A stretch of 64,000 bases of DNA from Verrucomicrobiota bacterium (GTDB lineage: Bacteria; Verrucomicrobiota; Verrucomicrobiia; Chthoniobacterales; UBA10450), in contig QHNH01000013.1 in NCBI GenBank assembly GCA_003218375.1, positions 1 through 64,000 on the forward strand. Direction: 5' to 3'. Position 1 is the first letter of the stretch, and each line of letters starts with the position of its first letter. The notes below the pieces were generated by a model that was given only the letters and a program-made list of their open reading frames with translations, did no database searches and was not told the DNA's origin. Made by a program: the position numbers and the translations under genes. This document shows positions 1 through 64,000 of the stretch, in pieces.

Positions 1-1
1 C

Positions 2-364
2 GCCAGCGCTGAAACCGGCGACAACGTGTTGTTCGATGGATTGATCCTACAGGGCGGAATACCGAAGCGGGTCCTATTCCGGGCTCTGGGTCCGTCGATC
101 AAAGTCAACGGCAACACGATACCTGGCGCGTTGCAGAATCCTACCCTCGAGCTTCATAGTGGCAACGGGACTCTCCTGGGTTCCAACGACGACTGGCGCG
201 ATGCGCCGAACGCTTCCGACATCCAAGCCACCGGGCTAGCGCCGCCGGATGATCGCGAGTCCGCCATTCTCATGACGCTGGTTCCGGGCAACTACACCAC
301 GATTGTGCGCGGCAAGAATGGGACCACCGGCATCGCCTTGGCGGAAGCGTACAAGCTACAATAA
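2..364 (+). CDS. C-terminal end of a secreted protein (5' truncated by window edge)
   Basis: The reading frame is open to the left edge of the window, so only the last 120 or so residues are visible. An internal GTG at 26 is not the true start, because the residues before it (TGDNVLFDGLILQG) continue the same domain. The segment DNVLFDG...RVLFRALGPS...LELHSGNGTLLGSNDDW...VPGNYTTIVRG resembles a small beta-rich module that I recall at the C-termini of large secreted Verrucomicrobia proteins. It probably acts outside the cell. The enzymatic or binding part lies upstream and cannot be judged. It converges with the minus-strand gene at 446-1084, with a shared hairpin terminator between them. Confidence 0.75.
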   Translation, partial: ASAETGDNVLFDGLILQGGIPKRVLFRALGPSIKVNGNTIPGALQNPTLELHSGNGTLLGSNDDWRDAPNASDIQATGLAPPDDRESAILMTLVPGNYTTIVRGKNGTTGIALAEAYKLQ

Positions 365-392
365 CGAGATCGCCGGCTGAACAGTTACAAAA

Positions 393-423
393 AAAGGAGG
401 CATCCGAACCGGACGCCTCCTTT
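393..423. terminator. Bidirectional Rho-independent terminator
   Basis: The stem AAAGGAGGC/GCCTCCTTT is continued by an inner TCCG/CGGA stem around a 3-nt loop. An A-run precedes it and a T-run closes it, so it can serve both strands. It sits between two convergent genes (ending at 364 and 446). Confidence 0.85.
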
Positions 424-445
424 GTATTAGTCTGGCGCTAGCTGC

Positions 446-1084
446 TTATGGGCAACCGGTGGAGGTCGCTGACGAGCCAGGCTTACCCGCGATCTGATCG
501 CGGAAGTTGATGTTATCCAAGGTATCCTTGGCCGGTTCGTCCAGGATCAGAACCACGCTTTGCAGAACCGCGCCTACCGGAACTGGCGGAAATGCCTGTG
601 CCGGGTTTTGGAGGCCCAACCGATAGCTCGTCCAATTTGTCGGATCACCGCACGCCGGGTTCCTGGTGGCATTGTTCGAACCACCGACGAAAGAGAATCC
701 CGGAGTTCCGTTCAACGTCCATGATACGTTGAAGCGAGGTCCGCTGCCGTTCAACGGGTTGGTGCTTGTGCTGCTGTTCTTCATGTCATATCCCAACGTG
801 TCTCCGGACGCGACGACCACGCCCTTCAGTCCGTTGAGGACAGCGCCGGCAGAGACGTTCGCATCGATCGGAACATTTTTTTCCAACTGCAGGCCAAAGC
901 TTGAGTTGGCGTTGGCATCCTTAAGCCCGATGCCGTTGGACCAGTTAGCCACGGCGCCGCCAGTCTTATCGGGATCGAACTCGAAAGTCCGTGATGCAGT
1001 GAAGTTCGCATTTTGCGCAAAAGCTGAAGCCGCCGCGGCGAAGGACGCCACTGCGATCAGCGAGCTGAGAGTTAGTTTTTTCAT
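446..1084 (-). CDS. Hypothetical secreted protein
   Basis: This 212-residue protein has a clear Sec signal peptide: KK at the N-terminus, a hydrophobic core and cleavage near ASAFAQ at residue 24. The mature part is a soluble, Asn/Gly/Ser-rich, probably beta-sandwich domain with two Cys near the C-terminus (around residues 145 and 211) that could form a disulfide. I do not recognise a family. No strong Shine-Dalgarno motif is visible before the ATG. It is monocistronic, ends at a bidirectional hairpin and is separated from icd by a repeat-bearing spacer. Confidence 0.75.
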   Translation of the reverse strand: MKKLTLSSLIAVASFAAAASAFAQNANFTASRTFEFDPDKTGGAVANWSNGIGLKDANANSSFGLQLEKNVPIDANVSAGAVLNGLKGVVVASGDTLGYDMKNSSTSTNPLNGSGPRFNVSWTLNGTPGFSFVGGSNNATRNPACGDPTNWTSYRLGLQNPAQAFPPVPVGAVLQSVVLILDEPAKDTLDNINFRDQIAGKPGSSATSTGCP

Positions 1085-1279
1085 TTTGGAGTAGTTGATG
1101 GTTATTGGTTATGAGTTCGGTAATCCCAAGCGGGCCCCGAGTTTGTCCGATTCCTGAATGAACCCTGCGGGGACCCGAATGGTTCCCTCTATTTCTCCCC
1201 AAAAGATGGCACGCTTGTCAACGAGAAAGCGTTTTCCATAATTACCGGCCAAAACCCGACGGGATTAGCTGGTAGAAAC

Positions 1280-1330
1280 GCTGAAAACGATTTCAGCTTT
1301 CAGCCTTCGTCATTCGTCATTCGTCATTCG
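1280..1330. repeat. Minimal GCTGAAA hairpin plus CATTCGT heptamer array
   Basis: GCTGAAA-ACGA-TTTCAGC (1280-1297) is a perfect small hairpin built from the octamer unit found elsewhere in the window. It is followed by TTTCAGCC and then by three copies of a heptamer of the CATTCGT type up to the 3' end of icd. The rest of the 1085-1332 spacer shows no gene; it also holds a TTATTGGTTATGAG stretch near 1100, related to short repeats near 6.58 and 46.96 kb. Confidence 0.7.
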
Positions 1331-1332
1331 CA

Positions 1333-2643
<1,311 letters not shown>

Positions 2644-2655
2644 AAGGGGAGAAAT

Positions 2656-2688
2656 GTAAGTAGAAAGTAGGAAGTAGGAAGTAGAAAA
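2656..2688 (+). repeat. AAGTAGG/AAGTAGA heptamer array
   Basis: About five heptamer units (AAGTAGA, AAGTAGG) lie in the spacer between divergent icd and amn. No inverted partner is visible nearby. The GGAGGT used by amn follows directly after the array. Confidence 0.8.
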
Positions 2689-2699
2689 CTGGAGGTCCA

Positions 2700-3470
2700 A
2701 TGAAAGCCAAGTCCGATATTGTTGCCAATTGGTTGCCGCGTTATACCGGCACGCCAACGAAAGACTTCTCGAAGTACGTTCTCCTCGTCAACTTCACCCA
2801 GTACGTGAATCTCTTCGCGGAGTGGCACGGCGTGGAAGTGCGCGGGCGCGACCGTCCCATGGCCAACGCCACCGCCAACGGTATCACCATCCTTAACTTC
2901 GGCATGGGCAGCGCGAGCGCCGCTACGGTGATGGATTTGCTCAGCGCCGTTCGCCCCAAAGCCGTTCTCTTCCTCGGTAAATGCGGCGGCCTGAAGCGAA
3001 AGAACAAACTAGGCGACCTGATCCTCCCCATCGCCGCTATCCGGGGGGAAGGGACCTCCACCGACTACTTCCCGCCTGAGGTCCCGGCGCTCCCGGCGTT
3101 TTCCCTCCAAAAAGCGATCTCGACTACCATCCGCAACCACGACCTCGATTACTGGACCGGCACCATCTATACGACCAACCGCCGCGTCTGGGAGCATGAC
3201 GATGCCTTCAAGAAATATCTTGCCCGCATTCGCTGCATGGGGATCGACATGGAAACCGCCACCATCTTCATCACCGGTTTTCATAACGAGATCCCCACCG
3301 GCGCGCTTCTCCTTGTTTCCGATCAACCGATGGTGCCCGAAGGCGTCAAGACCGCGATGAGCGACGATATCGTCACCTCGAAATTCATGGATATTCATCT
3401 GCGGATCGGGATTGATTCGCTCAGCGAACTCATCAACCACGGCCAGACGGTGAAACACCTGCGGTTTTGA
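2700..3470 (+). CDS. amn: AMP nucleosidase
   Basis: It is predicted to hydrolyse AMP to adenine and ribose 5-phosphate. The 256-residue protein has the nucleoside phosphorylase/MTAN-type fold pattern: [16 protein letters not shown], the glycine-rich LFLGKCGG motif around residue 93, and [11 protein letters not shown] with the ribose-binding Met-Glu pair near residues 182-183. It corresponds to the short AMP nucleosidases, which lack the N-terminal regulatory domain of the enterobacterial enzyme. The ATG at 2700 has GGAGGT three bases upstream, a rather short spacing. A REP-like hairpin element begins immediately after the stop codon. Confidence 0.88.
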
Positions 3471-3471
3471 A

Positions 3472-3533
3472 CTGGAGGGACGACCGCCGGTCGTCCCACT
3501 AATCTTGGGACGGGACGGCGCCCATCCCTCCAG
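3472..3533. repeat. REP-like double-hairpin element, TGGAGGGACG family, copy 1
   Basis: The outer inverted ends CTGGAGGGA/TCCCTCCAG enclose two internal palindromes (GGACGACCGCCGGTCGTCC and a GGGACGGGACGGCGCCCATCCC-type stem). The arrangement matches the copies at 5297-5354 and 6489-6578. It may also act as a terminator for amn. Confidence 0.8.
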
Positions 3534-3581
3534 GGAAAATTAGGCGTGACTTCCTCCGCGTTTCTCTTCACACTCGCCGCG

Positions 3582-4508
3582 ATGAAATCGCTGCCTCGCC
3601 TGGCTGTGGCTGTTGTTCTCCTGGCGGCTTCTGCAGCCGGCCGCGCTCAGACCATCGCCGATCTGCCCGACGACAAATTCAAGTCGCTCGTGGAAAAAAC
3701 CGCGCTCTACACCAAAGCGCTCAGCGCCGCGCGCACCGTGCAAAAATCCTACGATCGCTACGCGGCCTGGGTGGATATGAAGACCGGACCGACCGGAAAG
3801 GAGCGTTCCATCGATGGCGTTCCGGATATCGCCGGCGCGCTCCAGGAAATCGCGGACGCCGGCGCGAAGGGCCCCGGCATGTGGCCGCCACTGGGAGGCG
3901 TCGATGGGATGGCGCAAAAACTCGCGGAGGCAACCACCGCGCTCGCGCCGCTGGTGAAAAGCGCTTCCGATTATTACGCGCAGCGCCAATACAAGAGTGA
4001 CGGCGCGAAACGCGGCCAGGAGTTGCACGGCCAGATGCTGCCGATGTTCCAGCAGTTCTTTGGGTGCGAGCTGGCCATGCGCCGCGAGTTGAGCGCGGTG
4101 CTCGAAGACATTGAGCGGCGTTATCTGGTCCAGATCGAGAAAGAGCACGGGAAAAATTACGACTGGCACTTGCGCAGTTTCCTTCTCGCGGCGAAAACGC
4201 TGGCCGATCTCCTGCCGAACCACGCCGATGCCGCCATGATCGAAGGCGGGCGTTACAAGACGCGCTTCGCGAATCTCCAGGCCGCTTACACGCTTTTCAC
4301 CCAGTACTGCCTCGAACATCCGGCCGAAGTGCAGAAGATGGTCCTCTCCACCTCGCTGGAGGATTTCTTTTCCGCCACCCGGATTCTGCGCGGCATTCTC
4401 GACGCGCCCAAGCCCGACCGCCAGATTTACCTCGCCAAGGTCAACGATCTCGCCGCGAAATACGACGCCCTCGTCCAACGCACGACGACCACGACCGCAG
4501 CGCAGTAG
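3582..4508 (+). CDS. DUF3829 family secreted protein
   Basis: This 308-residue protein starts at ATG 3582, which gives a normal signal peptide (MKSLPRLAVAVVLLAASAAGRAQ); an in-frame GTG at 3546 would add 12 residues before it. The mature protein is helix-rich. The central DYYAQRQYKSDGAKRGQELH followed by MLPMFQQFF...RRELSAVLEDIE resembles the DUF3829 (YiiG-like) family pattern. A Thr/Gln-rich tail (TTTTTAAQ) ends the protein. The function is unknown; an exported helical-bundle protein is the most that can be said. It lies alone between repeat elements. Confidence 0.72.
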   Translation: MKSLPRLAVAVVLLAASAAGRAQTIADLPDDKFKSLVEKTALYTKALSAARTVQKSYDRYAAWVDMKTGPTGKERSIDGVPDIAGALQEIADAGAKGPGMWPPLGGVDGMAQKLAEATTALAPLVKSASDYYAQRQYKSDGAKRGQELHGQMLPMFQQFFGCELAMRRELSAVLEDIERRYLVQIEKEHGKNYDWHLRSFLLAAKTLADLLPNHADAAMIEGGRYKTRFANLQAAYTLFTQYCLEHPAEVQKMVLSTSLEDFFSATRILRGILDAPKPDRQIYLAKVNDLAAKYDALVQRTTTTTAAQ

Positions 4509-4527
4509 TTGCGCCGCATCGCGCCCT

Positions 4528-4552
4528 CGTTCCCAAGTTGCACTTGGGAACG
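4528..4552. repeat. Palindromic repeat CGTTCCCAAGT-TGC-ACTTGGGAACG
   Basis: A perfect 11-bp stem with a 3-nt loop just downstream of the DUF3829 gene. It could serve as a transcription stop but lacks a T-run. The apparent ORF through this spacer (4509-4796) translates repeats and is not believed. Confidence 0.7.
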
Positions 4553-4573
4553 GACGTCGGTCTGGCGAACATA

Positions 4574-4609
4574 TTTCAGCTTTTTAGCGTTTCAGTTTTT
4601 CAGCTTTTT
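4574..4609 (-). repeat. Octamer array (TTTCAGCx), left arm
   Basis: TTTCAGCTTTTTAGCGTTTCAG and further units run in the orientation opposite to the array at 5229-5256, so the small secreted protein gene between them lies in the loop of an inverted array pair. The rest of 4610-4799 shows nothing identifiable. Confidence 0.75.
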
Positions 4610-4799
4610 GTCCGAAACAGAACTTCCTCGCTCCGACTTCATTAGCTCCGGCGACGCCTTGCCGCTCGCGGCCGCGCCTGAATACGAAGCGGCCGGAGCG
4701 CGTCAATATTACGAACCACTATTGGAGCGCACATTCACACGGCGCCAAGGGAAGGCAGCCGCAGCCGTGCGCATCGCAACAAACAGAAAGGGTTAACTC

Positions 4800-5228
4800 A
4801 TGAAAATCAGTATCAAACAAACTTTAGGTCTCACCGCCGCGTCATGCGTGGCGCTGGCGTGTTCCGCGATTGCCGCGCCACCAGGGGGCGCTGGGGCCCG
4901 CGGTAATTCATCGTTCGGCATGAACCAGCGGACCGACCTCCGGACCGGTTCGGGCAACTCGTCCTTTGGAAGGACTACCGCCGAGAATGCTCGCCTGAGA
5001 GCCAACGACGCCGATGATCAAGACGATCAGGACGTCGATCGTGATAACGGGAAGACGAAGAAAACGAAAAGCGCCCGGCATCACACTTTTACGAGCTATC
5101 CTGGCAACTCCGCGTTCGGCCGCGGCCAGCGCATGAACCATCTGAGGGGGTCGGGCAACAACATCCACGGGAAGACCGTTTCGGCGAACGCGAAGCTGAA
5201 ACACGTGAACAAGAAGAATAACGATTGA
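4800..5228 (+). CDS. Small secreted protein with internal NSSFG repeats
   Basis: This 142-residue protein has a Sec signal peptide (MKISIKQTLGLTAASCVALACSAIA would exceed the useful core; cleavage near AIAAP at about 26). The mature part is strongly charged and consists of related blocks: GNSSFGMNQRTDLR, GNSSFGRTTAENARLRA, then an acidic spacer DDQDDQDVDRD and a basic stretch GKTKKTKSARHH, followed by GNSAFGRGQRMNHLR and GNNIHGKTVSANAKLKH. The paired repeats suggest a 35-residue unit used twice. No family was recognised. The gene is bracketed by inverted octamer arrays, so it may be cargo of a repeat-bounded element. Confidence 0.7.
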   Translation: MKISIKQTLGLTAASCVALACSAIAAPPGGAGARGNSSFGMNQRTDLRTGSGNSSFGRTTAENARLRANDADDQDDQDVDRDNGKTKKTKSARHHTFTSYPGNSAFGRGQRMNHLRGSGNNIHGKTVSANAKLKHVNKKNND

Positions 5229-5256
5229 AAAAGCTGAAAAGCTGAAAAGCTGAAAT
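5229..5256 (+). repeat. Octamer array (GCTGAAAA), right arm
   Basis: Three GCTGAAAA units begin directly after the stop codon of the small secreted protein gene. They are inverted relative to the array at 4574-4609. Confidence 0.8.
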
Positions 5257-5296
5257 TGAAAGCGCGCCCCGGGGAAATCCTCGGGCGCGTTTCCTT

Positions 5297-5354
5297 TGGA
5301 GGGACGACCGCCGGTCGTCCAAAATTAATGGGACGGGCAGCGCCCGTCCCTCCA
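5297..5354. repeat. REP-like double-hairpin element, TGGAGGGACG family, copy 2
   Basis: TGGAGGGACG at the left is matched by CGTCCCTCCA at the right. The internal palindromes GGACGACCGCCGGTCGTCC and GGGACGGGCAGCGCCCGTCCC are both intact. It lies at the 3' end of the minus-strand hypothetical gene. Confidence 0.85.
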
Positions 5355-5357
5355 GTC

Positions 5358-5675
5358 CTAAATCACGTCGATCGGATGGGACGTGATCCAAACGTCAAGC
5401 TGTTGGAATCTCGTCTTCAGGCGCTCTTTGAAACTTTTGAAGAACTCCCGATGCCGTGGTTCATCCGGCACGTCCACGAAGAACCGGGTAAGATTGTCGT
5501 GGTAAGGAATGCCACCTTGCTCCCACCCGGCCCACAGCGTTTGTGTCTCCCATGAGGCCGCCCCGAACTCAGTTCGCAGTTCCGAAAACGTCTCGACTAG
5601 CAACGCTTCGGGCACCGGGGTCCCATCATTGAACAGTAATGGGACCAGGATTTCGTAGCGACGTAACGAGTTCAT
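5358..5675 (-). CDS. Hypothetical protein (partner of upstream small gene)
   Basis: This protein of about 105 residues begins at MNSLRRYEILVPLLFNDG; a slightly longer in-frame start exists 15 bases upstream. The motif EILVPLLFNDG...FGAASWETQTLW...YHDNLTRFFVDVPD is one I recall from conserved small bacterial proteins of unknown function, often encoded next to a second small protein. It has no signal peptide or membrane segment, so it is probably cytosolic. Its start overlaps the 3' end of the upstream gene by 50 bases, which indicates one transcript. Its 3' end abuts a REP-like element. Confidence 0.65.
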   Translation of the reverse strand: MNSLRRYEILVPLLFNDGTPVPEALLVETFSELRTEFGAASWETQTLWAGWEQGGIPYHDNLTRFFVDVPDEPRHREFFKSFKERLKTRFQQLDVWITSHPIDVI

Positions 5676-5850
5676 AGGGGGCCGGGCCAATGACCGTGAA
5701 CCCTATCCCTTCCTCAGCCAGCAGCGCGAGCGCAGGCGAGGGGACCGCCGTTTCGCCGGTGTTCCAGCTCTTGCCGGAGAATCGCGGGATGAGTTTTCCG
5801 AGTGCGAGCTCTTCGGTTTCTTTATCTGGAAACCTGATCAGGATTTGCAT
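5626..5850 (-). CDS. Hypothetical small protein, first gene of overlapping pair
   Basis: A 74-residue protein starting MQILIRFPDKETEELALG. It is probably a small alpha/beta protein (LGKLIPRFSGKSWNTGE, then LLAEEGIGFTVIGPAPYE). The stop lies 50 bases inside the downstream gene, in another frame. The overlapping two-gene layout is toxin-antitoxin-like, but neither protein shows a known toxin or antitoxin signature, so that is only a possibility. Confidence 0.65.
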   Translation of the reverse strand: MQILIRFPDKETEELALGKLIPRFSGKSWNTGETAVPSPALALLAEEGIGFTVIGPAPYELVTSLRNPGPITVQ

Positions 5851-5932
5851 CGGTTCTCATTCTAGGTCAGCCAACGCCAAACTGAAAGGGGAAACGCCAC
5901 CACGACTGGACGCGGTGAATGAATAGTGGATC

Positions 5933-6523
5933 GTGGATGCCGTGACCAATCCAAAATCTGGTAGGCCGACCCGCCATCGGGCGAAGCTGATCGCGATTAT
6001 CGCCGTGTCACTCCTCCTGCTCTACGCGGCGTCGCCGTATTATTCCGTCTGGCGTTTTGGCGAAGCGTTGCGCGCGCACGACATGAACGCGCTGGCCGCG
6101 CGAGTCGACTTCGACGCCGTCCGCGTCTCGCTCAAGCAACAGATCCGGGATCATTTCCTCGGCGTGCTCGCCAAGAAAAAGAAAGACCGGCTCGCCCAAT
6201 TCCTCGCTTCTTCGGCCGACGATCCGCTCGGCCGGCTCATCGACGCCTACGTCACGCCCGAAGGCCTTTTCTCGATCATCTCCGATCCCGCGCCGCTCAA
6301 GAACGCCAATTCCATTTCCTCGCTCCCGGGCGTGGACGGTTCCGCGCGCCGGGAGATCGATTGGTCGAAAGCCCGCCATGCCTTCTTCACCAGCCCGCGC
6401 GATTTCGCCGTGGACCACGAAGGCATCAAACTGCGTTTTCGCTTCACCGGTTTCGGCTGGAAACTGCACACGCTGGATTTGCAGCTTCCTGGAGGGACGA
6501 CCGCCGCGTCGTCCGGGAATTAA
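5933..6523 (+). CDS. DUF2939 domain-containing protein
   Basis: This 196-residue protein starts at a GTG and has a basic N-terminus followed by one transmembrane helix (LIAIIAVSLLLLYAASPYYS, residues about 19-38). The sequence ASPYYSVWRFGEALRAHDMNALAARVDFDAVR is typical of DUF2939, a small inner-membrane protein family of unknown function with a short helical repeat and a beta-rich C-terminal half. The last 12 residues (LPGGTTAASSGN) and the stop codon are encoded by a REP-like repeat element, so the original C-terminus has been replaced or extended. Confidence 0.82.
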   Translation: MDAVTNPKSGRPTRHRAKLIAIIAVSLLLLYAASPYYSVWRFGEALRAHDMNALAARVDFDAVRVSLKQQIRDHFLGVLAKKKKDRLAQFLASSADDPLGRLIDAYVTPEGLFSIISDPAPLKNANSISSLPGVDGSARREIDWSKARHAFFTSPRDFAVDHEGIKLRFRFTGFGWKLHTLDLQLPGGTTAASSGN

Positions 6524-6578
6524 TGGGACGGGCAGTGGCGCCTGGGAATTAATGGGACGGACAGCGCCCGTCCCTCCA
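6489..6578. repeat. REP-like double-hairpin element, TGGAGGGACG family, copy 3 (expanded)
   Basis: Same ends as copies 1 and 2. The segment GGGAATTAATGGGACGG is present twice, indicating an internal partial duplication. The left part is translated as the C-terminus of the DUF2939 protein. It is followed by AACCGATAACTCGC, a 14-mer also seen near 46.97 kb. Confidence 0.82.
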
Positions 6579-6584
6579 TAACAA

Positions 6585-9500
6585 TTAACCGATAACTCGC
6601 AGCCGCTTCGCGAAGCGCTTCCTTTGCATGTACCCAACTACGAGGAACGCCAATGCGGCTGCGCCCCAGGTGCTGGGTTCGGGAATCGCAGTCACGGTCA
6701 GCGAGATGTCGTTAAGAAGAGTTCCGTCCCCACCACTATCAAGATAGCTGATTAGGAAGGTGTCCCCGCCTTGAGTGAATGTCGACCCCTCGGCTAATCC
6801 TGAAAACGTTCCGTTGACCGCATTAGCGCTATTATTTAGGACGATATAGAACTTGTCGCCGACAGCTAGCCCGGGACCTACGTTCAATGTTAAGGTTCCG
6901 CCGCCAAGCGTTACTGAAGTGAGCGCACTCACCTGGTCATAGATCGTTCCGGCACCCGTTCCCGTCAGGCCAGCGCCGGCTGTAAGATCGAGCAAGAGAT
7001 TGGAGCCAGCAGCCAACGTCAACGCACCCAGGCCGGCGCTTTGTCCTATCTGGACTTTGCCTATATTGCCCGACGCGCTCGTTGTTCCTACAGCTAAAGT
7101 GCCACCCGGATTCCCGGCCGAGCTCACCGTCACATCGGCGTCGATGAGACCGTTGCCGACCAGGGTCGTGCCGCTATTATTTACAGTGACGGGACCTCTT
7201 CCCAGCGCGCCGCCATTGGCGCTGTTAGAAATCAAGGTGCCGCCATTGATGTCGGTACCACCCGTGTAGTTGCTGGTCGTGCTCGTCATCGTTTCAGTGC
7301 CGGTCCCTGTCTTGATGAGCTTTACGAATCCGCTGCCCGATCCGTCGTGATCCGTGATCGTCCCGCTGAACGAACCTGAGGTATCGCCATTGCCGATGGT
7401 CAATGTCTTTGCGCCGCCACCTCCGCTGGGCGCTTCGTTGAGGATTGTGCCACTGGAGCCATTGAGAGCCCCGACATTTTGGTTCGTGCCGTTTAGATCC
7501 AACGTGCCGCCGCCCATGGTCAAGGTTCCGGAGATAGACCCTAAGGTTCCAGTCCCGCTTAGTTTCAGAATACCGGCGTTAACGTTAGTGCCACCGGAGT
7601 AGCTATTGATGCCCGAGAGCGTCCACGTGCCTGCGCCTGTCTTCGTCAGGGAAGTTGCGAAGCCGGTGCTATCAACAATAGCGCCGCCGATTTCGCCGGT
7701 GCCTGCGGTGGAGCCCTGTAGAGTAAGACTCTTGTTACCGAGCCCGGCGGCAGTGTTGGTGCCGGTGAACTTCAGCAAACCGCTGGTGCCCGATTGATCG
7801 ATAATCGCGCCCCCTGTCGTACCGTTGAGATTGATTACCTTGTTCGTGGTGTCGCCCGTGCCGGTGTAGAGTAGAGTTCCGGTAGTTGCACTGCTTCCGA
7901 AGTTAATCGTCGTGCCTGCACCGACGTTGCTACTCACACCCGAGTCGCTAATAGTCGAGACACTGAGCGTGCCATCGGTAATTGTCGTGTTGCCGGTGTA
8001 CGTATTCGCGCCCGAAAGGGTCCAGGTTCCAGTACCGGTCTTGCTGACGCTTGTATTGTTTGTGCCGGAAAGATTATCGACGATTTTGCCGCTGATGGTG
8101 TTGCCGGTCGTATTGCCCCGGATAGTTAACGTCTTTGTGCCAGCGCCTGTCGCCGTAAGATCCGCGGATAAAATGAGTCCACCCGTTGCGCCAGTTGTAT
8201 CGATGATCCCGCCGCCGGTGGTGCCGCTGAGGTTAAATACCTTGTTGGTCGTTTCACCTGCGCCGGTATACAGCAGGGTCGCGCTCGTCGAACCGTTGCC
8301 GAGGCTAATATTACCGGTCCCGAGATTGCCACTCGCACCGGCATTACCAAGGTTCGAAACGCTGGTCGTGCCAGCACCAAGGGTCGTCCCGCCGCTGTAG
8401 GTGCTATTACCGGCGAGAACCCAAGTCCCTGTTCCATTCCCCGCCCTCGTCAAGGTATAGCCGTTGCCTCCGTCGCTAATCACGCCACCGACCGTGAACG
8501 TGCTTGATCCGCTGATATTTAATATCGTGCGGTTGCCCGTCAGCAAGACGGCGCCTGTTCCGAGATTCAGATCTCCGGCGCCACCGCTGCCACTCACGCT
8601 GACGGTAAAATCGCCACCCCAGGTCTGGGCATTGTTCGTTGTTAAGGTAAGCCCCGCGTTGGTGCTGTTGGCGATTGTGCCACCGTTTATGGTGAAGGTT
8701 CCAATTCCAAGGGCAGATGCGTTGTTGATGTTGAGCGTGCCGGTCGAGAGCGTCAGGCCGCCGCCAAAGGTGTTCGCGCCGGAAAGGGTAAGCGTGCCTG
8801 CGCCCGTCTTCGTGATTCCGAAGTTATTGCCGCCGTCAGAGATTACCGAACTGATCGTCATGGTTCCGGCAGCATTAAAACTTCCACTCTGGCCAAGAAC
8901 GGTATTGAGGATCGCGGTGCCATTAGTTCCAGTAATCACGAAGGTACTGCCGGCAGTCGCAAAGAGTAGATCACTCGCGGTACCTGAGACGCCGTTTCCG
9001 AGGTCGCCCGCCCCACCCAAAGTCAGCGTGCTTGTCGTGCCGCTGGTGCCGTTGCGAAGGGTGAACGTACCTGTGGTAGCCAAAACATCGAACGACCCAA
9101 CGGTGAGACTGCCATTGCTAAAGGTCCTGATGCCGGTTGTCGCGCCCACCGGGAAGACGGCGTCTTCGCTCACGGTTGGGACATGTCCGAGACTCCAGTT
9201 GGTACCAGTGAGAACGCTGCCCGTTGTAGTGCCAGTGTAGTTATTGGTCGTGTTAGTAGTGAGCGGACCATCCGGCACCGGCTCCGGCGGGAGCGTCGAC
9301 GGCGGGAGTGGTGGGCCTGCTTCCGCTTGGCGCACGAGAACCGGGGACGGCGCGAGCTTGCCGGGCAGACTTGGAGTGAAGACCGCGTGCGTGCCGGAGT
9401 AGGACGAACTCGCTACTACGGGCGCCAGCTCCAGGAAGCGTGGATCGCCCGCGCGGTCCAGCGAGAAATAATAATTCGCGCGCGCGCTGCTCGAGCTCTG

Positions 9501-9752
9501 GGCGGGGAACGCGTTCATGAGCCAGATCGCCGCCATCCGGCCCATCGTTTGTTGAAAGCTGATCCCAGGCGCTTTCGCCGCGGGCGCGTCCGCATCGGCC
9601 TCCGAGAGGAAATCGCTTTCCGTTTGCTCCACGATCATCGGCGGCTGGAACATGCGGGTGAGCGCGCTTACGTATCCGGCCGTGCAGGCCAGAAGAATTG
9701 CCGCCACGATTAGCCCCGCTAGCGGGATCCCTCCGCGATGTTCTCTTTTCAT
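6585..9752 (-). CDS. PATR-repeat surface protein with PEP-CTERM anchor
   Basis: A predicted exported protein of about 1055 residues, starting at MKREHRGGIPLAGLIVAAIL, a signal-anchor-like segment; the longer ORF start is less likely. An N-terminal globular region is followed by a Pro-rich linker (PPLPPSTLPPEPVPDGP). A long beta-solenoid then carries autotransporter-associated beta-strand repeats, seen as recurring KTGAGTWTLSG, NTYTGNTTI and GGTLNI units. The C-terminus has the PEP-CTERM signal: IPEPSTWG, a hydrophobic helix (AAALAFLVVGYM) and a basic tail (QRKRFAKRLR). It is the kind of substrate expected for the exosortase at 26.6-28.3 kb. It is not a true autotransporter, since no beta-barrel is seen. 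Confidence 0.88.
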   Translation of the reverse strand: MKREHRGGIPLAGLIVAAILLACTAGYVSALTRMFQPPMIVEQTESDFLSEADADAPAAKAPGISFQQTMGRMAAIWLMNAFPAQSSSSARANYYFSLDRAGDPRFLELAPVVASSSYSGTHAVFTPSLPGKLAPSPVLVRQAEAGPPLPPSTLPPEPVPDGPLTTNTTNNYTGTTTGSVLTGTNWSLGHVPTVSEDAVFPVGATTGIRTFSNGSLTVGSFDVLATTGTFTLRNGTSGTTSTLTLGGAGDLGNGVSGTASDLLFATAGSTFVITGTNGTAILNTVLGQSGSFNAAGTMTISSVISDGGNNFGITKTGAGTLTLSGANTFGGGLTLSTGTLNINNASALGIGTFTINGGTIANSTNAGLTLTTNNAQTWGGDFTVSVSGSGGAGDLNLGTGAVLLTGNRTILNISGSSTFTVGGVISDGGNGYTLTRAGNGTGTWVLAGNSTYSGGTTLGAGTTSVSNLGNAGASGNLGTGNISLGNGSTSATLLYTGAGETTNKVFNLSGTTGGGIIDTTGATGGLILSADLTATGAGTKTLTIRGNTTGNTISGKIVDNLSGTNNTSVSKTGTGTWTLSGANTYTGNTTITDGTLSVSTISDSGVSSNVGAGTTINFGSSATTGTLLYTGTGDTTNKVINLNGTTGGAIIDQSGTSGLLKFTGTNTAAGLGNKSLTLQGSTAGTGEIGGAIVDSTGFATSLTKTGAGTWTLSGINSYSGGTNVNAGILKLSGTGTLGSISGTLTMGGGTLDLNGTNQNVGALNGSSGTILNEAPSGGGGAKTLTIGNGDTSGSFSGTITDHDGSGSGFVKLIKTGTGTETMTSTTSNYTGGTDINGGTLISNSANGGALGRGPVTVNNSGTTLVGNGLIDADVTVSSAGNPGGTLAVGTTSASGNIGKVQIGQSAGLGALTLAAGSNLLLDLTAGAGLTGTGAGTIYDQVSALTSVTLGGGTLTLNVGPGLAVGDKFYIVLNNSANAVNGTFSGLAEGSTFTQGGDTFLISYLDSGGDGTLLNDISLTVTAIPEPSTWGAAALAFLVVGYMQRKRFAKRLRVIG

Positions 9753-10087
9753 ACCGATCAACGCCCTTCCTGGAAAGTTCCTACCAGAACAGCGTTCCCG
9801 GCCGGAATTGTCGATAAAAAACTGCAATTTCCAGACACTTTTTTCACCCCGCCCCTTTTCCGACCTCCAGCCTTCGCCAAGGCTACGGCTTGGCAGGCCG
9901 TCCCTGGCACGCCGTAGCCTTTGGCGTAGGCGGCTTCCCGGTATTCAAACTGCTAATTAGACCGCGTGGGCATCACTCAACTCTTACGCGTTCTCTTCTA
10001 CGAGATTCCTCGGGCCATGATCCTTGCCCCCTGGCGACAGAAGCACCGCGTCCGCCTCCGGCGCGTCATGTTGACCGTGCCGTTCTA
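9753..10087. other. Intergenic region: surface-protein promoter side and GCCAAGG repeat
   Basis: No gene is supported here. Close to the surface-protein start the motif AATTTCCAGA (9826-9835) recurs in two other surface-protein upstream regions. At 9875-9926 is a large imperfect palindrome (CGCCAAGGCTACGGC/GCCGTAGCCTTTGGCG). The remainder is unassigned. Confidence 0.6.
9875..9926. repeat. Palindromic repeat of the GCCAAGGCTACGG family
   Basis: Inverted arms CGCCAAGGCTACGGC and GCCGTAGCCTTTGGCG (one-base bulge) are separated by about 21 bases. Related sequence occurs near 46.9 kb and inside the glycosyltransferase gene at about 40.12-40.15 kb. Confidence 0.75.
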
Positions 10088-10207
10088 AAAAGCCGAACGC
10101 AGTGGCTTTGTGTTGTGGTAAAGTATGCGGCGGATGACGCGTTCGTCTTGACCGCGTATCTCACCGACAAACCGAAACGAGGCAACCAGATATGGCCGAT
10201 AAAGTGA
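10088..10207 (+). pseudogene. 3' remnant of a small gene upstream of DUF2283
   Basis: In this frame the peptide QWLCVVVKYAADDAFVLT continues into AYLTDKPKRGNQIW. It resembles, from memory, the C-terminus of small proteins encoded directly upstream of DUF2283 genes, and its stop codon overlaps the DUF2283 start by 16 bases as in an intact operon. Upstream the frame runs into repeat sequence with no plausible protein, so only the 3' end appears to survive. The identification is tentative. Confidence 0.4.
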
Positions 10208-10401
10208 AGGTGTGGTTCGATAAAGAGGGAGATTTCCTGGAAGTGACGTTTGCTGAGCGCGAGGGTTATATGCGCGAAACAGCGCACGATGCAGTCATGG
10301 AGCGGGTGGATCAGAGCGGAAAAGTAATCGGTTTTTCCATCCTCCAAGTAAGCCGGCTGGCGATGGAAAAGCCACTCGAAGCCGAACTGGTTTCTCAGTA
10401 G
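10192..10401 (+). CDS. DUF2283 domain-containing protein
   Basis: This 69-residue cytosolic protein has the DUF2283 pattern: a strand pair VKVWFDKEGDFLEVTF, a variable middle, then VIGFSILQVSRL. Such proteins frequently sit next to small toxin-like genes and are suspected antitoxins, though this is not established for this copy. The ATG lies inside the 3' remnant of the preceding gene. A second small ORF, HicB-like, follows 52 bases downstream on the same strand. Confidence 0.75.
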   Translation: MADKVKVWFDKEGDFLEVTFAEREGYMRETAHDAVMERVDQSGKVIGFSILQVSRLAMEKPLEAELVSQ

Positions 10402-10453
10402 CGAAACACTACCAGGAGCGAGACCTCAAGCGGGCTATTCAACGAGTGAAATC

Positions 10454-10684
10454 ATGAGCAAGACATCTGATCGTTACGTAAAAGTGGTGGCGTGGAGTGA
10501 AGAAGACCAATGTTATGTAGGTCGTTGTCCCGGGCTCATGTTGGGCGGAGTGCATGGCAGCGACGAGCGAGCCGTCTATGCTGAATTGTGCGAAGCCGTC
10601 GATGAGTGGATTCGCTTGCATGAAGCCGAAGGCCGGCCGCTTCCCAAATCGACATCGCTTCGTGAGATCGAAGCGATGGTCTGA
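10454..10684 (+). CDS. HicB-family antitoxin-like protein
   Basis: A 76-residue protein with the degraded-RNase-H-like HicB fold signature: YVKVVAWSEEDQCYVGRCPGL, GVHGSDERAVYAELCEAVDEW, and a short C-terminal extension. Full HicB proteins usually carry a DNA-binding helix-turn-helix or ribbon-helix-helix segment; none is evident here. No HicA-like toxin is found on either side, so it appears to be an orphan. Its neighbour is the DUF2283 gene, which suggests a decayed toxin-antitoxin island. Confidence 0.65.
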   Translation: MSKTSDRYVKVVAWSEEDQCYVGRCPGLMLGGVHGSDERAVYAELCEAVDEWIRLHEAEGRPLPKSTSLREIEAMV

Positions 10685-10790
10685 TTAGTTGCGGCCGTAG
10701 GTGCAGCCGAGGACCCAATCCCTGGAGGGATGACCGAGCCTGGCCTGAGCGACGCCGAAAGGGTGTCGTCCTCGATCTGCAATTAGATCA

Positions 10791-10880
10791 AAAACTGAAA
10801 CGCTGAAAAACTGAAAAGAAACGTCGAAATGCTAAGAAGCTAATTTCAGCTTTTCAGAGTTTTAGCGTTTCAGCTTTTTT
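10791..10880. repeat. Empty inverted pair of octamer arrays
   Basis: The left arm 10791-10818 (AAAACTGAAACGCTGAAAAA and on) pairs with the right arm at about 10850-10880 (CTTTTCAGAGTTTTAGCGTT and on) over roughly 28 bases with few mismatches. The loop of about 32 bases holds no gene. The right arm encodes the last residues (KKAETLKL) and stop of the PATR protein. A decayed TGGAGGGA-family element lies just before it (about 10722-10772). Confidence 0.82.
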
Positions 10881-13238
10881 CCCGAAGCGCTTGCGCCCCA
10901 TGTACCCAACTACGAGGAACGCCAATGCGGCTGCGCCCCAGGTGCTCGGCTCGGGGACGGGGACAAGCTCGAAGTAGCCGTTGAACGCTATCTCCGTCGC
11001 GCCGGACCCGATCAGATTGCCCGCGTCATCGGTGAACTGGAAGGAAGCAAGCTGCGCATCCGTTAACCCGGTGCTCGAAATAAAGAGCAACCGATCGTTT
11101 GTCGCCGCGCCGCTATCCACGAATTGGGTTCCAGTCCAGTGCGCGATCGTGACCGCATTGCCGGCTGTATAAGTCAGGCTAGCAAACAGCAGGTTGCTGC
11201 TGTTGGCGCTTGTGAAATCAATTGTCGCACCCGAGGTCAGCGTAAGCGCTCCCATCGCCGCGGTTGAACCGGCCGCGCCGCCGGCGGGGCCCTCGTTAAG
11301 TCCACCGGTATTAAATGTGCCGCCATTGAGGTTTATGGTCGCGCTATTATTGATACGATCATTTACGGTGTTGCTTCCGCTGAGGAGTAGTGTGCCACCG
11401 GAATTGACCGTAATTCCTGAGGTGTTAGCTAGCTTCCCGGTGGTGGTGGATCCGTTGTTGGCGATTTCCAGCGTGCCGCCGCTCGCGCTTATTGTCGTCG
11501 TGCCGGTGTAAGTATTATTGGCGGTCACCGTCAGAATATTAGCGCCACTTTTCGTAAGGTTACTCGCGACCGTGTTAGCCCCAGCATTGTTGGTAATCAC
11601 GCCGCTGATTGTGATCGCACCTGTGCCATTGATCGTTAGTCCGCGTGCTGTGTCGCTCTCAGCCAAGTATACATTGCCGCTCAGAGTGGTAGCAGCCGAG
11701 TTGTTTACGGTAAGCGTGCGGCTCAATGCTCCGGAACTCGTGAAGCTGCCACTAATTGTCAGGTCATTCGCGCCCCCAATTATCCCGTTGATTGCCAGCA
11801 CAACATTGTTAGATATCGAGCGCGCGCCGTTACTGGCTAGGATCGTGCTGCCGGAATTGGTCGAGAATGTGAGTGTGCCCGAGCCCAATGCACCGTTGTC
11901 CCCAATAGCTAATGTGCTTGGGCCGAGCAGCGTGGTTCCCCCAATGTATGAGTTAGCGACATTCAAGGTAAGAGTGCCGCCTCCTGTTTCCGTCACTGAC
12001 CCCGTTCCAGTGATAGCGCTACCACTGAAGTCAGTACCCTGCGTGACGGCGTTGCTCCGATTGATCGTCAGATTTCCGTTGTCAACGATTGAGCTACTTG
12101 TAGAAAGGGTCCCAGTTGTTGCTCCACTTCCGAGTTGTAGAGTACCGCCGCTAATCGTTGTCGTGCCGGTGTAAGTGTTTGCATTGGCAAGTACCAACGT
12201 GCCGTTGCCGGACTTCGTCAGGCTAAATGCGCTACCGCCATCGGCAACCGCCCCAAGTGTTAGAACCGTCGTTCCGCCCCCAGCAGGATTAGTCGTGCTG
12301 AACGTTGCATTTCCTGTCAAAGTCGTGGCACCGAATGTTACTCCGGCCGTGCCTCCGGTAACGCTTGTCCCGCCGGCAATCGTCAGTGTTTGTGCGCCAA
12401 TTGACAAAGTGCCAAAGGTGTATGTGAACCCATTTCCAGATGTAGAACGATCCGACGTGATCTGCGCGTTGGCTGTCACCGTTGTGTTCCGACTGAGACT
12501 CGTGGTTGAAGCATGCGCTAATTGCAAAATTCCACCACCTAAGGATAGAGTTCCTTGCCCCAGAGCATTTGAGCTGCCCGACGTGATAACAGTGCCGCTC
12601 GTCAGCGTGAAGCCACCGGTAAAAGTGTTAGAGGCACTTAACTTCACCGTACCGGAAGTGTTAACCACTATTGATCCTGTAGTTCCGCTTACAACGCCGG
12701 TTAACGCCGTCGTTCCCGACGCATTCGTTCCACCAAGCGTGAGGGTCTTAGTGTTCAGATTAAGCCCTCCCAAACTCAACGTACCGGCGTTATTCACGTA
12801 AAAGCCTGTGTTGTTGGAAAGTGTCACGGAAACGTTCGTGCCAATAGTAAGATTATGATTCGCCGAGTCGTCTAGGATGATCCCTGCGTTAGTCTGGCCA
12901 CTCAGCGTTGCGGTCCCCGTGATAGTCAAAGTTCTCGAACTCGCCGCAGTAATGGACACGTCCTGGCCCACTCCAGTAGCCAGCCAGAGACCCTGAGCTG
13001 TTCGCGCAGCATCGAGGGCTGGCTGATTTGAGAACGTCGTGTCAAACTTTGCCGACACCGTGGTCGACGGAATAGTGTTCGGATTCCAATTCGTGCTTGT
13101 ACCCCACGTGGTATCTGTCGTGCCTGTCCACTCCGACGTGGTTGTGTCCGCCGCCTGCGCGGATTGGCCGAGCGTGAGGACTGCGAGCGCTATGCAAATA
13201 GCGAGGCCGTTGCGAATTTTGATCCGGGTCGTCATCAA
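10854..13238 (-). CDS. PATR-repeat surface protein with PEP-CTERM anchor
   Basis: A 794-residue exported protein with a signal peptide (IRNGLAICIALAVLTLGQSAQA). It opens with the WTGTTDTTWGTSTNWNPNTIP module that commonly precedes PATR solenoids, then carries many KSGNGTLVLANANTYTGTTT-like repeats. The C-terminal part has NGYFELVPVPEPSTWGAAAL, a hydrophobic helix and GRKRFGKK, a PEP-CTERM sorting signal. The final KKAETLKL and the stop come from an octamer repeat array. A heptamer array lies immediately upstream of the start, in place of a recognisable ribosome binding site. Confidence 0.88.
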   Translation of the reverse strand: MMTTRIKIRNGLAICIALAVLTLGQSAQAADTTTSEWTGTTDTTWGTSTNWNPNTIPSTTVSAKFDTTFSNQPALDAARTAQGLWLATGVGQDVSITAASSRTLTITGTATLSGQTNAGIILDDSANHNLTIGTNVSVTLSNNTGFYVNNAGTLSLGGLNLNTKTLTLGGTNASGTTALTGVVSGTTGSIVVNTSGTVKLSASNTFTGGFTLTSGTVITSGSSNALGQGTLSLGGGILQLAHASTTSLSRNTTVTANAQITSDRSTSGNGFTYTFGTLSIGAQTLTIAGGTSVTGGTAGVTFGATTLTGNATFSTTNPAGGGTTVLTLGAVADGGSAFSLTKSGNGTLVLANANTYTGTTTISGGTLQLGSGATTGTLSTSSSIVDNGNLTINRSNAVTQGTDFSGSAITGTGSVTETGGGTLTLNVANSYIGGTTLLGPSTLAIGDNGALGSGTLTFSTNSGSTILASNGARSISNNVVLAINGIIGGANDLTISGSFTSSGALSRTLTVNNSAATTLSGNVYLAESDTARGLTINGTGAITISGVITNNAGANTVASNLTKSGANILTVTANNTYTGTTTISASGGTLEIANNGSTTTGKLANTSGITVNSGGTLLLSGSNTVNDRINNSATINLNGGTFNTGGLNEGPAGGAAGSTAAMGALTLTSGATIDFTSANSSNLLFASLTYTAGNAVTIAHWTGTQFVDSGAATNDRLLFISSTGLTDAQLASFQFTDDAGNLIGSGATEIAFNGYFELVPVPEPSTWGAAALAFLVVGYMGRKRFGKKAETLKL

Positions 13239-13239
13239 A

Positions 13240-13270
13240 AAGTAGGAATTAGAAAGTAGGAAGTAGGAAA
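13240..13270 (+). repeat. AAGTAGG heptamer array in 5' leader
   Basis: AAAGTAGGAATTAGAAAGTA followed by further AGTAGGA units directly precedes the start of the PATR gene, in its mRNA leader. Confidence 0.75.
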
Positions 13271-13358
13271 AGGGAGGTCGGAAATCAGAGGACGGCAGAA
13301 ATTCATAGGCTTGTCGTCCCGAGAGGAAAGGCGGATTGGAGCAGGTCGAGAACGCGGC

Positions 13359-13433
13359 GTCAACGAAATTTCCAGAATTATCTGAGAAAAGTTATTCACA
13401 CGTAAGAACTCGGGCCGGGCCCCCCGAGTTCTT
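13359..13433 (-). promoter_or_regulatory. Conserved intergenic block A with terminal hairpin
   Basis: On the minus strand a hairpin (AAGAACTCGGG/CCCGAGTTCTT, 13404-13433) is followed by a segment closely matching 24196-24265, including the identical 20-mer of sequence GTTATTCACACGTAAGAACT read on the plus strand and the AATTTCCAGA motif. Each copy lies between a TPR gene's 3' end and the start of a surface-protein gene. It may be a terminator plus promoter region carried along in a duplication. Confidence 0.6.
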
Positions 13434-13492
13434 GGTTCTCAGTTCTTGGTTATTGGGGTGGCTGGGCCTCTTCTCTAGCGGCGGCCTCTGGC

Positions 13493-15228
13493 TTAAAGCT
13501 GGCTCACGAGAGCCTGTTCTTCGGGCAAGATCTTGTTTTTCGGCAGGTGCGACATCTCGATGCGCGCGTCGGCCTCGCGTCCGTTGAGGGCCAGAGTCGC
13601 CGCGTGGACCACCACGGCCGAAGGCGTGAGCTCTTTTTGAGAAGCGTTCACTCCGTTGTAAACGGCGAGCGCATCCTGGGGACGGTTTTGTTTTAACAAG
13701 GCGAGCGCAAGCAAAGTGCGATGGGGCAGGCTGTCCGGCTCGGCTTCGAGGAGTTTGCGGGCCAGCGCCTTGATACCTTCTACTTTCTCCTTTAGACTTT
13801 CTCCTTGCGACTCCTGCTGCGTTAGCAGCAAGAGTCGCGTATACGCTTCCTCGTTCTGAATGGCGGGATCGTTGGGCCGGAGAGCGAGCATACTGGCAAG
13901 AACCGCGTGAATTCTCTGGGTGTCGCCGCTGATTTGCGCGATTCGCAGCCGGCCTTGCTGCGCGAGCCATAGATTTGGCGCTTCGGCGGCCGCCTCTTCG
14001 TAAGCCAATCCCGCTACCTCGATGATTGCATTTTTTTCCGCGTAATCGGCGAGCACGATCAGTTTGGCGGGGTCGCCGGCGGCAGATTCGAGGGCGCGTT
14101 TCCAATTATTTTCTGCCGCGCTTTTCTCGCCGAGCTGGGCATTGCACCGCGCCAAATACATCTTCTGCATGAACGGCTCGAGTGGGAACCGGTCGCTTTC
14201 GAGCAACTGCTTGACCTCGGCCCAGCGGCCGATCGCCCCGAGCGTGTCGAGGTTCTGAACAAAAAGGTCCCGTGATTTCGCCGCGCGCTCGGCCGGAATC
14301 AGATCCAGGGCGCGCTGATACCGGCCATGGCGGGAAAGCCAGGCGGCGAGAATGGCGAGATCTTTGTCGTCATCTCCAGGTCGGCTGCGAGCAGTTTGTG
14401 GCTGACTTTTGCCAGCGGATGATCGCCGATCCTGCGGATCAGCTCGTCGACCGGCATGGGCGGGGCATTGTTTGATTCCGGCGCGGTCCCGGGGGCGAAT
14501 TGAGCGAGCACGATGAGTGCGTCGAGGGCGACATCGTCGTTTCCTTTGGCGAGCGACGCCATGCGGTCGTCAATTTGCTTTGCGTCACGGACGAACCTGG
14601 CTCCGCCGTCTCGCACTACCGTCTGAAGGATGAAGACAGCCTGATATTCGTCGCGCCGCGTGAGCCCCGGTGCCGTGAGGGTCTTTTCCGCGAATTGACT
14701 GGCCTTGTCGTATTGGTGTTTGCGCCCCGCCACATCCGCCGCTAACAGCCAATCCGCTGCGGTTGGCTTTTCTCTTTCGTTCTTCAGCAATTCCTCGATG
14801 GCCTCGTCCGCGACGGCGAGGTCGTTGGTTTTAAGCGAGGCGATCGCTTCCTCACGCAAGTCCGCGCGCGTAAGCGGTTGAAGCGCCTCGAGCTTTTTCC
14901 AGAACTCAACAGCACCCGGTTGATTGACGCGAGAGACCAGGCGGGCTACGGCGCGCAATGTCTGCGGTTCATTCGGGGAAAGCCGGTAGGCCGCGGTCGC
15001 TTCATCACGCGCTTCACGCCATTTCTCTTGCTCGATAAAAACAAACGCGCGCTCAGCATGCCGGCGCGCCTGCCATCCTTTGATGAAATGGCGGACCGGT
15101 CTCGCCGCAACCACGCCCACAACTGCAAACAGCAAAAAACCTACACCTGTCAGCAGCCAGCGACGCCGCTTCCGCCGGCGCTGGCGGCGCTCCTCGTCGG
15201 TGAGCATGAAATCGTTTTTAGCCATCAT
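13493..15228 (-). pseudogene. Frameshifted TPR-type membrane protein (paralog of 24337-26127)
   Basis: The first reading frame (14299-15228) starts MMAKNDFMLTDEERRQRRRK with one transmembrane helix, then TPR-like helices (EQEKWREARDEATAAYRLSP). It follows the intact paralog up to HKLLAADLEM and then leaves frame. The continuing homology (DDDKDLAILAAWLSRHGRYQ and on to FPLEPFMQKMYLARCNAQLG) is in another frame from about 14375 to 13493. Compared with the paralog about 20 residues are missing at the junction, so a deletion of roughly 60 bases, not a multiple of three, explains the break. A sequencing error alone would not remove these residues. The 3' end abuts a TAGCGGCGGCCTCTGGC repeat. Confidence 0.75.
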
Positions 15229-15282
15229 GTCCCAACGCGAACGGATAGGGGAGTTCGCGTTCTGCGTTTGTCCAGAATCAGT

Positions 15283-18200
15283 CTAGGGAACGCAATGGGC
15301 AGAGTTATTGCGTACAGTGGTGGTGTCGCCCACGTTCACTCCGCCATCGAGGTTAACGTCGTACTGGAAGTTAGTGTTATCCAGGGTCACGCCGGCATTG
15401 TCGCGCACAAGAAGCGTATCGCCGGCGTTGACGATTCGATCCGTATTAACGTTGCCCCAAAGGAAGCCAACCGGGACGCTGCCCGAACCTCCCGTGCTGC
15501 CGTTTGTACCGGTAACGCCGGTAGCCGATAAGGTAAGGACCTGCTGATCGGTTACTCCGGTAAGAGTAACAATCATGTCGTTCCCGCTAAAGCTGACGCT
15601 ACTGACGCTCCCAGTGCCGACCGGAATATTGTTGTCGCAGTTTGAAGTGTGATTCGTGACGTTCGCGCTGCCGCCGTTTACCGGAGTATCGAAAGTCAGG
15701 ACAACGGTGTAATTGCTGGTCCCGTCACTCCGACCTTCTATGCCTGAATTGCCGGTAAGCGGCAGCGGCAGGTTAAAGGTGCCGGCTCCGCCGCCATGGG
15801 TCATACGCGAAACCGCGGAAACAAGGACAGGTGCCGGAGTAGCGGTGGGCGTCGCGGTGGCGGTTGCGGTTGCCGTCGCAGTCGCGGTTGCGGTAGCCGT
15901 CGCAGTCGCGGTAGGTGTTGCCGTGGCAGTGGCAGTTGGCGTCGGGCTTGGTGTCGGCGAAGCCGCTACGTTGCAAGCGTTAGGCAAAAAGACATTGGTA
16001 ACTCCGATGTCGTCAAGATAGAAGCCGGCGTAATCCGCGGATGGGTCGGAAGTGAATCGCCAGCGGAACTGGATGGTATCGCCCGGGGTCAACCCCGTGA
16101 GTAAGTGGCAGCGGCGGCCATAAGAGGAAGGGGTAGCGCTGGTAACCCAACTGGCGCAGGCCGTGCCGCTACCCAGTGGGCCGGTAATGACTGGTGTGGT
16201 GGTGACGTAGCCACAGGCGTTGACCGGCGGGCTACCCGTACACGATAGCGTGCTCCAGTCGGAAGTAATGTCTGTAACGAGGCATCCGTTCCCGGTCGCG
16301 TTACTTGGTGCGGAAACAGTGGTCCACGCCCCGCCATTGCGCGAAAACTCGACGGCTATGCCATCCCAGTTGTATTCCAACTGGTGGCGTTCCCAGTAAG
16401 TCAAGTTGATCGTGCCCGAGCCCACGGTCAGAACCGGCGTTTGGGCCAAGGCACATCCATTGTCCGAGTAACGAGCGCTGGCTGTGGGTCCGGCGTTACG
16501 ATACGCGTAAGCGCCGCCGGAGGTGTGGTTGGCGCCTGAGTCGTCGGTGGTATTGACGAAGCGCCAGATCGGGTCGCCGCTATTGCCAACGTTGAGTTGG
16601 AGGAACGCAGTGACATCACCGCCGCCATCCGACCAGGTTCCGGTGCTGCCCTGCAAGCCCGAGCCATAAGGAGTGCCTGCGACGATGACGCTGTTGGATT
16701 CTTCGTTACCTCCACCGCATTCGCCGCCGTTACCGGTGCTGTTGTCCTCGGCGCGGACGACATAATAATAGGTGGTGCCACTGGTGAGGTTGCTGGTATC
16801 GGTGTAAGAGCTCGGGCCGGGAGCGCAGGTGGCAATACGATTAGCCGGTGCCGGGACGAAGTTCGGCGCCGTGCCGCGGAAAACGTTGTAGCGAATGGTT
16901 GGGGTGAGCGGGCAACTCGAGGTGGCCGGCGACCAGTTGATTGTAACGCCGCAACTGGACGAGTTAGTGCTAGTGGCGCTGGTGGCTCCCGCAAATGTCG
17001 GTTTCAGGTTGCAAGAGCCGGTTGCGGTAGCACTCACCTTTCCGCTTCGCACCAAGGCCTGGCATTTGCCGGCTGGATCAGTGGCCGCGAGGACCCGATA
17101 AGTGTAAGTAAGGCCGCCCTGGACTGTGGTATCGGTGAAGCTGCTAGACGTGCCTGAGACTGAAGCTAGCGGCTGATAAAGACCTTCGCTACCGGCGGCG
17201 CCGAGCGCACGTTCGATGGCATAGCTGCCCGGCGTAGGCGAGATGCCGCTCCAGGTTATCTGGATCTGGTTAGGCGCAATGGCTGACGCGCTGAGAATCG
17301 TCGGAGCGCTCGAAGGACGAGTTGTGCAGGTGGTGGCCGCGCATTGTCCGGCGCCGGCGCCCGCCGGAAAGCGGGCGGAAGCGATTCGAGTTTTCCAGTT
17401 CGCGTTGCCGCTGCCAGTGCTGCCACCGGAAAGATAATACTCGTTCGCATGCCAAAAGGTGCAGTCGTCGGCCGGATCGATACTCACACTGGTGTAATCG
17501 CCCCAGCGCTCAGGATTGGTCATGGTGTTGACGATGTTTCGCGTGCCGGTAAAGATGATGGTTTCTGGACCCGTCATTGTGCCTAACGGGTCGCTCTTGG
17601 CCCGGCCGGTGTAGCGAATGGAATGGTTGTCGGTGCCATTGATTAGGCCAGAGGCGCTGTAACCGACGAGGATGTTTTCAGCGCCATCCATGCTGATCGA
17701 GGGCATCCAGCGGGACCGGCCGTTGGCCACGTCGGCCACGGTGCCCTGCTGATAAGTGCAGGGGTAGGACGAGCAGACGGCATCGGGCTGGCCCGAAATG
17801 CGGAAGTCGTACCAGCGGACGCCGGAGACAACGCCGGTGATTCCAGGATCAACCGAATGAGAGATGACCAATGACTCATGATCGATGAAGTTTCGATAAG
17901 CCAGGCGGAACATGAGGCGATCAGCCAGGGAATCAATGACCACACTGCTACCGGGCTGCGGGATACAAGCTCCGCCGCCGCAGGCAGCCGCGGCGGATGC
18001 AGTAGGCATGACTGCTTGAAGCGTTCGGGTGGTGTTTGCCGGCGTGGCGAAATCCACCTTCATCCGATAGAGATACATCCCGGCAGTATGGATCGAGACG
18101 AAGATGCCCGGAGCGCTTCCCGGAGGCGGCGCGAATCCGTCCAGGTCCGCGGGCATGTGGCCGCCTTCGGTAGCGTCGATGATGACTTGCCAGGTGGCGG

Positions 18201-19311
18201 AGCTATCTCCCGCGAGCATCTTGGTGCGATCCATGGCCGCGAACAGACCGCCGACGTAGCTGCCGGTAGAAGCGCTGGTGGTAAAGGCGTGGGCCATCAT
18301 GTAGTAGGCGTCGGTCCAGCTGCCAAACTTCGGATAGTCGCCGAAGTTGCCATTGGGGACGGCAAAGGCGTAGCGAAAATAGGTGCCGCCGGCGTTAGCC
18401 GAGGTGGAGATGGCGACGCACTGGAAGTAGGAACCGCCCGAGGTGGCGGCAGTAAACTGCGAGATCAGCCAACGATTGGCTACCTTGTCATAGATCACAA
18501 CAGGATCGCCATCGTTGCGGGTCGAGCAGTTGCCGCCGACAAAACCGGACCAAAGTGTATTGATATTGCTCGGCCCGGCCAGCGATGTGACTGTGCTGTT
18601 GACCCGGTTGAGCGTCCACACCTGATAAGTGGTGTTGACCGTCTCGACGTACTGGTCGTTACCCACCGAGCCGTTAGTGTCCGGGGGAAAACTCGAACCT
18701 CCGATCTGGCCGAGGAAATTGAAGCCGGTGGTCGGCGCGGCTGGAGCGGGACCGCCCTTTCGGCCTTGAGCGGATGGCGCGACCTGGACGACAGGGTCCG
18801 GTTGGTCGGAATGGGGTATTCGCCAAGAGGGAAAGGGGAGCTCCGGCCGGGCGCCGATGGTATCTGGCACTGTGGGAGGCAGCTTCGCCAGTTTCGTGAG
18901 GGGCGGTGAAATATCAAAGCCGGAGGGCGAAATTGAATAGACGGTCTGTCCGACCGGGTTGCGGTATTGCCTGATCTTATCAGCGACGATCGGGTCGACC
19001 GGTTCCCGAACGGCGACATTTCCCGGAGCACTAGGTCCCACCGAGTTCGCGGACACCATACTCGCTGCTCCCGTCCTTCTTTTGTTATGCGCCGATTCCG
19101 CATCAGCGTTGTTTGGAATTTCCGAACGATGAAACCTGGATACGAAGCGGCTCAACCACCCCACGGATCCATCTGTCTTTGGGTTGTTATCACTCGACAG
19201 TGGCATAGCTCCCAACGCGCCGAGCATCAAGAACACAGCTACCGAGCAAAGAACAAAGCCGAATAACCTGCGCACATTAAACCATCTGGAGCGGGAGTTC
19301 CTTCTTTTCAT
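15283..19311 (-). CDS. Large secreted protein with propeller, FnIII-like and dockerin-like domains
   Basis: A 1342-residue protein with a long basic N-terminus and one hydrophobic signal segment (LFGFVLCSVAVFLMLGALGA). Residues about 190-640 form a repetitive beta domain, probably a propeller (GFNFLGQIGGSSFPPDTNGS opens it). They are followed by two fibronectin-III-like regions (TYYYVVRAEDNS), a beta-sandwich (WDGIAVEFSRNGG) and an unusual (TA)n Pro/Thr/Ala linker. Next come an Ig-like domain and a C-terminal dockerin-like pair of Ca-binding loops (NVNTDRIVNAGDTLLV and DVNLDGGVNVGDTTTV). Ligand and enzymatic activity are unknown. No PEP-CTERM signal is present. Confidence 0.82.
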   Translation of the reverse strand: MKRRNSRSRWFNVRRLFGFVLCSVAVFLMLGALGAMPLSSDNNPKTDGSVGWLSRFVSRFHRSEIPNNADAESAHNKRRTGAASMVSANSVGPSAPGNVAVREPVDPIVADKIRQYRNPVGQTVYSISPSGFDISPPLTKLAKLPPTVPDTIGARPELPFPSWRIPHSDQPDPVVQVAPSAQGRKGGPAPAAPTTGFNFLGQIGGSSFPPDTNGSVGNDQYVETVNTTYQVWTLNRVNSTVTSLAGPSNINTLWSGFVGGNCSTRNDGDPVVIYDKVANRWLISQFTAATSGGSYFQCVAISTSANAGGTYFRYAFAVPNGNFGDYPKFGSWTDAYYMMAHAFTTSASTGSYVGGLFAAMDRTKMLAGDSSATWQVIIDATEGGHMPADLDGFAPPPGSAPGIFVSIHTAGMYLYRMKVDFATPANTTRTLQAVMPTASAAAACGGGACIPQPGSSVVIDSLADRLMFRLAYRNFIDHESLVISHSVDPGITGVVSGVRWYDFRISGQPDAVCSSYPCTYQQGTVADVANGRSRWMPSISMDGAENILVGYSASGLINGTDNHSIRYTGRAKSDPLGTMTGPETIIFTGTRNIVNTMTNPERWGDYTSVSIDPADDCTFWHANEYYLSGGSTGSGNANWKTRIASARFPAGAGAGQCAATTCTTRPSSAPTILSASAIAPNQIQITWSGISPTPGSYAIERALGAAGSEGLYQPLASVSGTSSSFTDTTVQGGLTYTYRVLAATDPAGKCQALVRSGKVSATATGSCNLKPTFAGATSATSTNSSSCGVTINWSPATSSCPLTPTIRYNVFRGTAPNFVPAPANRIATCAPGPSSYTDTSNLTSGTTYYYVVRAEDNSTGNGGECGGGNEESNSVIVAGTPYGSGLQGSTGTWSDGGGDVTAFLQLNVGNSGDPIWRFVNTTDDSGANHTSGGAYAYRNAGPTASARYSDNGCALAQTPVLTVGSGTINLTYWERHQLEYNWDGIAVEFSRNGGAWTTVSAPSNATGNGCLVTDITSDWSTLSCTGSPPVNACGYVTTTPVITGPLGSGTACASWVTSATPSSYGRRCHLLTGLTPGDTIQFRWRFTSDPSADYAGFYLDDIGVTNVFLPNACNVAASPTPSPTPTATATATPTATATATATATATATATATATPTATPAPVLVSAVSRMTHGGGAGTFNLPLPLTGNSGIEGRSDGTSNYTVVLTFDTPVNGGSANVTNHTSNCDNNIPVGTGSVSSVSFSGNDMIVTLTGVTDQQVLTLSATGVTGTNGSTGGSGSVPVGFLWGNVNTDRIVNAGDTLLVRDNAGVTLDNTNFQYDVNLDGGVNVGDTTTVRNNSAHCVP
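15838..15955 (-). repeat. Coding hexanucleotide repeat ((Thr-Ala)n linker)
   Basis: Degenerate hexamer units of GTNGCN type encode an alternating Thr-Ala stretch interrupted by TPTATP, between the beta-sandwich and the Ig/dockerin end of the protein. It is likely a flexible, length-variable stalk. Confidence 0.8.
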
Positions 19312-19408
19312 CAGGCAGCTTCTCTAACAGTTAGGTCGTTAACGGATATGACGACGACGGCAGCGGTCCCCAAGGGGGACTCATTTCGATGGATGCGCTG
19401 CGTCAAAT

Positions 19409-20080
19409 TCAGTTAGCTGTCCGCCGGAGTCTGGAAATTCTGCGTCGCTGGGTGAAGAGCAGACCGGCCAGGATCAGACCGCCCGCGGTCCAGGTGGCCG
19501 GTTCAGGGACAGGGACGACAGTAATAAAGTAATCCGCCTCGGGAATCGCGAAGGTATGACCGGCAGAATCGGTGATTACCGAGGTTTTGCCCCCGGAGAA
19601 AGTGTTGCTGATGGTGTAGCTTCCTGGCGCCGCGTTCGCGTCGATCGAAACGGTAATGGTAGCGACCAGGTAAGTTCCCGCACCCAGCGCCGACTGGCCG
19701 CTCGGCAGCAGCGCTCCCAAATCCTGCGGGTTGGACGGACTGAGATTTTGCGGATAGGTGAGGTTGGATTGGAGGTCGGTGAAGGGGCTTCCCGTCACAT
19801 CGCGCAGGGTGATCGCAAAGTTAAACGGCGATCCCGCGGGACTGGTCTGCTGAAACCAGTAGGAAAGACCTTCGAGATTCGAAATATTGCCTCCGGGCGT
19901 AAAAGCGATGTTGATGGTGAAGCTAAAGCTCGATCCCGCGGTATAAGTTCCGGCGTTGGGAGTGCCGCTGCCGTCGTTGTAAATAAACAGAGCGCTCTGA
20001 GCCGACGACGACGAGACGGCGGCGAAGGAACAGAGGAACGTCGCGGCTGCCGCGAGGAGATACTTTTTCATAATGTTCAT
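19409..20080 (-). CDS. PEP-CTERM sorting domain protein
   Basis: A 223-residue exported protein with signal peptide (MKKYLLAAAATFLCSFAAVS, cleavage near SSAQS). A single beta-sandwich domain follows (SALFIYNDGSGTPNAGTYTA, FTPGGNISNLEGLSYWFQ), resembling cohesin-like or invasin-type beta domains, but this is not firm. The C-terminus has VPVPEPATWTAGGLILAGLL then QRRRISRLRR, a complete PEP-CTERM signal. It lies in tandem with the two large dockerin-like proteins, only 28 bases after the upstream gene's stop, so co-transcription is plausible. Confidence 0.82.
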   Translation of the reverse strand: MNIMKKYLLAAAATFLCSFAAVSSSSAQSALFIYNDGSGTPNAGTYTAGSSFSFTINIAFTPGGNISNLEGLSYWFQQTSPAGSPFNFAITLRDVTGSPFTDLQSNLTYPQNLSPSNPQDLGALLPSGQSALGAGTYLVATITVSIDANAAPGSYTISNTFSGGKTSVITDSAGHTFAIPEADYFITVVPVPEPATWTAGGLILAGLLFTQRRRISRLRRTAN

Positions 20081-20108
20081 AGCGCTATCTATGTTCTATC
20101 AAAATCAA

Positions 20109-23100
20109 TTACGGCAGGAAATGTCCAGAATTATTGCGCACGATCGTGGTGTCGCCCACGTCCACTTGTCCATCGAAATTGACGTCGTTCTGGAAATTTG
20201 TGCCATCCAGGGTCACCCCGGCGTTGTTGCGGACCACAATCGTGTCGCCCGCGTTGACGAAGGCATCGCCGGTCACGTCACCCCAGAGGAAGCCAATGTT
20301 GACGCTGACGGAGGGCAACGTTGCCGTTCCCGGACCCGAAACATTACTGGCCCGGAGGGTCACAGCTTGTTGATCGGTCACGCCGGTCAGCGGAATGATC
20401 ATACTCGTGCCGCTAAAGGTAGGCGTACCGGCGGTGCCGGCGCCCGAAGTGACAGTCGCCGTTCCGCTGGTCACCGTTCGATCGAAGGTGAAGACGATCG
20501 TGTGCGTACCCGATCCGTCGCCGCGCGGTTCAACGGTGCGGCCGTTCAACGATAGAGGCAGATTAAATGTGCCCGCGCCATTATGCGTTTTGCGTGCGCT
20601 CGCCGAGCTAAGTAGTGGCGGCACGAGGTCTGCAAAACAGACGGTGGCATCGTTCAAGGTCGGCGTGTTAGCGGTGTTGCTCGTACTCAGGAGCGCTTTG
20701 TACTTCAAATAACGATTGCCGTTAAACTGAGACAGCGATGCGCCACTGCTGAAGAAGGTCGAGGCCGTGTTATCCGGACCGACAAAGTTGAAAGGTCCAC
20801 TCGAGCTGTTGCTGGCCGCCGCCTGGAACTGAATATTCGTGCCCGATGGCAGGGCTGTATTGTTCCACGACAGGGTAGTCCAGGTGGGAGTAGTCCCGAC
20901 GACCGCCCCGCTGTCTTTCGTCGAAGAAATGAAGTTGCCAGAGGTCTGGTAGACGTTCGGGGTAGTGTTGTACTCGATAAAGAGCAGGTCGTTGTTGGCA
21001 TTTTGGCCCGTCGGGTTCGCACAGCTAGTCGAGCTGCAAATTACCCGGCGTCCCCCGGCGTAGACATCGGAACTCGCGGCGGCCCATGCCTGCGTGCCTG
21101 TGCGCGCCGCAGCAAGTTTAATCACAAGGCCATACTGGACGCCGGCCGTGAGGGTATTGTTGAAGGTGAAGGTAATGGTGGTGCTGGAGCCGCTGGACGT
21201 GCCCGCCACTGTCGAGGACGCGATCAAGCCACCCGCGGTCATCACAGGTTGACTGCCACTTGTCGTACGTAGCTCAAGAGTGATGTTGGGATTCGTGCCG
21301 GAGCAACTCGCGCAGAAAAGGCTGGTATCCACTTTCGTTACTGCTGCCGTGACGCTGGGAGTGAAAGTCTGTCCGATAAAAGATGTGTTACTGAATCCGT
21401 ACCCCGATCCAAAACCATTGTCATCAGCATGCTGGTCTCGAATATTCGGGCCTCCCGAGGCGACCGTCAGTTTGACGTCTCCCGGGCTCGAGGCGATCTC
21501 TACATTGGTTCCCGTCCCTGTGGTAAAGTCACCGAAGTTCGTATCGGTAAAGCAGCTACTCGAACTATTGGGAGTAAGTGCCAGATCTTGCACTGTCGTG
21601 CTGCCGCCACTTACTACAACTCCATTAACGGAAACCGCACTGTAGCCTGCCGGACTTGCGGATACGGTGTAGGTTCCGGCGTTGATGCCTGGCATTTGAT
21701 AGAAGCCGCTGCCGTTCGTCGTGGCGGACAAGGTTCCGGCAAAGACGACTACGTTGCTTACGGGGCTACCAGCGGAAGTGACCGTCCCTTGAAGCGTTCC
21801 GAATGCTGTTCCAGCGGAACCGTAAACGACCGCGGCCGACGCGGCCGAATCGCTCGTCATTGGGGTAAGCGCTGTACCGGGGCAGTTGTTCTTCGCGCGA
21901 ACGAAATAATAATAAGTGGTGCTAGCTACGCCGGTGCTATCGACATAGCTGGTCGCCGTCAGGCCAGAGGCTAAAGCCGCGCCGCCCGGGAAGACCGGTG
22001 TGGTGTTGCGATAGACAGAATAGGTTCCGTTGGTTGCATTGGTTCCCCAGCCCGCTGGCGCGCTCCAGGTCACGGCAACACTCGGCGTCGTCGAAGAATT
22101 AACTGCTGGAGCCGAGACGGCAGATGGCGCAGAACAGTTGATAATGGCAGAAGTGCCATTGTCTTCTCTGCGAGTGGGCGATTGGGTATCCGCGGTGGGG
22201 AAGAATGACCGGGAATCCGTCCATAGGGGATGGACCTGGCGGTTTAAGGCAGCTATGCCTGAATAGTCGCCATACTGGTTACCGTTGAAGTTAGGATTGT
22301 CGACGGTGTTCTCGTCCGAATAATTTACGTTATTTCGCCAATTCGCGCCGTTGTCATCGACCAGAATGTTCGACTCGAAAGTTACGCCACCGTCCACGGA
22401 ACGCGCATAAACCGACTGAGTCTTGCGATTGATGGGATCGATCCGTGAATCGAGCCACGACATGTTGACCGAGCCATCCGATTGATCCACCGCGAGCCAC
22501 GGGAAGAACTGGGTAGCACCCCAGTTGTCATCATTTACTTTTAATCGCGTTGACCATGAAGTTCCGCCGTTGGTCGAACGAATCATGTAAACATTGAGGT
22601 CCGCTCCGGTGCTCGTACCTGAGGGAAAATCGGTGAAGGAGACATAAATATTGCCGAAGAAAGCCGAGCTTGGATTTCGATCTACATCGATGGCAGCAAA
22701 GCTGTTAATACCGCGGGTATTTTGCGGGGGCGGAGTGTTATTCGAACCGAATGATTGCAAAGCAATGGTCCCCGAAATAATCACCGGTGCAGTCCAGGTC
22801 GCGCCGCCGTCCGTCGATTTCGAGAAGACAGTGTTCTCGACGTTGTAGCGCGTCCAAACGGCATAGACCGTCCCGTCCGGTGCGATGGCAACGTTGCCGC
22901 CTATCGCGCCTGTGTTGCTCGATGGCTGGACCGTCGTCCAAGTCAAACCGTCATCGGAGTGTGCAATTCGTTCTACGTTTCCTTCGTCCCAGATCACATA
23001 AAAACGTCCGGGAAATGAGTGCGCCTGGCCCGAGGTGTTATCGATAGCAAACATTGGTTTGTCGTCAAAGTTGGTGGTGAGAGTGATTCTGTTAACGACC

Positions 23101-23999
23101 GGATTGCCGAATTGCGACCAAGTCAGTCCGTTGTTCGTGGAGCGCGCCAGCACGATTGCCGCGCCGGCGTTCCCAGCAGCATCTTCGGACAAAAGCATGT
23201 AGGCCGCGTAGGCCGTTCCCGAGTTATTCCAGGCCAGCGTCGGATCGCTCCCGAACCAGGCATTGGCGCTGGGGATGCCGCCCGTAACCGCCGTATGCCA
23301 CGGCGCACAATTATACGTCCAGGTCGCGCCACCATCGCTCGAACCGAAAAGAGACATTGTGCCGAAGGTGCTGCCGGAGCCGCCCGTGGGTGATATACAT
23401 TGCGCCGTTGGATCTTGAAAGAATGTGTTCGAGTGGGCGGTAAGATGTTGGGCGTTATTCGGGTCGATCGCGATACTGTTTTCCCCTTGGTACCCTTGGA
23501 CGCCGTTTGCCGGGTTGATGTTCGTCCCGATCAAAGCGGCTAGCGGACCCGAATTGAAAACCGAATAGGCCGCATATTGGCGGGAATTAATGGCATCCGC
23601 ATCAACGGTGGATGGCGGCCCTGTCCTGATGGTTCGCCATAAGGCACTGGCGCAATCTATCGTCGGCGGCATCTCGACCATATGAGGATGGGCCCGCCGG
23701 TTTTTCTCAAACGTAACAGCTGGATCTTCCGTCGCCGCATTAACGCGATCGATGATGCTCTGTCTCAAGATACCGCGACATTGCGGAACATCCGGAGCGG
23801 TTCCCATCGTGAGGAACGGCGCCTGCGACGTTTGAGCTGGGTTGCCACTACTTGTTTGGTTTTGCGATCCTGCCTCGGCGAGCCGGCCGGTGAGCGTGCC
23901 AAAGGCAAAAACTGCAAGCACCGCGCCGAAACAGCACAGAAGCAGGCCGATTAGAGTGCGGGGCCGAAAAAAGGCGGATTTTTTGGATCTTTTCTTCAT
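20109..23999 (-). CDS. Large secreted BNR-type propeller protein with dockerin-like C-terminus
   Basis: A 1296-residue protein whose N-terminal signal segment (TLIGLLLCCFGAVLAVFAFG) is preceded by a very basic KKRSKKSAFFRPR. Several Asp-box/BNR motifs (SSDGGATWTY, STNNGLTWSQ, SDDGLTWTT, STDGGATWTAP, STNGGTSWST) indicate a sialidase-like beta-propeller over residues about 190-600. Then come an FnIII-like domain, a carboxypeptidase-regulatory-like domain (GTLQGTVTSAGSPVSNVVVF), beta-sandwich regions and a dockerin-like end (LWGDVTGDAFVNAGDTIVV, DVNFDGQVDVGDTTIV). Sialidase activity is not implied; catalytic residues could not be assigned. The C-terminal module is nearly identical to that of the 15283-19311 protein. 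Confidence 0.83.
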   Translation of the reverse strand: MKKRSKKSAFFRPRTLIGLLLCCFGAVLAVFAFGTLTGRLAEAGSQNQTSSGNPAQTSQAPFLTMGTAPDVPQCRGILRQSIIDRVNAATEDPAVTFEKNRRAHPHMVEMPPTIDCASALWRTIRTGPPSTVDADAINSRQYAAYSVFNSGPLAALIGTNINPANGVQGYQGENSIAIDPNNAQHLTAHSNTFFQDPTAQCISPTGGSGSTFGTMSLFGSSDGGATWTYNCAPWHTAVTGGIPSANAWFGSDPTLAWNNSGTAYAAYMLLSEDAAGNAGAAIVLARSTNNGLTWSQFGNPVVNRITLTTNFDDKPMFAIDNTSGQAHSFPGRFYVIWDEGNVERIAHSDDGLTWTTVQPSSNTGAIGGNVAIAPDGTVYAVWTRYNVENTVFSKSTDGGATWTAPVIISGTIALQSFGSNNTPPPQNTRGINSFAAIDVDRNPSSAFFGNIYVSFTDFPSGTSTGADLNVYMIRSTNGGTSWSTRLKVNDDNWGATQFFPWLAVDQSDGSVNMSWLDSRIDPINRKTQSVYARSVDGGVTFESNILVDDNGANWRNNVNYSDENTVDNPNFNGNQYGDYSGIAALNRQVHPLWTDSRSFFPTADTQSPTRREDNGTSAIINCSAPSAVSAPAVNSSTTPSVAVTWSAPAGWGTNATNGTYSVYRNTTPVFPGGAALASGLTATSYVDSTGVASTTYYYFVRAKNNCPGTALTPMTSDSAASAAVVYGSAGTAFGTLQGTVTSAGSPVSNVVVFAGTLSATTNGSGFYQMPGINAGTYTVSASPAGYSAVSVNGVVVSGGSTTVQDLALTPNSSSSCFTDTNFGDFTTGTGTNVEIASSPGDVKLTVASGGPNIRDQHADDNGFGSGYGFSNTSFIGQTFTPSVTAAVTKVDTSLFCASCSGTNPNITLELRTTSGSQPVMTAGGLIASSTVAGTSSGSSTTITFTFNNTLTAGVQYGLVIKLAAARTGTQAWAAASSDVYAGGRRVICSSTSCANPTGQNANNDLLFIEYNTTPNVYQTSGNFISSTKDSGAVVGTTPTWTTLSWNNTALPSGTNIQFQAAASNSSSGPFNFVGPDNTASTFFSSGASLSQFNGNRYLKYKALLSTSNTANTPTLNDATVCFADLVPPLLSSASARKTHNGAGTFNLPLSLNGRTVEPRGDGSGTHTIVFTFDRTVTSGTATVTSGAGTAGTPTFSGTSMIIPLTGVTDQQAVTLRASNVSGPGTATLPSVSVNIGFLWGDVTGDAFVNAGDTIVVRNNAGVTLDGTNFQNDVNFDGQVDVGDTTIVRNNSGHFLP

Positions 24000-24195
24000 G
24001 GCAAGTCAGGAGAGACCGGATGTTTCACCGGCGCATGTGGTGGTGTTGGGAGGCGTGGCATAGCGGAGGTGGAGCTAGCGCGGAGAAAATAAAAAGAGCC
24101 AGAGCGCCTGGCGACAGTGCAGAACCTGAGGAAGTCGATGCATGACCTAACCCTAACAAATGCTGGCGCGCATCCGACCAGTTGGCGAAAAAAGT
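24000..24195. other. Leader region upstream of the BNR-type gene
   Basis: No gene was identified. The stretch next to the start codon is purine- and GC-rich without a clear ribosome binding site. The conserved block at 24196-24265 follows; beyond it 24266-24311 is unassigned spacer. Confidence 0.5.
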
Positions 24196-24265
24196 GTCAA
24201 TAAAATTTCCAGAAATTACCAGAAAGTTATTCACACGTAAGAACTCCCGCTAAAGGCGGGAGTTC
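24196..24265 (-). promoter_or_regulatory. Conserved intergenic block B with terminal hairpin
   Basis: On the minus strand GAACTCCCGC-CTTTA-GCGGGAGTTC (24241-24265) is a perfect 10-bp stem. It is followed by the same sequence as block A (13359-13433), ending in TCTGGAAATT and TTGAC. Its position after a TPR gene and before a surface-protein gene is also the same. The hairpin could end TPR transcription and the tail could hold the next promoter. Confidence 0.6.
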
Positions 24266-24311
24266 AGGCGTTGAATCGTTACAAAAGTTGCATCGTTACA
24301 TCGCGGAGAAA

Positions 24312-24330
24312 CCGGGATCAGCGATCCCGG
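24312..24330 (-). terminator. Hairpin at the TPR gene 3' end (CTGTAGCC-family repeat)
   Basis: CCGGGATC-GCT-GATCCCGG is a perfect 8-bp stem a few bases after the TPR stop codon, preceded by CTGTAG. It resembles half of the CTGTAGCCG double-hairpin elements at 54.05 and 63.26 kb. No T-run follows, so it may be a repeat rather than a true terminator. Confidence 0.5.
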
Positions 24331-24336
24331 CTACAG

Positions 24337-26127
24337 CTAGCGCGAGCGCGCGATATTCGCGATCAGCGCGGCTTCTTCGGGGAGGAGGCGTTTCACATCG
24401 AGGTCGCGCACTTCCGCAGCGGCATCATCGGAGCGGCCATTCCCGGCGAGGACGGCGACGTGAACGGCGAGCGCCGACGGGGTGAGGGCATTGCGCGCGA
24501 CCTGGATATTTGCGTACGCGTCCAGAGCTTCGCCGAATTTCCCCAGCCGCAACCGCGCCAGCGCCAGCAACGTCCGATGCGGCAAGCTCGATGTCTCCCG
24601 CTCGACCAATCTCGCAGCGAGCTGCTCGATGTTTTCTACTTCCGCCTTTCTACTTTCTACTTGCGCTTGCTCCACGAGGAGCAAGCGCGTATACGCCTCA
24701 TCATTCTGCACCGCCGGGTCGTTAGGCCAAATCGTCAGCATCTCGGCCAGGACGTCGTGGATCTTTCTCGTCTCGTTCGTCGCCTGGGCCAGGCGGAGCC
24801 GGCCCTGGTGCGCGGCGCGCAGCTTCGGCGCTTCCGCCGCCGTCTCATCGTAGGCCGCGCGCGCAATTTCGAGCGCGCCATTCTTTTCGGCGTAGCCGGC
24901 CAGCATCATCAGTTTTTGCGGATCGCCGTGGGCCGCTTCGAGCGCGCGCTGCCAGTTGTTTTCCGAGGCCGCCTTTTCGCCGAGCTGGGCGTTGCAGCGG
25001 GCCAGATACATTTTCTGGACGACCGGATCGAGCGGGAAGATGTCGCGATCGAGCAGCTCTTTGATCTCTTTCCAGCGCTCGAGCCCGCCGAGCGAATCGA
25101 GGTGTTGCAGGAAAAGCTCCCGGGAGAGCAGCGCTTTCTCGCGTGGAATGGCGTCGAGCGCGCGCTGGAATTCGCCTTTGCCGTTGAGCCAGGTGGCCAG
25201 CGCCGCCATTTCCTCGGGCTCCGCGGTTTTCCAACGCTCGGTAGCCTGCGCGATCAATTGGTCGCGCATTTCCTTATGTTCGCGAATGCGCAAATCGACC
25301 GCGAGCAGTTTTTGCGGCGCCCGGGCGAGGGGATGCGCGTCCAGTTTCTGCGCCAGGTCGGCCGCGGTGACCGGAAAATTCTCCGGAATTTTTTCCTGGG
25401 TAATGACCGTTTGCGCCAGCACGGTCAACGCGTCCAGGCTGGCGGCGTCGTTTCCGTCCGCGACCCTCTGCAGCTGCGCCCAGGCTTCATCGCGCCCGGC
25501 ATTGTTTCCGGCGGAGATCGCGATCTCGAGCAGCGCGGCTTGCAATCTCGCGCGCGTCGTCGCCGAGGCATCCCCGAAGATTTTTTGCAGCGCATCGTGC
25601 GCCTCGATCGGCGCGCCTTGCCGGATCGCCAGTTGCGCTTCCAGAAGATGGTCCACCGCTTTGACCGCGCCGTTTCTCCCGCTCAAGAGCGCGAGAATCG
25701 CGCGTTTCGCCCGGGTGTCGTCGCCCGCGATCAGGGCAATCGAAGCTTCATCCACCAGATCCTCGCGGCCCAGCGCACCTTGCTTTTCCAGGCGATCCCA
25801 AAATTCCAGCGCCTGCGCCTGGCGCGTCCGGGAAAGAAAACGCGCTATTGCCCGGATCGCCTGCGGCTCGTTAGGCCAAAGCTGGTAGGCCGCCGTTGCT
25901 TCCTTGCGCGCGTCGTTCCATTGCTCTTTCTCCACCAGCGCGAAAGCCTGTTGGGCGTGGCGCCGCGCCTGCCACGCCTTGATCGCGTGCATGACCGGGC
26001 GCCCTCCGAAAACGGCTCCGAGCAAGAGCAAGAGCAAGAGTAAGAGCAGGCCAAGAAGGCGTCTTCGCTTGCGGGTTCGCAACCGAAGCTCCTCGGCGGT
26101 CAACATTATGTCTTCGGAGCGCGGCAT
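24337..26127 (-). CDS. TPR-type membrane-anchored protein (intact paralog)
   Basis: A 596-residue protein starting at MPRSEDIMLTAEELRLRTRK; the longer ORF would read through a heptamer array ([10 protein letters not shown]). One transmembrane helix (LLGLLLLLLLLLLGAVFGG, residues about 23-41) precedes a long helical region with TPR-like pairs such as EQWNDARKEATAAYQLWPNE and NNWQRALEAAHGDPQKLMML. Most of the protein is therefore probably periplasmic, suited to scaffolding or assembly. The stretch VESRKAEVENIEQ is encoded by a heptamer array lying in the frame. Its position, downstream of exosortase and the four-helix-bundle gene on the same strand, suggests a role linked to the polysaccharide/exosortase system, but this is only contextual. 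Confidence 0.8.
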   Translation of the reverse strand: MPRSEDIMLTAEELRLRTRKRRRLLGLLLLLLLLLLGAVFGGRPVMHAIKAWQARRHAQQAFALVEKEQWNDARKEATAAYQLWPNEPQAIRAIARFLSRTRQAQALEFWDRLEKQGALGREDLVDEASIALIAGDDTRAKRAILALLSGRNGAVKAVDHLLEAQLAIRQGAPIEAHDALQKIFGDASATTRARLQAALLEIAISAGNNAGRDEAWAQLQRVADGNDAASLDALTVLAQTVITQEKIPENFPVTAADLAQKLDAHPLARAPQKLLAVDLRIREHKEMRDQLIAQATERWKTAEPEEMAALATWLNGKGEFQRALDAIPREKALLSRELFLQHLDSLGGLERWKEIKELLDRDIFPLDPVVQKMYLARCNAQLGEKAASENNWQRALEAAHGDPQKLMMLAGYAEKNGALEIARAAYDETAAEAPKLRAAHQGRLRLAQATNETRKIHDVLAEMLTIWPNDPAVQNDEAYTRLLLVEQAQVESRKAEVENIEQLAARLVERETSSLPHRTLLALARLRLGKFGEALDAYANIQVARNALTPSALAVHVAVLAGNGRSDDAAAEVRDLDVKRLLPEEAALIANIARSR

Positions 26128-26134
26128 GGGACGA

Positions 26135-26570
<436 letters not shown>

Positions 26571-26577
<7 letters not shown>

Positions 26578-28340
26578 GCTTCGACGAGCTCCGGCACCAT
26601 TTTGGCAAAGGCAGCCTCCGCCTGGTCCGGCGCGCCCTCTCGTGTCGTCATCATCACGAACTCCATCACTTGCTGGCCGAGATGACGGCGACCTTGCACG
26701 ATCAGGCTGATTCTTTCGCGGCGGGACCACTCGGAGGGTTCCTGGGCAAACTCTTCGCGCGCGAGCGAAGCATCGCTCTCGTTGCGAACCCGGTCTTCGC
26801 GCAGGCAATAGAAGGCATGCGCAAAACGCTGGCGCCCGCCATTCCCCGCTCCGGGCGGTCCCTGCGAAAACAGGAAATGCCGGAACGGCAGCGAAAACCC
26901 CGGCGACACCGCGTACGACCGGATGCCGTAATCGCCTGTCTGGACCCAACCGCTCGCGGGCAGACAGACATCGGGCCGGTGCAGATTCGCGAGCAGCGCG
27001 CTATTGCTCCCCGCCCGCCAGCGAAAGAAATAGAGCAGCGCCGCATCCTCTGTCCTCTGATCTCCGCCCTCCGTCTTCTGCCCTCTGTCTTCCGTCCTCT
27101 GAATCCTCCACATCGCCCCACGGCCTTCATCAAAACGGAGGATTCGCTTTGTCCGTTCATCGAGATGGATCTCGTGAAAATCCTTCGCCGTCTCCGGCCA
27201 GCGCGCCGTCCATCGTTCCCGCGCCACCAGCCCCCGTTCATGCATCCGGTACCAACCCTCGACGCCGGCTTCCACGGCAAGAAGGTAGAGAAGGCAAAGT
27301 AGGAAGTAGGAAGTAGAAAGTAGGAAACGAGGCCGGAGGGCGTTTTCTGTAGCGGCGGCCTCTGGCCGTCGGAAATTCTCTCCGTTTCCTACTTCAGACT
27401 TCCTACTTCCTCCTTTTCCAAGCCACGCCGACAGGCCTAACGATCCAACAAATACTACCCCGACAATTGTGTATCCCGCCACGTCGTGCCAGCGGTCGAC
27501 GGCGGAAATATTTTGGGTCGCCGCGACCCAGACCAGAAAGAACGCGCGAGCGAAATTCGCCACGATCGCGATCGCCAGCGCGCCGAAGACGAGCACGCAA
27601 CGCTTCGCCACCGACAGCCGCTTCAATTCGCCGAAGAGCAAACCGATCATCAGCGACGTCTGGAGCGACCGCACTCCGCTGCACGCTTCGTTCACGCCCA
27701 CCACGCCGCTACTTACCCGGATCAAATTCCCTTCCAGCTGCGCTGGCACGCCGAAGAGCGTCATCACTTCCGTCGCCACCGCCGCCACCGTCCGCATCAG
27801 GCCCTGCACGACCGGGTCCTCGATCGGCGAAACCCACGGCACCGCCACGAAGAAGAAACAGATCGGAAACGCAAAATGCCGCAGCCACGGCTTGCCTCCC
27901 GCGGTCCAGATGAGGAGCAGCGTCAAGGTCGCGACCGCCGCCGTGTGCACCCAATCCACCGGCCGCCAATCCGGATTCGCCACTTCAAACAACCGGACCG
28001 GAAACAAAACGATCAGCGCTCCAATCGCGATCCCAATCGCGATTCGATTCCGCATTCCACCTTCCGCGTTCCGCGTTTCAGCCGCAGGCCGATCTTCCCA
28101 CCGCAGCAAAAAAAGGAACGCTGCGAAGAACGGCACGAACCATCCGTAACTGTATTGCTCGTTGACCGACCATTCGCCGCTGAGATGCCGGCAGAGCACG
28201 AACCAAAGCGCGAAGAGCGTGAGCGCGATGAGGGCCAATTGCGATTTCGCGATGGTCGAATTCAAGATGGCAATAAAAAGTAGGAAGTAGGAAGTAGAAA
28301 ACGGCAAATCGATCGTCTGAGCCCGGCCGCCCGAATCCAC
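26571..28340 (-). CDS. Exosortase with fused C-terminal EpsI domain
   Basis: An inner-membrane transpeptidase-like enzyme expected to process PEP-CTERM proteins. Multiple transmembrane helices fill residues about 33-310. The catalytic triad is visible: Cys in NEACSGVRSL (about 220), Arg in NFARAFFLV (about 265) and His in DRWHDVAGY (about 285). An EpsI-like domain follows, with LLYFFRWRAGSNSALLANLH and RPDVCLPASGW as hallmarks. Residues about 311-348 (SRKSEVGNGEN to LLSTSYFLL) and about 412-428 (RTEDRGQKTEGGDQRTED) are encoded by dispersed repeats and look like in-frame insertions. The N-terminal 26 residues also read a heptamer array; a TTG at 28265 is a better start. The stop codon lies in another array. 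Confidence 0.88.
27297..27418. repeat. Inverted heptamer-array element inside the exosortase reading frame
   Basis: The left arm AAGTAGGAAGTAGGAAGTAG and on (to 27328) pairs with the right arm GTTTCCTACTTC...CTTCCTACTTCC (27384-27418). The loop contains GTAGCGGCGGCCTCTGGCCG, a second repeat also found at 13.48 kb. The whole element is translated as the junction between the exosortase and EpsI domains. Confidence 0.8.
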
Positions 28341-28371
28341 TTTCTAATTTCTACTTTCTAATTTCTACTTT
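28274..28371. repeat. Empty inverted heptamer-array pair between divergent genes
   Basis: AAGTAGGAAGTAGGAAGTAG and on at 28278-28301 faces TTTCTACTTTCTAATTTCTA and related units at 28340-28371. The loop of about 38 bases has no gene. It occupies the whole intergenic space between exosortase and the GT26 gene, so any promoter for either must overlap it. Confidence 0.82.
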
Positions 28372-28376
28372 GTCGC

Positions 28377-29123
28377 GTGCCCGCGACACAGCAGATTCTC
28401 GGTCTGGAATTTTTCGAAGGCAGCGCGCCGTCCGCGGTTGATGAAGCGCTAGCCCGCCGCGGTTTGGTCGTCGCGCCGTCGGGAACCTGTTTCACCCGGT
28501 TGCAGTGGGACGAAGTTTATCGAAAGGCGATGACCCGGGCTGATCTGGTGCTGCCGGATAGCGGCTTCACGGTTTTGCTATGGCGGCTGCTGCGGCGTCG
28601 GCGCCTCAATCGAATCTCCGGCCTCGCGTATTTGAAAGAGTTGCTAGGCCGTTCCGAGTTTCGAGAAGATCGATCCGTTTTGTGGATCCTGCCCAACGAA
28701 GAGGCGCAGGCGAAAACGCTGGGGTGGCTCCAAGCTCACGGATTCGCGATGACCGCGGAAGGTTGCTACATCGCGCCGATGTATGGACCGCGCGTCGAAG
28801 ATCCAATGCTCCTGGAACGCGTTCAATCATCCCAGCCCGGCCACGTAGTCATCGCCCTGAGCGGCGGCGTGCAGGAAAAACTCGGATTCCTCTTGCGCGA
28901 GAACATCGGCCCTCGCCCGGCGATCCATTGCATCGGCGCCGCGCTTGGCTTTGTCACCGGCTACCAAATCGCGATCCCGAACTGGGCCGATCGCCTTTAT
29001 CTCGGCTGGCTCCTCCGGCTCCTTGCGAATCCGCGTCGCTTTTTCCCGCGCGCGATGAGTGCGCTCGCTTTGCCGGCGCTGATATTGAAATACGGCGAGG
29101 GTCTGCCGCCGCTGAAAAGCTGA
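28377..29123 (+). CDS. WecG/TagA/CpsF family glycosyltransferase (GT26)
   Basis: A 248-residue enzyme starting at GTG. Family features are TCFTRLQWDEVYRKAMTRAD, LVLPDSGFTVLLWRLL, RISGLAYLKELL, the P-x-x-E-containing WILPNEEAQA, and HCIGAALGFVTGYQIAIPNW followed by WLLRLLANPRRFF. GT26 enzymes transfer a sugar, often ManNAc(A), to a lipid-linked acceptor at the cytosolic face of the membrane in polysaccharide or teichoic acid synthesis. It opens the plus-strand exopolysaccharide cluster. Its final residues LKS and the TGA stop come from the first GCTGAAAA units of an octamer array. Confidence 0.85.
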   Translation: MPATQQILGLEFFEGSAPSAVDEALARRGLVVAPSGTCFTRLQWDEVYRKAMTRADLVLPDSGFTVLLWRLLRRRRLNRISGLAYLKELLGRSEFREDRSVLWILPNEEAQAKTLGWLQAHGFAMTAEGCYIAPMYGPRVEDPMLLERVQSSQPGHVVIALSGGVQEKLGFLLRENIGPRPAIHCIGAALGFVTGYQIAIPNWADRLYLGWLLRLLANPRRFFPRAMSALALPALILKYGEGLPPLKS

Positions 29124-29566
29124 AAAGCTGAAAAACTGAAACACTGACATACGAAAGGAAAAACAATGCGCCTCCCAGAAGAGTTCCGAGAACGGGCTAA
29201 GAGATATGCATCAGCGGTCATTCGATTTTATGCGCGACTGCCGAGGGCCCGGAAAGAAGTTGAGGTCTTGGGCCACCAACTAATGCGCTCCGGCACTTCA
29301 GTCGCGGCGCAGACGCGTGAAGCATCGCGAGCTCGGTCCGATGCCGAGTTTTGTTCGAAGATCGACGGCGCTCTGCAAGAAGCCGATGAATCTCAGTTGT
29401 GGATCGAGCTTCTGCGTGAAGACTGCGGGATCGACGACGCAGGCGTGCAGCAATTACATCAGGAAACAAACGAGCTGATTGCAATTCTCGTAACCATGGC
29501 AAACAAAACAAGACGTAATCTGTGACGATTTCAGCGTTTCAGCGTTTCAGCGTTTCAGCTTTTTCC
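29111..29566 (+). mobile_element. Candidate element: inverted octamer arrays enclosing a four-helix-bundle gene
   Basis: The left arm has three GCTGAAAA units plus two decayed ones (29111-29150). The right arm has TTTCAGCG units followed by TTTCAGCT (29529-29564), the reverse complement of GCTGAAAC. The four-helix-bundle gene is the only gene inside. The same plan as 26135-26577, but with a different repeat family, argues for a recurring association and not a chance arrangement. No transposase is encoded. Confidence 0.5.
29166..29525 (+). CDS. Four-helix-bundle protein (23S rRNA IVP/Avd-like family)
   Basis: This 119-residue protein is the second member of the IVP/Avd-type family in the window. 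Helix 1 contains RERAKRYASAVIRFYARLPR, helix 2 LGHQLMRSGTSVAAQTREAS, helix 3 KIDGALQEADESQLWIELLR and helix 4 QETNELIAILVTMAN. It is clearly diverged from the 26175-26519 copy, so this is not a recent duplication. An AAAGGAA ribosome binding site lies seven bases upstream of the ATG. It interrupts the exopolysaccharide operon between the GT26 and flippase genes, flanked on both sides by inverted octamer arrays. Confidence 0.87.
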   Translation: MRLPEEFRERAKRYASAVIRFYARLPRARKEVEVLGHQLMRSGTSVAAQTREASRARSDAEFCSKIDGALQEADESQLWIELLREDCGIDDAGVQQLHQETNELIAILVTMANKTRRNL

Positions 29567-29568
29567 CT

Positions 29569-31131
29569 ATGTCCGTAACGCGACGCATAGCATTTGGAGC
29601 GGGGGCAAGCTGGTTCAGCCGCGGGATGACGATCGTGCTCGGGCTGGTCTTGTTGCCGGTCCTCTTTCGACATCTGCCGAAAGAAGAACTCGGTGTCTGG
29701 CTTTTGCTCGGCCAAAGCTGGGCCGCAATGGGAATTCTCGATCTCGGTATCGGCGTGACCCTTACCCGCCGCATCGCACTGGCCAAAGGCAAAAGCGGCG
29801 GCGACCCGAACGCGCCCCTCAACGCCGAATCGCTCCGCGACATCGCCGATCTCGTCGAGTCAGGACGACGGATTTACTATGTCATGTCTGCTGCTGTGTT
29901 TCTCGCATCTTGGATCGCGGGCTTTTTCTACCTTCGCCATCTTGAGTTCGGCCAACTCAGTCACAGCACCGTCTGGATTGCGTGGACGATTCTATGCGCA
30001 AGCCAAGCCTTCGCCGTCTGGGCCACAGTCTGGACCTGCCTGCTGCAAGGCGTTGGCTACGTTGGATGGGATGCCTTGATCGCGAGTTTCATCAACGCGG
30101 GGGCACTCCTCGCGCAAATAATCGCTGTTCTTTGCGGAGGAGGTTTGGTTGCACTTGCAACGGTAGCGGCGATCGGCGCCTTGGCGCAACGTTGGGTTAC
30201 ACGCTGGCTCGCAAAGTGGCGCCGCCCCGATTTGTTTTCTTTGCGCGGCCACTGGAATCGTGAAGTCCTTCGCGGCGTTCCAAGCCTCGCCATTCGTGCC
30301 TGGCTGACTGCTGTGGGAACAGTGCTTGTATTCAACACCGATCAGTTTTTCATCGCGGCCGCGAAAGGGGCCGAAGGAATTCCTTCTTTCCGGGCCGCCT
30401 ACGTCTTCGTTCACAACATCACCGTGTTGGCCGTGTCGGTCGGCCTCGCTTCGAGCGTGTTCATCAGTCATTACTGGCAGGCTGGAGATATGGTTCAGGT
30501 CCGCCGACTCATCGAGCGCAATTGCCGCCTGGGCCTGTTGGTGATGCTTTGCACTTGTGCAGTTGTAATCACGGCTGGTCAGAGCTTGTTTGATCTTTGG
30601 CTCGGGCACGGAAACTTTGCGGGGTATCGAATTCTCGTGATTTTTCTTATCTCCGAGACATTGGAGGCCCAGAGCTACATTATTTCGACGAGCTCTCGCG
30701 CGACTAACGACGAGGCGTTTGCAATCTCCTCTCTCGCAGCTGGAGTTTTGAAGATCGCGCTCGCGGCTATCCTGATCCGAACTCAAGGTTTATTGGGTTT
30801 GGCACTTGCCACGATGATCGCTCTACTCTCAACGAATCATTGGTACATGGTTTGGCGCGGCATCCGCCGGTTGCGCATTCCGCTCATGGAATATTTTAAA
30901 GAGGTCGTTCTACCGACAATCGTTTGGTCGGGTGCGGCGCTGCTGCTGGCTGGAGGAATAGCGATCGCTCTCAGACAGGCTTCGGACCTAACCAAGCTAG
31001 CCGGTGCGGTGTCGTCGGTGGGAGTGATTTTTATCTTGGCGTTGTTTCGGCTTGTCATGAGTCAGCACGAACGAGCGACCGTTCGCATCAAGGCAGCGGC
31101 GACGTTAAGACGTTTTTTCCCTGCACGATGA
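29569..31131 (+). CDS. Wzx-type polysaccharide flippase
   Basis: A 520-residue integral membrane protein of the MOP/Wzx superfamily. It begins RRIAFGAGASWFSRGMTIVL, followed by LLPVLFRHLPKEELGVWLLL, the typical first two helices, and shows about 12-14 hydrophobic segments through to residue 500. It is expected to flip undecaprenyl-linked oligosaccharide units to the periplasm. The start codon follows an octamer array with no Shine-Dalgarno motif. The stop overlaps the next ATG (ATGA), the first of a chain of coupled genes. Confidence 0.87.
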   Translation: MSVTRRIAFGAGASWFSRGMTIVLGLVLLPVLFRHLPKEELGVWLLLGQSWAAMGILDLGIGVTLTRRIALAKGKSGGDPNAPLNAESLRDIADLVESGRRIYYVMSAAVFLASWIAGFFYLRHLEFGQLSHSTVWIAWTILCASQAFAVWATVWTCLLQGVGYVGWDALIASFINAGALLAQIIAVLCGGGLVALATVAAIGALAQRWVTRWLAKWRRPDLFSLRGHWNREVLRGVPSLAIRAWLTAVGTVLVFNTDQFFIAAAKGAEGIPSFRAAYVFVHNITVLAVSVGLASSVFISHYWQAGDMVQVRRLIERNCRLGLLVMLCTCAVVITAGQSLFDLWLGHGNFAGYRILVIFLISETLEAQSYIISTSSRATNDEAFAISSLAAGVLKIALAAILIRTQGLLGLALATMIALLSTNHWYMVWRGIRRLRIPLMEYFKEVVLPTIVWSGAALLLAGGIAIALRQASDLTKLAGAVSSVGVIFILALFRLVMSQHERATVRIKAAATLRRFFPAR

Positions 31132-31823
31132 GGTTTTCATGCGTCCGCGGTCATCATATTTGGCCGGCACCGTTGTCCGCAAATTCAGTTGTCATCGATG
31201 CAGGTGCGCACCACGGGGAATTCAGTGCGGAGATCATCCGGAGATTCGGCTGCAAATGTCACCTCATCGAGGCAAACCCAATTCTCTCGGACGAGCTGTC
31301 AATTCCTGGGGCATCGTCCATTACTAGCGCAGCGCTAAGCGGCGAAGATGGCCGCGCCGCCCTGCATCTCGCCGACAATCTTGAATCGAGCAATTTGCCC
31401 TCTACTGGAATGGAGTCGGAGAAGGGCAAAACAGTCGAAGTAGATACTATTTCATTGGGGACTCTCATGGATCGACTCGGTCTCGAACGTGTCGATCTTC
31501 TTAAGTTGGATATTGAGGGCGCCGAATTCGAGGTCATTGCGAAAACATCTAGCGATGTCTGGCGTCGAATCAGCCAATTGACGGTGGAGTTTCACGATTT
31601 CCAACCCCGCTTCAAAGGCAGGCAACTTTTCGAGACCGCGCGCGAAAGGCTCGAATCTCTTGGATTTATCTCTGCTGTCATGTCTTTCCGAACTCACGGC
31701 GACGTCCTCTTTTTAAATCGCCGATTCCTTGAAATTTCCTTCTCGCGAAATCTTTATCTGCGTTTTATCGCCCGGTTCGTCGAGAAGGCGCGAGTGCGCC
31801 TTGGGAGAGCCGCAGAAACATGA
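31128..31823 (+). CDS. FkbM family methyltransferase
   Basis: A 231-residue SAM-dependent methyltransferase. The start at ATG 31128 overlaps the flippase stop (ATGA). Motif I is SVVIDAGAHHGEFSAEII and is followed by the acidic HLIEANP. LLKLDIEGAEFEVI is the conserved FkbM motif, and VEFHDF follows. FkbM enzymes in such clusters methylate sugar hydroxyl groups of polysaccharides. It is translationally coupled to its neighbours on both sides. Confidence 0.85.
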   Translation: MRFSCVRGHHIWPAPLSANSVVIDAGAHHGEFSAEIIRRFGCKCHLIEANPILSDELSIPGASSITSAALSGEDGRAALHLADNLESSNLPSTGMESEKGKTVEVDTISLGTLMDRLGLERVDLLKLDIEGAEFEVIAKTSSDVWRRISQLTVEFHDFQPRFKGRQLFETARERLESLGFISAVMSFRTHGDVLFLNRRFLEISFSRNLYLRFIARFVEKARVRLGRAAET

Positions 31824-32446
31824 GCGAGTACTCAGAATACGGATTTGGAACTCCTGACGCGTCTCATATGCACAGGCACTTTATGCCTTGTGTGCTCGAG
31901 TTCGCGCAACCTCTGCGGCCCGGCCTGCGCGTTTTAGATGTCGGATGTGGAAATGGCTACCTGTGTGGCAAATTTCTTGAGCTCGGGGCAAGCGTTGTTG
32001 GAGTGGACCTCAGCGTTGAGGGAATCCAATTGGCTCGTGGGAAGTATCCCGGCGCAAGGTTCGAACTGATTGGGGCGGATGAAGACATCCTGGGAAAATT
32101 GAATGAAGACCCTTTCGATCTGGTGGTCAGCACGGAGGTTGTAGAACACCTGTATCGACCCCGCCTCTGGGCGAATGCTTGTTTTGCCGCGTTGAAACCG
32201 GGTGGCCGTTTTATTTGTACGACGCCCTATCACGGTTATTGGAAGAACCTGGTAATCTCTTTGCTTGGCCGTTGGGATGCTCACGCGAATCCGTTATGGG
32301 ATGGTGGTCACATCAAACTTTGGAGCAAACGCACGCTTTCTGAATTGTTGGTCGAAACCGGATTTCGAGATCTCAAAATCAAGGGAGTTGGGCGAATGCC
32401 CGGGTTGAGGATGACGATGGTGGCGAGCGGAGAGAAGCCGGCGTGA
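31820..32446 (+). CDS. Class I SAM-dependent methyltransferase
   Basis: A 208-residue Rossmann-fold methyltransferase of the UbiG/Methyltransf_11-23 type. It shows LRVLDVGCGNGYLCGKFLEL (motif I), VVGVDLSVEGIQLAR, the post-motif DLVVSTEVVEHLYRP and LKPGGRFICTTPYHG. The acceptor is unknown; the surrounding operon suggests a sugar or lipid-linked saccharide. It overlaps both neighbours by ATGA/GTGA junctions. Confidence 0.85.
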   Translation: MSEYSEYGFGTPDASHMHRHFMPCVLEFAQPLRPGLRVLDVGCGNGYLCGKFLELGASVVGVDLSVEGIQLARGKYPGARFELIGADEDILGKLNEDPFDLVVSTEVVEHLYRPRLWANACFAALKPGGRFICTTPYHGYWKNLVISLLGRWDAHANPLWDGGHIKLWSKRTLSELLVETGFRDLKIKGVGRMPGLRMTMVASGEKPA

Positions 32447-33660
32447 AATTTGTTGTCGCACAAATTGGCGCCCGGCGGTCCTACGCGGTGCCGGCAATTC
32501 TCGAAAAAGCCGGAATGCTGGAACGCTTCTATACCGATATTACAGGAGACAATGGTTTCGCTGCATTCGCCTCCGCCGCGGCAACGTTGCCTTTCCTGGG
32601 CAATGCCGCTCAGCGGCTGGCCGGACGCCGCCTGCCTGAGAACATCCGTTCCCGGACAACCACCTTTCGGGCTCGGAGTCTCCTCCGCGCTTTACGTCGA
32701 GCGATCAGACCTCCCGATGTCGTCGATGCATTCCGCGAGTCCGTCGGATTTTCAAACGACCTGGGGCGCGCGATGGTCGCACGCGGGTTTGGCGAAGCGA
32801 CCCACGTTTACTCGATGCTGGGCGAGTGCGCGCCTCTTCTAGTTGCCGCGAAAGAGCGCGGGCTCACCGTGGTCTCGGAGATTTATATTTTGCTCAGCAC
32901 CGAGCGGATCCTAGCCGAGGAACGAAAGGAGTTTCCAGGCTGGGAACCGGACTTTCCGGATTATGCTGCTCTCCGTCGCGAGATGGGTGACGAAGACGTG
33001 CTCCTTACGCGAAGCGATTTTGCGATTTGCCCGTCCCCGGCCGTCCGTGATGACCTCGTGGAGAATTTCGGATTTGCGCGTGAGCGTACCTTTGTCGTTC
33101 CCTATGGAGTGAATCCAGAGCTTCTTTCGCTGAGGAACAATCCGGTTCCGGGACGGATCCTTTTCGCCGGCACGGCGGAGCTGCGCAAAGGTATCCATTA
33201 TCTCGCGATGGCTGCCGAAAGACTTCATGCGCGCAGGCTGCCCTACGAATTTCGGATCGCCGGGAACGTTCAACCCTCGGTTGCGAATCAAAAGATCTGC
33301 CGGCACCTGACTTTGCTCGACCGAATTCCTCGGCACGAGATGGTGACAGAATTCGGCAAAGCGGATTTATTCGTCCTCCCCTCGCTCGCCGAAGGCTCGG
33401 CCGAAGTAACCTATGAAGCGCTCGCTTGCGGCTTGCCCGTCGTAACAACTCCAGAAGCAGGATCGGTCGTTCGGGACGGAGTTGACGGCCGGATTGTACC
33501 TTCGCGCGACGCGGATGCGATCGCGGATGCGATCTCGGAAATAATCGAAGATCGCGAAAAGAGAACCGCGTTGGCAAACGCTGCCCGGGAACGCGCCATC
33601 GAGTTCACATGGGCGCGCTACGGGGAACGGCTTGTGAATACCTTGCAAAGTCTAGAATGA
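32443..33660 (+). CDS. Glycosyltransferase family 4
   Basis: A 405-residue GT-B enzyme starting at GTG 32443. The C-terminal nucleotide-sugar domain shows ILFAGTAELRKGIHYLAMAA, FRIAGNV and the EX7E-type motif FVLPSLAEGSAEVTYEALAC, followed by GLPVVTTPEAGSVVRDGVDG. The N-terminal acceptor domain is more divergent. It is probably cytosolic and membrane-associated, building the repeat unit. It is coupled to the preceding methyltransferase gene. Confidence 0.86.
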   Translation: MKFVVAQIGARRSYAVPAILEKAGMLERFYTDITGDNGFAAFASAAATLPFLGNAAQRLAGRRLPENIRSRTTTFRARSLLRALRRAIRPPDVVDAFRESVGFSNDLGRAMVARGFGEATHVYSMLGECAPLLVAAKERGLTVVSEIYILLSTERILAEERKEFPGWEPDFPDYAALRREMGDEDVLLTRSDFAICPSPAVRDDLVENFGFARERTFVVPYGVNPELLSLRNNPVPGRILFAGTAELRKGIHYLAMAAERLHARRLPYEFRIAGNVQPSVANQKICRHLTLLDRIPRHEMVTEFGKADLFVLPSLAEGSAEVTYEALACGLPVVTTPEAGSVVRDGVDGRIVPSRDADAIADAISEIIEDREKRTALANAARERAIEFTWARYGERLVNTLQSLE

Positions 33661-33691
33661 GTACCGTGCTCGAAGAAGGGAGATTGACGTC

Positions 33692-34582
33692 TTGCTAAGG
33701 GATCAAGCAGCAACGGTTGTGATCACAACCAAAAACCGCAAAGATGAATTGCGCGTGGCAGTCCGGTCAGCGCTGGCTCAAACGACATCAATAGAAATCT
33801 TGGTGATTGACGACGGATCGACCGATGGAACTGCAGAGATGCTTCGGGTGGAATTTCCCTCCGTAAATCTTCAACGCCGTGAAGAATCCCGAGGCTTGAT
33901 CGTGCGGAGAAATGAGGCTGCACGGCTTGCTCGCGGAGAAATTCTTATCTCGATCGACGACGATGCAGAGTTTTCTGCACCAGATATAGTTGAAGCGACG
34001 CTACGTGACTTTGACGATCCACGTGTCGCTGCGGTAGCGATCCCGTTCACGGACATAAACAAAGGTCCAATGGTTAAGCAAAAGGCTCCGCCAGTCGGCA
34101 GATGGATCACCAATGAATACATCGGGACAGCTCATGCTGTGCGTCGCGATATCTTCACACGGTTGGGAGGTTATCGAGAGGTGCTGGTCCACCAGGGTGA
34201 GGAAGGCGATTTCTGCATCCGCTTGCTTGATGCGGGCTTCGTCGTGCGGCTTGGTAGCGCGGAGCCGATTCTTCATTATGAGTCGCCTAAGAGAAGTGCG
34301 GCACGAATGAATATTTACGGTCAACGCAATTTGATGCTGTTCGCCTGGCACAACGTTCCCATGCCGTACTTACTCGTTCATTTGCCCGCGACTATTTGGA
34401 ATGGTCTTGTCTGGGGATTCAAGGAAGGGGTATTGATATACCGTTTGGAGGGCACCTGTCGGGGGGTTGCAGTCATTTTAAAGCAGCTATTCGAGCGCCG
34501 ACCGGTCCGACCGAACACCTACCTTGAATTCAGACGCCTCAAGAAGAACGGTCCCGCACAAGTAGGCACAGCGTCGGGTTAG
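33692..34582 (+). CDS. Glycosyltransferase family 2
   Basis: A 296-residue GT-A enzyme. The likely start is TTG at 33692 with AAGGGAGA upstream; no in-frame ATG lies close by. VVITTKNRKDELRVAVRSAL, ILVIDDGSTDGTAEML and the DDD nucleotide-sugar motif ISIDDDAEF (residues about 86-94) are characteristic. WVW-free hydrophobic C-terminal helices (LLVHLPATIWNGLVWGF) suggest membrane association. It adds one sugar of the exopolysaccharide repeat unit; donor and linkage are unknown. Confidence 0.85.
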   Translation: MLRDQAATVVITTKNRKDELRVAVRSALAQTTSIEILVIDDGSTDGTAEMLRVEFPSVNLQRREESRGLIVRRNEAARLARGEILISIDDDAEFSAPDIVEATLRDFDDPRVAAVAIPFTDINKGPMVKQKAPPVGRWITNEYIGTAHAVRRDIFTRLGGYREVLVHQGEEGDFCIRLLDAGFVVRLGSAEPILHYESPKRSAARMNIYGQRNLMLFAWHNVPMPYLLVHLPATIWNGLVWGFKEGVLIYRLEGTCRGVAVILKQLFERRPVRPNTYLEFRRLKKNGPAQVGTASG

Positions 34583-34657
34583 CCACGTTTATCGACTTTC
34601 ATTGCATCCGATCTCTACAATTTCTTTAAGCCTTTGAACGGGTTTACTTGCCGCTAG

Positions 34658-35491
34658 ATGAAGATCTTTTCGATATTGTGCGTTAAGAACGAGGGCGACA
34701 TCATTGAAGAATGTCTGCGGAAGGCTAGCGCTTGGTCCGACAGGATATTTGTTTACGATGGTGCGAGCACAGATGGCACATGGGAAAAGGTCCAGGCGAT
34801 GGCGAACTCGCATATCGTGCCCGCACGTCGTGATGACCGCGTTTGGAATGATTGGTTGCGCGCCGAAATCTTCGAAGAATTTCGACATGAGGCCAAGGAT
34901 GGGGATTGGTGGTGCCGCCTTGATGCTGACGAATTCTACATCGACGATCCCAAAGTGTTTCTGACTTCGGTTCACCGGCTTCACCATGCTGTTTGGGGCC
35001 TGTATATTGAGTACTACCTTACTGAAGAGACTCTGGCGCGGATTCCAGACTGGAACGCGAAACCGGCTGAGTCTCCACTCGAGTATCTTCGTTATTATTG
35101 GTGTGACTACTGCGAGCCGCGCTTTTTCCGATATCGAGATGGACTCAAATGGCACCCGCGGGATTCGGCTCCCACTCACATGGGGTTGGTATCCCCAAAG
35201 CTTATCCGTTTTCGACATCTGCCATATCGCTTTCCGAAACAGATTCAGCACCGACTACGCCAACGAATGCAGAGCGTAGCGGATGGTCATCAAGGAGATG
35301 TTCGCGGAGGATGGCATAAGATCGTGGACGACGATTGGCGAAAGAAAGCAGTTCGTCCGGCTTCCGAGCTACATTTTGATGCGCATGACGGCAATATTGA
35401 AGTCCAGTGGGAAAAACTACCATATTATCTTGGACCCTGGTGGCGTCGCGCGATTCAATATACGTGCCACAGCTTGGGTATTTGGGCCTGA
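34658..35491 (+). CDS. Glycosyltransferase family 2
   Basis: This 277-residue protein begins MKIFSILCVKNEGDIIEECL, followed by DRIFVYDGASTDGTWEKV and the Asp motif CRLDADEFYID (about residues 86-96), all of the GT-A family 2 type. The remainder is rich in aromatic and basic residues (YYWCDYCEPRFFRYRDGLKW), as in subgroups that act on polysaccharide or glycopeptide acceptors. Single gene with a 75-base upstream gap; same strand as the operon. Confidence 0.82.
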   Translation: MKIFSILCVKNEGDIIEECLRKASAWSDRIFVYDGASTDGTWEKVQAMANSHIVPARRDDRVWNDWLRAEIFEEFRHEAKDGDWWCRLDADEFYIDDPKVFLTSVHRLHHAVWGLYIEYYLTEETLARIPDWNAKPAESPLEYLRYYWCDYCEPRFFRYRDGLKWHPRDSAPTHMGLVSPKLIRFRHLPYRFPKQIQHRLRQRMQSVADGHQGDVRGGWHKIVDDDWRKKAVRPASELHFDAHDGNIEVQWEKLPYYLGPWWRRAIQYTCHSLGIWA

Positions 35492-35509
35492 AGAAAAGTT
35501 GAGCGAATC

Positions 35510-36352
35510 GTGGCTAATCTTTTCCAAGAGCAAACACCGCAAAGTGCGATTGATCCCTGGATTACTCGGAGCGCCGCTAGCCAAGGCGCTATCGCCAGAT
35601 TAATCCGGACGCTTGTCCCGAAACGTTTCCGGCCCATCGGTTACATTGAACACTTGGTCAACCGTCGCACGGGCAGCCGTGTGAAGGGGGGACCATTTGC
35701 CGGAACGAAGTATATTTATGGTGCCGTCGGAAGCGCCTATGTGCCGAAACTGCTGGGCATTTACGAGCGGGAATTGAATGAATACGTCGAGCAGGCGTGT
35801 TCGCTTCATCCCGAATTGATCGTCGATATTGGGGCGGCAGAGGGATACTACGCGATTGGTCTGGCATTGCGGAATCCAGATGCCACGGTGATCGCCTTCG
35901 AAATGGAGGAAAAGGGTCAAGACGCATTGAAAGAAATGGCGAGCATGAACAATGTTGCTTCGCGCGTGGATGTGCGCGGAAAATGTGAGGTGGCGGATCT
36001 GCAAGCAGTCTTGAAAGGCGCTGAGCGTGCACTGATCATATGCGACGTGGAAGGTGACGAGGGAAAACTTCTAGATCCCGAAATCATTTCCGAATTATGC
36101 CGGGCACACCTGCTCGTTGAGATGCATGACTTTATCCATCCGGGTATCTCAGACAGGATTATCGACCGCTTCAAGAGGACTCATGAAGTCCATCGCATCT
36201 GGCAGGAGGCGCGCAGTCATGATGACATCCCGTATCGAACACTCGGAACCGCGCTTTTGCCATCTCGTTATCTTGATTGGGCGGTGAGTGAGTGGCGACC
36301 GGAGCGCATGTCGTGGTTATGGATGGAACCGCGAAACTGTTCCGTGCGATAA
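35510..36352 (+). CDS. SAM-dependent methyltransferase, FkbM-like
   Basis: A 280-residue protein starting at GTG. Central motifs are LIVDIGAAEGYYAIGLALRN (SAM-binding motif I), VIAFEMEEKGQDAL and IICDVEGDEGKLLDPEI, which parallels the D-x-E-G-x-E motif of FkbM enzymes. An N-terminal extension of about 100 residues precedes the fold. It probably modifies a sugar in the polysaccharide. Its TAA stop overlaps the next ATG by one base. Confidence 0.75.
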   Translation: MANLFQEQTPQSAIDPWITRSAASQGAIARLIRTLVPKRFRPIGYIEHLVNRRTGSRVKGGPFAGTKYIYGAVGSAYVPKLLGIYERELNEYVEQACSLHPELIVDIGAAEGYYAIGLALRNPDATVIAFEMEEKGQDALKEMASMNNVASRVDVRGKCEVADLQAVLKGAERALIICDVEGDEGKLLDPEIISELCRAHLLVEMHDFIHPGISDRIIDRFKRTHEVHRIWQEARSHDDIPYRTLGTALLPSRYLDWAVSEWRPERMSWLWMEPRNCSVR

Positions 36353-37152
36353 TGTTTTCTTCTCTAGATGAACACGTTCGCCGCGCATCGCAGTACCCTA
36401 AGCGCCGCGATCGACTGTGGTACTGGTGGAATCTCGTGCTGCGGCGGTTTCCCCACGCTCCGCTTCCATTTCGAAAGCGAATTGTCGCCCTAACCCATCA
36501 TCGCACTGGCTGGATGTTTTCCGTTCGGATGGGTGCCACAGACTGGTACGTCGCAAATGAAATCATTGAAGAAGGCGAATATGACCGAGTGAAAGAATGG
36601 AACCCACAAGCCTTTGATTCTGTCATAGATCTTGGGGCAAACATTGGTCTCTCGGTTAAGCTATTCGCGGATCTTTCGCCGAATGCAGTCATCAAGGCGA
36701 TCGAGCCTGACGACAACAATTTAGCAGTGTTGACAGTCAACTTGGCAGAAAGCCGGATAGAAGACCGGGTCGTTGTGATTCGTGGCTTCGTAGGAGCCGA
36801 ATCAGGTACAGCCGGAATAGATTCTTCGTCTGGTGAATGGGGGATCAAGATGACGCGAGGAGATCAGAAGGTGTCGGTCCCTGTTTATTCCATGTCACAG
36901 ATCATGGACGAGAAACCTGCTTTTAATGCCGTCGATCTCCTTAAGTGCGACGTTGAAGGTACCGAGGCCGAACTTTTTTGCGACTGTGCTGATTGGATAA
37001 CTCGAATCCGTTACGCGATTGTAGAAACGCATCCGCCGTATTCGCCCGACGCGCTTGAAAATGATATCCGACGAAATGGCGGCAGCCTAAAGTTGGTTGG
37101 TCGATTGCAACACGGGCCCAACGAGTTGGTCTTTCTAGAACAGAAAAAGTGA
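36352..37152 (+). CDS. FkbM family methyltransferase
   Basis: A 266-residue enzyme starting at ATG 36352 within a TAATG junction; the in-frame ORF also reaches 36292, but that would overlap the previous gene by 60 bases. FDSVIDLGANIGLSVKLFAD is motif I, IKAIEPDDNNLAVL motif II, and VDLLKCDVEGTEAELFCDC the FkbM signature. This is the second or third methyltransferase of the cluster, implying a heavily O-methylated polysaccharide. The end overlaps the next gene by GTGA. Confidence 0.85.
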   Translation: MFSSLDEHVRRASQYPKRRDRLWYWWNLVLRRFPHAPLPFRKRIVALTHHRTGWMFSVRMGATDWYVANEIIEEGEYDRVKEWNPQAFDSVIDLGANIGLSVKLFADLSPNAVIKAIEPDDNNLAVLTVNLAESRIEDRVVVIRGFVGAESGTAGIDSSSGEWGIKMTRGDQKVSVPVYSMSQIMDEKPAFNAVDLLKCDVEGTEAELFCDCADWITRIRYAIVETHPPYSPDALENDIRRNGGSLKLVGRLQHGPNELVFLEQKK

Positions 37153-38321
37153 TCATAACAGCTGTGAGGTCGACTAAGGTTTTCTTTTCCTGCAGCGGGG
37201 TGGGCATTCTTGACCGCGGGATCGAAACATTTTTTCGTGAAGCTTTCGACGGATTGCGCAATACGGACGGTCTCGATATTACTCTCTTCAAGGGTGCTGG
37301 GGAGGAGAGCGCTCACGAGAAAGTCCTGTGGAATGTGCCGCGCACGGGAAGCTTGGCGCCGTTCCTGGGCAAGTTTATTCGTCGCAACGGATATGTGGTC
37401 GAACAGCTCTCGACCTTCCCTTTCATGGTAAAGGCGATTCGAAAACATCGCCCTGATATCATCTTTTACAGCGACTCCAACCTGGGATTTCAACTGTTCC
37501 GTTGGCGGAAGCAGATAGGCGTTCCATTCCGGCTTTTGTTTTCCAACGGCGGTCCCTGTCACGCCCCGTTTGACCGGACTGATTTTGTACACCAAGTGGC
37601 CCCATTCTATCTTGAAGAAGCCCTCGCTGCGGGCGAGCCACCTCAACGCCATCGAATGGTTCCTTATGGCATTAGGGTTCCTGATGGCCCACCCGATACA
37701 GACGATTCGAGACGCGCGACGCTCCGACGACGACTCAACTTGCCGGTCGAGGGCAAAATTGTCATTAGTGTGGGCTGGATCTCAAAGCAGCTGAAGCGCA
37801 TGGATTTCGTGGTAAACGAGGTAGCTCAGTTGCCTCAGCCGCGTCCGCACCTTCTTTTGGTCGGCGCGATGGACGATCAAAGCCACGCAATCATCTCCCT
37901 AGCACGAGAGAAACTAGGTGAGCACGGATTTACCGCGCGTTCCGTGCAGTACAAAGAGGTGGCCACTTACTATCGCACCGCTGATGTTTTCACACTAGCA
38001 TCGCTGCAAGAAGGGTTCGGTCGGGTCTTTTTGGAAGCTCTTATCCATGGCTTGCCGATCATCGCGCACAATCACCCAGTGATGCGTTTTGTGCTGGGAG
38101 GCGAGGGCATTCTGGTTGATCTGTCAAAGCCCGGAGTGCTGGCCTGTCAGCTTGTGGACGTCCTTGCCGCCGGCAATGAGCCCGAGGTCGCTGCTCGCCG
38201 GCGTCAAAGTGTGCGAGCTCGATTTAGCTGGCCGATACTTGCGCCGCAGTACCGCGACATGTTTTACGACTGCGCCCGTATTCCATTGCGCGATCCAAGC
38301 GGGAAGAAAAGAGCATGCTGA
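37149..38321 (+). CDS. Glycosyltransferase family 4
   Basis: A 390-residue GT-B enzyme starting at GTG overlapping the upstream stop. The C-terminal half has VISVGWISKQLKRMDFVVNE, PHLLLVGAMDD and the donor-site motif FTLASLQEGFGRVFLEALIH followed by GLPIIAHNHP. The N-terminal half contains SCSGVGILDRGIETFFREAF. Donor and acceptor are unknown. Seven bases overlap with the following polymerase-like gene. Confidence 0.85.
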   Translation: MIITAVRSTKVFFSCSGVGILDRGIETFFREAFDGLRNTDGLDITLFKGAGEESAHEKVLWNVPRTGSLAPFLGKFIRRNGYVVEQLSTFPFMVKAIRKHRPDIIFYSDSNLGFQLFRWRKQIGVPFRLLFSNGGPCHAPFDRTDFVHQVAPFYLEEALAAGEPPQRHRMVPYGIRVPDGPPDTDDSRRATLRRRLNLPVEGKIVISVGWISKQLKRMDFVVNEVAQLPQPRPHLLLVGAMDDQSHAIISLAREKLGEHGFTARSVQYKEVATYYRTADVFTLASLQEGFGRVFLEALIHGLPIIAHNHPVMRFVLGGEGILVDLSKPGVLACQLVDVLAAGNEPEVAARRRQSVRARFSWPILAPQYRDMFYDCARIPLRDPSGKKRAC

Positions 38322-39547
38322 TTTATCTTCTTCTGCTGGCCGCCGCCTGCCTCGCGTTGCTCATCAGGGCGATGCTCCGTCCGAGGCTCTTTTACGAGTA
38401 TCCTTATCTAATGGCTGCGACGTTCACCGCGTTTATTTTGCCCCAGGCTTATGCGGCATATCGGAGCGAATGGGGCGGCTGGTATCTCGATGCCGCTTTA
38501 ATCATGAGTACCGCTTGCCTGGGAGCGTGCTGGTTCGGTTACCTACCGAAAGCGCATCCGGCTCTGCTCGAAAAGTTCAACGTCAAGATCGATCCAGCGC
38601 GTTTTTTCCACGGTGGGGTGTTGCTCGTAGCAATCGGTTATTATTTTACCTATAAGTTTGGGACCTTGGAGGAAGAAGAGCTTACCACCACGCTTACCGG
38701 AATTGGAACTATCTATCTGTTCTTTGGCGCATTGGTTTATCCGGGTTTTGCGATTTGCTTTTACTGTGCTTTGAACGGGCAAGGGCCATTTACCTGGATT
38801 GTGACCGGAATCGCGGCGTGGGTGCCGCTCCAAGCGGCGATCTTCTACGGACGGCGAGAACCAACGGTTCTCTTTCTGCTCTCGCTGGCAATGATTCTTT
38901 ATTTTCTCAAAGGCAAGCGACTGCCGCGCGTGCTCATCCTCGGCGCAGTCGTCGGGGCGATGTTCGCTATTCCTGCCACGGGAGAATATAGAAGAAGCTC
39001 GGCCGAAGATCCCATCGAAGCCTTTCGGCAGCTTGATTTTGCCGACCAGTTCAACCAGTACTTCAACGAAGACGCGCCGAGCGAGTTTAAGAATGCGGTC
39101 ACGGTCATCGCGGTGACAACCGCGCAGGGCGATTACGAATGGGGCGTCGGTTATTGGAACCGGTTGATCTTTCGGTTTGTTCCCGCCCAGTTTGTTGGGG
39201 AAACGTTCAAGAATTCGCTCATGATAGGCAAGCCGCGCGATTACGGAGACTACGTCGAACTGGCGACCGGGTTCCGCCTTCCGGCCGGCTCCACGGTTAC
39301 TGGTATCGGCGATTCCTTTAATCAATTCGGATTGTTCGGTTGCCTGGTCTTTGCGGGGATGGCCTACATCTTTAAGAACCTTTGGGTCGCCGCAAACCAG
39401 CCCGGCGGTACGGTGGCGCAAATCCTTTACATCCAGGTTTCGACGACCGGGATGAGAGCGCTGACTCATCAGACCATTGATTTCCTGCCCGGCTTTATCT
39501 ACAGCGCCATCTTTATCGGGCTGGTGGCGCTTTACGCAAAAGAGTGA
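38315..39547 (+). CDS. Wzy-like polysaccharide polymerase
   Basis: A 410-residue multi-pass membrane protein with about ten hydrophobic helices and a soluble loop around residues 210-300 (EYRRSSAEDPIEAFRQLDFA to GDYEWGVGYWNRL). Motif conservation is weak, as usual for Wzy. The assignment rests on topology, length, and position in a cluster with Wzx and many glycosyltransferases. It would polymerise lipid-linked repeat units at the periplasmic face. Alternative: an EpsG/O-antigen-polymerase-related protein of the same general role. Confidence 0.65.
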   Translation: MLIYLLLLAAACLALLIRAMLRPRLFYEYPYLMAATFTAFILPQAYAAYRSEWGGWYLDAALIMSTACLGACWFGYLPKAHPALLEKFNVKIDPARFFHGGVLLVAIGYYFTYKFGTLEEEELTTTLTGIGTIYLFFGALVYPGFAICFYCALNGQGPFTWIVTGIAAWVPLQAAIFYGRREPTVLFLLSLAMILYFLKGKRLPRVLILGAVVGAMFAIPATGEYRRSSAEDPIEAFRQLDFADQFNQYFNEDAPSEFKNAVTVIAVTTAQGDYEWGVGYWNRLIFRFVPAQFVGETFKNSLMIGKPRDYGDYVELATGFRLPAGSTVTGIGDSFNQFGLFGCLVFAGMAYIFKNLWVAANQPGGTVAQILYIQVSTTGMRALTHQTIDFLPGFIYSAIFIGLVALYAKE

Positions 39548-40851
39548 AGCTCGCGGTTATCTTTCATCGGTTCGGGCCGTATCATTGGGCGCGCCTCAAA
39601 GCAGCTTCGCGGCGGAGTCACATCGTCGGGATCGAGCTTGGATCGGAAACGTCGGAATATGGTTGGTCGAAGATTCAGGAGACCGCTTCCTTTGAACGGA
39701 TAACGTTGTTTCCGGAGAGTGATAGCCGGTCGAAGCCGCTTGCAGAGTTAGCCAACGCTATGAGAGACGCCCTGGCCGGTTGTAAGCCGGACGCAGTTGC
39801 TATCCCGGGGTGGTCGGAGAAAGGAGCGCTGGTCGCATTGCGCTGGTGCGTGGATAACTCAGTGCCGGCCATCCTGATGTCAGAAACCTCGGAGATCGAC
39901 GAACCACGGACATCCTTAAAGGAGTTCGCCAAACGGCGAGTCGTCGGTCTTTGCTCGGCCGGTCTGGTGGGAGGACAACGGCATAAGGATTACCTCGTGA
40001 AGCTTGGCATGGCGCCGGACCGAATCTTTCTGGGGTATGACGCTGTGGATAACGGTTTCTTCGCGCAAGGCGCGAAGGAAGTAGGAAGTAGAAAGGAGAA
40101 AGGAGAAAATGGATTACCGGAGCCGCCTACGCGCGAGGCTACGGCGTGCCGGGGGAACTACTTTCTCGCGTCGGCGCGGTTCATTCGGAAAAAAAACCTT
40201 GATACACTAATCCGCGCGTATTCCGAATTTCGACGGAAGACAGAAGACGGAAGACGAAGGGCAGAGGAATCTGTCCTCCAATCTCCGGCCTCCGACCTCG
40301 GACCTCCGGCCTCGGACCTCGGACCTCCGTCCCCCGACCTCTGGGATCTCGTCATCCTTGGCGACGGTCCTCTTAAATCTCAGCTCTGTTCTCTGATCTC
40401 CGACCTCCATCTCGAACAGCACGTCATCATGCCGGGGTTCAAGCAATACGAAGAGCTGCCCATCCATTATGGTCTCGCGAATGCATTCATCCACGCGAGC
40501 ACCAGTGAGCAATGGGGACTGGTGGTGAATGAGGCGATGGCTTCGGGATTGCCGGTAATTGTTTCGAATCGGTGCGGCTGTGCTCCGGAGCTGGTAGAGG
40601 AGGGGATCAACGGTTTTACTTTCGATCCGGACGATCAGGAACAATTGGCCAATCGCCTTCTTGAAATGGCATCGCTCTCCAGCGATGGCCGGCAAGGGCT
40701 TGGCGATGCAGGCAGACGGATAGTGGCGAATTTTGGACTGGAACGGTTCGCTGACGGATTAACTCACGCCGCGGAAAAGGCGTTAGAGATTGGCCCGAGA
40801 AAACCAACGTTCTTGCAACGCGTCGTCCTGGCGGCGGGACTCGGCCGATGA
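39544..40851 (+). CDS. Glycosyltransferase family 4 with repeat-derived insertions
   Basis: A 435-residue GT-B enzyme starting at GTG 39544. After the acceptor domain (IFHRFGPYHWARLKAASRRS) come LASARFIRKKNLDTLIRAYS, WDLVILGDGPL, FIHASTSEQWGLVVNEAMAS and GLPVIVSNRCGCAPELVEEG, a textbook donor domain. Two stretches do not fit the family: residues about 180-204 (EVGSRKEKGENG to TREATACRG) and about 235-264 (RKTEDGRRRAEESVLQSPAS to LGPPSPD). Both are encoded by dispersed repeats (heptamer array, GCCTACG palindrome, and CTCCGGCCTCCGACCT-type units) and lie in interdomain and surface-loop positions, so the enzyme may still work. Confidence 0.85.
   Translation: MKLAVIFHRFGPYHWARLKAASRRSHIVGIELGSETSEYGWSKIQETASFERITLFPESDSRSKPLAELANAMRDALAGCKPDAVAIPGWSEKGALVALRWCVDNSVPAILMSETSEIDEPRTSLKEFAKRRVVGLCSAGLVGGQRHKDYLVKLGMAPDRIFLGYDAVDNGFFAQGAKEVGSRKEKGENGLPEPPTREATACRGNYFLASARFIRKKNLDTLIRAYSEFRRKTEDGRRRAEESVLQSPASDLGPPASDLGPPSPDLWDLVILGDGPLKSQLCSLISDLHLEQHVIMPGFKQYEELPIHYGLANAFIHASTSEQWGLVVNEAMASGLPVIVSNRCGCAPELVEEGINGFTFDPDDQEQLANRLLEMASLSSDGRQGLGDAGRRIVANFGLERFADGLTHAAEKALEIGPRKPTFLQRVVLAAGLGR
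40080..40340 (+). repeat. Repeat-derived segments inside glycosyltransferase gene
   Basis: Three repeat types lie in frame: GGAAGTAGGAAGTAGAAAGG at about 40079-40098, GCCTACGCGCGAGGCTACGG at about 40125-40145, and from about 40220 GAAGACAGAAGACGGAAGAC followed by degenerate units of a 10-11 bp CTCCGGACCTC-type repeat up to about 40340. Related GAAGACGGAAGACAGAGG-type sequence is in the exosortase gene near 27.05-27.11 kb, on the other strand. Confidence 0.75.
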
Positions 40852-42086
40852 TTCATACGGCCAATCTCACCCATTCGGTCTCGCGGAAAGCGGGCGGGCT
40901 GCACGAAAGCGTCCGGCGCCTGGTCCAATCGCTCGCCTCGTTAGGCGTCGGCGTGCGAGTCCTGACGGTGGAGGATGAGTTTACCGATGTGGATCTCGGC
41001 GCGTGGGACCCGGTGCGGGTGGATGTTTTTCCAGCGACCTGGCCGAATAGTTTCGGTTACTCGCCCGGGTTTCTGAAAGCGTTGAACGAAGAACACCCCG
41101 ACCTGACGCATACGCACGGCATCTGGACCTACCCGAGCATCGCGACGGCGGCTTACTGCACGAGGCAGAGAGTGCCATACATGATCTCGCCCCACGGAAT
41201 GCTCGATCCCTGGGCGGTGCATCATCATCGCTGGAAGAAGGTCCTGGCCTATGCGCTTTACGAGAGCAACCACGTCCGCGGGGCCCGATGCATTCGCGCT
41301 CTCTGTGAATCGGAAGCGCGTTCGATTCGGCAGATGAAGCTGCGGAATCCGGTGGCTGTAATTCCAAACGGGATCGATCTTCCGGAGTCGACCGGCGGGA
41401 ATGGAGTGAATGGCAGCGCGCCTTGGAGTGACGGACTGGAGCACGGCAAAAAAGTGATGCTGTTCCTCGGCCGCATCCATCGAAAGAAAGGCCTGACTAA
41501 CCTGCTCAAGGCCTGGGCAGCTCACCGGAAAGAGAAGAGATCGGACGAATGGGTGCTCGCCATAGCCGGCTGGGACCAGGATGGCTACGAAGCCGACCTG
41601 AAACGATTGTGCGGCGACCTCGAGATTCCGTGGACGGATTTGAAGAGAACGGAAAACTCCGCCAGCGCGACATTTTCCGAAACGGCTCCGGTCTTTTTTC
41701 TCGGTCCGCAATTTCAGAAAACGAAGGCGGCCTGCTACCGAAACTGCGACGCATTCGTTTTGCCATCGTTCAGCGAAGGTCTGCCCATGGCGGTCCTGGA
41801 AGCATGGGCTTATGGCAAGCCGGTTGTGATGACGCCCGAGTGCAATCTGCCGGAAGGATTCGCGGCGAGCGCGGCCGTTCGAATCGATACCTCGGTCGAA
41901 TCGATCACTGAAGGTCTTCGCGAGATAAGGAGCCTGCCGGATGAGGCACTCCGGGAAATCGGTGAACGAGGGCGGAAGCTGGTCGAGGAAAGGTTTACCT
42001 GGCCGAAGATTGCCCTCCAGATAAAGACGACCTATGAATGGATGCTTGGCGCGACTGAAAAGCCCGGCTGGTTTTTCGACGAGTAA
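40848..42086 (+). CDS. Glycosyltransferase family 4
   Basis: A 412-residue GT-B enzyme. It begins HTANLTHSVSRKAGGLHESV and has DLTHTHGIWTYPSIATAAYC and MISPHGMLDPWAVHHHRWKK, a motif common among colanic-acid and O-antigen GT4 enzymes. The donor domain shows VMLFLGRIHRKKGLTNLLKA and FVLPSFSEGLPMAVLEAWAY then GKPVVMTPECNLPEG. It adds a sugar to the repeat unit. It is coupled to the upstream gene by ATGA. Confidence 0.87.
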   Translation: MIHTANLTHSVSRKAGGLHESVRRLVQSLASLGVGVRVLTVEDEFTDVDLGAWDPVRVDVFPATWPNSFGYSPGFLKALNEEHPDLTHTHGIWTYPSIATAAYCTRQRVPYMISPHGMLDPWAVHHHRWKKVLAYALYESNHVRGARCIRALCESEARSIRQMKLRNPVAVIPNGIDLPESTGGNGVNGSAPWSDGLEHGKKVMLFLGRIHRKKGLTNLLKAWAAHRKEKRSDEWVLAIAGWDQDGYEADLKRLCGDLEIPWTDLKRTENSASATFSETAPVFFLGPQFQKTKAACYRNCDAFVLPSFSEGLPMAVLEAWAYGKPVVMTPECNLPEGFAASAAVRIDTSVESITEGLREIRSLPDEALREIGERGRKLVEERFTWPKIALQIKTTYEWMLGATEKPGWFFDE

Positions 42087-42098
42087 CTTCGCGAGGTT

Positions 42099-42767
42099 AT
42101 GTTTCGGAAAGAACTTCTAATCCTTGGTGGCGTCTCGCTCCTGGTGTTCCTGATTGTGGCAGGAGCAGCTTCGCTGGCGGTGCGGGTAGTGCAGCGCGAC
42201 GGAACCATGCTGGCCAAAGATACTTTGCCGGGACTGGCTTCAGCCGGCGAAGCCATCGGCCGGATGGACGAGAATTGGTTCAATCTCCACCTGTTGCTCA
42301 GCATGGAGTCGCCGGGAGAACGAGCGCGCCTCATCACCAGCATTACCAGCAATTCAACCGACCCCATCTGGCGTCAGTACCAGGAAGCCATCTTCGATGA
42401 ATACGACGACCAGCTTTTCCGGGAAATGCAGGCGGCGCGCGGCAAATTCATCGAAGCGCGGAGCCACTACTTTGATCTGCTGCGGGCGGGCGATATTACC
42501 GGGGCGAAGGAATTCTTTGCCGCGGATCTTCGCTCGGCCTTCGATCGTTACCGGCAAGGCGCTGAAAATATTTTCCGGATGAACGCGAGGATCGGGCGCG
42601 AGCGTGCGGGTCGTCTGATCCAGCTTTCTTCGTGGGCGCCCTATGCGCTGGCGCTTTTTTGCGTGCTCGTGCTTCTCGTCGGCGTGTTCGTGGGTTTCAA
42701 AGCGAGTCTCGGAGCTTTCATCGACATCTGGCGAGAGGCGGATCACAAGACACCGGGGGGCCGGTGA
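42099..42767 (+). CDS. Membrane protein with 4HB_MCP-like sensor domain
   Basis: A 222-residue protein with two transmembrane helices (LLILGGVSLLVFLIVAGAAS near the N-terminus and ALALFCVLVLLVGVFVGF near 200). They flank a periplasmic helical region (TLPGLASAGEAIGRMDENWF to NIFRMNARIGRERAGRLIQL) of the four-helix-bundle chemoreceptor type. No HAMP, kinase or methyl-accepting domain follows. It could be a stand-alone sensor or a structural partner of the polysaccharide machinery. It sits 12 bases after the GT4 gene with GAGGTT before the ATG. Confidence 0.68.
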   Translation: MFRKELLILGGVSLLVFLIVAGAASLAVRVVQRDGTMLAKDTLPGLASAGEAIGRMDENWFNLHLLLSMESPGERARLITSITSNSTDPIWRQYQEAIFDEYDDQLFREMQAARGKFIEARSHYFDLLRAGDITGAKEFFAADLRSAFDRYRQGAENIFRMNARIGRERAGRLIQLSSWAPYALALFCVLVLLVGVFVGFKASLGAFIDIWREADHKTPGGR

Positions 42768-42804
42768 GCGGTTTTTCACGAAACTGGGACTGCAACGTCT
42801 CGTG

Positions 42805-43683
42805 ATGAGCGAACAAGGCGAAGCTCGTGCGACCGTGTCGGTCCTTATTCCGGTGAAGAATGAGGCGGCCAATCTGCGCGAATGTCTGGCGAGCGTTTCG
42901 TTCGCGGATGAAATCCTGATCGTCGATTCCGGAAGCACCGATGGGACGCAGGGGATCGCAGCCGCGGCCGGGGCTGAGGTGGTGCAGTTCCACTGGAATG
43001 GTGAGTTTCCCAGAAAGAAAAATTGGGCGCTGGAGAACGTGCCGTGGCGCCACGAGTGGGTGTTGATTGTCGATGCCGACGAGAGGATCACGCCGGAGCT
43101 GGCGGGTGAGATTCAGCGCGCCATTCGGCGAACCGATGTGGACGGGTTCTATTTGAATCGCCGGTTCTGGTTCCTGGGCGGCTGGATCAACCACTGCGGT
43201 TATTTCCCGAGCTGGAACCTGCGGCTTTTCCGGCACCGGCTCGGGCGATACGAGCGCGCCGAATCGGGTGGCGGCGGCTCCTCCGGCGACAACGAAGTGC
43301 ACGAGCACGTCATCTTGAACGGCCGCGCGGAACATCTCGCCGCACCGATGGAACATTACGCCTATCCCGACATCTCGACGTTCGTCGAAAAACACAATCG
43401 CTATTCGACCTGGGAGGCGCGAGTGAGCGAGACGTTCTACCGGGATTCCAGCGCCGGCACGCTGGCGGCGCGTCCTTTCGGCACTTCCCTCGAGCGAAAG
43501 CGCTGGCTGAAACAATGTTTTCGCCGCGCCCCTTTCCGGCCCACCCTGCGCTTCCTTTATCATTATGCCTGGCGGCAGGGTTTCCGCGACGGCTACCGCG
43601 GCTGGATCTTGTGCCGGCTCCTGGCGCGCTACGAGTTTCTTTGCGTTGCCAAAGAGTGGGAGTCGCGCCAGCTCCGCCGGTAA
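42805..43683 (+). CDS. Glycosyltransferase family 2, WaaE-like
   Basis: A 292-residue protein from ATG 42805 (MSEQGEARATVSVLIPVKNE). The motifs ADEILIVDSGSTDGTQGIAA, FPRKKNWALENVPWRHEWVL and IVDADERITPEL, followed by a Tyr/Trp-rich FWFLGGWINHCGYFPSWNLR, characterise the WaaE/KdtX-like beta-1,4-glucosyltransferase subgroup. The long C-terminal helix region (FRPTLRFLYHYAWRQGFRDG) also fits. It would add a hexose to the saccharide. The in-frame ORF extends upstream into the preceding gene but that part is not plausible coding sequence. Confidence 0.85.
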   Translation: MSEQGEARATVSVLIPVKNEAANLRECLASVSFADEILIVDSGSTDGTQGIAAAAGAEVVQFHWNGEFPRKKNWALENVPWRHEWVLIVDADERITPELAGEIQRAIRRTDVDGFYLNRRFWFLGGWINHCGYFPSWNLRLFRHRLGRYERAESGGGGSSGDNEVHEHVILNGRAEHLAAPMEHYAYPDISTFVEKHNRYSTWEARVSETFYRDSSAGTLAARPFGTSLERKRWLKQCFRRAPFRPTLRFLYHYAWRQGFRDGYRGWILCRLLARYEFLCVAKEWESRQLRR

Positions 43684-43870
43684 ATCCGGTTGATCTTTCT
43701 CCTGCTCGAAGCCCGGGGCGCGAAGAATCCCGCACCGGCGAGTGGAGTTTCTTGCGCCACGAGCGTAGCGTGGGAAGGATTTGGGTCAGATGACGTCGAT
43801 TTCGGGGCGCGGCGCGTGGGTTGCTTATTCGTGCGGTGTCTGCTGAGTCGATCGTCAGCGACGCCACACC

Positions 43871-45376
43871 ATGCCAGCTCAACATTCTTCCATGACCGCC
43901 CCGGCGGATGCGAATCCGAGAGTGGATCGGCAGGGGGAGAACGACCCGGCCGCGGCGGGCCCGCAACCGGCTACCGTCTCCAGGATCGCGGGCGAAGAAT
44001 GGCTGGTGGGATTCGCCTGCCTGGCGATCGATGTCATCAGTTGGATTCTTATTTACGGTGCGATCAGTTACGTGCGCCGGGACCAGTTTCTGGTCGGACC
44101 TTTCGAGTTTTTGCTCGTCGATGTGATTCAACTCATTTTCATCTGCCAGGCTATTTTCATGATCGGCGGTTACGACCGCAAGAACGACACGCGGACGCTG
44201 ACCTACATGGCGGAGCACATCCTGGCGATCGCGGGCGCGGCGGCGATCAGCTCGCTGCTGGTCTACGCGGCGGCGACGTTCGACAGTTCGATGAAGCCGA
44301 GTCGTAGTGCCGTGCTGGTCAGCTTTGTGGTGTTTTTGCCCTGGTCGATCCTTTATCGGCGAATCATCTGGAAATATGTTTCGAGCTCGGCCGCGACCCG
44401 CGCCTTTCTGGTGATCGGGAGCGGCGACCTGGCGGCGCGGTTTTACGAAACCTACCGGCAATCGGCGAATCGGCAGCGCCTGGAATTTGTCGACCTCGAG
44501 GGGGAGAGAATCGGGGAGCACATTGCGGGGAGCGGGTCGCCCATTATCGAAGGGAACCTGGCCACAAAGCTGGCGAGCCTGAACGATCGCTACAGTGGGG
44601 TGGTGCTGGCGGAACGCGTCGATCGTATCCCGCCGGAACTGATCGACCGTCTGGTCCGGACGCAATTTCAAAGAACACGCGTCTACACTCTGGAGTCGTT
44701 TTACGAAGCGCATTGGCGCCGGGTGCCGGTGCAATCGATCGATCCGTTCTGGCCGCTGCAAATGGGTTTCCAGCTCGCGCGCAATTCGCCATATCACTAC
44801 TTGAAGCGCTTGTTCGATATCGTCTTTTCGGGTGTGTTATTGGTCCTTTGTTCGCCGTTACTGGTCGTGATCGCAGGCGCGATCTGGTTGGGGAGCGGAC
44901 GGCCGGTTCTATTTCGGCAGCCACGTCTCGGACGCGAAGGTCAATTGTTTACGGTGTTCAAATTCCGCACGATGCGCATGGAGAATGGTCAGGAGGAAGA
45001 CGGAGACATTTACACGCGCGAAGGCGATCCGCGGGTTACGCCGCTGGGACGATGGCTGCGCAAACTCCGGCTCGATGAGCTGCCGCAGCTTTTGAATGTG
45101 CTGCGCGGGGACATGAGCCTGATCGGGCCGCGCGCGGAATGGATCAAATGCGCCGAACGCTACGAGCAGAAGATTCCGTTCTATCATTTCCGGCATCTGG
45201 TCAAGCCGGGGATCACGGGCTGGGCGCAGGTTAACTATCCCTACGGCGAGAGTGACGAAGACGCGATCGAGAAGCTGAAGTACGATCTCTACTACATTCG
45301 CCATTATTCGCTGAAGCTCGACGCGATGATCGTGCTCAAGACGGTGCATACCGTCCTTTTTGGAAAAGGACGATGA
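43871..45376 (+). CDS. Polyprenyl glycosylphosphotransferase (WbaP/WcaJ type), initiating transferase
   Basis: A 501-residue inner-membrane enzyme that transfers a hexose-1-phosphate to undecaprenyl phosphate, the first step of repeat-unit synthesis. Four N-terminal transmembrane helices and a CoA-binding-like domain (RAFLVIGSGDLAARFYETYR) precede the catalytic part: YHYLKRLFDIVFSGVLLVLC, RPVLFRQPRLGREGQLFTVF, KFRTMRMENG, LRKLRLDELPQLLNVLRGDM, SLIGPRAEW and VKPGITGWAQVNYPYG. All are hallmarks of the bacterial sugar transferase family. A 187-base gap precedes it, so it may have its own promoter. Confidence 0.92.
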   Translation: MPAQHSSMTAPADANPRVDRQGENDPAAAGPQPATVSRIAGEEWLVGFACLAIDVISWILIYGAISYVRRDQFLVGPFEFLLVDVIQLIFICQAIFMIGGYDRKNDTRTLTYMAEHILAIAGAAAISSLLVYAAATFDSSMKPSRSAVLVSFVVFLPWSILYRRIIWKYVSSSAATRAFLVIGSGDLAARFYETYRQSANRQRLEFVDLEGERIGEHIAGSGSPIIEGNLATKLASLNDRYSGVVLAERVDRIPPELIDRLVRTQFQRTRVYTLESFYEAHWRRVPVQSIDPFWPLQMGFQLARNSPYHYLKRLFDIVFSGVLLVLCSPLLVVIAGAIWLGSGRPVLFRQPRLGREGQLFTVFKFRTMRMENGQEEDGDIYTREGDPRVTPLGRWLRKLRLDELPQLLNVLRGDMSLIGPRAEWIKCAERYEQKIPFYHFRHLVKPGITGWAQVNYPYGESDEDAIEKLKYDLYYIRHYSLKLDAMIVLKTVHTVLFGKGR

Positions 45377-45382
45377 AAGTCG

Positions 45383-45455
45383 AAATTAGAAAGTAGAAAG
45401 TAGAAAACGGGGCGGAAAAAAGGTTTTCTACTTTAGCCTATCTACTTTCTACTTG
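45383..45455. repeat. Empty inverted heptamer-array pair
   Basis: GAAATTAGAAAGTAGAAAGT and on (45383-45409) faces TTTTCTACTTTAGCCTATCT and following units (45424-45454). The loop is only about 14 bases. It fills the space between the initiating transferase and the O-antigen-ligase-like gene. Confidence 0.83.
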
Positions 45456-45462
45456 GGGCCGA

Positions 45463-46842
45463 ATGCCCTGGCGACGTGTTATTGGAACGATAAGAAGCCG
45501 CGGTTCGCTTCGTGGATTAGCTCGCTGGCTCTTCCTGGTCACGCTCGTTGTGGCGCCGTGGCTCTATGGAAGCACGACCGCGCTTGGCATAGCGCTCGTC
45601 GATGGGATGCTTGGCGTGGCGCTGATGCTCTGGGCCGCTTCACTCTCAGTGGATCGCCGGTGGCCGATGGTGCCGCGCGCGCTGTTGGTGATTGCGTTGG
45701 TTATTCTCCTCCAGGGCTGGTGGATGGTCGTGAACGCGCATGCCATCTACGATTCGACCTTCGGCGTCTTCGCTCCGGTTCGTTCCCTTCTGCCGATGGC
45801 GGCCGGTTCGGCCGATTACATTCTTAGTTATACCTGGATGTTGCGCGCGACGGCGTTGCTTGGGGCCGCCTGTCTCGTGGCGGAACTTGTCCAACGTCCG
45901 GTGTGGTTGGTGCGATTCTGGTATGCCGTTGCGATCGCGGGGGGATCGATCGCGTTGTTCGGATTGATCCAGAAAGGAACGGGCGCGCGAATGATTTTCT
46001 GGCAATCCGCGCAGCCAAGAGATTCGCAGTACTTTTTTGCGACCTATTATTATCATGCAAACGCCGGGGCCTTCCTGAACCTGGTCGTGCCGGTAATCGC
46101 GGGATTCGCCATCTGGACCGTCGCGCGGGGGGCGAGTCCGACGGCGCGGATGCTAAGCGTGACAACTGGCCTCTTCGTGATCATCGGGGTTTTCTCCAAT
46201 ACATCGCGCGTGGCGCAGGTAATCGGAGCTGTGATCGTTGTTACCTTACTCGCGGCGGTCATACGTCCCGTAGCGCGGCTCTTCGTGAAATCGGAAAAGG
46301 GAGGGATGGTCCTGGCCGCGGTGCTAGTGTTGGTGGCCGGCCTGGCGGTAGCTCAGGCGGTGCATCTCGATCGGCCGATCATGCGCTGGCAGCAGTTCGT
46401 AAAGCAATTGCCCGCGGATGACCGCTGGAGTGCGGACCGGGTCGCGCTCGCCGCCATCAGGGACGCCAAGCTATTCGGATTCGGGTCCGGAACCTTTCGC
46501 GTGGTCTTTCCCCATTACCAGGAGAAGTCCGCGCCACCTCTGGGCGGGATCTGGAGGTTTCTGCATAACGATTATCTGCAGACGATCCTGGAATGGGGAT
46601 GGCTGGGAAGTGCCGCCATCGGCGCGCTTTTCTTTGGCGGAATTGGTCTAGGTATCCGCAATTACGTCAGAGCCGCAGGCTGGAGCACTCGTCAACGGAT
46701 TCTCCTGCCCTGCACCCTTCTGGCGCTCTGCGGCGTGGCGATTCATGCCGCCGTCGATTTCCCGCTGCAGATTCTGTCGATCCAACTGCTCGTCGCCAGT
46801 TACCTCGGGGTGTGCTGGGGATCTTCGAGTTGGGGTAAGTAG
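45463..46842 (+). CDS. O-antigen ligase/polymerase-like membrane protein
   Basis: A 459-residue multi-pass protein with 10-12 hydrophobic helices and the large periplasmic loop typical of the O-antigen ligase (Wzy_C/WaaL) family near residues 330-380: [20 protein letters not shown], then [11 protein letters not shown] and [20 protein letters not shown]. His in HNDYLQ is the usual conserved residue. It may ligate or polymerise the polysaccharide; a separate Wzy-like protein is at 38315-39547. The last codons GK and the TAG stop come from a heptamer array. Confidence 0.82.
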
Positions 46843-47000
46843 GAAGTAGAAAGTAGGAATGAAGAGGTCGGAGGTCCCGCCTTTGCTGAAGCCACGGCGT
46901 GGCGAGCAGAGGTCGGCCTGCCAAGCCGTAGCCTTGGCGTAGGCTGGAGGCCGGATAACCAATAACCGATAACTCGCGCACAGCGCGCCCAACCTACTTT
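46838..47000. repeat. Repeat-filled convergent spacer: heptamer array, GCCAAGG palindrome and remnants
   Basis: The left arm GTAAGTAGGAAGTAGAAAGT (46837-46856) supplies the TAG stop of the ligase-like gene. A remnant right arm CCTACTTTTTG at 46992-47002 supplies the TAG stop of the wzc-like gene. Between them lie GCCACGGCGTGGC, CTGCCAAGCCGTAGCCTTGG and the AACCAATAACCGATAACTCG type repeat. No gene is present. Confidence 0.72.
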
Positions 47001-49453
47001 TTGCGTCTCTTTTTCCGGTCAGGTTTATCGGCGTATCCGCCGGTGTAGGAACCTTCGCCGGCGCCGTAACCGTGTGACGCATAATAATAGTAGTAGTCTG
47101 TTCCTCGATTGCGCGGGAGACGATTGAGAACCACACCGGCGGGCCGGGTCCCAGTTCCAGCGAGAAGCAAGACCGCGCGTTGCACGGCGTTGCGCGCGGT
47201 GCGCCTTGCCCGCACGACCATGCAGACAGTCTGCACGAAAGGCGTCATGAGAAGGGTGTCGCTCACGGCAAGAACGGGCGCGCTATCGATCACGACGCGA
47301 TCGTAGAGCTTCGCGGCTTCGGTCACGAGTTCAGCAAAGGAATGGCCGCTCAAGAGCTCGGCTGGGTTAGGTGCACGGCGGCCCCCGGCGAGAACGGAGA
47401 GTTGTCCGCCGGTCGCCGTCACCGTGCTGGTAGCCGAGGGAGAGCTGGTCCCGATTATATCCACGTCGCGCGCCGAGACGACACGCACCGCATCTCCCAG
47501 CGGGACGTCACCCACGAGGTAATCGACGATTCCATATTGCTCGGCGTCCTTGGCTTCCTCGCCGCCCTCGGGTCCGATGTGGCGGAAAATCTTGTGCAGG
47601 CTGGGGCGGCGCAAGTCGCCGTCGATCAGCAGAACGCGGTGGCCCTGCTGGGCGAGCGAGAGGGAGTAGTTCGCACTCGTGAAGCTCTTGCCCTCGTTAG
47701 GCAGAGCGCTGGTGAACAAGAAAATCTTTCGCTCTTCCTCCGGACCGAGGAGCGAGAGCGCGGCCCGGAGATTTCGGAAAGCTTCGGCGGCCGGACCTTC
47801 GGGCGCTTCGGCAACGAGGCGGTAACTGGACGTCCCGAGCGGCGCGTCGGGTTTTTCCTCGCCTCCGCTTGATTCGGTCCGCGACACTTCCGGAACCGCC
47901 GCCAACACCGGCAGAGCGAAAGTCGTTTCGGCCTGGTCCACGGTCTTGATCGATCGGTCGAGCGCGTTGGCGCCGAAGATGGTGGCAAGGCCTGCCGCAA
48001 TTCCACCGAGTAATCCGAGCACGATCACCCGCATCGGGTTCGGGCTCACCGGTGCGCTCGGCAAGGGCGAATGCTCGATGACACTTACGGCATTCGTCTT
48101 CGTTCCCTTGGTGAGATCCGTTTCCTTGATTTGCCGGAGAACGCTTTCGTAAAGAGCCCGATCCGTATCCGCCTGGCGCGCCAGCTCCTGATATCCGATG
48201 GCCGCCTTGTTCAAGGCCAGCGCTGCTTTCTCCTGTTCCCCGGCCGCGGCGCGTAACGAATCCTCAGTCGTGCGCGCCTGCTCGATTGCATTTCGCAGAA
48301 GAGCCGGCTGCTGGAGCACGGTTTGCTTCAAGGCTGCGCGGGCCTCATTCAGCGCGGCCCTGGCAGCAAGCATCCGCGGATGTTTTTCTTTGTAACGCTG
48401 GCCTAAGGTGGCCAGGGCGGTTTCGATCTGACTCAGGTCGCGCCGGCGTTCGATAACAGCCGGGGCCACGGCGATGCTTGGCAGCGCAAGCAAAGCCTCG
48501 AGATTATCGCCGGTTCCTTCGATCTGGGCCAGTTCGCCCTCGAGGCGGACGCGTTCTGCTTTCGCCGCGGTCGCCTTCGTATTGAGTTCCTGAAGTTTCT
48601 CTTCCACCATTCCGCTGCGGGGAGCATTCTGTTGACCGGTGTTGGAATTGGCGCCGCCGCCGAGTTGGAGTGCGTCCGGAGTTTTCGCCTTGTACTCGGC
48701 CACGGCGGCTTCACTCTTCTGAAGGTTCGCCTTCAGCCGCTCCTCTTCTTCGAGTAAGTAGCGCAGAGTATCCTCGGCAAAATTCGCACGCCGTTCGATC
48801 GAGCTTCGAATGTATTCGCGGCCGACTGCTTCCGAGAGGCGTTGCGCGAGCGCGGGATCTTGATTGACGACGAATAAGTCGATCAAACGCGTGCCTCGGC
48901 GGACCACGGGCTTAACCATGCCGGAAAGCGCGCCGCCCAAGGCCTGCTCGGTCTGCGTCAGGGCGGTTTCAGCAGTCGTTGTTTTGGCGGCACTTTCTTT
49001 CCTGGGCGGGGCGCTCTTGGTAATGCCCAGCAACGCTTTGCCTTCATCCTCCGCCAATCCTTCCGACCGAATCACCCGGGCCAGGAGGGTGCGGTTCGTC
49101 AGATTCTGCTCGATCGTTCGCAGGGCGTCCTGGCTGGCTAGAAACGCGGAACGCATCCGGCTCGCTCCGTCGTCGCTTCGCACCAGCGTGGGTTCCTGGA
49201 TGTCCACTTCCAGGACGATGTGTCCCTGGTACAGTTTGGGCGTCCGGGCCAGATATCCGAAGGCAAGAAAGAGACCTGCGATAGTGCAGAGGATCAGGAT
49301 CCAAAGCTTCTCGAGGATCGTGTGCCAGAGATGACGGAAATCGGTGCGATGACGCGTTTCGAAACCGAGGTTGCCTAACGAGGGGTTTGGAGCCGGGATG
49401 GGGTCGCGCCTGGGCGGCGGGTTCTGAGCGGCTGAAATCGTGGGTGGGTTCAT
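46994..49453 (-). CDS. Wzc-type polysaccharide co-polymerase / tyrosine kinase
   Basis: A protein of about 819 residues starting at MNPPTISAAQNP, with GAGG about nine bases before the ATG. An N-terminal Wzz domain has helices at LWILILCTIAGLFLAFGYLA and, after a long coiled-coil periplasmic part, near VIVLGLLGGIAAGLATIFGA. The cytoplasmic BY-kinase domain shows Walker A SALPNEGKSFTSAN, Walker A' VLLIDGDLRRPSLHKIF and Walker B DRVVIDSAPVLA. The C-terminus is a tyrosine cluster (TDYYYYYASHGYGAGEG) for autophosphorylation, followed by a basic tail. It controls polymer length and export with the Wza homologue just upstream. Confidence 0.9.
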   Translation of the reverse strand: MNPPTISAAQNPPPRRDPIPAPNPSLGNLGFETRHRTDFRHLWHTILEKLWILILCTIAGLFLAFGYLARTPKLYQGHIVLEVDIQEPTLVRSDDGASRMRSAFLASQDALRTIEQNLTNRTLLARVIRSEGLAEDEGKALLGITKSAPPRKESAAKTTTAETALTQTEQALGGALSGMVKPVVRRGTRLIDLFVVNQDPALAQRLSEAVGREYIRSSIERRANFAEDTLRYLLEEEERLKANLQKSEAAVAEYKAKTPDALQLGGGANSNTGQQNAPRSGMVEEKLQELNTKATAAKAERVRLEGELAQIEGTGDNLEALLALPSIAVAPAVIERRRDLSQIETALATLGQRYKEKHPRMLAARAALNEARAALKQTVLQQPALLRNAIEQARTTEDSLRAAAGEQEKAALALNKAAIGYQELARQADTDRALYESVLRQIKETDLTKGTKTNAVSVIEHSPLPSAPVSPNPMRVIVLGLLGGIAAGLATIFGANALDRSIKTVDQAETTFALPVLAAVPEVSRTESSGGEEKPDAPLGTSSYRLVAEAPEGPAAEAFRNLRAALSLLGPEEERKIFLFTSALPNEGKSFTSANYSLSLAQQGHRVLLIDGDLRRPSLHKIFRHIGPEGGEEAKDAEQYGIVDYLVGDVPLGDAVRVVSARDVDIIGTSSPSATSTVTATGGQLSVLAGGRRAPNPAELLSGHSFAELVTEAAKLYDRVVIDSAPVLAVSDTLLMTPFVQTVCMVVRARRTARNAVQRAVLLLAGTGTRPAGVVLNRLPRNRGTDYYYYYASHGYGAGEGSYTGGYADKPDRKKRRKK

Positions 49454-49464
49454 CGCTGGAGACC

Positions 49465-50202
49465 TCAAAAGATGCTTTCGCCCACCGTGATGGTGTCGCC
49501 CGGCAGCACTTTGAAACTGCTGTTCGAGCCTCCGGCGCCGCGGGCCAGGCGTTTGCCGTCCACCTTCAGAATCTGATCGCCGCTTGGTCCCTGGCGGCGC
49601 ACGGTGATGCGTTCCGGCGCCGCGATGCGCGTGTAACCGCCGGCCATGGCAACGGCCTCAAGCAGGTCGATGCCGCCGGGACTACCTTCCGGCATCTCGA
49701 AACTTCCAGGCCGGTTGACCTGACCAAGCATCGTGAAGCGGCGTTTTGCGTAACCCACCAGCGACACGTTGACTTTTGGGTTCACCAGATAGTCACGGGC
49801 GTAGAGTTCGGTGACCCGGGCCGTCGCCTGGGTAAGCGTCAATCCGGAAAGGTGGACCGAGCCGAGCAGCGGCAGACTGAGATTGCCTTCGGCATTGAGC
49901 CGGCCGTTCGTGCGCAAATCCTCTTCGCCGAAAACTTCCACGGCCACCTGGTCGTTCGCACTCAAGACATAACCGGACGGGGCGGTCACGGCATTGGTGG
50001 TAACGTTTGGCGCTGTAGTTGCGGGAGGCGGGAGCAGGTTGCGCCCCGAATCCGGCGCAACCGTAGGCGATTGGGCGACCGCGCTGAAAGGCACCAGGCT
50101 CAGCGCAATCACAAGCGCGCACGATCCCGCGGCGAGAGATCGGAAGAGCGCCAGGTCTCCCTTAAAACGTAAGCGAAGTGCGGAAGCCAACCTGATTGTC
50201 AT
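49465..50202 (-). CDS. Wza-type polysaccharide export protein
   Basis: A protein of about 245 residues beginning MTIRLASALRLRF; a TTG nine bases upstream is the outer ORF limit. The signal peptide is SLAAGSCALVIALSLVPFSA. The Poly_export domain shows YVLSANDQVAVEVFGEEDLR, LNAEGNLSLPLLGSVHLSGL and LVNPKVNVSLVGYAKRRFTM, followed by a SLBB-like region (LGQVNRPGSFEMPEG, LLEAVAMAGGYTRIA). No lipobox Cys is seen, unlike E. coli Wza. Its start lies inside the 3' end of the beta-barrel gene, indicating co-transcription; a second neighbour is Wzc. Confidence 0.9.
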   Translation of the reverse strand: MTIRLASALRLRFKGDLALFRSLAAGSCALVIALSLVPFSAVAQSPTVAPDSGRNLLPPPATTAPNVTTNAVTAPSGYVLSANDQVAVEVFGEEDLRTNGRLNAEGNLSLPLLGSVHLSGLTLTQATARVTELYARDYLVNPKVNVSLVGYAKRRFTMLGQVNRPGSFEMPEGSPGGIDLLEAVAMAGGYTRIAAPERITVRRQGPSGDQILKVDGKRLARGAGGSNSSFKVLPGDTITVGESIF

Positions 50203-51544
50203 GGAAACCAAATACCTCTAATGAGCTGTCGTTTGCCCGGTGCAAATAATACGCGCCCACGCTCCAGAATCTAGTCACCCTGACCGTAATGGAAGGTTCG
50301 ACGAAAAAATAATTATCGGTGCGGCCGGATCCCGCTGCCGCAACGGCGCTGAAGTAGTCCGAGTTTTCGTAGCCCACCCCGACCCCAAGGTAAACGCGGT
50401 TGAACATCCGTTGCTGCACGTTCGCGGTGAAATTCGTGGTAGCGAAATCCTGCCCGGCGAGGACGGCGGAATTCAGCATGCGCCGATTCGCGGTGAGAGA
50501 GAGGGTCGTGCCGTCAAACGGCAGATAGTTCAGACCGATGTCGAAAACCGGTGACGTGTAACGATCGCGGCCGGCGCCCTCAAACTCACGGAATTCAACG
50601 CCAGCCGAGGCGCGGACATCGATCTTACCCGTGAGTTGATAAGTGAAGCGCGCGTTGACCTGCTCAAAAGTCTGATCCGGAGTGGGTGAGTCGACGATAT
50701 TCGAACCGAAGGTGCCGCCGAGGCCGACGACAAGCTTCGGACCATAATTGTAATTGAGGAAAAGATTTCCCGAGATCGTGCTCGAGCTGATAAGACTCTG
50801 GTAATCCGAAGCCGTGTAATCACCGCCGACGGAGAGAGAGGTTTTGCCGGTGAGATAATAGGCTGCGTTTGCGTGGGTCGTGTAAATATTGAAACGCGTC
50901 CGCCCGGCCACATCCAGATTGACCTGCTGGCTGAAGTCGCCGCCCGAATTCAAACTCCGGATGTCCGTGCCATCGAGGATCTGGATGGATTGAGTGAGGT
51001 TCAACGTGAGCCGATTCATCTGGTATTGGCTTTCGAGCTGAAACACGTGCTGCAAGGCATTGTTTTCGGAATGGTCCGCAAACAAAAACAGGCTCGCGAG
51101 GTAGTTCAGCGCGAGAAAGTTTGCTTCGCGTGAAACGATGTCCCCGAAGGCGAGAGTAATGGAGGGTTCAATGGCGGTGTAAAAATCCGATTCCCGGACG
51201 CCCTGGGAAATATTGATATTGTCGTCGTAAACGCTGTGGATGTTCAGACGCAGCTCATAATGGAAACGGCGTGGGATCCCGGAATCCACCCTGGCGGGGT
51301 CCACCCTGGCATTCACGGAATCCGTCGGCGCTACCGGAAGCGGAGGGTTCAGGTCGCTGCTTAAATCCGTTGACTGTTCCGGCGCGATTGCCGAACTGGG
51401 ATCGACCGTCTCGACCGCCGCGTACCGCAGCGCCTCCTGGGCTCGAAGCAGGGTCGGGAAAAAGGAAAGATTTCCCAGGAAGACCGCGAGAGCGCCCACC
51501 AGAACGAAGGGCAGCGAGCGGTTTCGAATTCGTTTGGGATCCAT
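50162..51544 (-). CDS. Outer-membrane beta-barrel protein (BBP2-like)
   Basis: This 460-residue protein is taken from MDPKRIRNRSLPFVLVGALA, which gives a signal peptide; the ORF extends 25 residues further. After a disordered region the chain is built of alternating amphipathic strands (HYELRLNIHSVYDDNINISQ, SLSVGGDYTASDYQSLISSS, YNYGPKLVVGLGGTFG) and ends in a Phe, as outer-membrane barrels do (NQVGFRTSLTF). Similar putative porins are encoded in exosortase-linked EPS clusters. It may be an export channel or barrel partner for Wza. Confidence 0.75.
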   Translation of the reverse strand: MDPKRIRNRSLPFVLVGALAVFLGNLSFFPTLLRAQEALRYAAVETVDPSSAIAPEQSTDLSSDLNPPLPVAPTDSVNARVDPARVDSGIPRRFHYELRLNIHSVYDDNINISQGVRESDFYTAIEPSITLAFGDIVSREANFLALNYLASLFLFADHSENNALQHVFQLESQYQMNRLTLNLTQSIQILDGTDIRSLNSGGDFSQQVNLDVAGRTRFNIYTTHANAAYYLTGKTSLSVGGDYTASDYQSLISSSTISGNLFLNYNYGPKLVVGLGGTFGSNIVDSPTPDQTFEQVNARFTYQLTGKIDVRASAGVEFREFEGAGRDRYTSPVFDIGLNYLPFDGTTLSLTANRRMLNSAVLAGQDFATTNFTANVQQRMFNRVYLGVGVGYENSDYFSAVAAAGSGRTDNYFFVEPSITVRVTRFWSVGAYYLHRANDSSLEVFGFHDNQVGFRTSLTF

Positions 51545-51641
51545 CCGGCTGGATAATTCGACGCGAAACACGTGATTGCAAACCATCTCTGCAGGAGAGA
51601 TTGGACGATGGAGATTCACGGCCGTCTCAATCCGGATGCGA

Positions 51642-52304
51642 TCAGTGCGATGACGGGGGCTGCTCTGGAGAAATGACTTCGCCGGTGAGACGAAGATCTA
51701 CGACGTTTGCAGGGTTGAGCGTGCCACTTCCATGCCACGGCTCCGCATCCGAGTCATTTACGACTAACGAAAGAAGAGAGACGGAGAAATAGGTTTCAAG
51801 CCGGGCGATCTGCGACCGTTGTTCCGGAGCGGCCGCGCTCGCGGCGGCGATGATGCAACTACTAAGGTGGGGCTTGGCTTTGATCGCCGCCGCGGCGATC
51901 GCCACCGCGGAATCGGGATTCGCGGCGGTTGTCACGCTAACCAGACGCGCGACGGCCGCGCAGCTTACCTCTCGGTTATGACACCCCATTATCCTCACTG
52001 TATTCGCGACGATTTTCGCAGCCACATCCGGTCGCACCTGGATCGCGGCCGCCGCGTACTCGGGCAGGTCGCGTTGTTTGACTCGAACGGCTACGGCGGT
52101 GAAAGCCTGGAGGAAAACAGCACGTGGAGCATTGGCCGTGTTCGTCGCACCGCCCGCGATGACGGCCTCCGTGATTTCATCCCGGGGCGCGGCGATCGAT
52201 GAAGCGCTAAAAGCAGCGAGTCCGAGCAAGACAAGCGAGAGGGACGCAAGACGGCTGCGGCCGAATTCGGACAACTGCCGACAGGTCGGAGTAAAAATTT
52301 GCAC
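51642..52304 (-). CDS. Hypothetical Ala-rich secreted protein
   Basis: A 220-residue protein starting at GTG, with a signal-peptide-like region (SRLASLSLVLLGLAAFSASS, cleavage near SIAAP). The mature part is Ala/Val-rich and helical, with a repeated theme of the type ...VAAKIV...CAAVARLVS...AVAIAAAAIKA. No family was recognised. The context, upstream of the beta-barrel, Wza and Wzc genes on the same strand, suggests a role in or near the export apparatus. Confidence 0.65.
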   Translation of the reverse strand: MQIFTPTCRQLSEFGRSRLASLSLVLLGLAAFSASSIAAPRDEITEAVIAGGATNTANAPRAVFLQAFTAVAVRVKQRDLPEYAAAAIQVRPDVAAKIVANTVRIMGCHNREVSCAAVARLVSVTTAANPDSAVAIAAAAIKAKPHLSSCIIAAASAAAPEQRSQIARLETYFSVSLLSLVVNDSDAEPWHGSGTLNPANVVDLRLTGEVISPEQPPSSH

Positions 52305-52361
52305 GCAGACCCAAATAGCTACTTCCGAGCCTGCCTCTCAGGAAAAATAGAATCCGGGGGC

Positions 52362-53084
52362 TCAAGGTTTCCAGGGCAATGTCGCACGCTTGGCCATGGC
52401 CAGTGCCATAAGTTGGCGCTCGACCTCGAGCGCGTTGGAGATGGCTTGTTGCCCGGCGGCGGTCGTCGTCGCCGGTACGAGAGTCGTCCCACGCGCCGCC
52501 GATTCCGCGACGAATCCAGCCTCCACCAAAACTGGCGGACCCGCATTGGACGGCTCGAACGTCACCATTCCGCTCGCGCAAGCGACGCGCACGGCTTCGT
52601 TCGTCACCACCAGGCGAACCACGCAGCTGAACTTGGCGATGAGAGTTCCGTGCGGAGTTACGGCAATGAATTCCGAGACTCCTTCGGCGCCTTGATAGGC
52701 GATGGTGATCGTCCCGGTGGCCAAACGGCACCGCACGGTTCGGGCTTCCATTTCGTCTTCTGTCTCATTGCCATCCTTCCTCAGGTTCAGATTAGCGATT
52801 TCGACCGTACTGTTTTCGGATAGATGAACGAGTGCGTTTGTGAGGCAGGCGATTTGGGCTGACGAATCCGTCGAGGTGTGAATGATCGTTCCGGGACAAA
52901 CTGGCGGGCCCGGATCAGTTCCGGATAGCGCAACTACCCGTTGGCCGTCGGCCGTAACAGCCCCCTCGACCGCCAGGACAACCGCGCAGACTTGATGTGT
53001 CGTATTTCCGGTACAACCAGTCAAAAGCAGAGATACGGCTGCGATTCGCAGGCAGTAAGTGCGACCTCCTCCAGAGCTTGGCAT
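52362..53084 (-). CDS. FecR-like domain lipoprotein
   Basis: A 240-residue protein with a lipobox (LLLTGC near residue 24), so probably a lipoprotein. The middle has CAVVLAVEGAVTADGQRVVA, then GTIIHTSTDSSAQIACLTNA, LVHLSENSTVEIANLNL and VTPHGTLIAKFSCVV, a pattern of the FecR/periplasmic beta-domain type. A helix at the end (ISNALEVERQLMALAMAKRA) follows a Thr/Ala linker. FecR-like domains often bind envelope or signalling partners; the function here is unproven. Confidence 0.7.
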   Translation of the reverse strand: MPSSGGGRTYCLRIAAVSLLLTGCTGNTTHQVCAVVLAVEGAVTADGQRVVALSGTDPGPPVCPGTIIHTSTDSSAQIACLTNALVHLSENSTVEIANLNLRKDGNETEDEMEARTVRCRLATGTITIAYQGAEGVSEFIAVTPHGTLIAKFSCVVRLVVTNEAVRVACASGMVTFEPSNAGPPVLVEAGFVAESAARGTTLVPATTTAAGQQAISNALEVERQLMALAMAKRATLPWKP

Positions 53085-53157
53085 ACCGAAATCTCATTCG
53101 ACCACCGCGGGCTTCGGTGAATTACTCCGGAGGCGATGCCGGATAGGCCGGCGAAGG

Positions 53158-53646
53158 TTATTTGTTCGGGCGAGGACCGGTGCAGGTGGCGCCTGTGTTG
53201 CCGGTTTTGTTCGTGCAGTCGTAGGCCACCGCCGGATCGCCGTGCTGCATATGGGCATTCGCCGCGGACGGCGGAAGGCAAAGAATCATTCCGTTGTGAC
53301 AAACCGCCTGATTGTTCTTTGGCGGCTTTTCCGGCGAATTGCTGCTGGTGAGGCCGTAGTCGATCGGTAAGGGACAAGGCGAACTCGTGCTGGCGACGGT
53401 GGCAGTGGGACTAGGTGCGATGATTGGAGTGGGAGATGCGGCGGTGGGCGATGGCGTCGGGGAGGGAGCGGGAGTCGCGCTGGGTGTGGGTGAGGCCACG
53501 GGACCCGGGGTGGGTGACGGTTTCGGTGTTGGTGTAGGAGAAGACTTCGCGGCCATCATGATCGAAGGCGCCCCTAGAAGAAGACAAGCGGCAAATCCAA
53601 GCAACAGGGGCACGATATGGCGATTATTTTTCGACGAAGTATTCAC
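53158..53646 (-). CDS. Secreted protein with Pro/Thr/Ser-rich stalk
   Basis: This 162-residue protein starts at GTG. A signal peptide (IVPLLLGFAACLLLGAPSIM, cleavage near MMAAKS) is followed by a long PTPTPKPSPTPGP / SPTPSATPAPSPTPSP low-complexity stalk. A short Cys-containing C-terminal domain follows (CPLPIDYGLTS, AVCHNGMILCLPPSAANAHM, YDCTNKTGNTGATC). CHNGMILCLPPSA with the conserved Cys/His resembles a small module seen in secreted proteins, but no function is known to me. Confidence 0.7.
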   Translation of the reverse strand: MNTSSKNNRHIVPLLLGFAACLLLGAPSIMMAAKSSPTPTPKPSPTPGPVASPTPSATPAPSPTPSPTAASPTPIIAPSPTATVASTSSPCPLPIDYGLTSSNSPEKPPKNNQAVCHNGMILCLPPSAANAHMQHGDPAVAYDCTNKTGNTGATCTGPRPNK

Positions 53647-53838
53647 GATAATTTAAGCAGTTAATGTCCGTTGTGGAACTTGAGGACGCCGATGATACAA
53701 ATCGACTTGAGCCATGCAAGCTTATTTCTTTTTGGGGACATTATCTGAATTCGGGGCCCCTGGAGTCGACTGAAAGTGGCGCCTGCATAAGAAACAGGCT
53801 TGGCAAATCGATCAGGGCGACGTAGAAACTGACTTCGC

Positions 53839-54021
53839 GTGAGAAAAGAAGTTTTCGTTTGTGACAACTGCGGAATGCGCAAGCGCCTCAACAGCGCCCA
53901 GCGGCATTGGTGCGAGGAATGCAAAACCTCCAGCCCGGTCGAGTTGCGGCCGGTCCGCGATAAACGGGCTGTTCCCAAGACCCCAAATCGGGTCGAACAC
54001 GCGGGGTCGATCCACCTTTAG
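53839..54021 (+). CDS. Small zinc-ribbon-like protein
   Basis: A 60-residue ORF from GTG 53839. VCDNCGMRKRLNS...HWCEECKT gives two CxxC pairs 16 residues apart, a plausible zinc ribbon, and the C-terminal part is basic. No good ribosome binding site is seen. It could be a real small nucleic-acid-associated protein or a fragment; codon use resembles that of the neighbours. Confidence 0.45.
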   Translation: MRKEVFVCDNCGMRKRLNSAQRHWCEECKTSSPVELRPVRDKRAVPKTPNRVEHAGSIHL

Positions 54022-54048
54022 GCGGGAGCTTCGCCAGGATCAAGGGCG

Positions 54049-54123
54049 CTGTAGCCGCGGGTGTCCTCACCCGCAAGAAACCTTAAACTACAAATTTGCG
54101 GCTGGTGACAGCCGCCGCTACAC
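54049..54123. repeat. CTGTAGCC-family double-hairpin element
   Basis: The outer ends TGTAGCCGCGG and CCGCCGCTACA enclose two small perfect hairpins, GCGGGTG-TCCT-CACCCGC and GCGGCTG-GTGA-CAGCCGC. The architecture is that of a bacterial REP pair. It lies directly upstream of the aldo/keto reductase gene. Confidence 0.85.
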
Positions 54124-54144
54124 CAACCAGCGGGAACTCATCGC

Positions 54145-55122
54145 ATGCAATATCTGAATCTTGGCGCGGCTGGTCTCAAGGTTTCCCGGATTTGTCTCGG
54201 CACCATGACCTACGGCTCGAGCCAATGGCGGCCGTGGGTGCTCGATGAAGAGGCGAGCCGCCCCCTCATCAAACAGGCGCTCGAAGCTGGCATCAATTTT
54301 TTCGATTCGGCGGATATGTACTCGTTAGGCGCGAGCGAAGAAGTGCTCGGCCGCGCCCTCAAGGAGTTCGGCCCGGGCCGCGACCAGCTTGTCATCGCGA
54401 CCAAGGTCTTTTATCCGATGGGCGACGGTCCAAACCAATGGGGCCTTTCCCGGAAACACATCATGGCGGCGATCGATGGAAGTCTGCGCCGTCTCGGGAC
54501 CGACCATATCGACCTGTATCAAATTCATCGGTTCGACCCGGAGACGCCGATCGAGGAAACACTCGAAGCGCTGCACGACGTCGTCCGGGCCGGGAAAGCG
54601 CGCTACCTGGGCGCGTCATCGATGCCCGCGTGGCAATTTGCGAAAATGCTTTACACGGCGGACGCCCACGGCTGGACGCGCCTCATCACGATGCAAAACC
54701 ATTACAACCTGATCTATCGCGAAGAAGAACGGGAAATGATCCCGCTTTGCCTCGACCAGGGCATCGGCGTTCTCCCCTGGAGTCCGCTGGCGCGCGGTCT
54801 TCTCGCTGGGAAACAAAGATCCAAGACCATCCGCGCGGCGACCGATAGTTACAGCCATCAGGTTTACGGCGAACAGGTGAGCGAAGCGGACGCACGGGTC
54901 ATCGATTCATTGGAAACGCTGGCTGCGGAGGCCCGAATCCATCCGGCTCGGATGGCTCTCGCCTGGCTCCTTCATCAGCCAGCGGTAGTTGCGCCGATTG
55001 TGGGAATCTCGAAACCGGGCCAGCTCGACGACGCCCTGGCTGCGCTCGAGGTTCAGCTTTCGCCCCACATGCTGGCGCGTTTGGAAGAGTCTTATGTGCC
55101 GCATCCGGTCGCCGGAATCTGA
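54145..55122 (+). CDS. Aldo/keto reductase
   Basis: A 325-residue NADPH-dependent oxidoreductase with a TIM barrel. The catalytic tetrad is visible: Asp54 and Tyr59 in FFDSADMYS, Lys87 in ATKVFY and His128 in DLYQIHRF. Further family features are GLKVSRICLGTMTYG, YNLIYREEEREMIPLCLDQG, PWSPLARGLLAGK and APIVGISKPGQLDDAL, which mark the AKR11/12-like group. The substrate is unknown. It starts shortly after a double-hairpin repeat with no obvious promoter; it is monocistronic. Confidence 0.92.
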   Translation: MQYLNLGAAGLKVSRICLGTMTYGSSQWRPWVLDEEASRPLIKQALEAGINFFDSADMYSLGASEEVLGRALKEFGPGRDQLVIATKVFYPMGDGPNQWGLSRKHIMAAIDGSLRRLGTDHIDLYQIHRFDPETPIEETLEALHDVVRAGKARYLGASSMPAWQFAKMLYTADAHGWTRLITMQNHYNLIYREEEREMIPLCLDQGIGVLPWSPLARGLLAGKQRSKTIRAATDSYSHQVYGEQVSEADARVIDSLETLAAEARIHPARMALAWLLHQPAVVAPIVGISKPGQLDDALAALEVQLSPHMLARLEESYVPHPVAGI

Positions 55123-55212
55123 AGCGAGGTTGCAGCCGCGGAAATCGCCGAGCGGCGGGTAGGGAAAATACGTAGTAGGAGGCATGGAAGCCGCTATTCC
55201 CACGGCGGACCG

Positions 55213-58200
55213 ATGCCCCACACCAGGCTATCACGAATTTGCTTTGCCTTCGCGACCCCTCGCGGAGTGCTGCTTTGTGGTGCCATGGTAGGTTTGCTTT
55301 TCGCGCCGCAAGGCCTGTTTGCGACCGACAAGACTTGGAGCGCCGCCACTTCAGTGTGGGCAACAGGGACAAACTGGAGCGGCGGCGTTGCTCCGGCGAG
55401 CTCCGACAACGCTGTTTTTAGCAGCACCTTTAGTAATCAGCCGACTCTTGGCGCGACTGCGACCGTGGGCGGCCTTTGGATGACCGGAAGCGTTGGGCAA
55501 AACGTCACCCTAGGGGGGACATTTGCGCTGACGCTGAGCGGAAACACGATCAATGGAACCGCCGGGCTCGGCATTTTAGTCGACAATGCCAACGCGTTTA
55601 CTCTCACAATCAATGCCCCCATTATCCTGGGCACCGCCCAAAGCTGGACGAATAACTCCGCCAATCTTCTCACTATCGGTGCCGTCAGTTTGACCAACAG
55701 GGCTCTGACGGTGAATGGCAGTGGCAACACTACGATCTCGGGGATCGTAAGTAGTACGAACTCAAGCGGCACGATAACGAAAACCGGTGCCGGGACCGTG
55801 AGTCTTTCCGGCGCGAATACCTACACTGGCGTGACGGCCATTAGCGGTGGGGTGTTAAACATTCAAAACGCAGCGGGATTAGGCGCGACGTCCGCGGGAA
55901 CGAGTGTTTCGAGCGGCGCGACTTTGCAATTGCAAGGCGGGATCACGGTGGGCAGCGAGAATCTCAGCATCGCCGGGACCGGAGCCACCGGCCAGACGGG
56001 AGCGCTGGTCAACGTCACTGGAACCAACAACTACGGCGGTCTGCTCACACTCACTGCCGCCACCACCCTTTCTTCCGACAGCGGAATTCTGAACCTAACG
56101 AATACCGGAACCATTTCCGGTGCCGCTTTTGGTCTGACCCTCGCTGGCGCTGGCGATGGCAGCATCTCGAGTATTATCGGCAACGCCACTGGCACCTTGA
56201 CCAAGGATGGGACCGGGACATGGACTTTGTCGGGCTCGGCAGCCAACACCTTCACCGGTGCGACCACGGTCAACGATGGAACGCTGCAATTGAACAAGAC
56301 CAGTGGTGTCAATGCCTACGCGGGAACGCTGACGGTGGGCGATAATTCAGGCAGTGCCAATAGCGCTGTCACGCGATTTCTCGCCAGCAATCTAGCGCCC
56401 GCCACAGCGGTTACCGTGAATAACGATGGGTTACTCGATCTCAATGGTTTCTCCGACAGCATTGGAGCGCTGACGATGACAAGTGGTAATGTCACCACCG
56501 GCGCGGGGACCCTTACGCTCGGCGGCACAGTTACGGGAAACGCATCCGCGATTTCAGCCACCATCAGCGGGAATTTGGGGCTGGGCGCGGCCCGGACCTT
56601 TACAATCAACGACGGAGCAGCCGCAGTAGACATGAATATTTCGGCCGTCGTCTCGGGCGCGTTTACTCTTACGAAGGGCGGAACCGGGACAATGGTTCTT
56701 TCGGGCGCCAACACTTATACCGGTGCGACCACGGTGAGCGCCGGAACGTTGAACATCCAAAATGCGAATGGCCTCGGGACGACGGCAGCAGGAACCACCG
56801 TTTCGAGCGGTGCGACGTTGCAATTGCAAGGCGGGATCACAGTCGGCACGGAAACACTGAGCATCGGCGGAACTGGGGCGAGCGGACAGATGGGGGCGCT
56901 GGTCAATGTGAGCGGAACTAACAATTACGGTGGCCTACTCACGCTGACTGCTGCCACCACGCTTTCTTCCGATAGCGGCACGCTTAATTTGACCAACGCT
57001 GGGACAATCACTGGCGCTACCTATGGATTAACTTTGGCTGGCGCGGGCGATGGAAGCATCTCGAGCATTATCGGCACAACCACCGGAGGACTAACCAAAA
57101 CCGGCGCGGGCACCTGGACCCTGCTGGGGGTGAACACCTATACCGGCGGAACTACCATTACTGGCGGCACCCTTAACATTGCCGCTGATTCTCGTCTCGG
57201 GGCCGTGCCTGGGGTGGCCACTCCGGCATCGCTGACTTTGAACGGCGGCGGGCTCGGGACGACCGCGACTTTCACGCTGAGCGCGAATCGCGGAATCTCG
57301 CTTGGTAGCAACGGCGGATTTGTTGATGTCACTTCCGGAACAACATTGACGTATAACGGAATCGCTGCCGGCACCGGAACTCTGAACAAGACGGGGGCCG
57401 GAACTCTGATTCTCGGCGGCATTAATCTTTTCAGCGGCGGCACCACTGTCGCCGCCGGGACCCTTCGGCTCGGCGCAACCGATCGCTTGCTGACCAGTGC
57501 CGACCTGACGATCTCGGGCGGAACTTTCGATCTGCAAACGTTTGGCCAAACGACGGGAGCTGTGACGCTTTCCAGCGGCACGATCACCAGCACCGCTGCC
57601 GGCACATTGACAGGAGCGTCCTACACGCTCCAAAGCGGAACGGTCAGCGCGATCCTCGCCGGCACGGGAACCGTGACGAAAAACACCGCCGGCAGCGTGA
57701 CCCTGAGCGGTTCGAATACTTTCACGGGCAGCACCACTATCAGCGCCGGCACGCTCCAGGTGAACACGAACAACGCACTCGGCAGCGCGGCCAGTGGAAC
57801 CGCCGTGGCCAACGGCGCCGTGTTGAAATTGAACAGCGTGAATTATTCCACGGCGGAACCACTCACTCTCAACGGCAGCGGGATCAGCAATGGCGGCGCG
57901 TTGTTGAACAGCGGCACGAGCACGTTCGCGGGACCGATCAATGCGGCCACCAACGCCACCATCAACGCGGGCGGCGGGACGCTTAACCTGACGGGTGGCA
58001 TTTCGAAGAACGGCACGACGTTGACGATCGCCGGCGGCGGCACGGTGAACATCACGACAAACGGGATCACTGGCAGCTCGCCGAATTCCGATCTCATTGT
58101 CGACGGCACGACTGTGGTCCTGAGCGCGGCCAGTTCTTACAACGGCCCAACGACGATCCAAAATTCCGGCACGTTAAAACTCGGCAACAACAATGTTCTG

Positions 58201-59067
58201 CCGACTTCCCCGCAGACCGCGATGACGATCAACACGAGCAGCATCTTTGATCTGGCTAGTTACAGCGATGGCGTCGCTTCGCTCACCGGTGACAGCACGG
58301 CGACCGTCAAGAACAGCGTCATAGGTGGAACGAGCACGTTGACGATTAATCCGGCCAGCGGTTCTACGACGTTTGCTGGCGTAATTGCGGGGGCAAATGG
58401 CGGCGCGCAAGGCAATGTCGCGCTGCAGATGAATGGCGCCGGCACCCTGGTCCTAACCGGAGCGAATACCTACAGCGGATCGACCACCATTAACGGCGGC
58501 ACGCTCACCGTAGCCGACACTTCAGGGAGCGCGCTTGGATCCACCAGCAGCGTCACGGTAAATTCCGGCGGTACGCTTCTCCTCGGCGCAAGCGACCAGA
58601 TCAACAACACGGCCACGATGACCCTGGCTGGTGGCACATTCGCCAAAGGTAATTTCAACGAAGGCGCCGCGGGCGCGCCTGGCGTGGGCGCGCTCACTCT
58701 CACTGCCTCCGGTTCGAAGATCGATTTCGGCAGCGGCAGCGTGGGTGTGCTGACCTTCGCTTCGTTCACGCCCGGCACCTTTACGCTCACCGTCGATAAC
58801 TGGACCGGCACGGTCGCCACTGTGGGCAACGCCACGACCGATCGCCTGATCTTTGCGTCCGATCAGAGCGCGAATCTCAGCAGCTTCGCTTTTACCGGCT
58901 ACGGACCTGGCGCGGTGGAGTTCAATCTCGGCAATGGATACTACGAGATCACGCCGATCGCGGCGGTTCCGGAAACCTCCACGTGGGTCACAGCCGCGCT
59001 GGCGCTGGGGGCGGTAGGTTTGCATTTCATCCGCCGCCGTCGCGCCAAGGCAGTCTGTACCCGGTGA
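55213..59067 (+). CDS. Giant PATR-repeat surface protein with PEP-CTERM-like anchor
   Basis: A 1284-residue protein with a signal peptide (FATPRGVLLCGAMVGLLFAP), then the WSAATSVWATGTNWSGGVAP start module. A long beta-solenoid follows, with recurrent KTGAGTVSLSGANTYTG and SGTNNYGGLLTLTAATTLSS-like units. A block of about 130 residues (encoded by about 55.8-56.2 kb) recurs at 56.7-57.1 kb with only scattered changes. The C-terminus is AVPETSTWVTAALALGAVG, a short hydrophobic helix and IRRRRAKAVC, a PEP-CTERM variant with PETSTW. No beta-barrel translocator is present. It is on the opposite strand to the other PATR proteins. Confidence 0.87.
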   Translation: MPHTRLSRICFAFATPRGVLLCGAMVGLLFAPQGLFATDKTWSAATSVWATGTNWSGGVAPASSDNAVFSSTFSNQPTLGATATVGGLWMTGSVGQNVTLGGTFALTLSGNTINGTAGLGILVDNANAFTLTINAPIILGTAQSWTNNSANLLTIGAVSLTNRALTVNGSGNTTISGIVSSTNSSGTITKTGAGTVSLSGANTYTGVTAISGGVLNIQNAAGLGATSAGTSVSSGATLQLQGGITVGSENLSIAGTGATGQTGALVNVTGTNNYGGLLTLTAATTLSSDSGILNLTNTGTISGAAFGLTLAGAGDGSISSIIGNATGTLTKDGTGTWTLSGSAANTFTGATTVNDGTLQLNKTSGVNAYAGTLTVGDNSGSANSAVTRFLASNLAPATAVTVNNDGLLDLNGFSDSIGALTMTSGNVTTGAGTLTLGGTVTGNASAISATISGNLGLGAARTFTINDGAAAVDMNISAVVSGAFTLTKGGTGTMVLSGANTYTGATTVSAGTLNIQNANGLGTTAAGTTVSSGATLQLQGGITVGTETLSIGGTGASGQMGALVNVSGTNNYGGLLTLTAATTLSSDSGTLNLTNAGTITGATYGLTLAGAGDGSISSIIGTTTGGLTKTGAGTWTLLGVNTYTGGTTITGGTLNIAADSRLGAVPGVATPASLTLNGGGLGTTATFTLSANRGISLGSNGGFVDVTSGTTLTYNGIAAGTGTLNKTGAGTLILGGINLFSGGTTVAAGTLRLGATDRLLTSADLTISGGTFDLQTFGQTTGAVTLSSGTITSTAAGTLTGASYTLQSGTVSAILAGTGTVTKNTAGSVTLSGSNTFTGSTTISAGTLQVNTNNALGSAASGTAVANGAVLKLNSVNYSTAEPLTLNGSGISNGGALLNSGTSTFAGPINAATNATINAGGGTLNLTGGISKNGTTLTIAGGGTVNITTNGITGSSPNSDLIVDGTTVVLSAASSYNGPTTIQNSGTLKLGNNNVLPTSPQTAMTINTSSIFDLASYSDGVASLTGDSTATVKNSVIGGTSTLTINPASGSTTFAGVIAGANGGAQGNVALQMNGAGTLVLTGANTYSGSTTINGGTLTVADTSGSALGSTSSVTVNSGGTLLLGASDQINNTATMTLAGGTFAKGNFNEGAAGAPGVGALTLTASGSKIDFGSGSVGVLTFASFTPGTFTLTVDNWTGTVATVGNATTDRLIFASDQSANLSSFAFTGYGPGAVEFNLGNGYYEITPIAAVPETSTWVTAALALGAVGLHFIRRRRAKAVCTR

Positions 59068-59180
59068 TTTCACTGGGAACTTTCTCCAATGGGCGGCACG
59101 GGAGTTGCATCATTTATCGGAAATAATCTGTCGTGTTCTGCCCCCGCGGCAGGCCACCGCGGATGACGAATTAAATCATT

Positions 59181-59861
59181 ATGAAACTCTTCCTCGCTCT
59201 TCTTTCCAGCATCCTCCTTTGCTCCTGTGCCGACATGTATGTCACCAAGACCGAGGTGGCCGGCGGTTCGACTCGCACCACCACGACAAGCGATGCGAAA
59301 GATTCAAAAGGCGTTTACATGACGACCAATTGCGGCGTCGGCGCCTACGCCCCGAAGGCGATTTACATTCGCCCGTTCTGCATCGATACCGCGGTCTTCA
59401 CTGGCGACCAGACCAATTCGGATGGCGAAATGCCGATCCGCAAGGCGCTCACGCCGGTCGAATTTGCGGGCGTGCTCAAAGAGCAGCTCGAGAAGATGGC
59501 TCCGGCGCGCATCCTGAAAGATAACGAGACGCCGCGCACCGGCTGGCTGGTGGAAGGCGAATTTACTCTCGTCGATGGCGGCAGCATTATCGGCCGGTCG
59601 ATCTTTTTTGGACATTTTGGCGTCGGTCAATCGCATCTGGCGCTGCACGTTCGCGTCACGGACGTCGATCGCGGCATCGTGGTTTACGAATTCGACATGG
59701 CGGGCGGCAGCAACCTCCAAGGCCGTGGCGGAACGCTCCGCGCCAGCGGTCTCGGTTATGCCCGGTCGTTCGACCTGGTCAATGCTGCGGAACGAATCTA
59801 TCTGGTCCTGACCCCGAACGCGTTTCGTTACGGGACGCGGACCGATATCGCGCTCCACTAG
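59181..59861 (+). CDS. DUF4410-like lipoprotein
   Basis: A 226-residue protein with signal and lipobox (LLSSILLCSC, Cys16). After a short Thr-rich linker the fold shows AIYIRPFCIDTAVFTGDQTN, EFAGVLKEQLEKMAPARIL, WLVEGEFTLVDGGSIIGRSI and VGQSHLALHVRVTDVDRGIV, resembling DUF4410 envelope proteins. It is probably anchored in the outer membrane. The function is unknown. Close spacing (77 bases) with the carboxypeptidase gene suggests possible co-expression. Confidence 0.75.
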   Translation: MKLFLALLSSILLCSCADMYVTKTEVAGGSTRTTTTSDAKDSKGVYMTTNCGVGAYAPKAIYIRPFCIDTAVFTGDQTNSDGEMPIRKALTPVEFAGVLKEQLEKMAPARILKDNETPRTGWLVEGEFTLVDGGSIIGRSIFFGHFGVGQSHLALHVRVTDVDRGIVVYEFDMAGGSNLQGRGGTLRASGLGYARSFDLVNAAERIYLVLTPNAFRYGTRTDIALH

Positions 59862-59938
59862 TCCGTCGCGCGACTTCTGATTCGCCGGTTGCGAACGCAA
59901 CGGCGGCGATTAACGTGCAGCGAATTTTCGTTGCCGTC

Positions 59939-60886
59939 ATGATCTCTCGCCGTTTTCTCGTCGCCGTTTTTTCTCTCGCTCTTCTTTTTCAGGCAGACCG
60001 CGCCGTGGCGGCGGCTCGCACCGCTTACGTCATTATCGACGCCCAAACGGGATTCGTTCTCGATCAGGTCGATGGCAGAGATAAGCGACAAGTCGGCAGC
60101 CTCACCAAAGTCGCGACTGCGATGGTCGTGCTCGACTGGGCGGAAAAGCGGGCCGGCGATTTGAACCAGATCGCGACCATTCCGCCTGAGGCTTTCGCCG
60201 GCACCGGGGAAAACCTGATCGGGTTTCAACCGGGCGACCGGATCACGTTGCGCGACCTTTTGTACGCGGCGCTCGTGCAGTCGGATAACGTCGCGGCCTA
60301 CACGCTCGCGAACCAGGTCGGCATCGCGCTCCAACCCGTCGTGCCCACGTCGGGAAACGGCACGCCGGTCGCCGTCTTCGTCGGCCAGATGAATGTTCTC
60401 GCCAAATCGCTCCGGATGGATCGGACCCGTTTTGTTAATCCTCACGGCATCGATACCGGTGAGCGCTCCATGCCTTATTCGACGGCGTCCGACCTCGCGC
60501 GCCTGACGCGTTACGCGATGAACAAGGCGGCCTTCCGTTTTTATGTTTCGCAAAAGGAGAGACAGATTTCCTTCAGCCGCGGCAATCAAAAGAAGAGTTA
60601 CCTGCTGCGCAACACGAACGAGCTTCTCGGGACGAACGGCGTCGATGGCGTCAAGACCGGCAAGACCGCGCGCGCGGGCGATTGCCTGATTCTCTCCGCG
60701 CATCGCGAAGCGGAGGTTCGCAAGGATGGCGCGCATACGTCGGTCACGCCGCGAAACCTGATCATCGTCATGCTCGGCAGCGCCAACCGATTTGCCGAGG
60801 GTGGACAGCTTCTGGCGCGCGGCTGGCAGCTTTACGACCAATGGGCCGCGGGCGGGCGCATGGTCGATCCGAACAAAACGCTCTGA
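59939..60886 (+). CDS. D-alanyl-D-alanine carboxypeptidase (peptidase S11)
   Basis: A protein of about 315 residues from ATG 59939 (a GTG at 59915 is the outer limit). A signal peptide (RRFLVAVFSLALLFQ, cleavage near VAA) precedes the three penicillin-binding motifs: SLTK (about 54-57), SDN (about 115-117) and KTG (in GVDGVKTGKT, about 230). It trims D-Ala from peptidoglycan stem peptides in the periplasm. No C-terminal amphipathic membrane anchor is evident. It is followed by the phosphofructokinase gene after 16 bases. Confidence 0.9.
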   Translation: MISRRFLVAVFSLALLFQADRAVAAARTAYVIIDAQTGFVLDQVDGRDKRQVGSLTKVATAMVVLDWAEKRAGDLNQIATIPPEAFAGTGENLIGFQPGDRITLRDLLYAALVQSDNVAAYTLANQVGIALQPVVPTSGNGTPVAVFVGQMNVLAKSLRMDRTRFVNPHGIDTGERSMPYSTASDLARLTRYAMNKAAFRFYVSQKERQISFSRGNQKKSYLLRNTNELLGTNGVDGVKTGKTARAGDCLILSAHREAEVRKDGAHTSVTPRNLIIVMLGSANRFAEGGQLLARGWQLYDQWAAGGRMVDPNKTL

Positions 60887-60902
60887 TTTTTCGCCGGCCC
60901 AC

Positions 60903-61982
60903 ATGAGCAAGCCCCGGATCGGCGTTTTGACGAGCGGTGGCGATTGCCCAGGGTTGAACGCCGTCATCCGCGGTGTTGTCCTCGCCGCGGAAAAGCTCGG
61001 CTGGGAAGTCCTCGGTTTTCTGGATGGCTTCGAAGGTTTGCTTCCGCCGGGCAATTACAAGTCGTTAGGCCGCCGCGATACCGCCGGCATCATGCCGCGC
61101 GGAGGCACGATCATCGGCACTACGAATCGCGGCCACTTCGTGGCCAAGGTCGGCGCCGGTGAACGCACCGAGGTCGCCGAGAAAGTGATCGCGGACGCGC
61201 GTGAAGTATTGAAAACCCTGCGCGTCGACGGGCTCATTATCGTCGGTGGTGACGGGTCGATGGCGACGGCGCAACAGCTTCAGGACGCCGGCATCAACTG
61301 CATCGGCGTGCCCAAGACGATCGATAACGACCTGGAAGCGACAGCGATGACGTTCGGTTTTGATTCCGCTGTCGCGACGGTGATGGACGCGCTCGACCGC
61401 TTGCATACCACCGCGACCAGTCACAAACGCATCATGGTCTTGGAGGTGATGGGACGGCACGCGGGCTGGATCGCGTTACACGGCGGCGTCGCCGGCGGCG
61501 CCCACATCATTCTGATTCCGGAGATCCCGTTCGATTACGAGAAGATCGCGGCCGCAATTCAGGCTCGGGCCGACCGCGGCAACCTCTCGGCGATTGTCGT
61601 CGTGGCCGAAGGCGCAAAGCCGCGTGACGGCCAGGTCGTGATGCGTCATTGCGATGAAGGCGAAGATCGTTACGGCGGTATCGGTCTGGTCGTTGCGGGC
61701 GAGATCGCGGCACGCACGGGAAAGGAAACGCGTTGCACGGTCCTCGGCCATCTCCAGCGCGGCGGCACACCAACGACGCTCGACCGGATTCTCGGGACGC
61801 GCTTCGGCGTCAAGGCCGTGAAGCTGATTCGCGAAAAAAAATTCGGTTCGATGGTGAGCTATCAAAATTACCAGGTCCGCCACGTGCCGATCGCCGACGC
61901 CGTGAACCGCCTGCGCCTCGTCCCACCCGACGGCGAGCTGGTGCAGACCGCGCGAGATGTCGATATTTCGTTTGGCGACTAA
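60903..61982 (+). CDS. pfkA: 6-phosphofructokinase
   Basis: A 359-residue glycolytic kinase starting [20 protein letters not shown]. The nucleotide-site motif is GGDGS (about 115-119), with Gly typical of ATP users, while PKTIDND (about 137-143) has the Lys found in PPi-dependent and mixed-substrate group III enzymes. [20 protein letters not shown] and [15 protein letters not shown] are conserved substrate-binding segments. It is therefore best described as a group III-type phosphofructokinase, probably ATP-dependent. It ends one base before the argG start. Confidence 0.93.
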
Positions 61983-61983
61983 A

Positions 61984-63255
<1,272 letters not shown>

Positions 63256-63264
<9 letters not shown>

Positions 63265-63338
63265 CCGCGGCCCTGCGGGCCGCATGAGAGCGGCAACACT
63301 TTCTCCCACGCTTCGCACAGCGAAACGGCTACAGAAGA
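63256..63338. repeat. CTGTAGCC-family inverted-repeat element
   Basis: TCTTCTGTAGCCG and CGGCTACAGAAGA are perfect 13-bp inverted ends. They enclose GCGGCCC-TGC-GGGCCGC and a CGCTTCGCACAGCG-type half. The argG stop codon is the TAG of the left end. The remaining spacer 63339-63418 shows nothing else. Confidence 0.85.
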
Positions 63339-63418
63339 AGCGCAGAAAAAGCAGTTGGCTCAGGGGCAACTCGCCGTAAATTCAGCCCCGCTCCAACCGG
63401 GAAATCTTTCTTTCTCTT

Positions 63419-64000
63419 ATGATCACCGTAATGCGCAAGCACCACAAATGGCTCATGATCGTCATCGCAATCCTGGCCATTCCGTTCATTTTCTACTTCA
63501 ACAAATCGGATCTTAGCGTAAGACGCGAAACCGACCTCGGCCGCATCTACGACCGGCCCGTCACCAACGTCGAGTTCCAGCGCAGCGTCCGTCTTTTCAC
63601 GCTCGCCCAAATGGTCGGCCTCTCGCAGTTGGTCCAGGATTTGATCATGCGCCCGATGACCGAGACCGACATGTACATCAATTTCGCGTTTAACCGGCTC
63701 GTGCTCGAACACGAAGCGGAGGCGCTCGGGATCCGGCCTACCTCGGACGAAATCCTGGCCTTCGTGAAAACGCTTGCGGCGTTTCAGGGCACCAGCGGTT
63801 TCGATCGCACCAAGTTCACCGACTTCACCCAGAATAGACTTCCGGCGCTCGGTTTCACCGAAGCGCAACTCGAGGAACTGGTTTCCGATCAGCTCGCCCT
63901 GAATCGATTGAAGGATCTGCTCGGCGCGGGATTGCACGTCGCCGACTCCGAAAGCGCGGAATACTACGATCAGGCTTACGGGAAACTACACATCGCCGTG
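63419..64000 (+). CDS. SurA/PpiD-like periplasmic chaperone, N-terminal part (truncated at window edge)
   Basis: This ORF opens at ATG 63419 (MITVMRKHHKWLMIVIAILA) and is still open at the window edge after 194 residues. One N-terminal transmembrane helix (WLMIVIAILAIPFIFYF) is followed by a SurA_N/PpiD-like helical chaperone region (GRIYDRPVTNVEFQRSVRLF, FNRLVLEHEAEALGIRPTSD, LPALGFTEAQLEELVSDQLA). It resembles membrane-anchored parvulin-type folding factors. A peptidyl-prolyl isomerase domain, if any, lies beyond the window. Confidence 0.75.
   Translation, partial: MITVMRKHHKWLMIVIAILAIPFIFYFNKSDLSVRRETDLGRIYDRPVTNVEFQRSVRLFTLAQMVGLSQLVQDLIMRPMTETDMYINFAFNRLVLEHEAEALGIRPTSDEILAFVKTLAAFQGTSGFDRTKFTDFTQNRLPALGFTEAQLEELVSDQLALNRLKDLLGAGLHVADSESAEYYDQAYGKLHIAV

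Follow-up and report, generated by a model that had tools for sequence, protein, structure and literature searches.

Recent copying of a PEP-CTERM tag core between two PATR-repeat protein genes as the probable origin of near-identical tag DNA in a verrucomicrobial exosortase island

The 64,000-nucleotide stretch of DNA analyzed here (the window), from an uncultured soil-type member of the Verrucomicrobiota, contains a run of minus-strand genes that is part of an exosortase island. The exosortase, a member of the EpsH family and the predicted enzyme for the tags described below, is encoded at 26571–28340 (−) (TIGR02602, 115.4 bits with a cut-off of 105.55; PF09721, 158.7 bits). Two genes of this run encode PATR-repeat proteins with C-terminal PEP-CTERM tags. 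Gene 1 (6585–9827, −) is a mechanically called open reading frame of 1080 aa with a putative start (TIGR02601, 100.6 bits; PF12951), and gene 2 (10854–13238, −) is a mechanically called frame of 794 aa (PF12951). The PEP motif, a hydrophobic stretch and a basic tail near the stop codon were readable in both tags. TIGR02595 (cut-off 16 bits) gave gene 2 15.4 bits, or 16.2 bits with its neighbors included, which was counted as over the cut-off, and gave gene 1 14.5 bits, below it; PF07589 (cut-off 20.7) gave gene 2 20.1 bits, also below, and had no listed match to gene 1. Further, an N-terminal hydrophobic stretch was readable in both frames, the starts of which are uncertain. By analogy with other PEP-CTERM proteins, the tags presumably serve for recognition by the exosortase at the envelope.

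A DUF2283 gene (10192–10401, +) lies between the two tagged genes. A third tagged gene (19409–20080, −) carries a tag of different DNA at 19507 and has a sub-threshold family match only, and a further tagged frame was found at 58969 (+). TPR-like-looking genes in the island gave a sub-threshold match to PF12895 only, and the plus-strand frames after position 29000 were read by eye as putative EPS glycosyltransferases and a flippase. Searching window positions 1–30000 against Rfam gave no match at the gathering threshold. Several repeats are present. Short intergenic repeats of the GCTGAAA and GTAGGAA types occur at 2644–2697, 4573–4616, 5228–5257, 10843–10886 and 13226–13293; the CTGAAA-type copy at 10843–10886 (−; family D9), which is 84% like that at 4573–4616, enters the coding 3′ end of gene 2 and supplies its last residues. 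An inverted-repeat element, GGAGGGACG...CGTCCC, lies at 3473–3532, 5297–5354 and 6490–6578 and has many matches in the window's own genome and in the sister genomes; its sequence suggests a family of interspersed palindromic repeats. Two large proteins have in common a 203-bp 3′ end at 75% identity (15284–15486 and 20110–20312), which is another C-terminal module common to different bodies; one of the two has a Dockerin_1 match below the cut-off. Protein-end DNA at 2–364 (+) had many matches across the eight genomes of the genus searched, including one at 95% in the window's own genome (contig C36).

The cores of the two tags, each 57 bp long, lie 4.3 kb apart at 6627–6683 (−; PEPSTWGAAALAFLVVGYM) in gene 1 and 10899–10955 (−) in gene 2. 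The original prediction had been that the tag DNA at about 6632–6680 and 10900–10952 is near-identical on two different protein bodies, and both parts of it held. The cores were identical at 55 of 57 positions, with one exact run of 48 bp (6627–6674 and 10899–10946), and 15 of the 17 codons for the same residue were the same. Upstream of the cores, only 33 of 120 positions agreed in an ungapped comparison (14/57 in the last 57 bp), so that the idea of equally similar upstream regions, which would have spoken against the prediction, was not borne out; the 45 bp 3′ of the core agreed at 17 positions. The blastn match stretched to 77 bp at 90% because a few codons just past the core, those for RKRF, are also alike in the two genes. 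The bodies showed a distant PATR-type protein similarity only (31% over 545 aa). Identity in the tract was far above that of its flanks and ended sharply, which is the pattern by which gene conversion is recognized. When the columns from −120 to +120 were shuffled 20,000 times, a run of 48 bp never arose and the longest shuffled run was 19. Further, the probability that the 16 residues STWGAAALAFLVVGYM, if encoded twice independently, would receive the same codons was about 8e-8 under the codon usage of the window.

Within the window's own genome, the tag DNA had two copies only, and the next match was 20 bp long (E 0.06). The third-gene tag agreed with the tags of gene 1 and gene 2 at 29/57 positions each. 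When 11 tags, taken here and at the counterpart loci of two genomes of the same genus, G020 and G025, were compared, the gene 1 tag, the gene 2 tag and a G020 tag that lacks a protein body formed a trio with 52–55/57 identity, and every other pair had 27 to 48/57. The eight other tags matched the gene 1 and gene 2 cores at 29–39/57, the bodyless G020 tag being the exception at 52/57. At E ≤ 0.01, matches to the tag DNA were found in 3 of 83 genomes of the family, namely the window's own, G020 and G027 (a 22-bp match). A degenerate pattern for GAAALAFLVVG found two stretches in the genome_contigs collection, which may omit the window's own genome: one in PLCM01000010.1 and one in a betaproteobacterium. 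A widely spread mobile tag thus had no support in the 83 family genomes or in the pattern search of genome_contigs. A tag pattern, which misses about a quarter of tags through its last letter, identified tags judged real by eye in the window's own genome, G020, G025 and, once, G022; the remaining four genomes of the genus yielded none.

The counterpart loci in G020 (contig C25, locus L024) and G025 (C52, L034) are syntenic with the window around the same upstream genes. An element upstream of the tagged-gene cluster (13356–13409, −) recurred at that cluster with 100% identity over 54 bp in G020 (L024, 12493–12546) and 98% over 52 bp in G025 (L034, 13253–13304); a second copy in the window (24196–24248, −) had about 84% identity with those of G020 and G025. 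The element contains TTACGTGTGAATAACTTT, and its end, by eye, carries a TTGAC(G/A) box and, about 17 bp further on, a −10-like box. The element is possibly a common promoter that includes an operator. No tagged gene in the sister-locus stretches compared looked closely orthologous to gene 1 or gene 2: outside the tag, protein identity was about 30–38% over the longer parts, with a short piece of 62.5% over 48 aa. Between the window's genome and G020, 64% of same-residue codons were identical (1,585 codons in five genes), and in the core the corresponding values were 14/15 and 15/15 (P 0.012 and 0.0013). By this comparison, the core appears only mildly more conserved between the two species than ordinary genes, so that part of its likeness may be simple inheritance.

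The bodyless tag of G020 (L024, 10581, −) has the core of gene 1 and gene 2 within a 33-aa frame with its own ATG (L024, 10489–10590, −), and its tail resembles that of a neighboring tagged gene, X2 (38/45). The bodyless tag of G025 (L034, 8189, −), in a 46-aa frame, has no common start codon, by eye, between the upstream stop and the tag. Its core agreed with that of gene 1 at 35/57 positions, and its tail is the 26-bp tail of gene 1 (6592–6617, −), which recurs at L034 8086–8111. Apart from the G025 site, we found no further copy of this tail in the window (up to 3 mismatches) or in 156 loci, from which loci covering the same window place had been set aside. Gene 1 is thus a mosaic of its own body, the gene 2 core and a G025-type tail; gene 2 combines its own body, the same core and the CTGAAA-repeat tail; and the G020 bodyless tag joins an upstream DUF2283 gene, the same core and the X2-like tail. 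The tract and its flanks conflict in their affinities: the tail of gene 1 sides with G025 and its core with gene 2, as judged from short sequences without a tree. Such conflicts among body, core and tail fit repeated short-tract exchange better than a single duplication.

We therefore consider a recent event of ectopic homologous recombination (gene conversion) probable, in which gene 1 acquired the tag core of gene 2 or of a close copy. Gene 1 and gene 2 are neighboring predicted substrates of one exosortase locus. About 48–57 bp would have passed from the core of gene 2, or a close copy, into the gene 1 tag; the existing likeness of the tags would have supplied the homology for pairing, and the unlike bodies and tails would have halted the tract at the ends of the tag. 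A tag-sized block would then need no special mechanism, since tags can pair and the unlike sequences on both sides stop the tract. In this group, PEP-CTERM genes would repeatedly undergo such exchange at their 3′ ends, the limits of the tract differing from case to case, and bodies would meanwhile be lost, truncated or replaced. We infer the recency of the transfer, its non-reciprocal nature, its direction and its enzymology from the arrangement of the sequences, and gene conversion, reciprocal exchange and template switching would look alike in them. The direction onto gene 1 seems likelier because gene 1 keeps the tail shared with G025 and not the G025 core; this hangs on one 26-bp tail in one other genome. 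Further, the G025 tag is possibly a poor witness, since it lacks a body and its core enters a short-repeat stretch.

The first alternative is that the whole gene was duplicated in tandem, and that the bodies then diverged fast while selection on the protein kept the tag. Gene 1 and gene 2 are indeed adjoining PATR proteins that still align at the protein level, and Haft et al. (2006; PMC1569441) count PEP-CTERM protein sets among those that evolve fastest within a genome. Also in favor of duplication, most near-identical tags of G127 sit on bodies that can be aligned. As a baseline, we picked 90 tags from four other genomes of the order (among the matches listed, 30/36 in G127, 30/45 in G112, 16/20 in G038 and 14/14 in G037) and compared 1,080 pairs, leaving out the pair L097/L105 of G038, in which both loci carry the same picked tag. 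Mean tag identity was 0.53 in G127, 0.47 in G038, 0.46 in G037 and 0.53 in G112, values slightly lowered by at least four wrong frames in the pick (L073 and L081 in G127; L129 and L141 in G112). Six pairs had an identity of 0.85 or above, all of them in G127, and in five of these the bodies aligned at least partly; in the remaining pair, L066/L085, the alignment was confined to the tag and its 3′ flank. A stricter pick from 25 of the 30 G127 loci gave a mean of 0.566 over 300 pairs; 12 pairs reached at least 0.8, and 3 of these at least 0.9. In G153, a tag pattern gave 56 matches, which were inspected by eye. Gapped upstream identity was set aside because it was about 0.72 even for flanks that look unrelated. 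Most near-identity in this sample goes along with gene duplication, and its restriction to the tag is rare; the near-identical G127 tags on alignable bodies are ordinary duplications, and they count against the conversion reading.

For gene 1 and gene 2 themselves, we nevertheless consider duplication unlikely. Selection on the protein alone gives no reason for the identical codons of the core next to upstream DNA that is near chance, and the tails of the two genes are unlike. Further, in G020 the neighboring genes X1 and X2 present the mirror image of gene 1 and gene 2, in that divergence is greater in their tags than in the body sequence next to them: identity was 471/480 at the end of the body and 48/57 in the tags (Fisher P 2e-5), with 82% identity over 341 bp near the 5′ ends.

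The second alternative is the capture of a bodyless tag, in which a deletion or insertion fused a body to the front of a tag that had been duplicated or left behind; the tag would then be the older resident and the body new. Possible starting material exists at the syntenic locus, where G020 has the 33-aa bodyless frame and G025 has both the 46-aa frame and a truncated tagged gene whose frame spans 108 aa (L034, 9484). In each genome, the first bodyless tag is downstream of a DUF2283 gene (181/217 bp identical between the two; the G020 copy is readable in two frames), and in G025 a DUF4926 gene sits between the DUF2283 gene and the tag. Tags in short frames that share their 3′ ends with long genes were also found in two other genomes, G108 and G132. 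In the more distant G108, two genes with frames of 83 and 618 aa, the bodies of which do not align, share 237 bp at 98.3%. This block starts 12 bp before the PEP motif, spans the stop codon and passes, by eye, a hairpin; a 101-bp piece resumes the match after an insert, and the block had three matches in two places of its own genome. At about 7639–7919 of L089 (G108, C138), roughly 280 bp interrupts the copied 3′ block, with a 39-bp stretch of the block on both sides, which is suggestive of an insertion. The 83-aa frame is downstream of a putative Fic-type gene, as read by eye. In G132, two tags 1.7 kb apart, in frames of 90 and 556 aa, share 191 bp around the tag at 97%. The G108 block, copied on unrelated bodies, is at the same time a parallel case in favor of the conversion reading. 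Since the G108 and G132 cases came from 18 regions selected largely because of a short frame or equal scores, they speak for recurrence of the pattern and say nothing of its frequency. A tag in a short frame of G038 (L114) was dropped as a candidate bodyless tag because the locus spans just 1584 bases and unread bases occur in the translation. Against capture at gene 1 and gene 2, the block shared by these genes ends within the coding region on both sides, without the 3′ flank expected of a fusion, and the bodyless tags may as easily be remnants after the loss of a body. Capture is thus quite improbable here.

Chance, codon bias or an assembly artefact is hardly credible: the genome is a draft of 52 contigs, but the probability of coincident coding is minute, the other tags differ, the same core is present in the separate assembly of G020, and a usual sequencing read is longer than 48 bp. 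Codon bias in particular, which the original prediction had named as what would undo it by making all tags alike, does not yield the near-identity as a by-product, because other tags differ both at this locus and in the four surveyed genomes.

Returning to gene conversion, the prediction of a recent conversion or modular shuffling of the sorting tag largely stands. Recent copying between different bodies is the best reading of the data, and the term module goes beyond them: the tract here is a single block of about 50 bp between neighbors, and in other cases the body or the 3′ flank was copied too, so that exchange is not tied to the tag as a unit. A broader scheme, which we regard as rather unlikely, is that PEP-CTERM tags with their 3′ ends are lasting acceptor cassettes. 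Bodies would be lost or swapped ahead of them, bodyless tags would form a reserve, and recombination would match the tags to the local exosortase. If this were true, the conserved upstream element would be the fixed promoter end and the tag the fixed other end.

Overwriting by neighbors would provide a route by which near-matching tags arise on unrelated proteins of one genome, in contrast to convergence or descent wholly by whole-gene duplication. Further, the patchwork nature that tags can have, and the existence of tags without a body, make trees of tags and gene counts based on tags only potentially misleading. Gene conversion and concerted evolution of bacterial paralogues leave tracts of high identity with sharp ends in otherwise different paralogues, which matches the arrangement here. 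Unlike in the usual conversion of paralogues, the tract here is about 50 bp long, covers the sorting signal only and joins barely homologous bodies. Among the matches listed in our literature searches, most subscription papers being outside their coverage, none linked PEP-CTERM tags to gene conversion, and none of those listed for PEP-CTERM and recombination concerned tag recombination by title or opening of the abstract.

At the protein level, PEP-CTERM tags are already known as lineage-expanded modules. Haft et al. (2006; PMC1569441), in the text accessible, presented the tag as a module that has expanded in particular lineages, and noted that genes are often duplicated and lost. The tags analyzed here have the same anatomy as those of the PEP-CTERM/EpsH exosortase system of that study (TIGR02595, PF07589), with an exosortase in the same island. 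The accessible text argues from protein trees and orthologue counts, whereas the present locus adds a tract confined to the tag at the DNA level, tags that are patchworks and tags without bodies.
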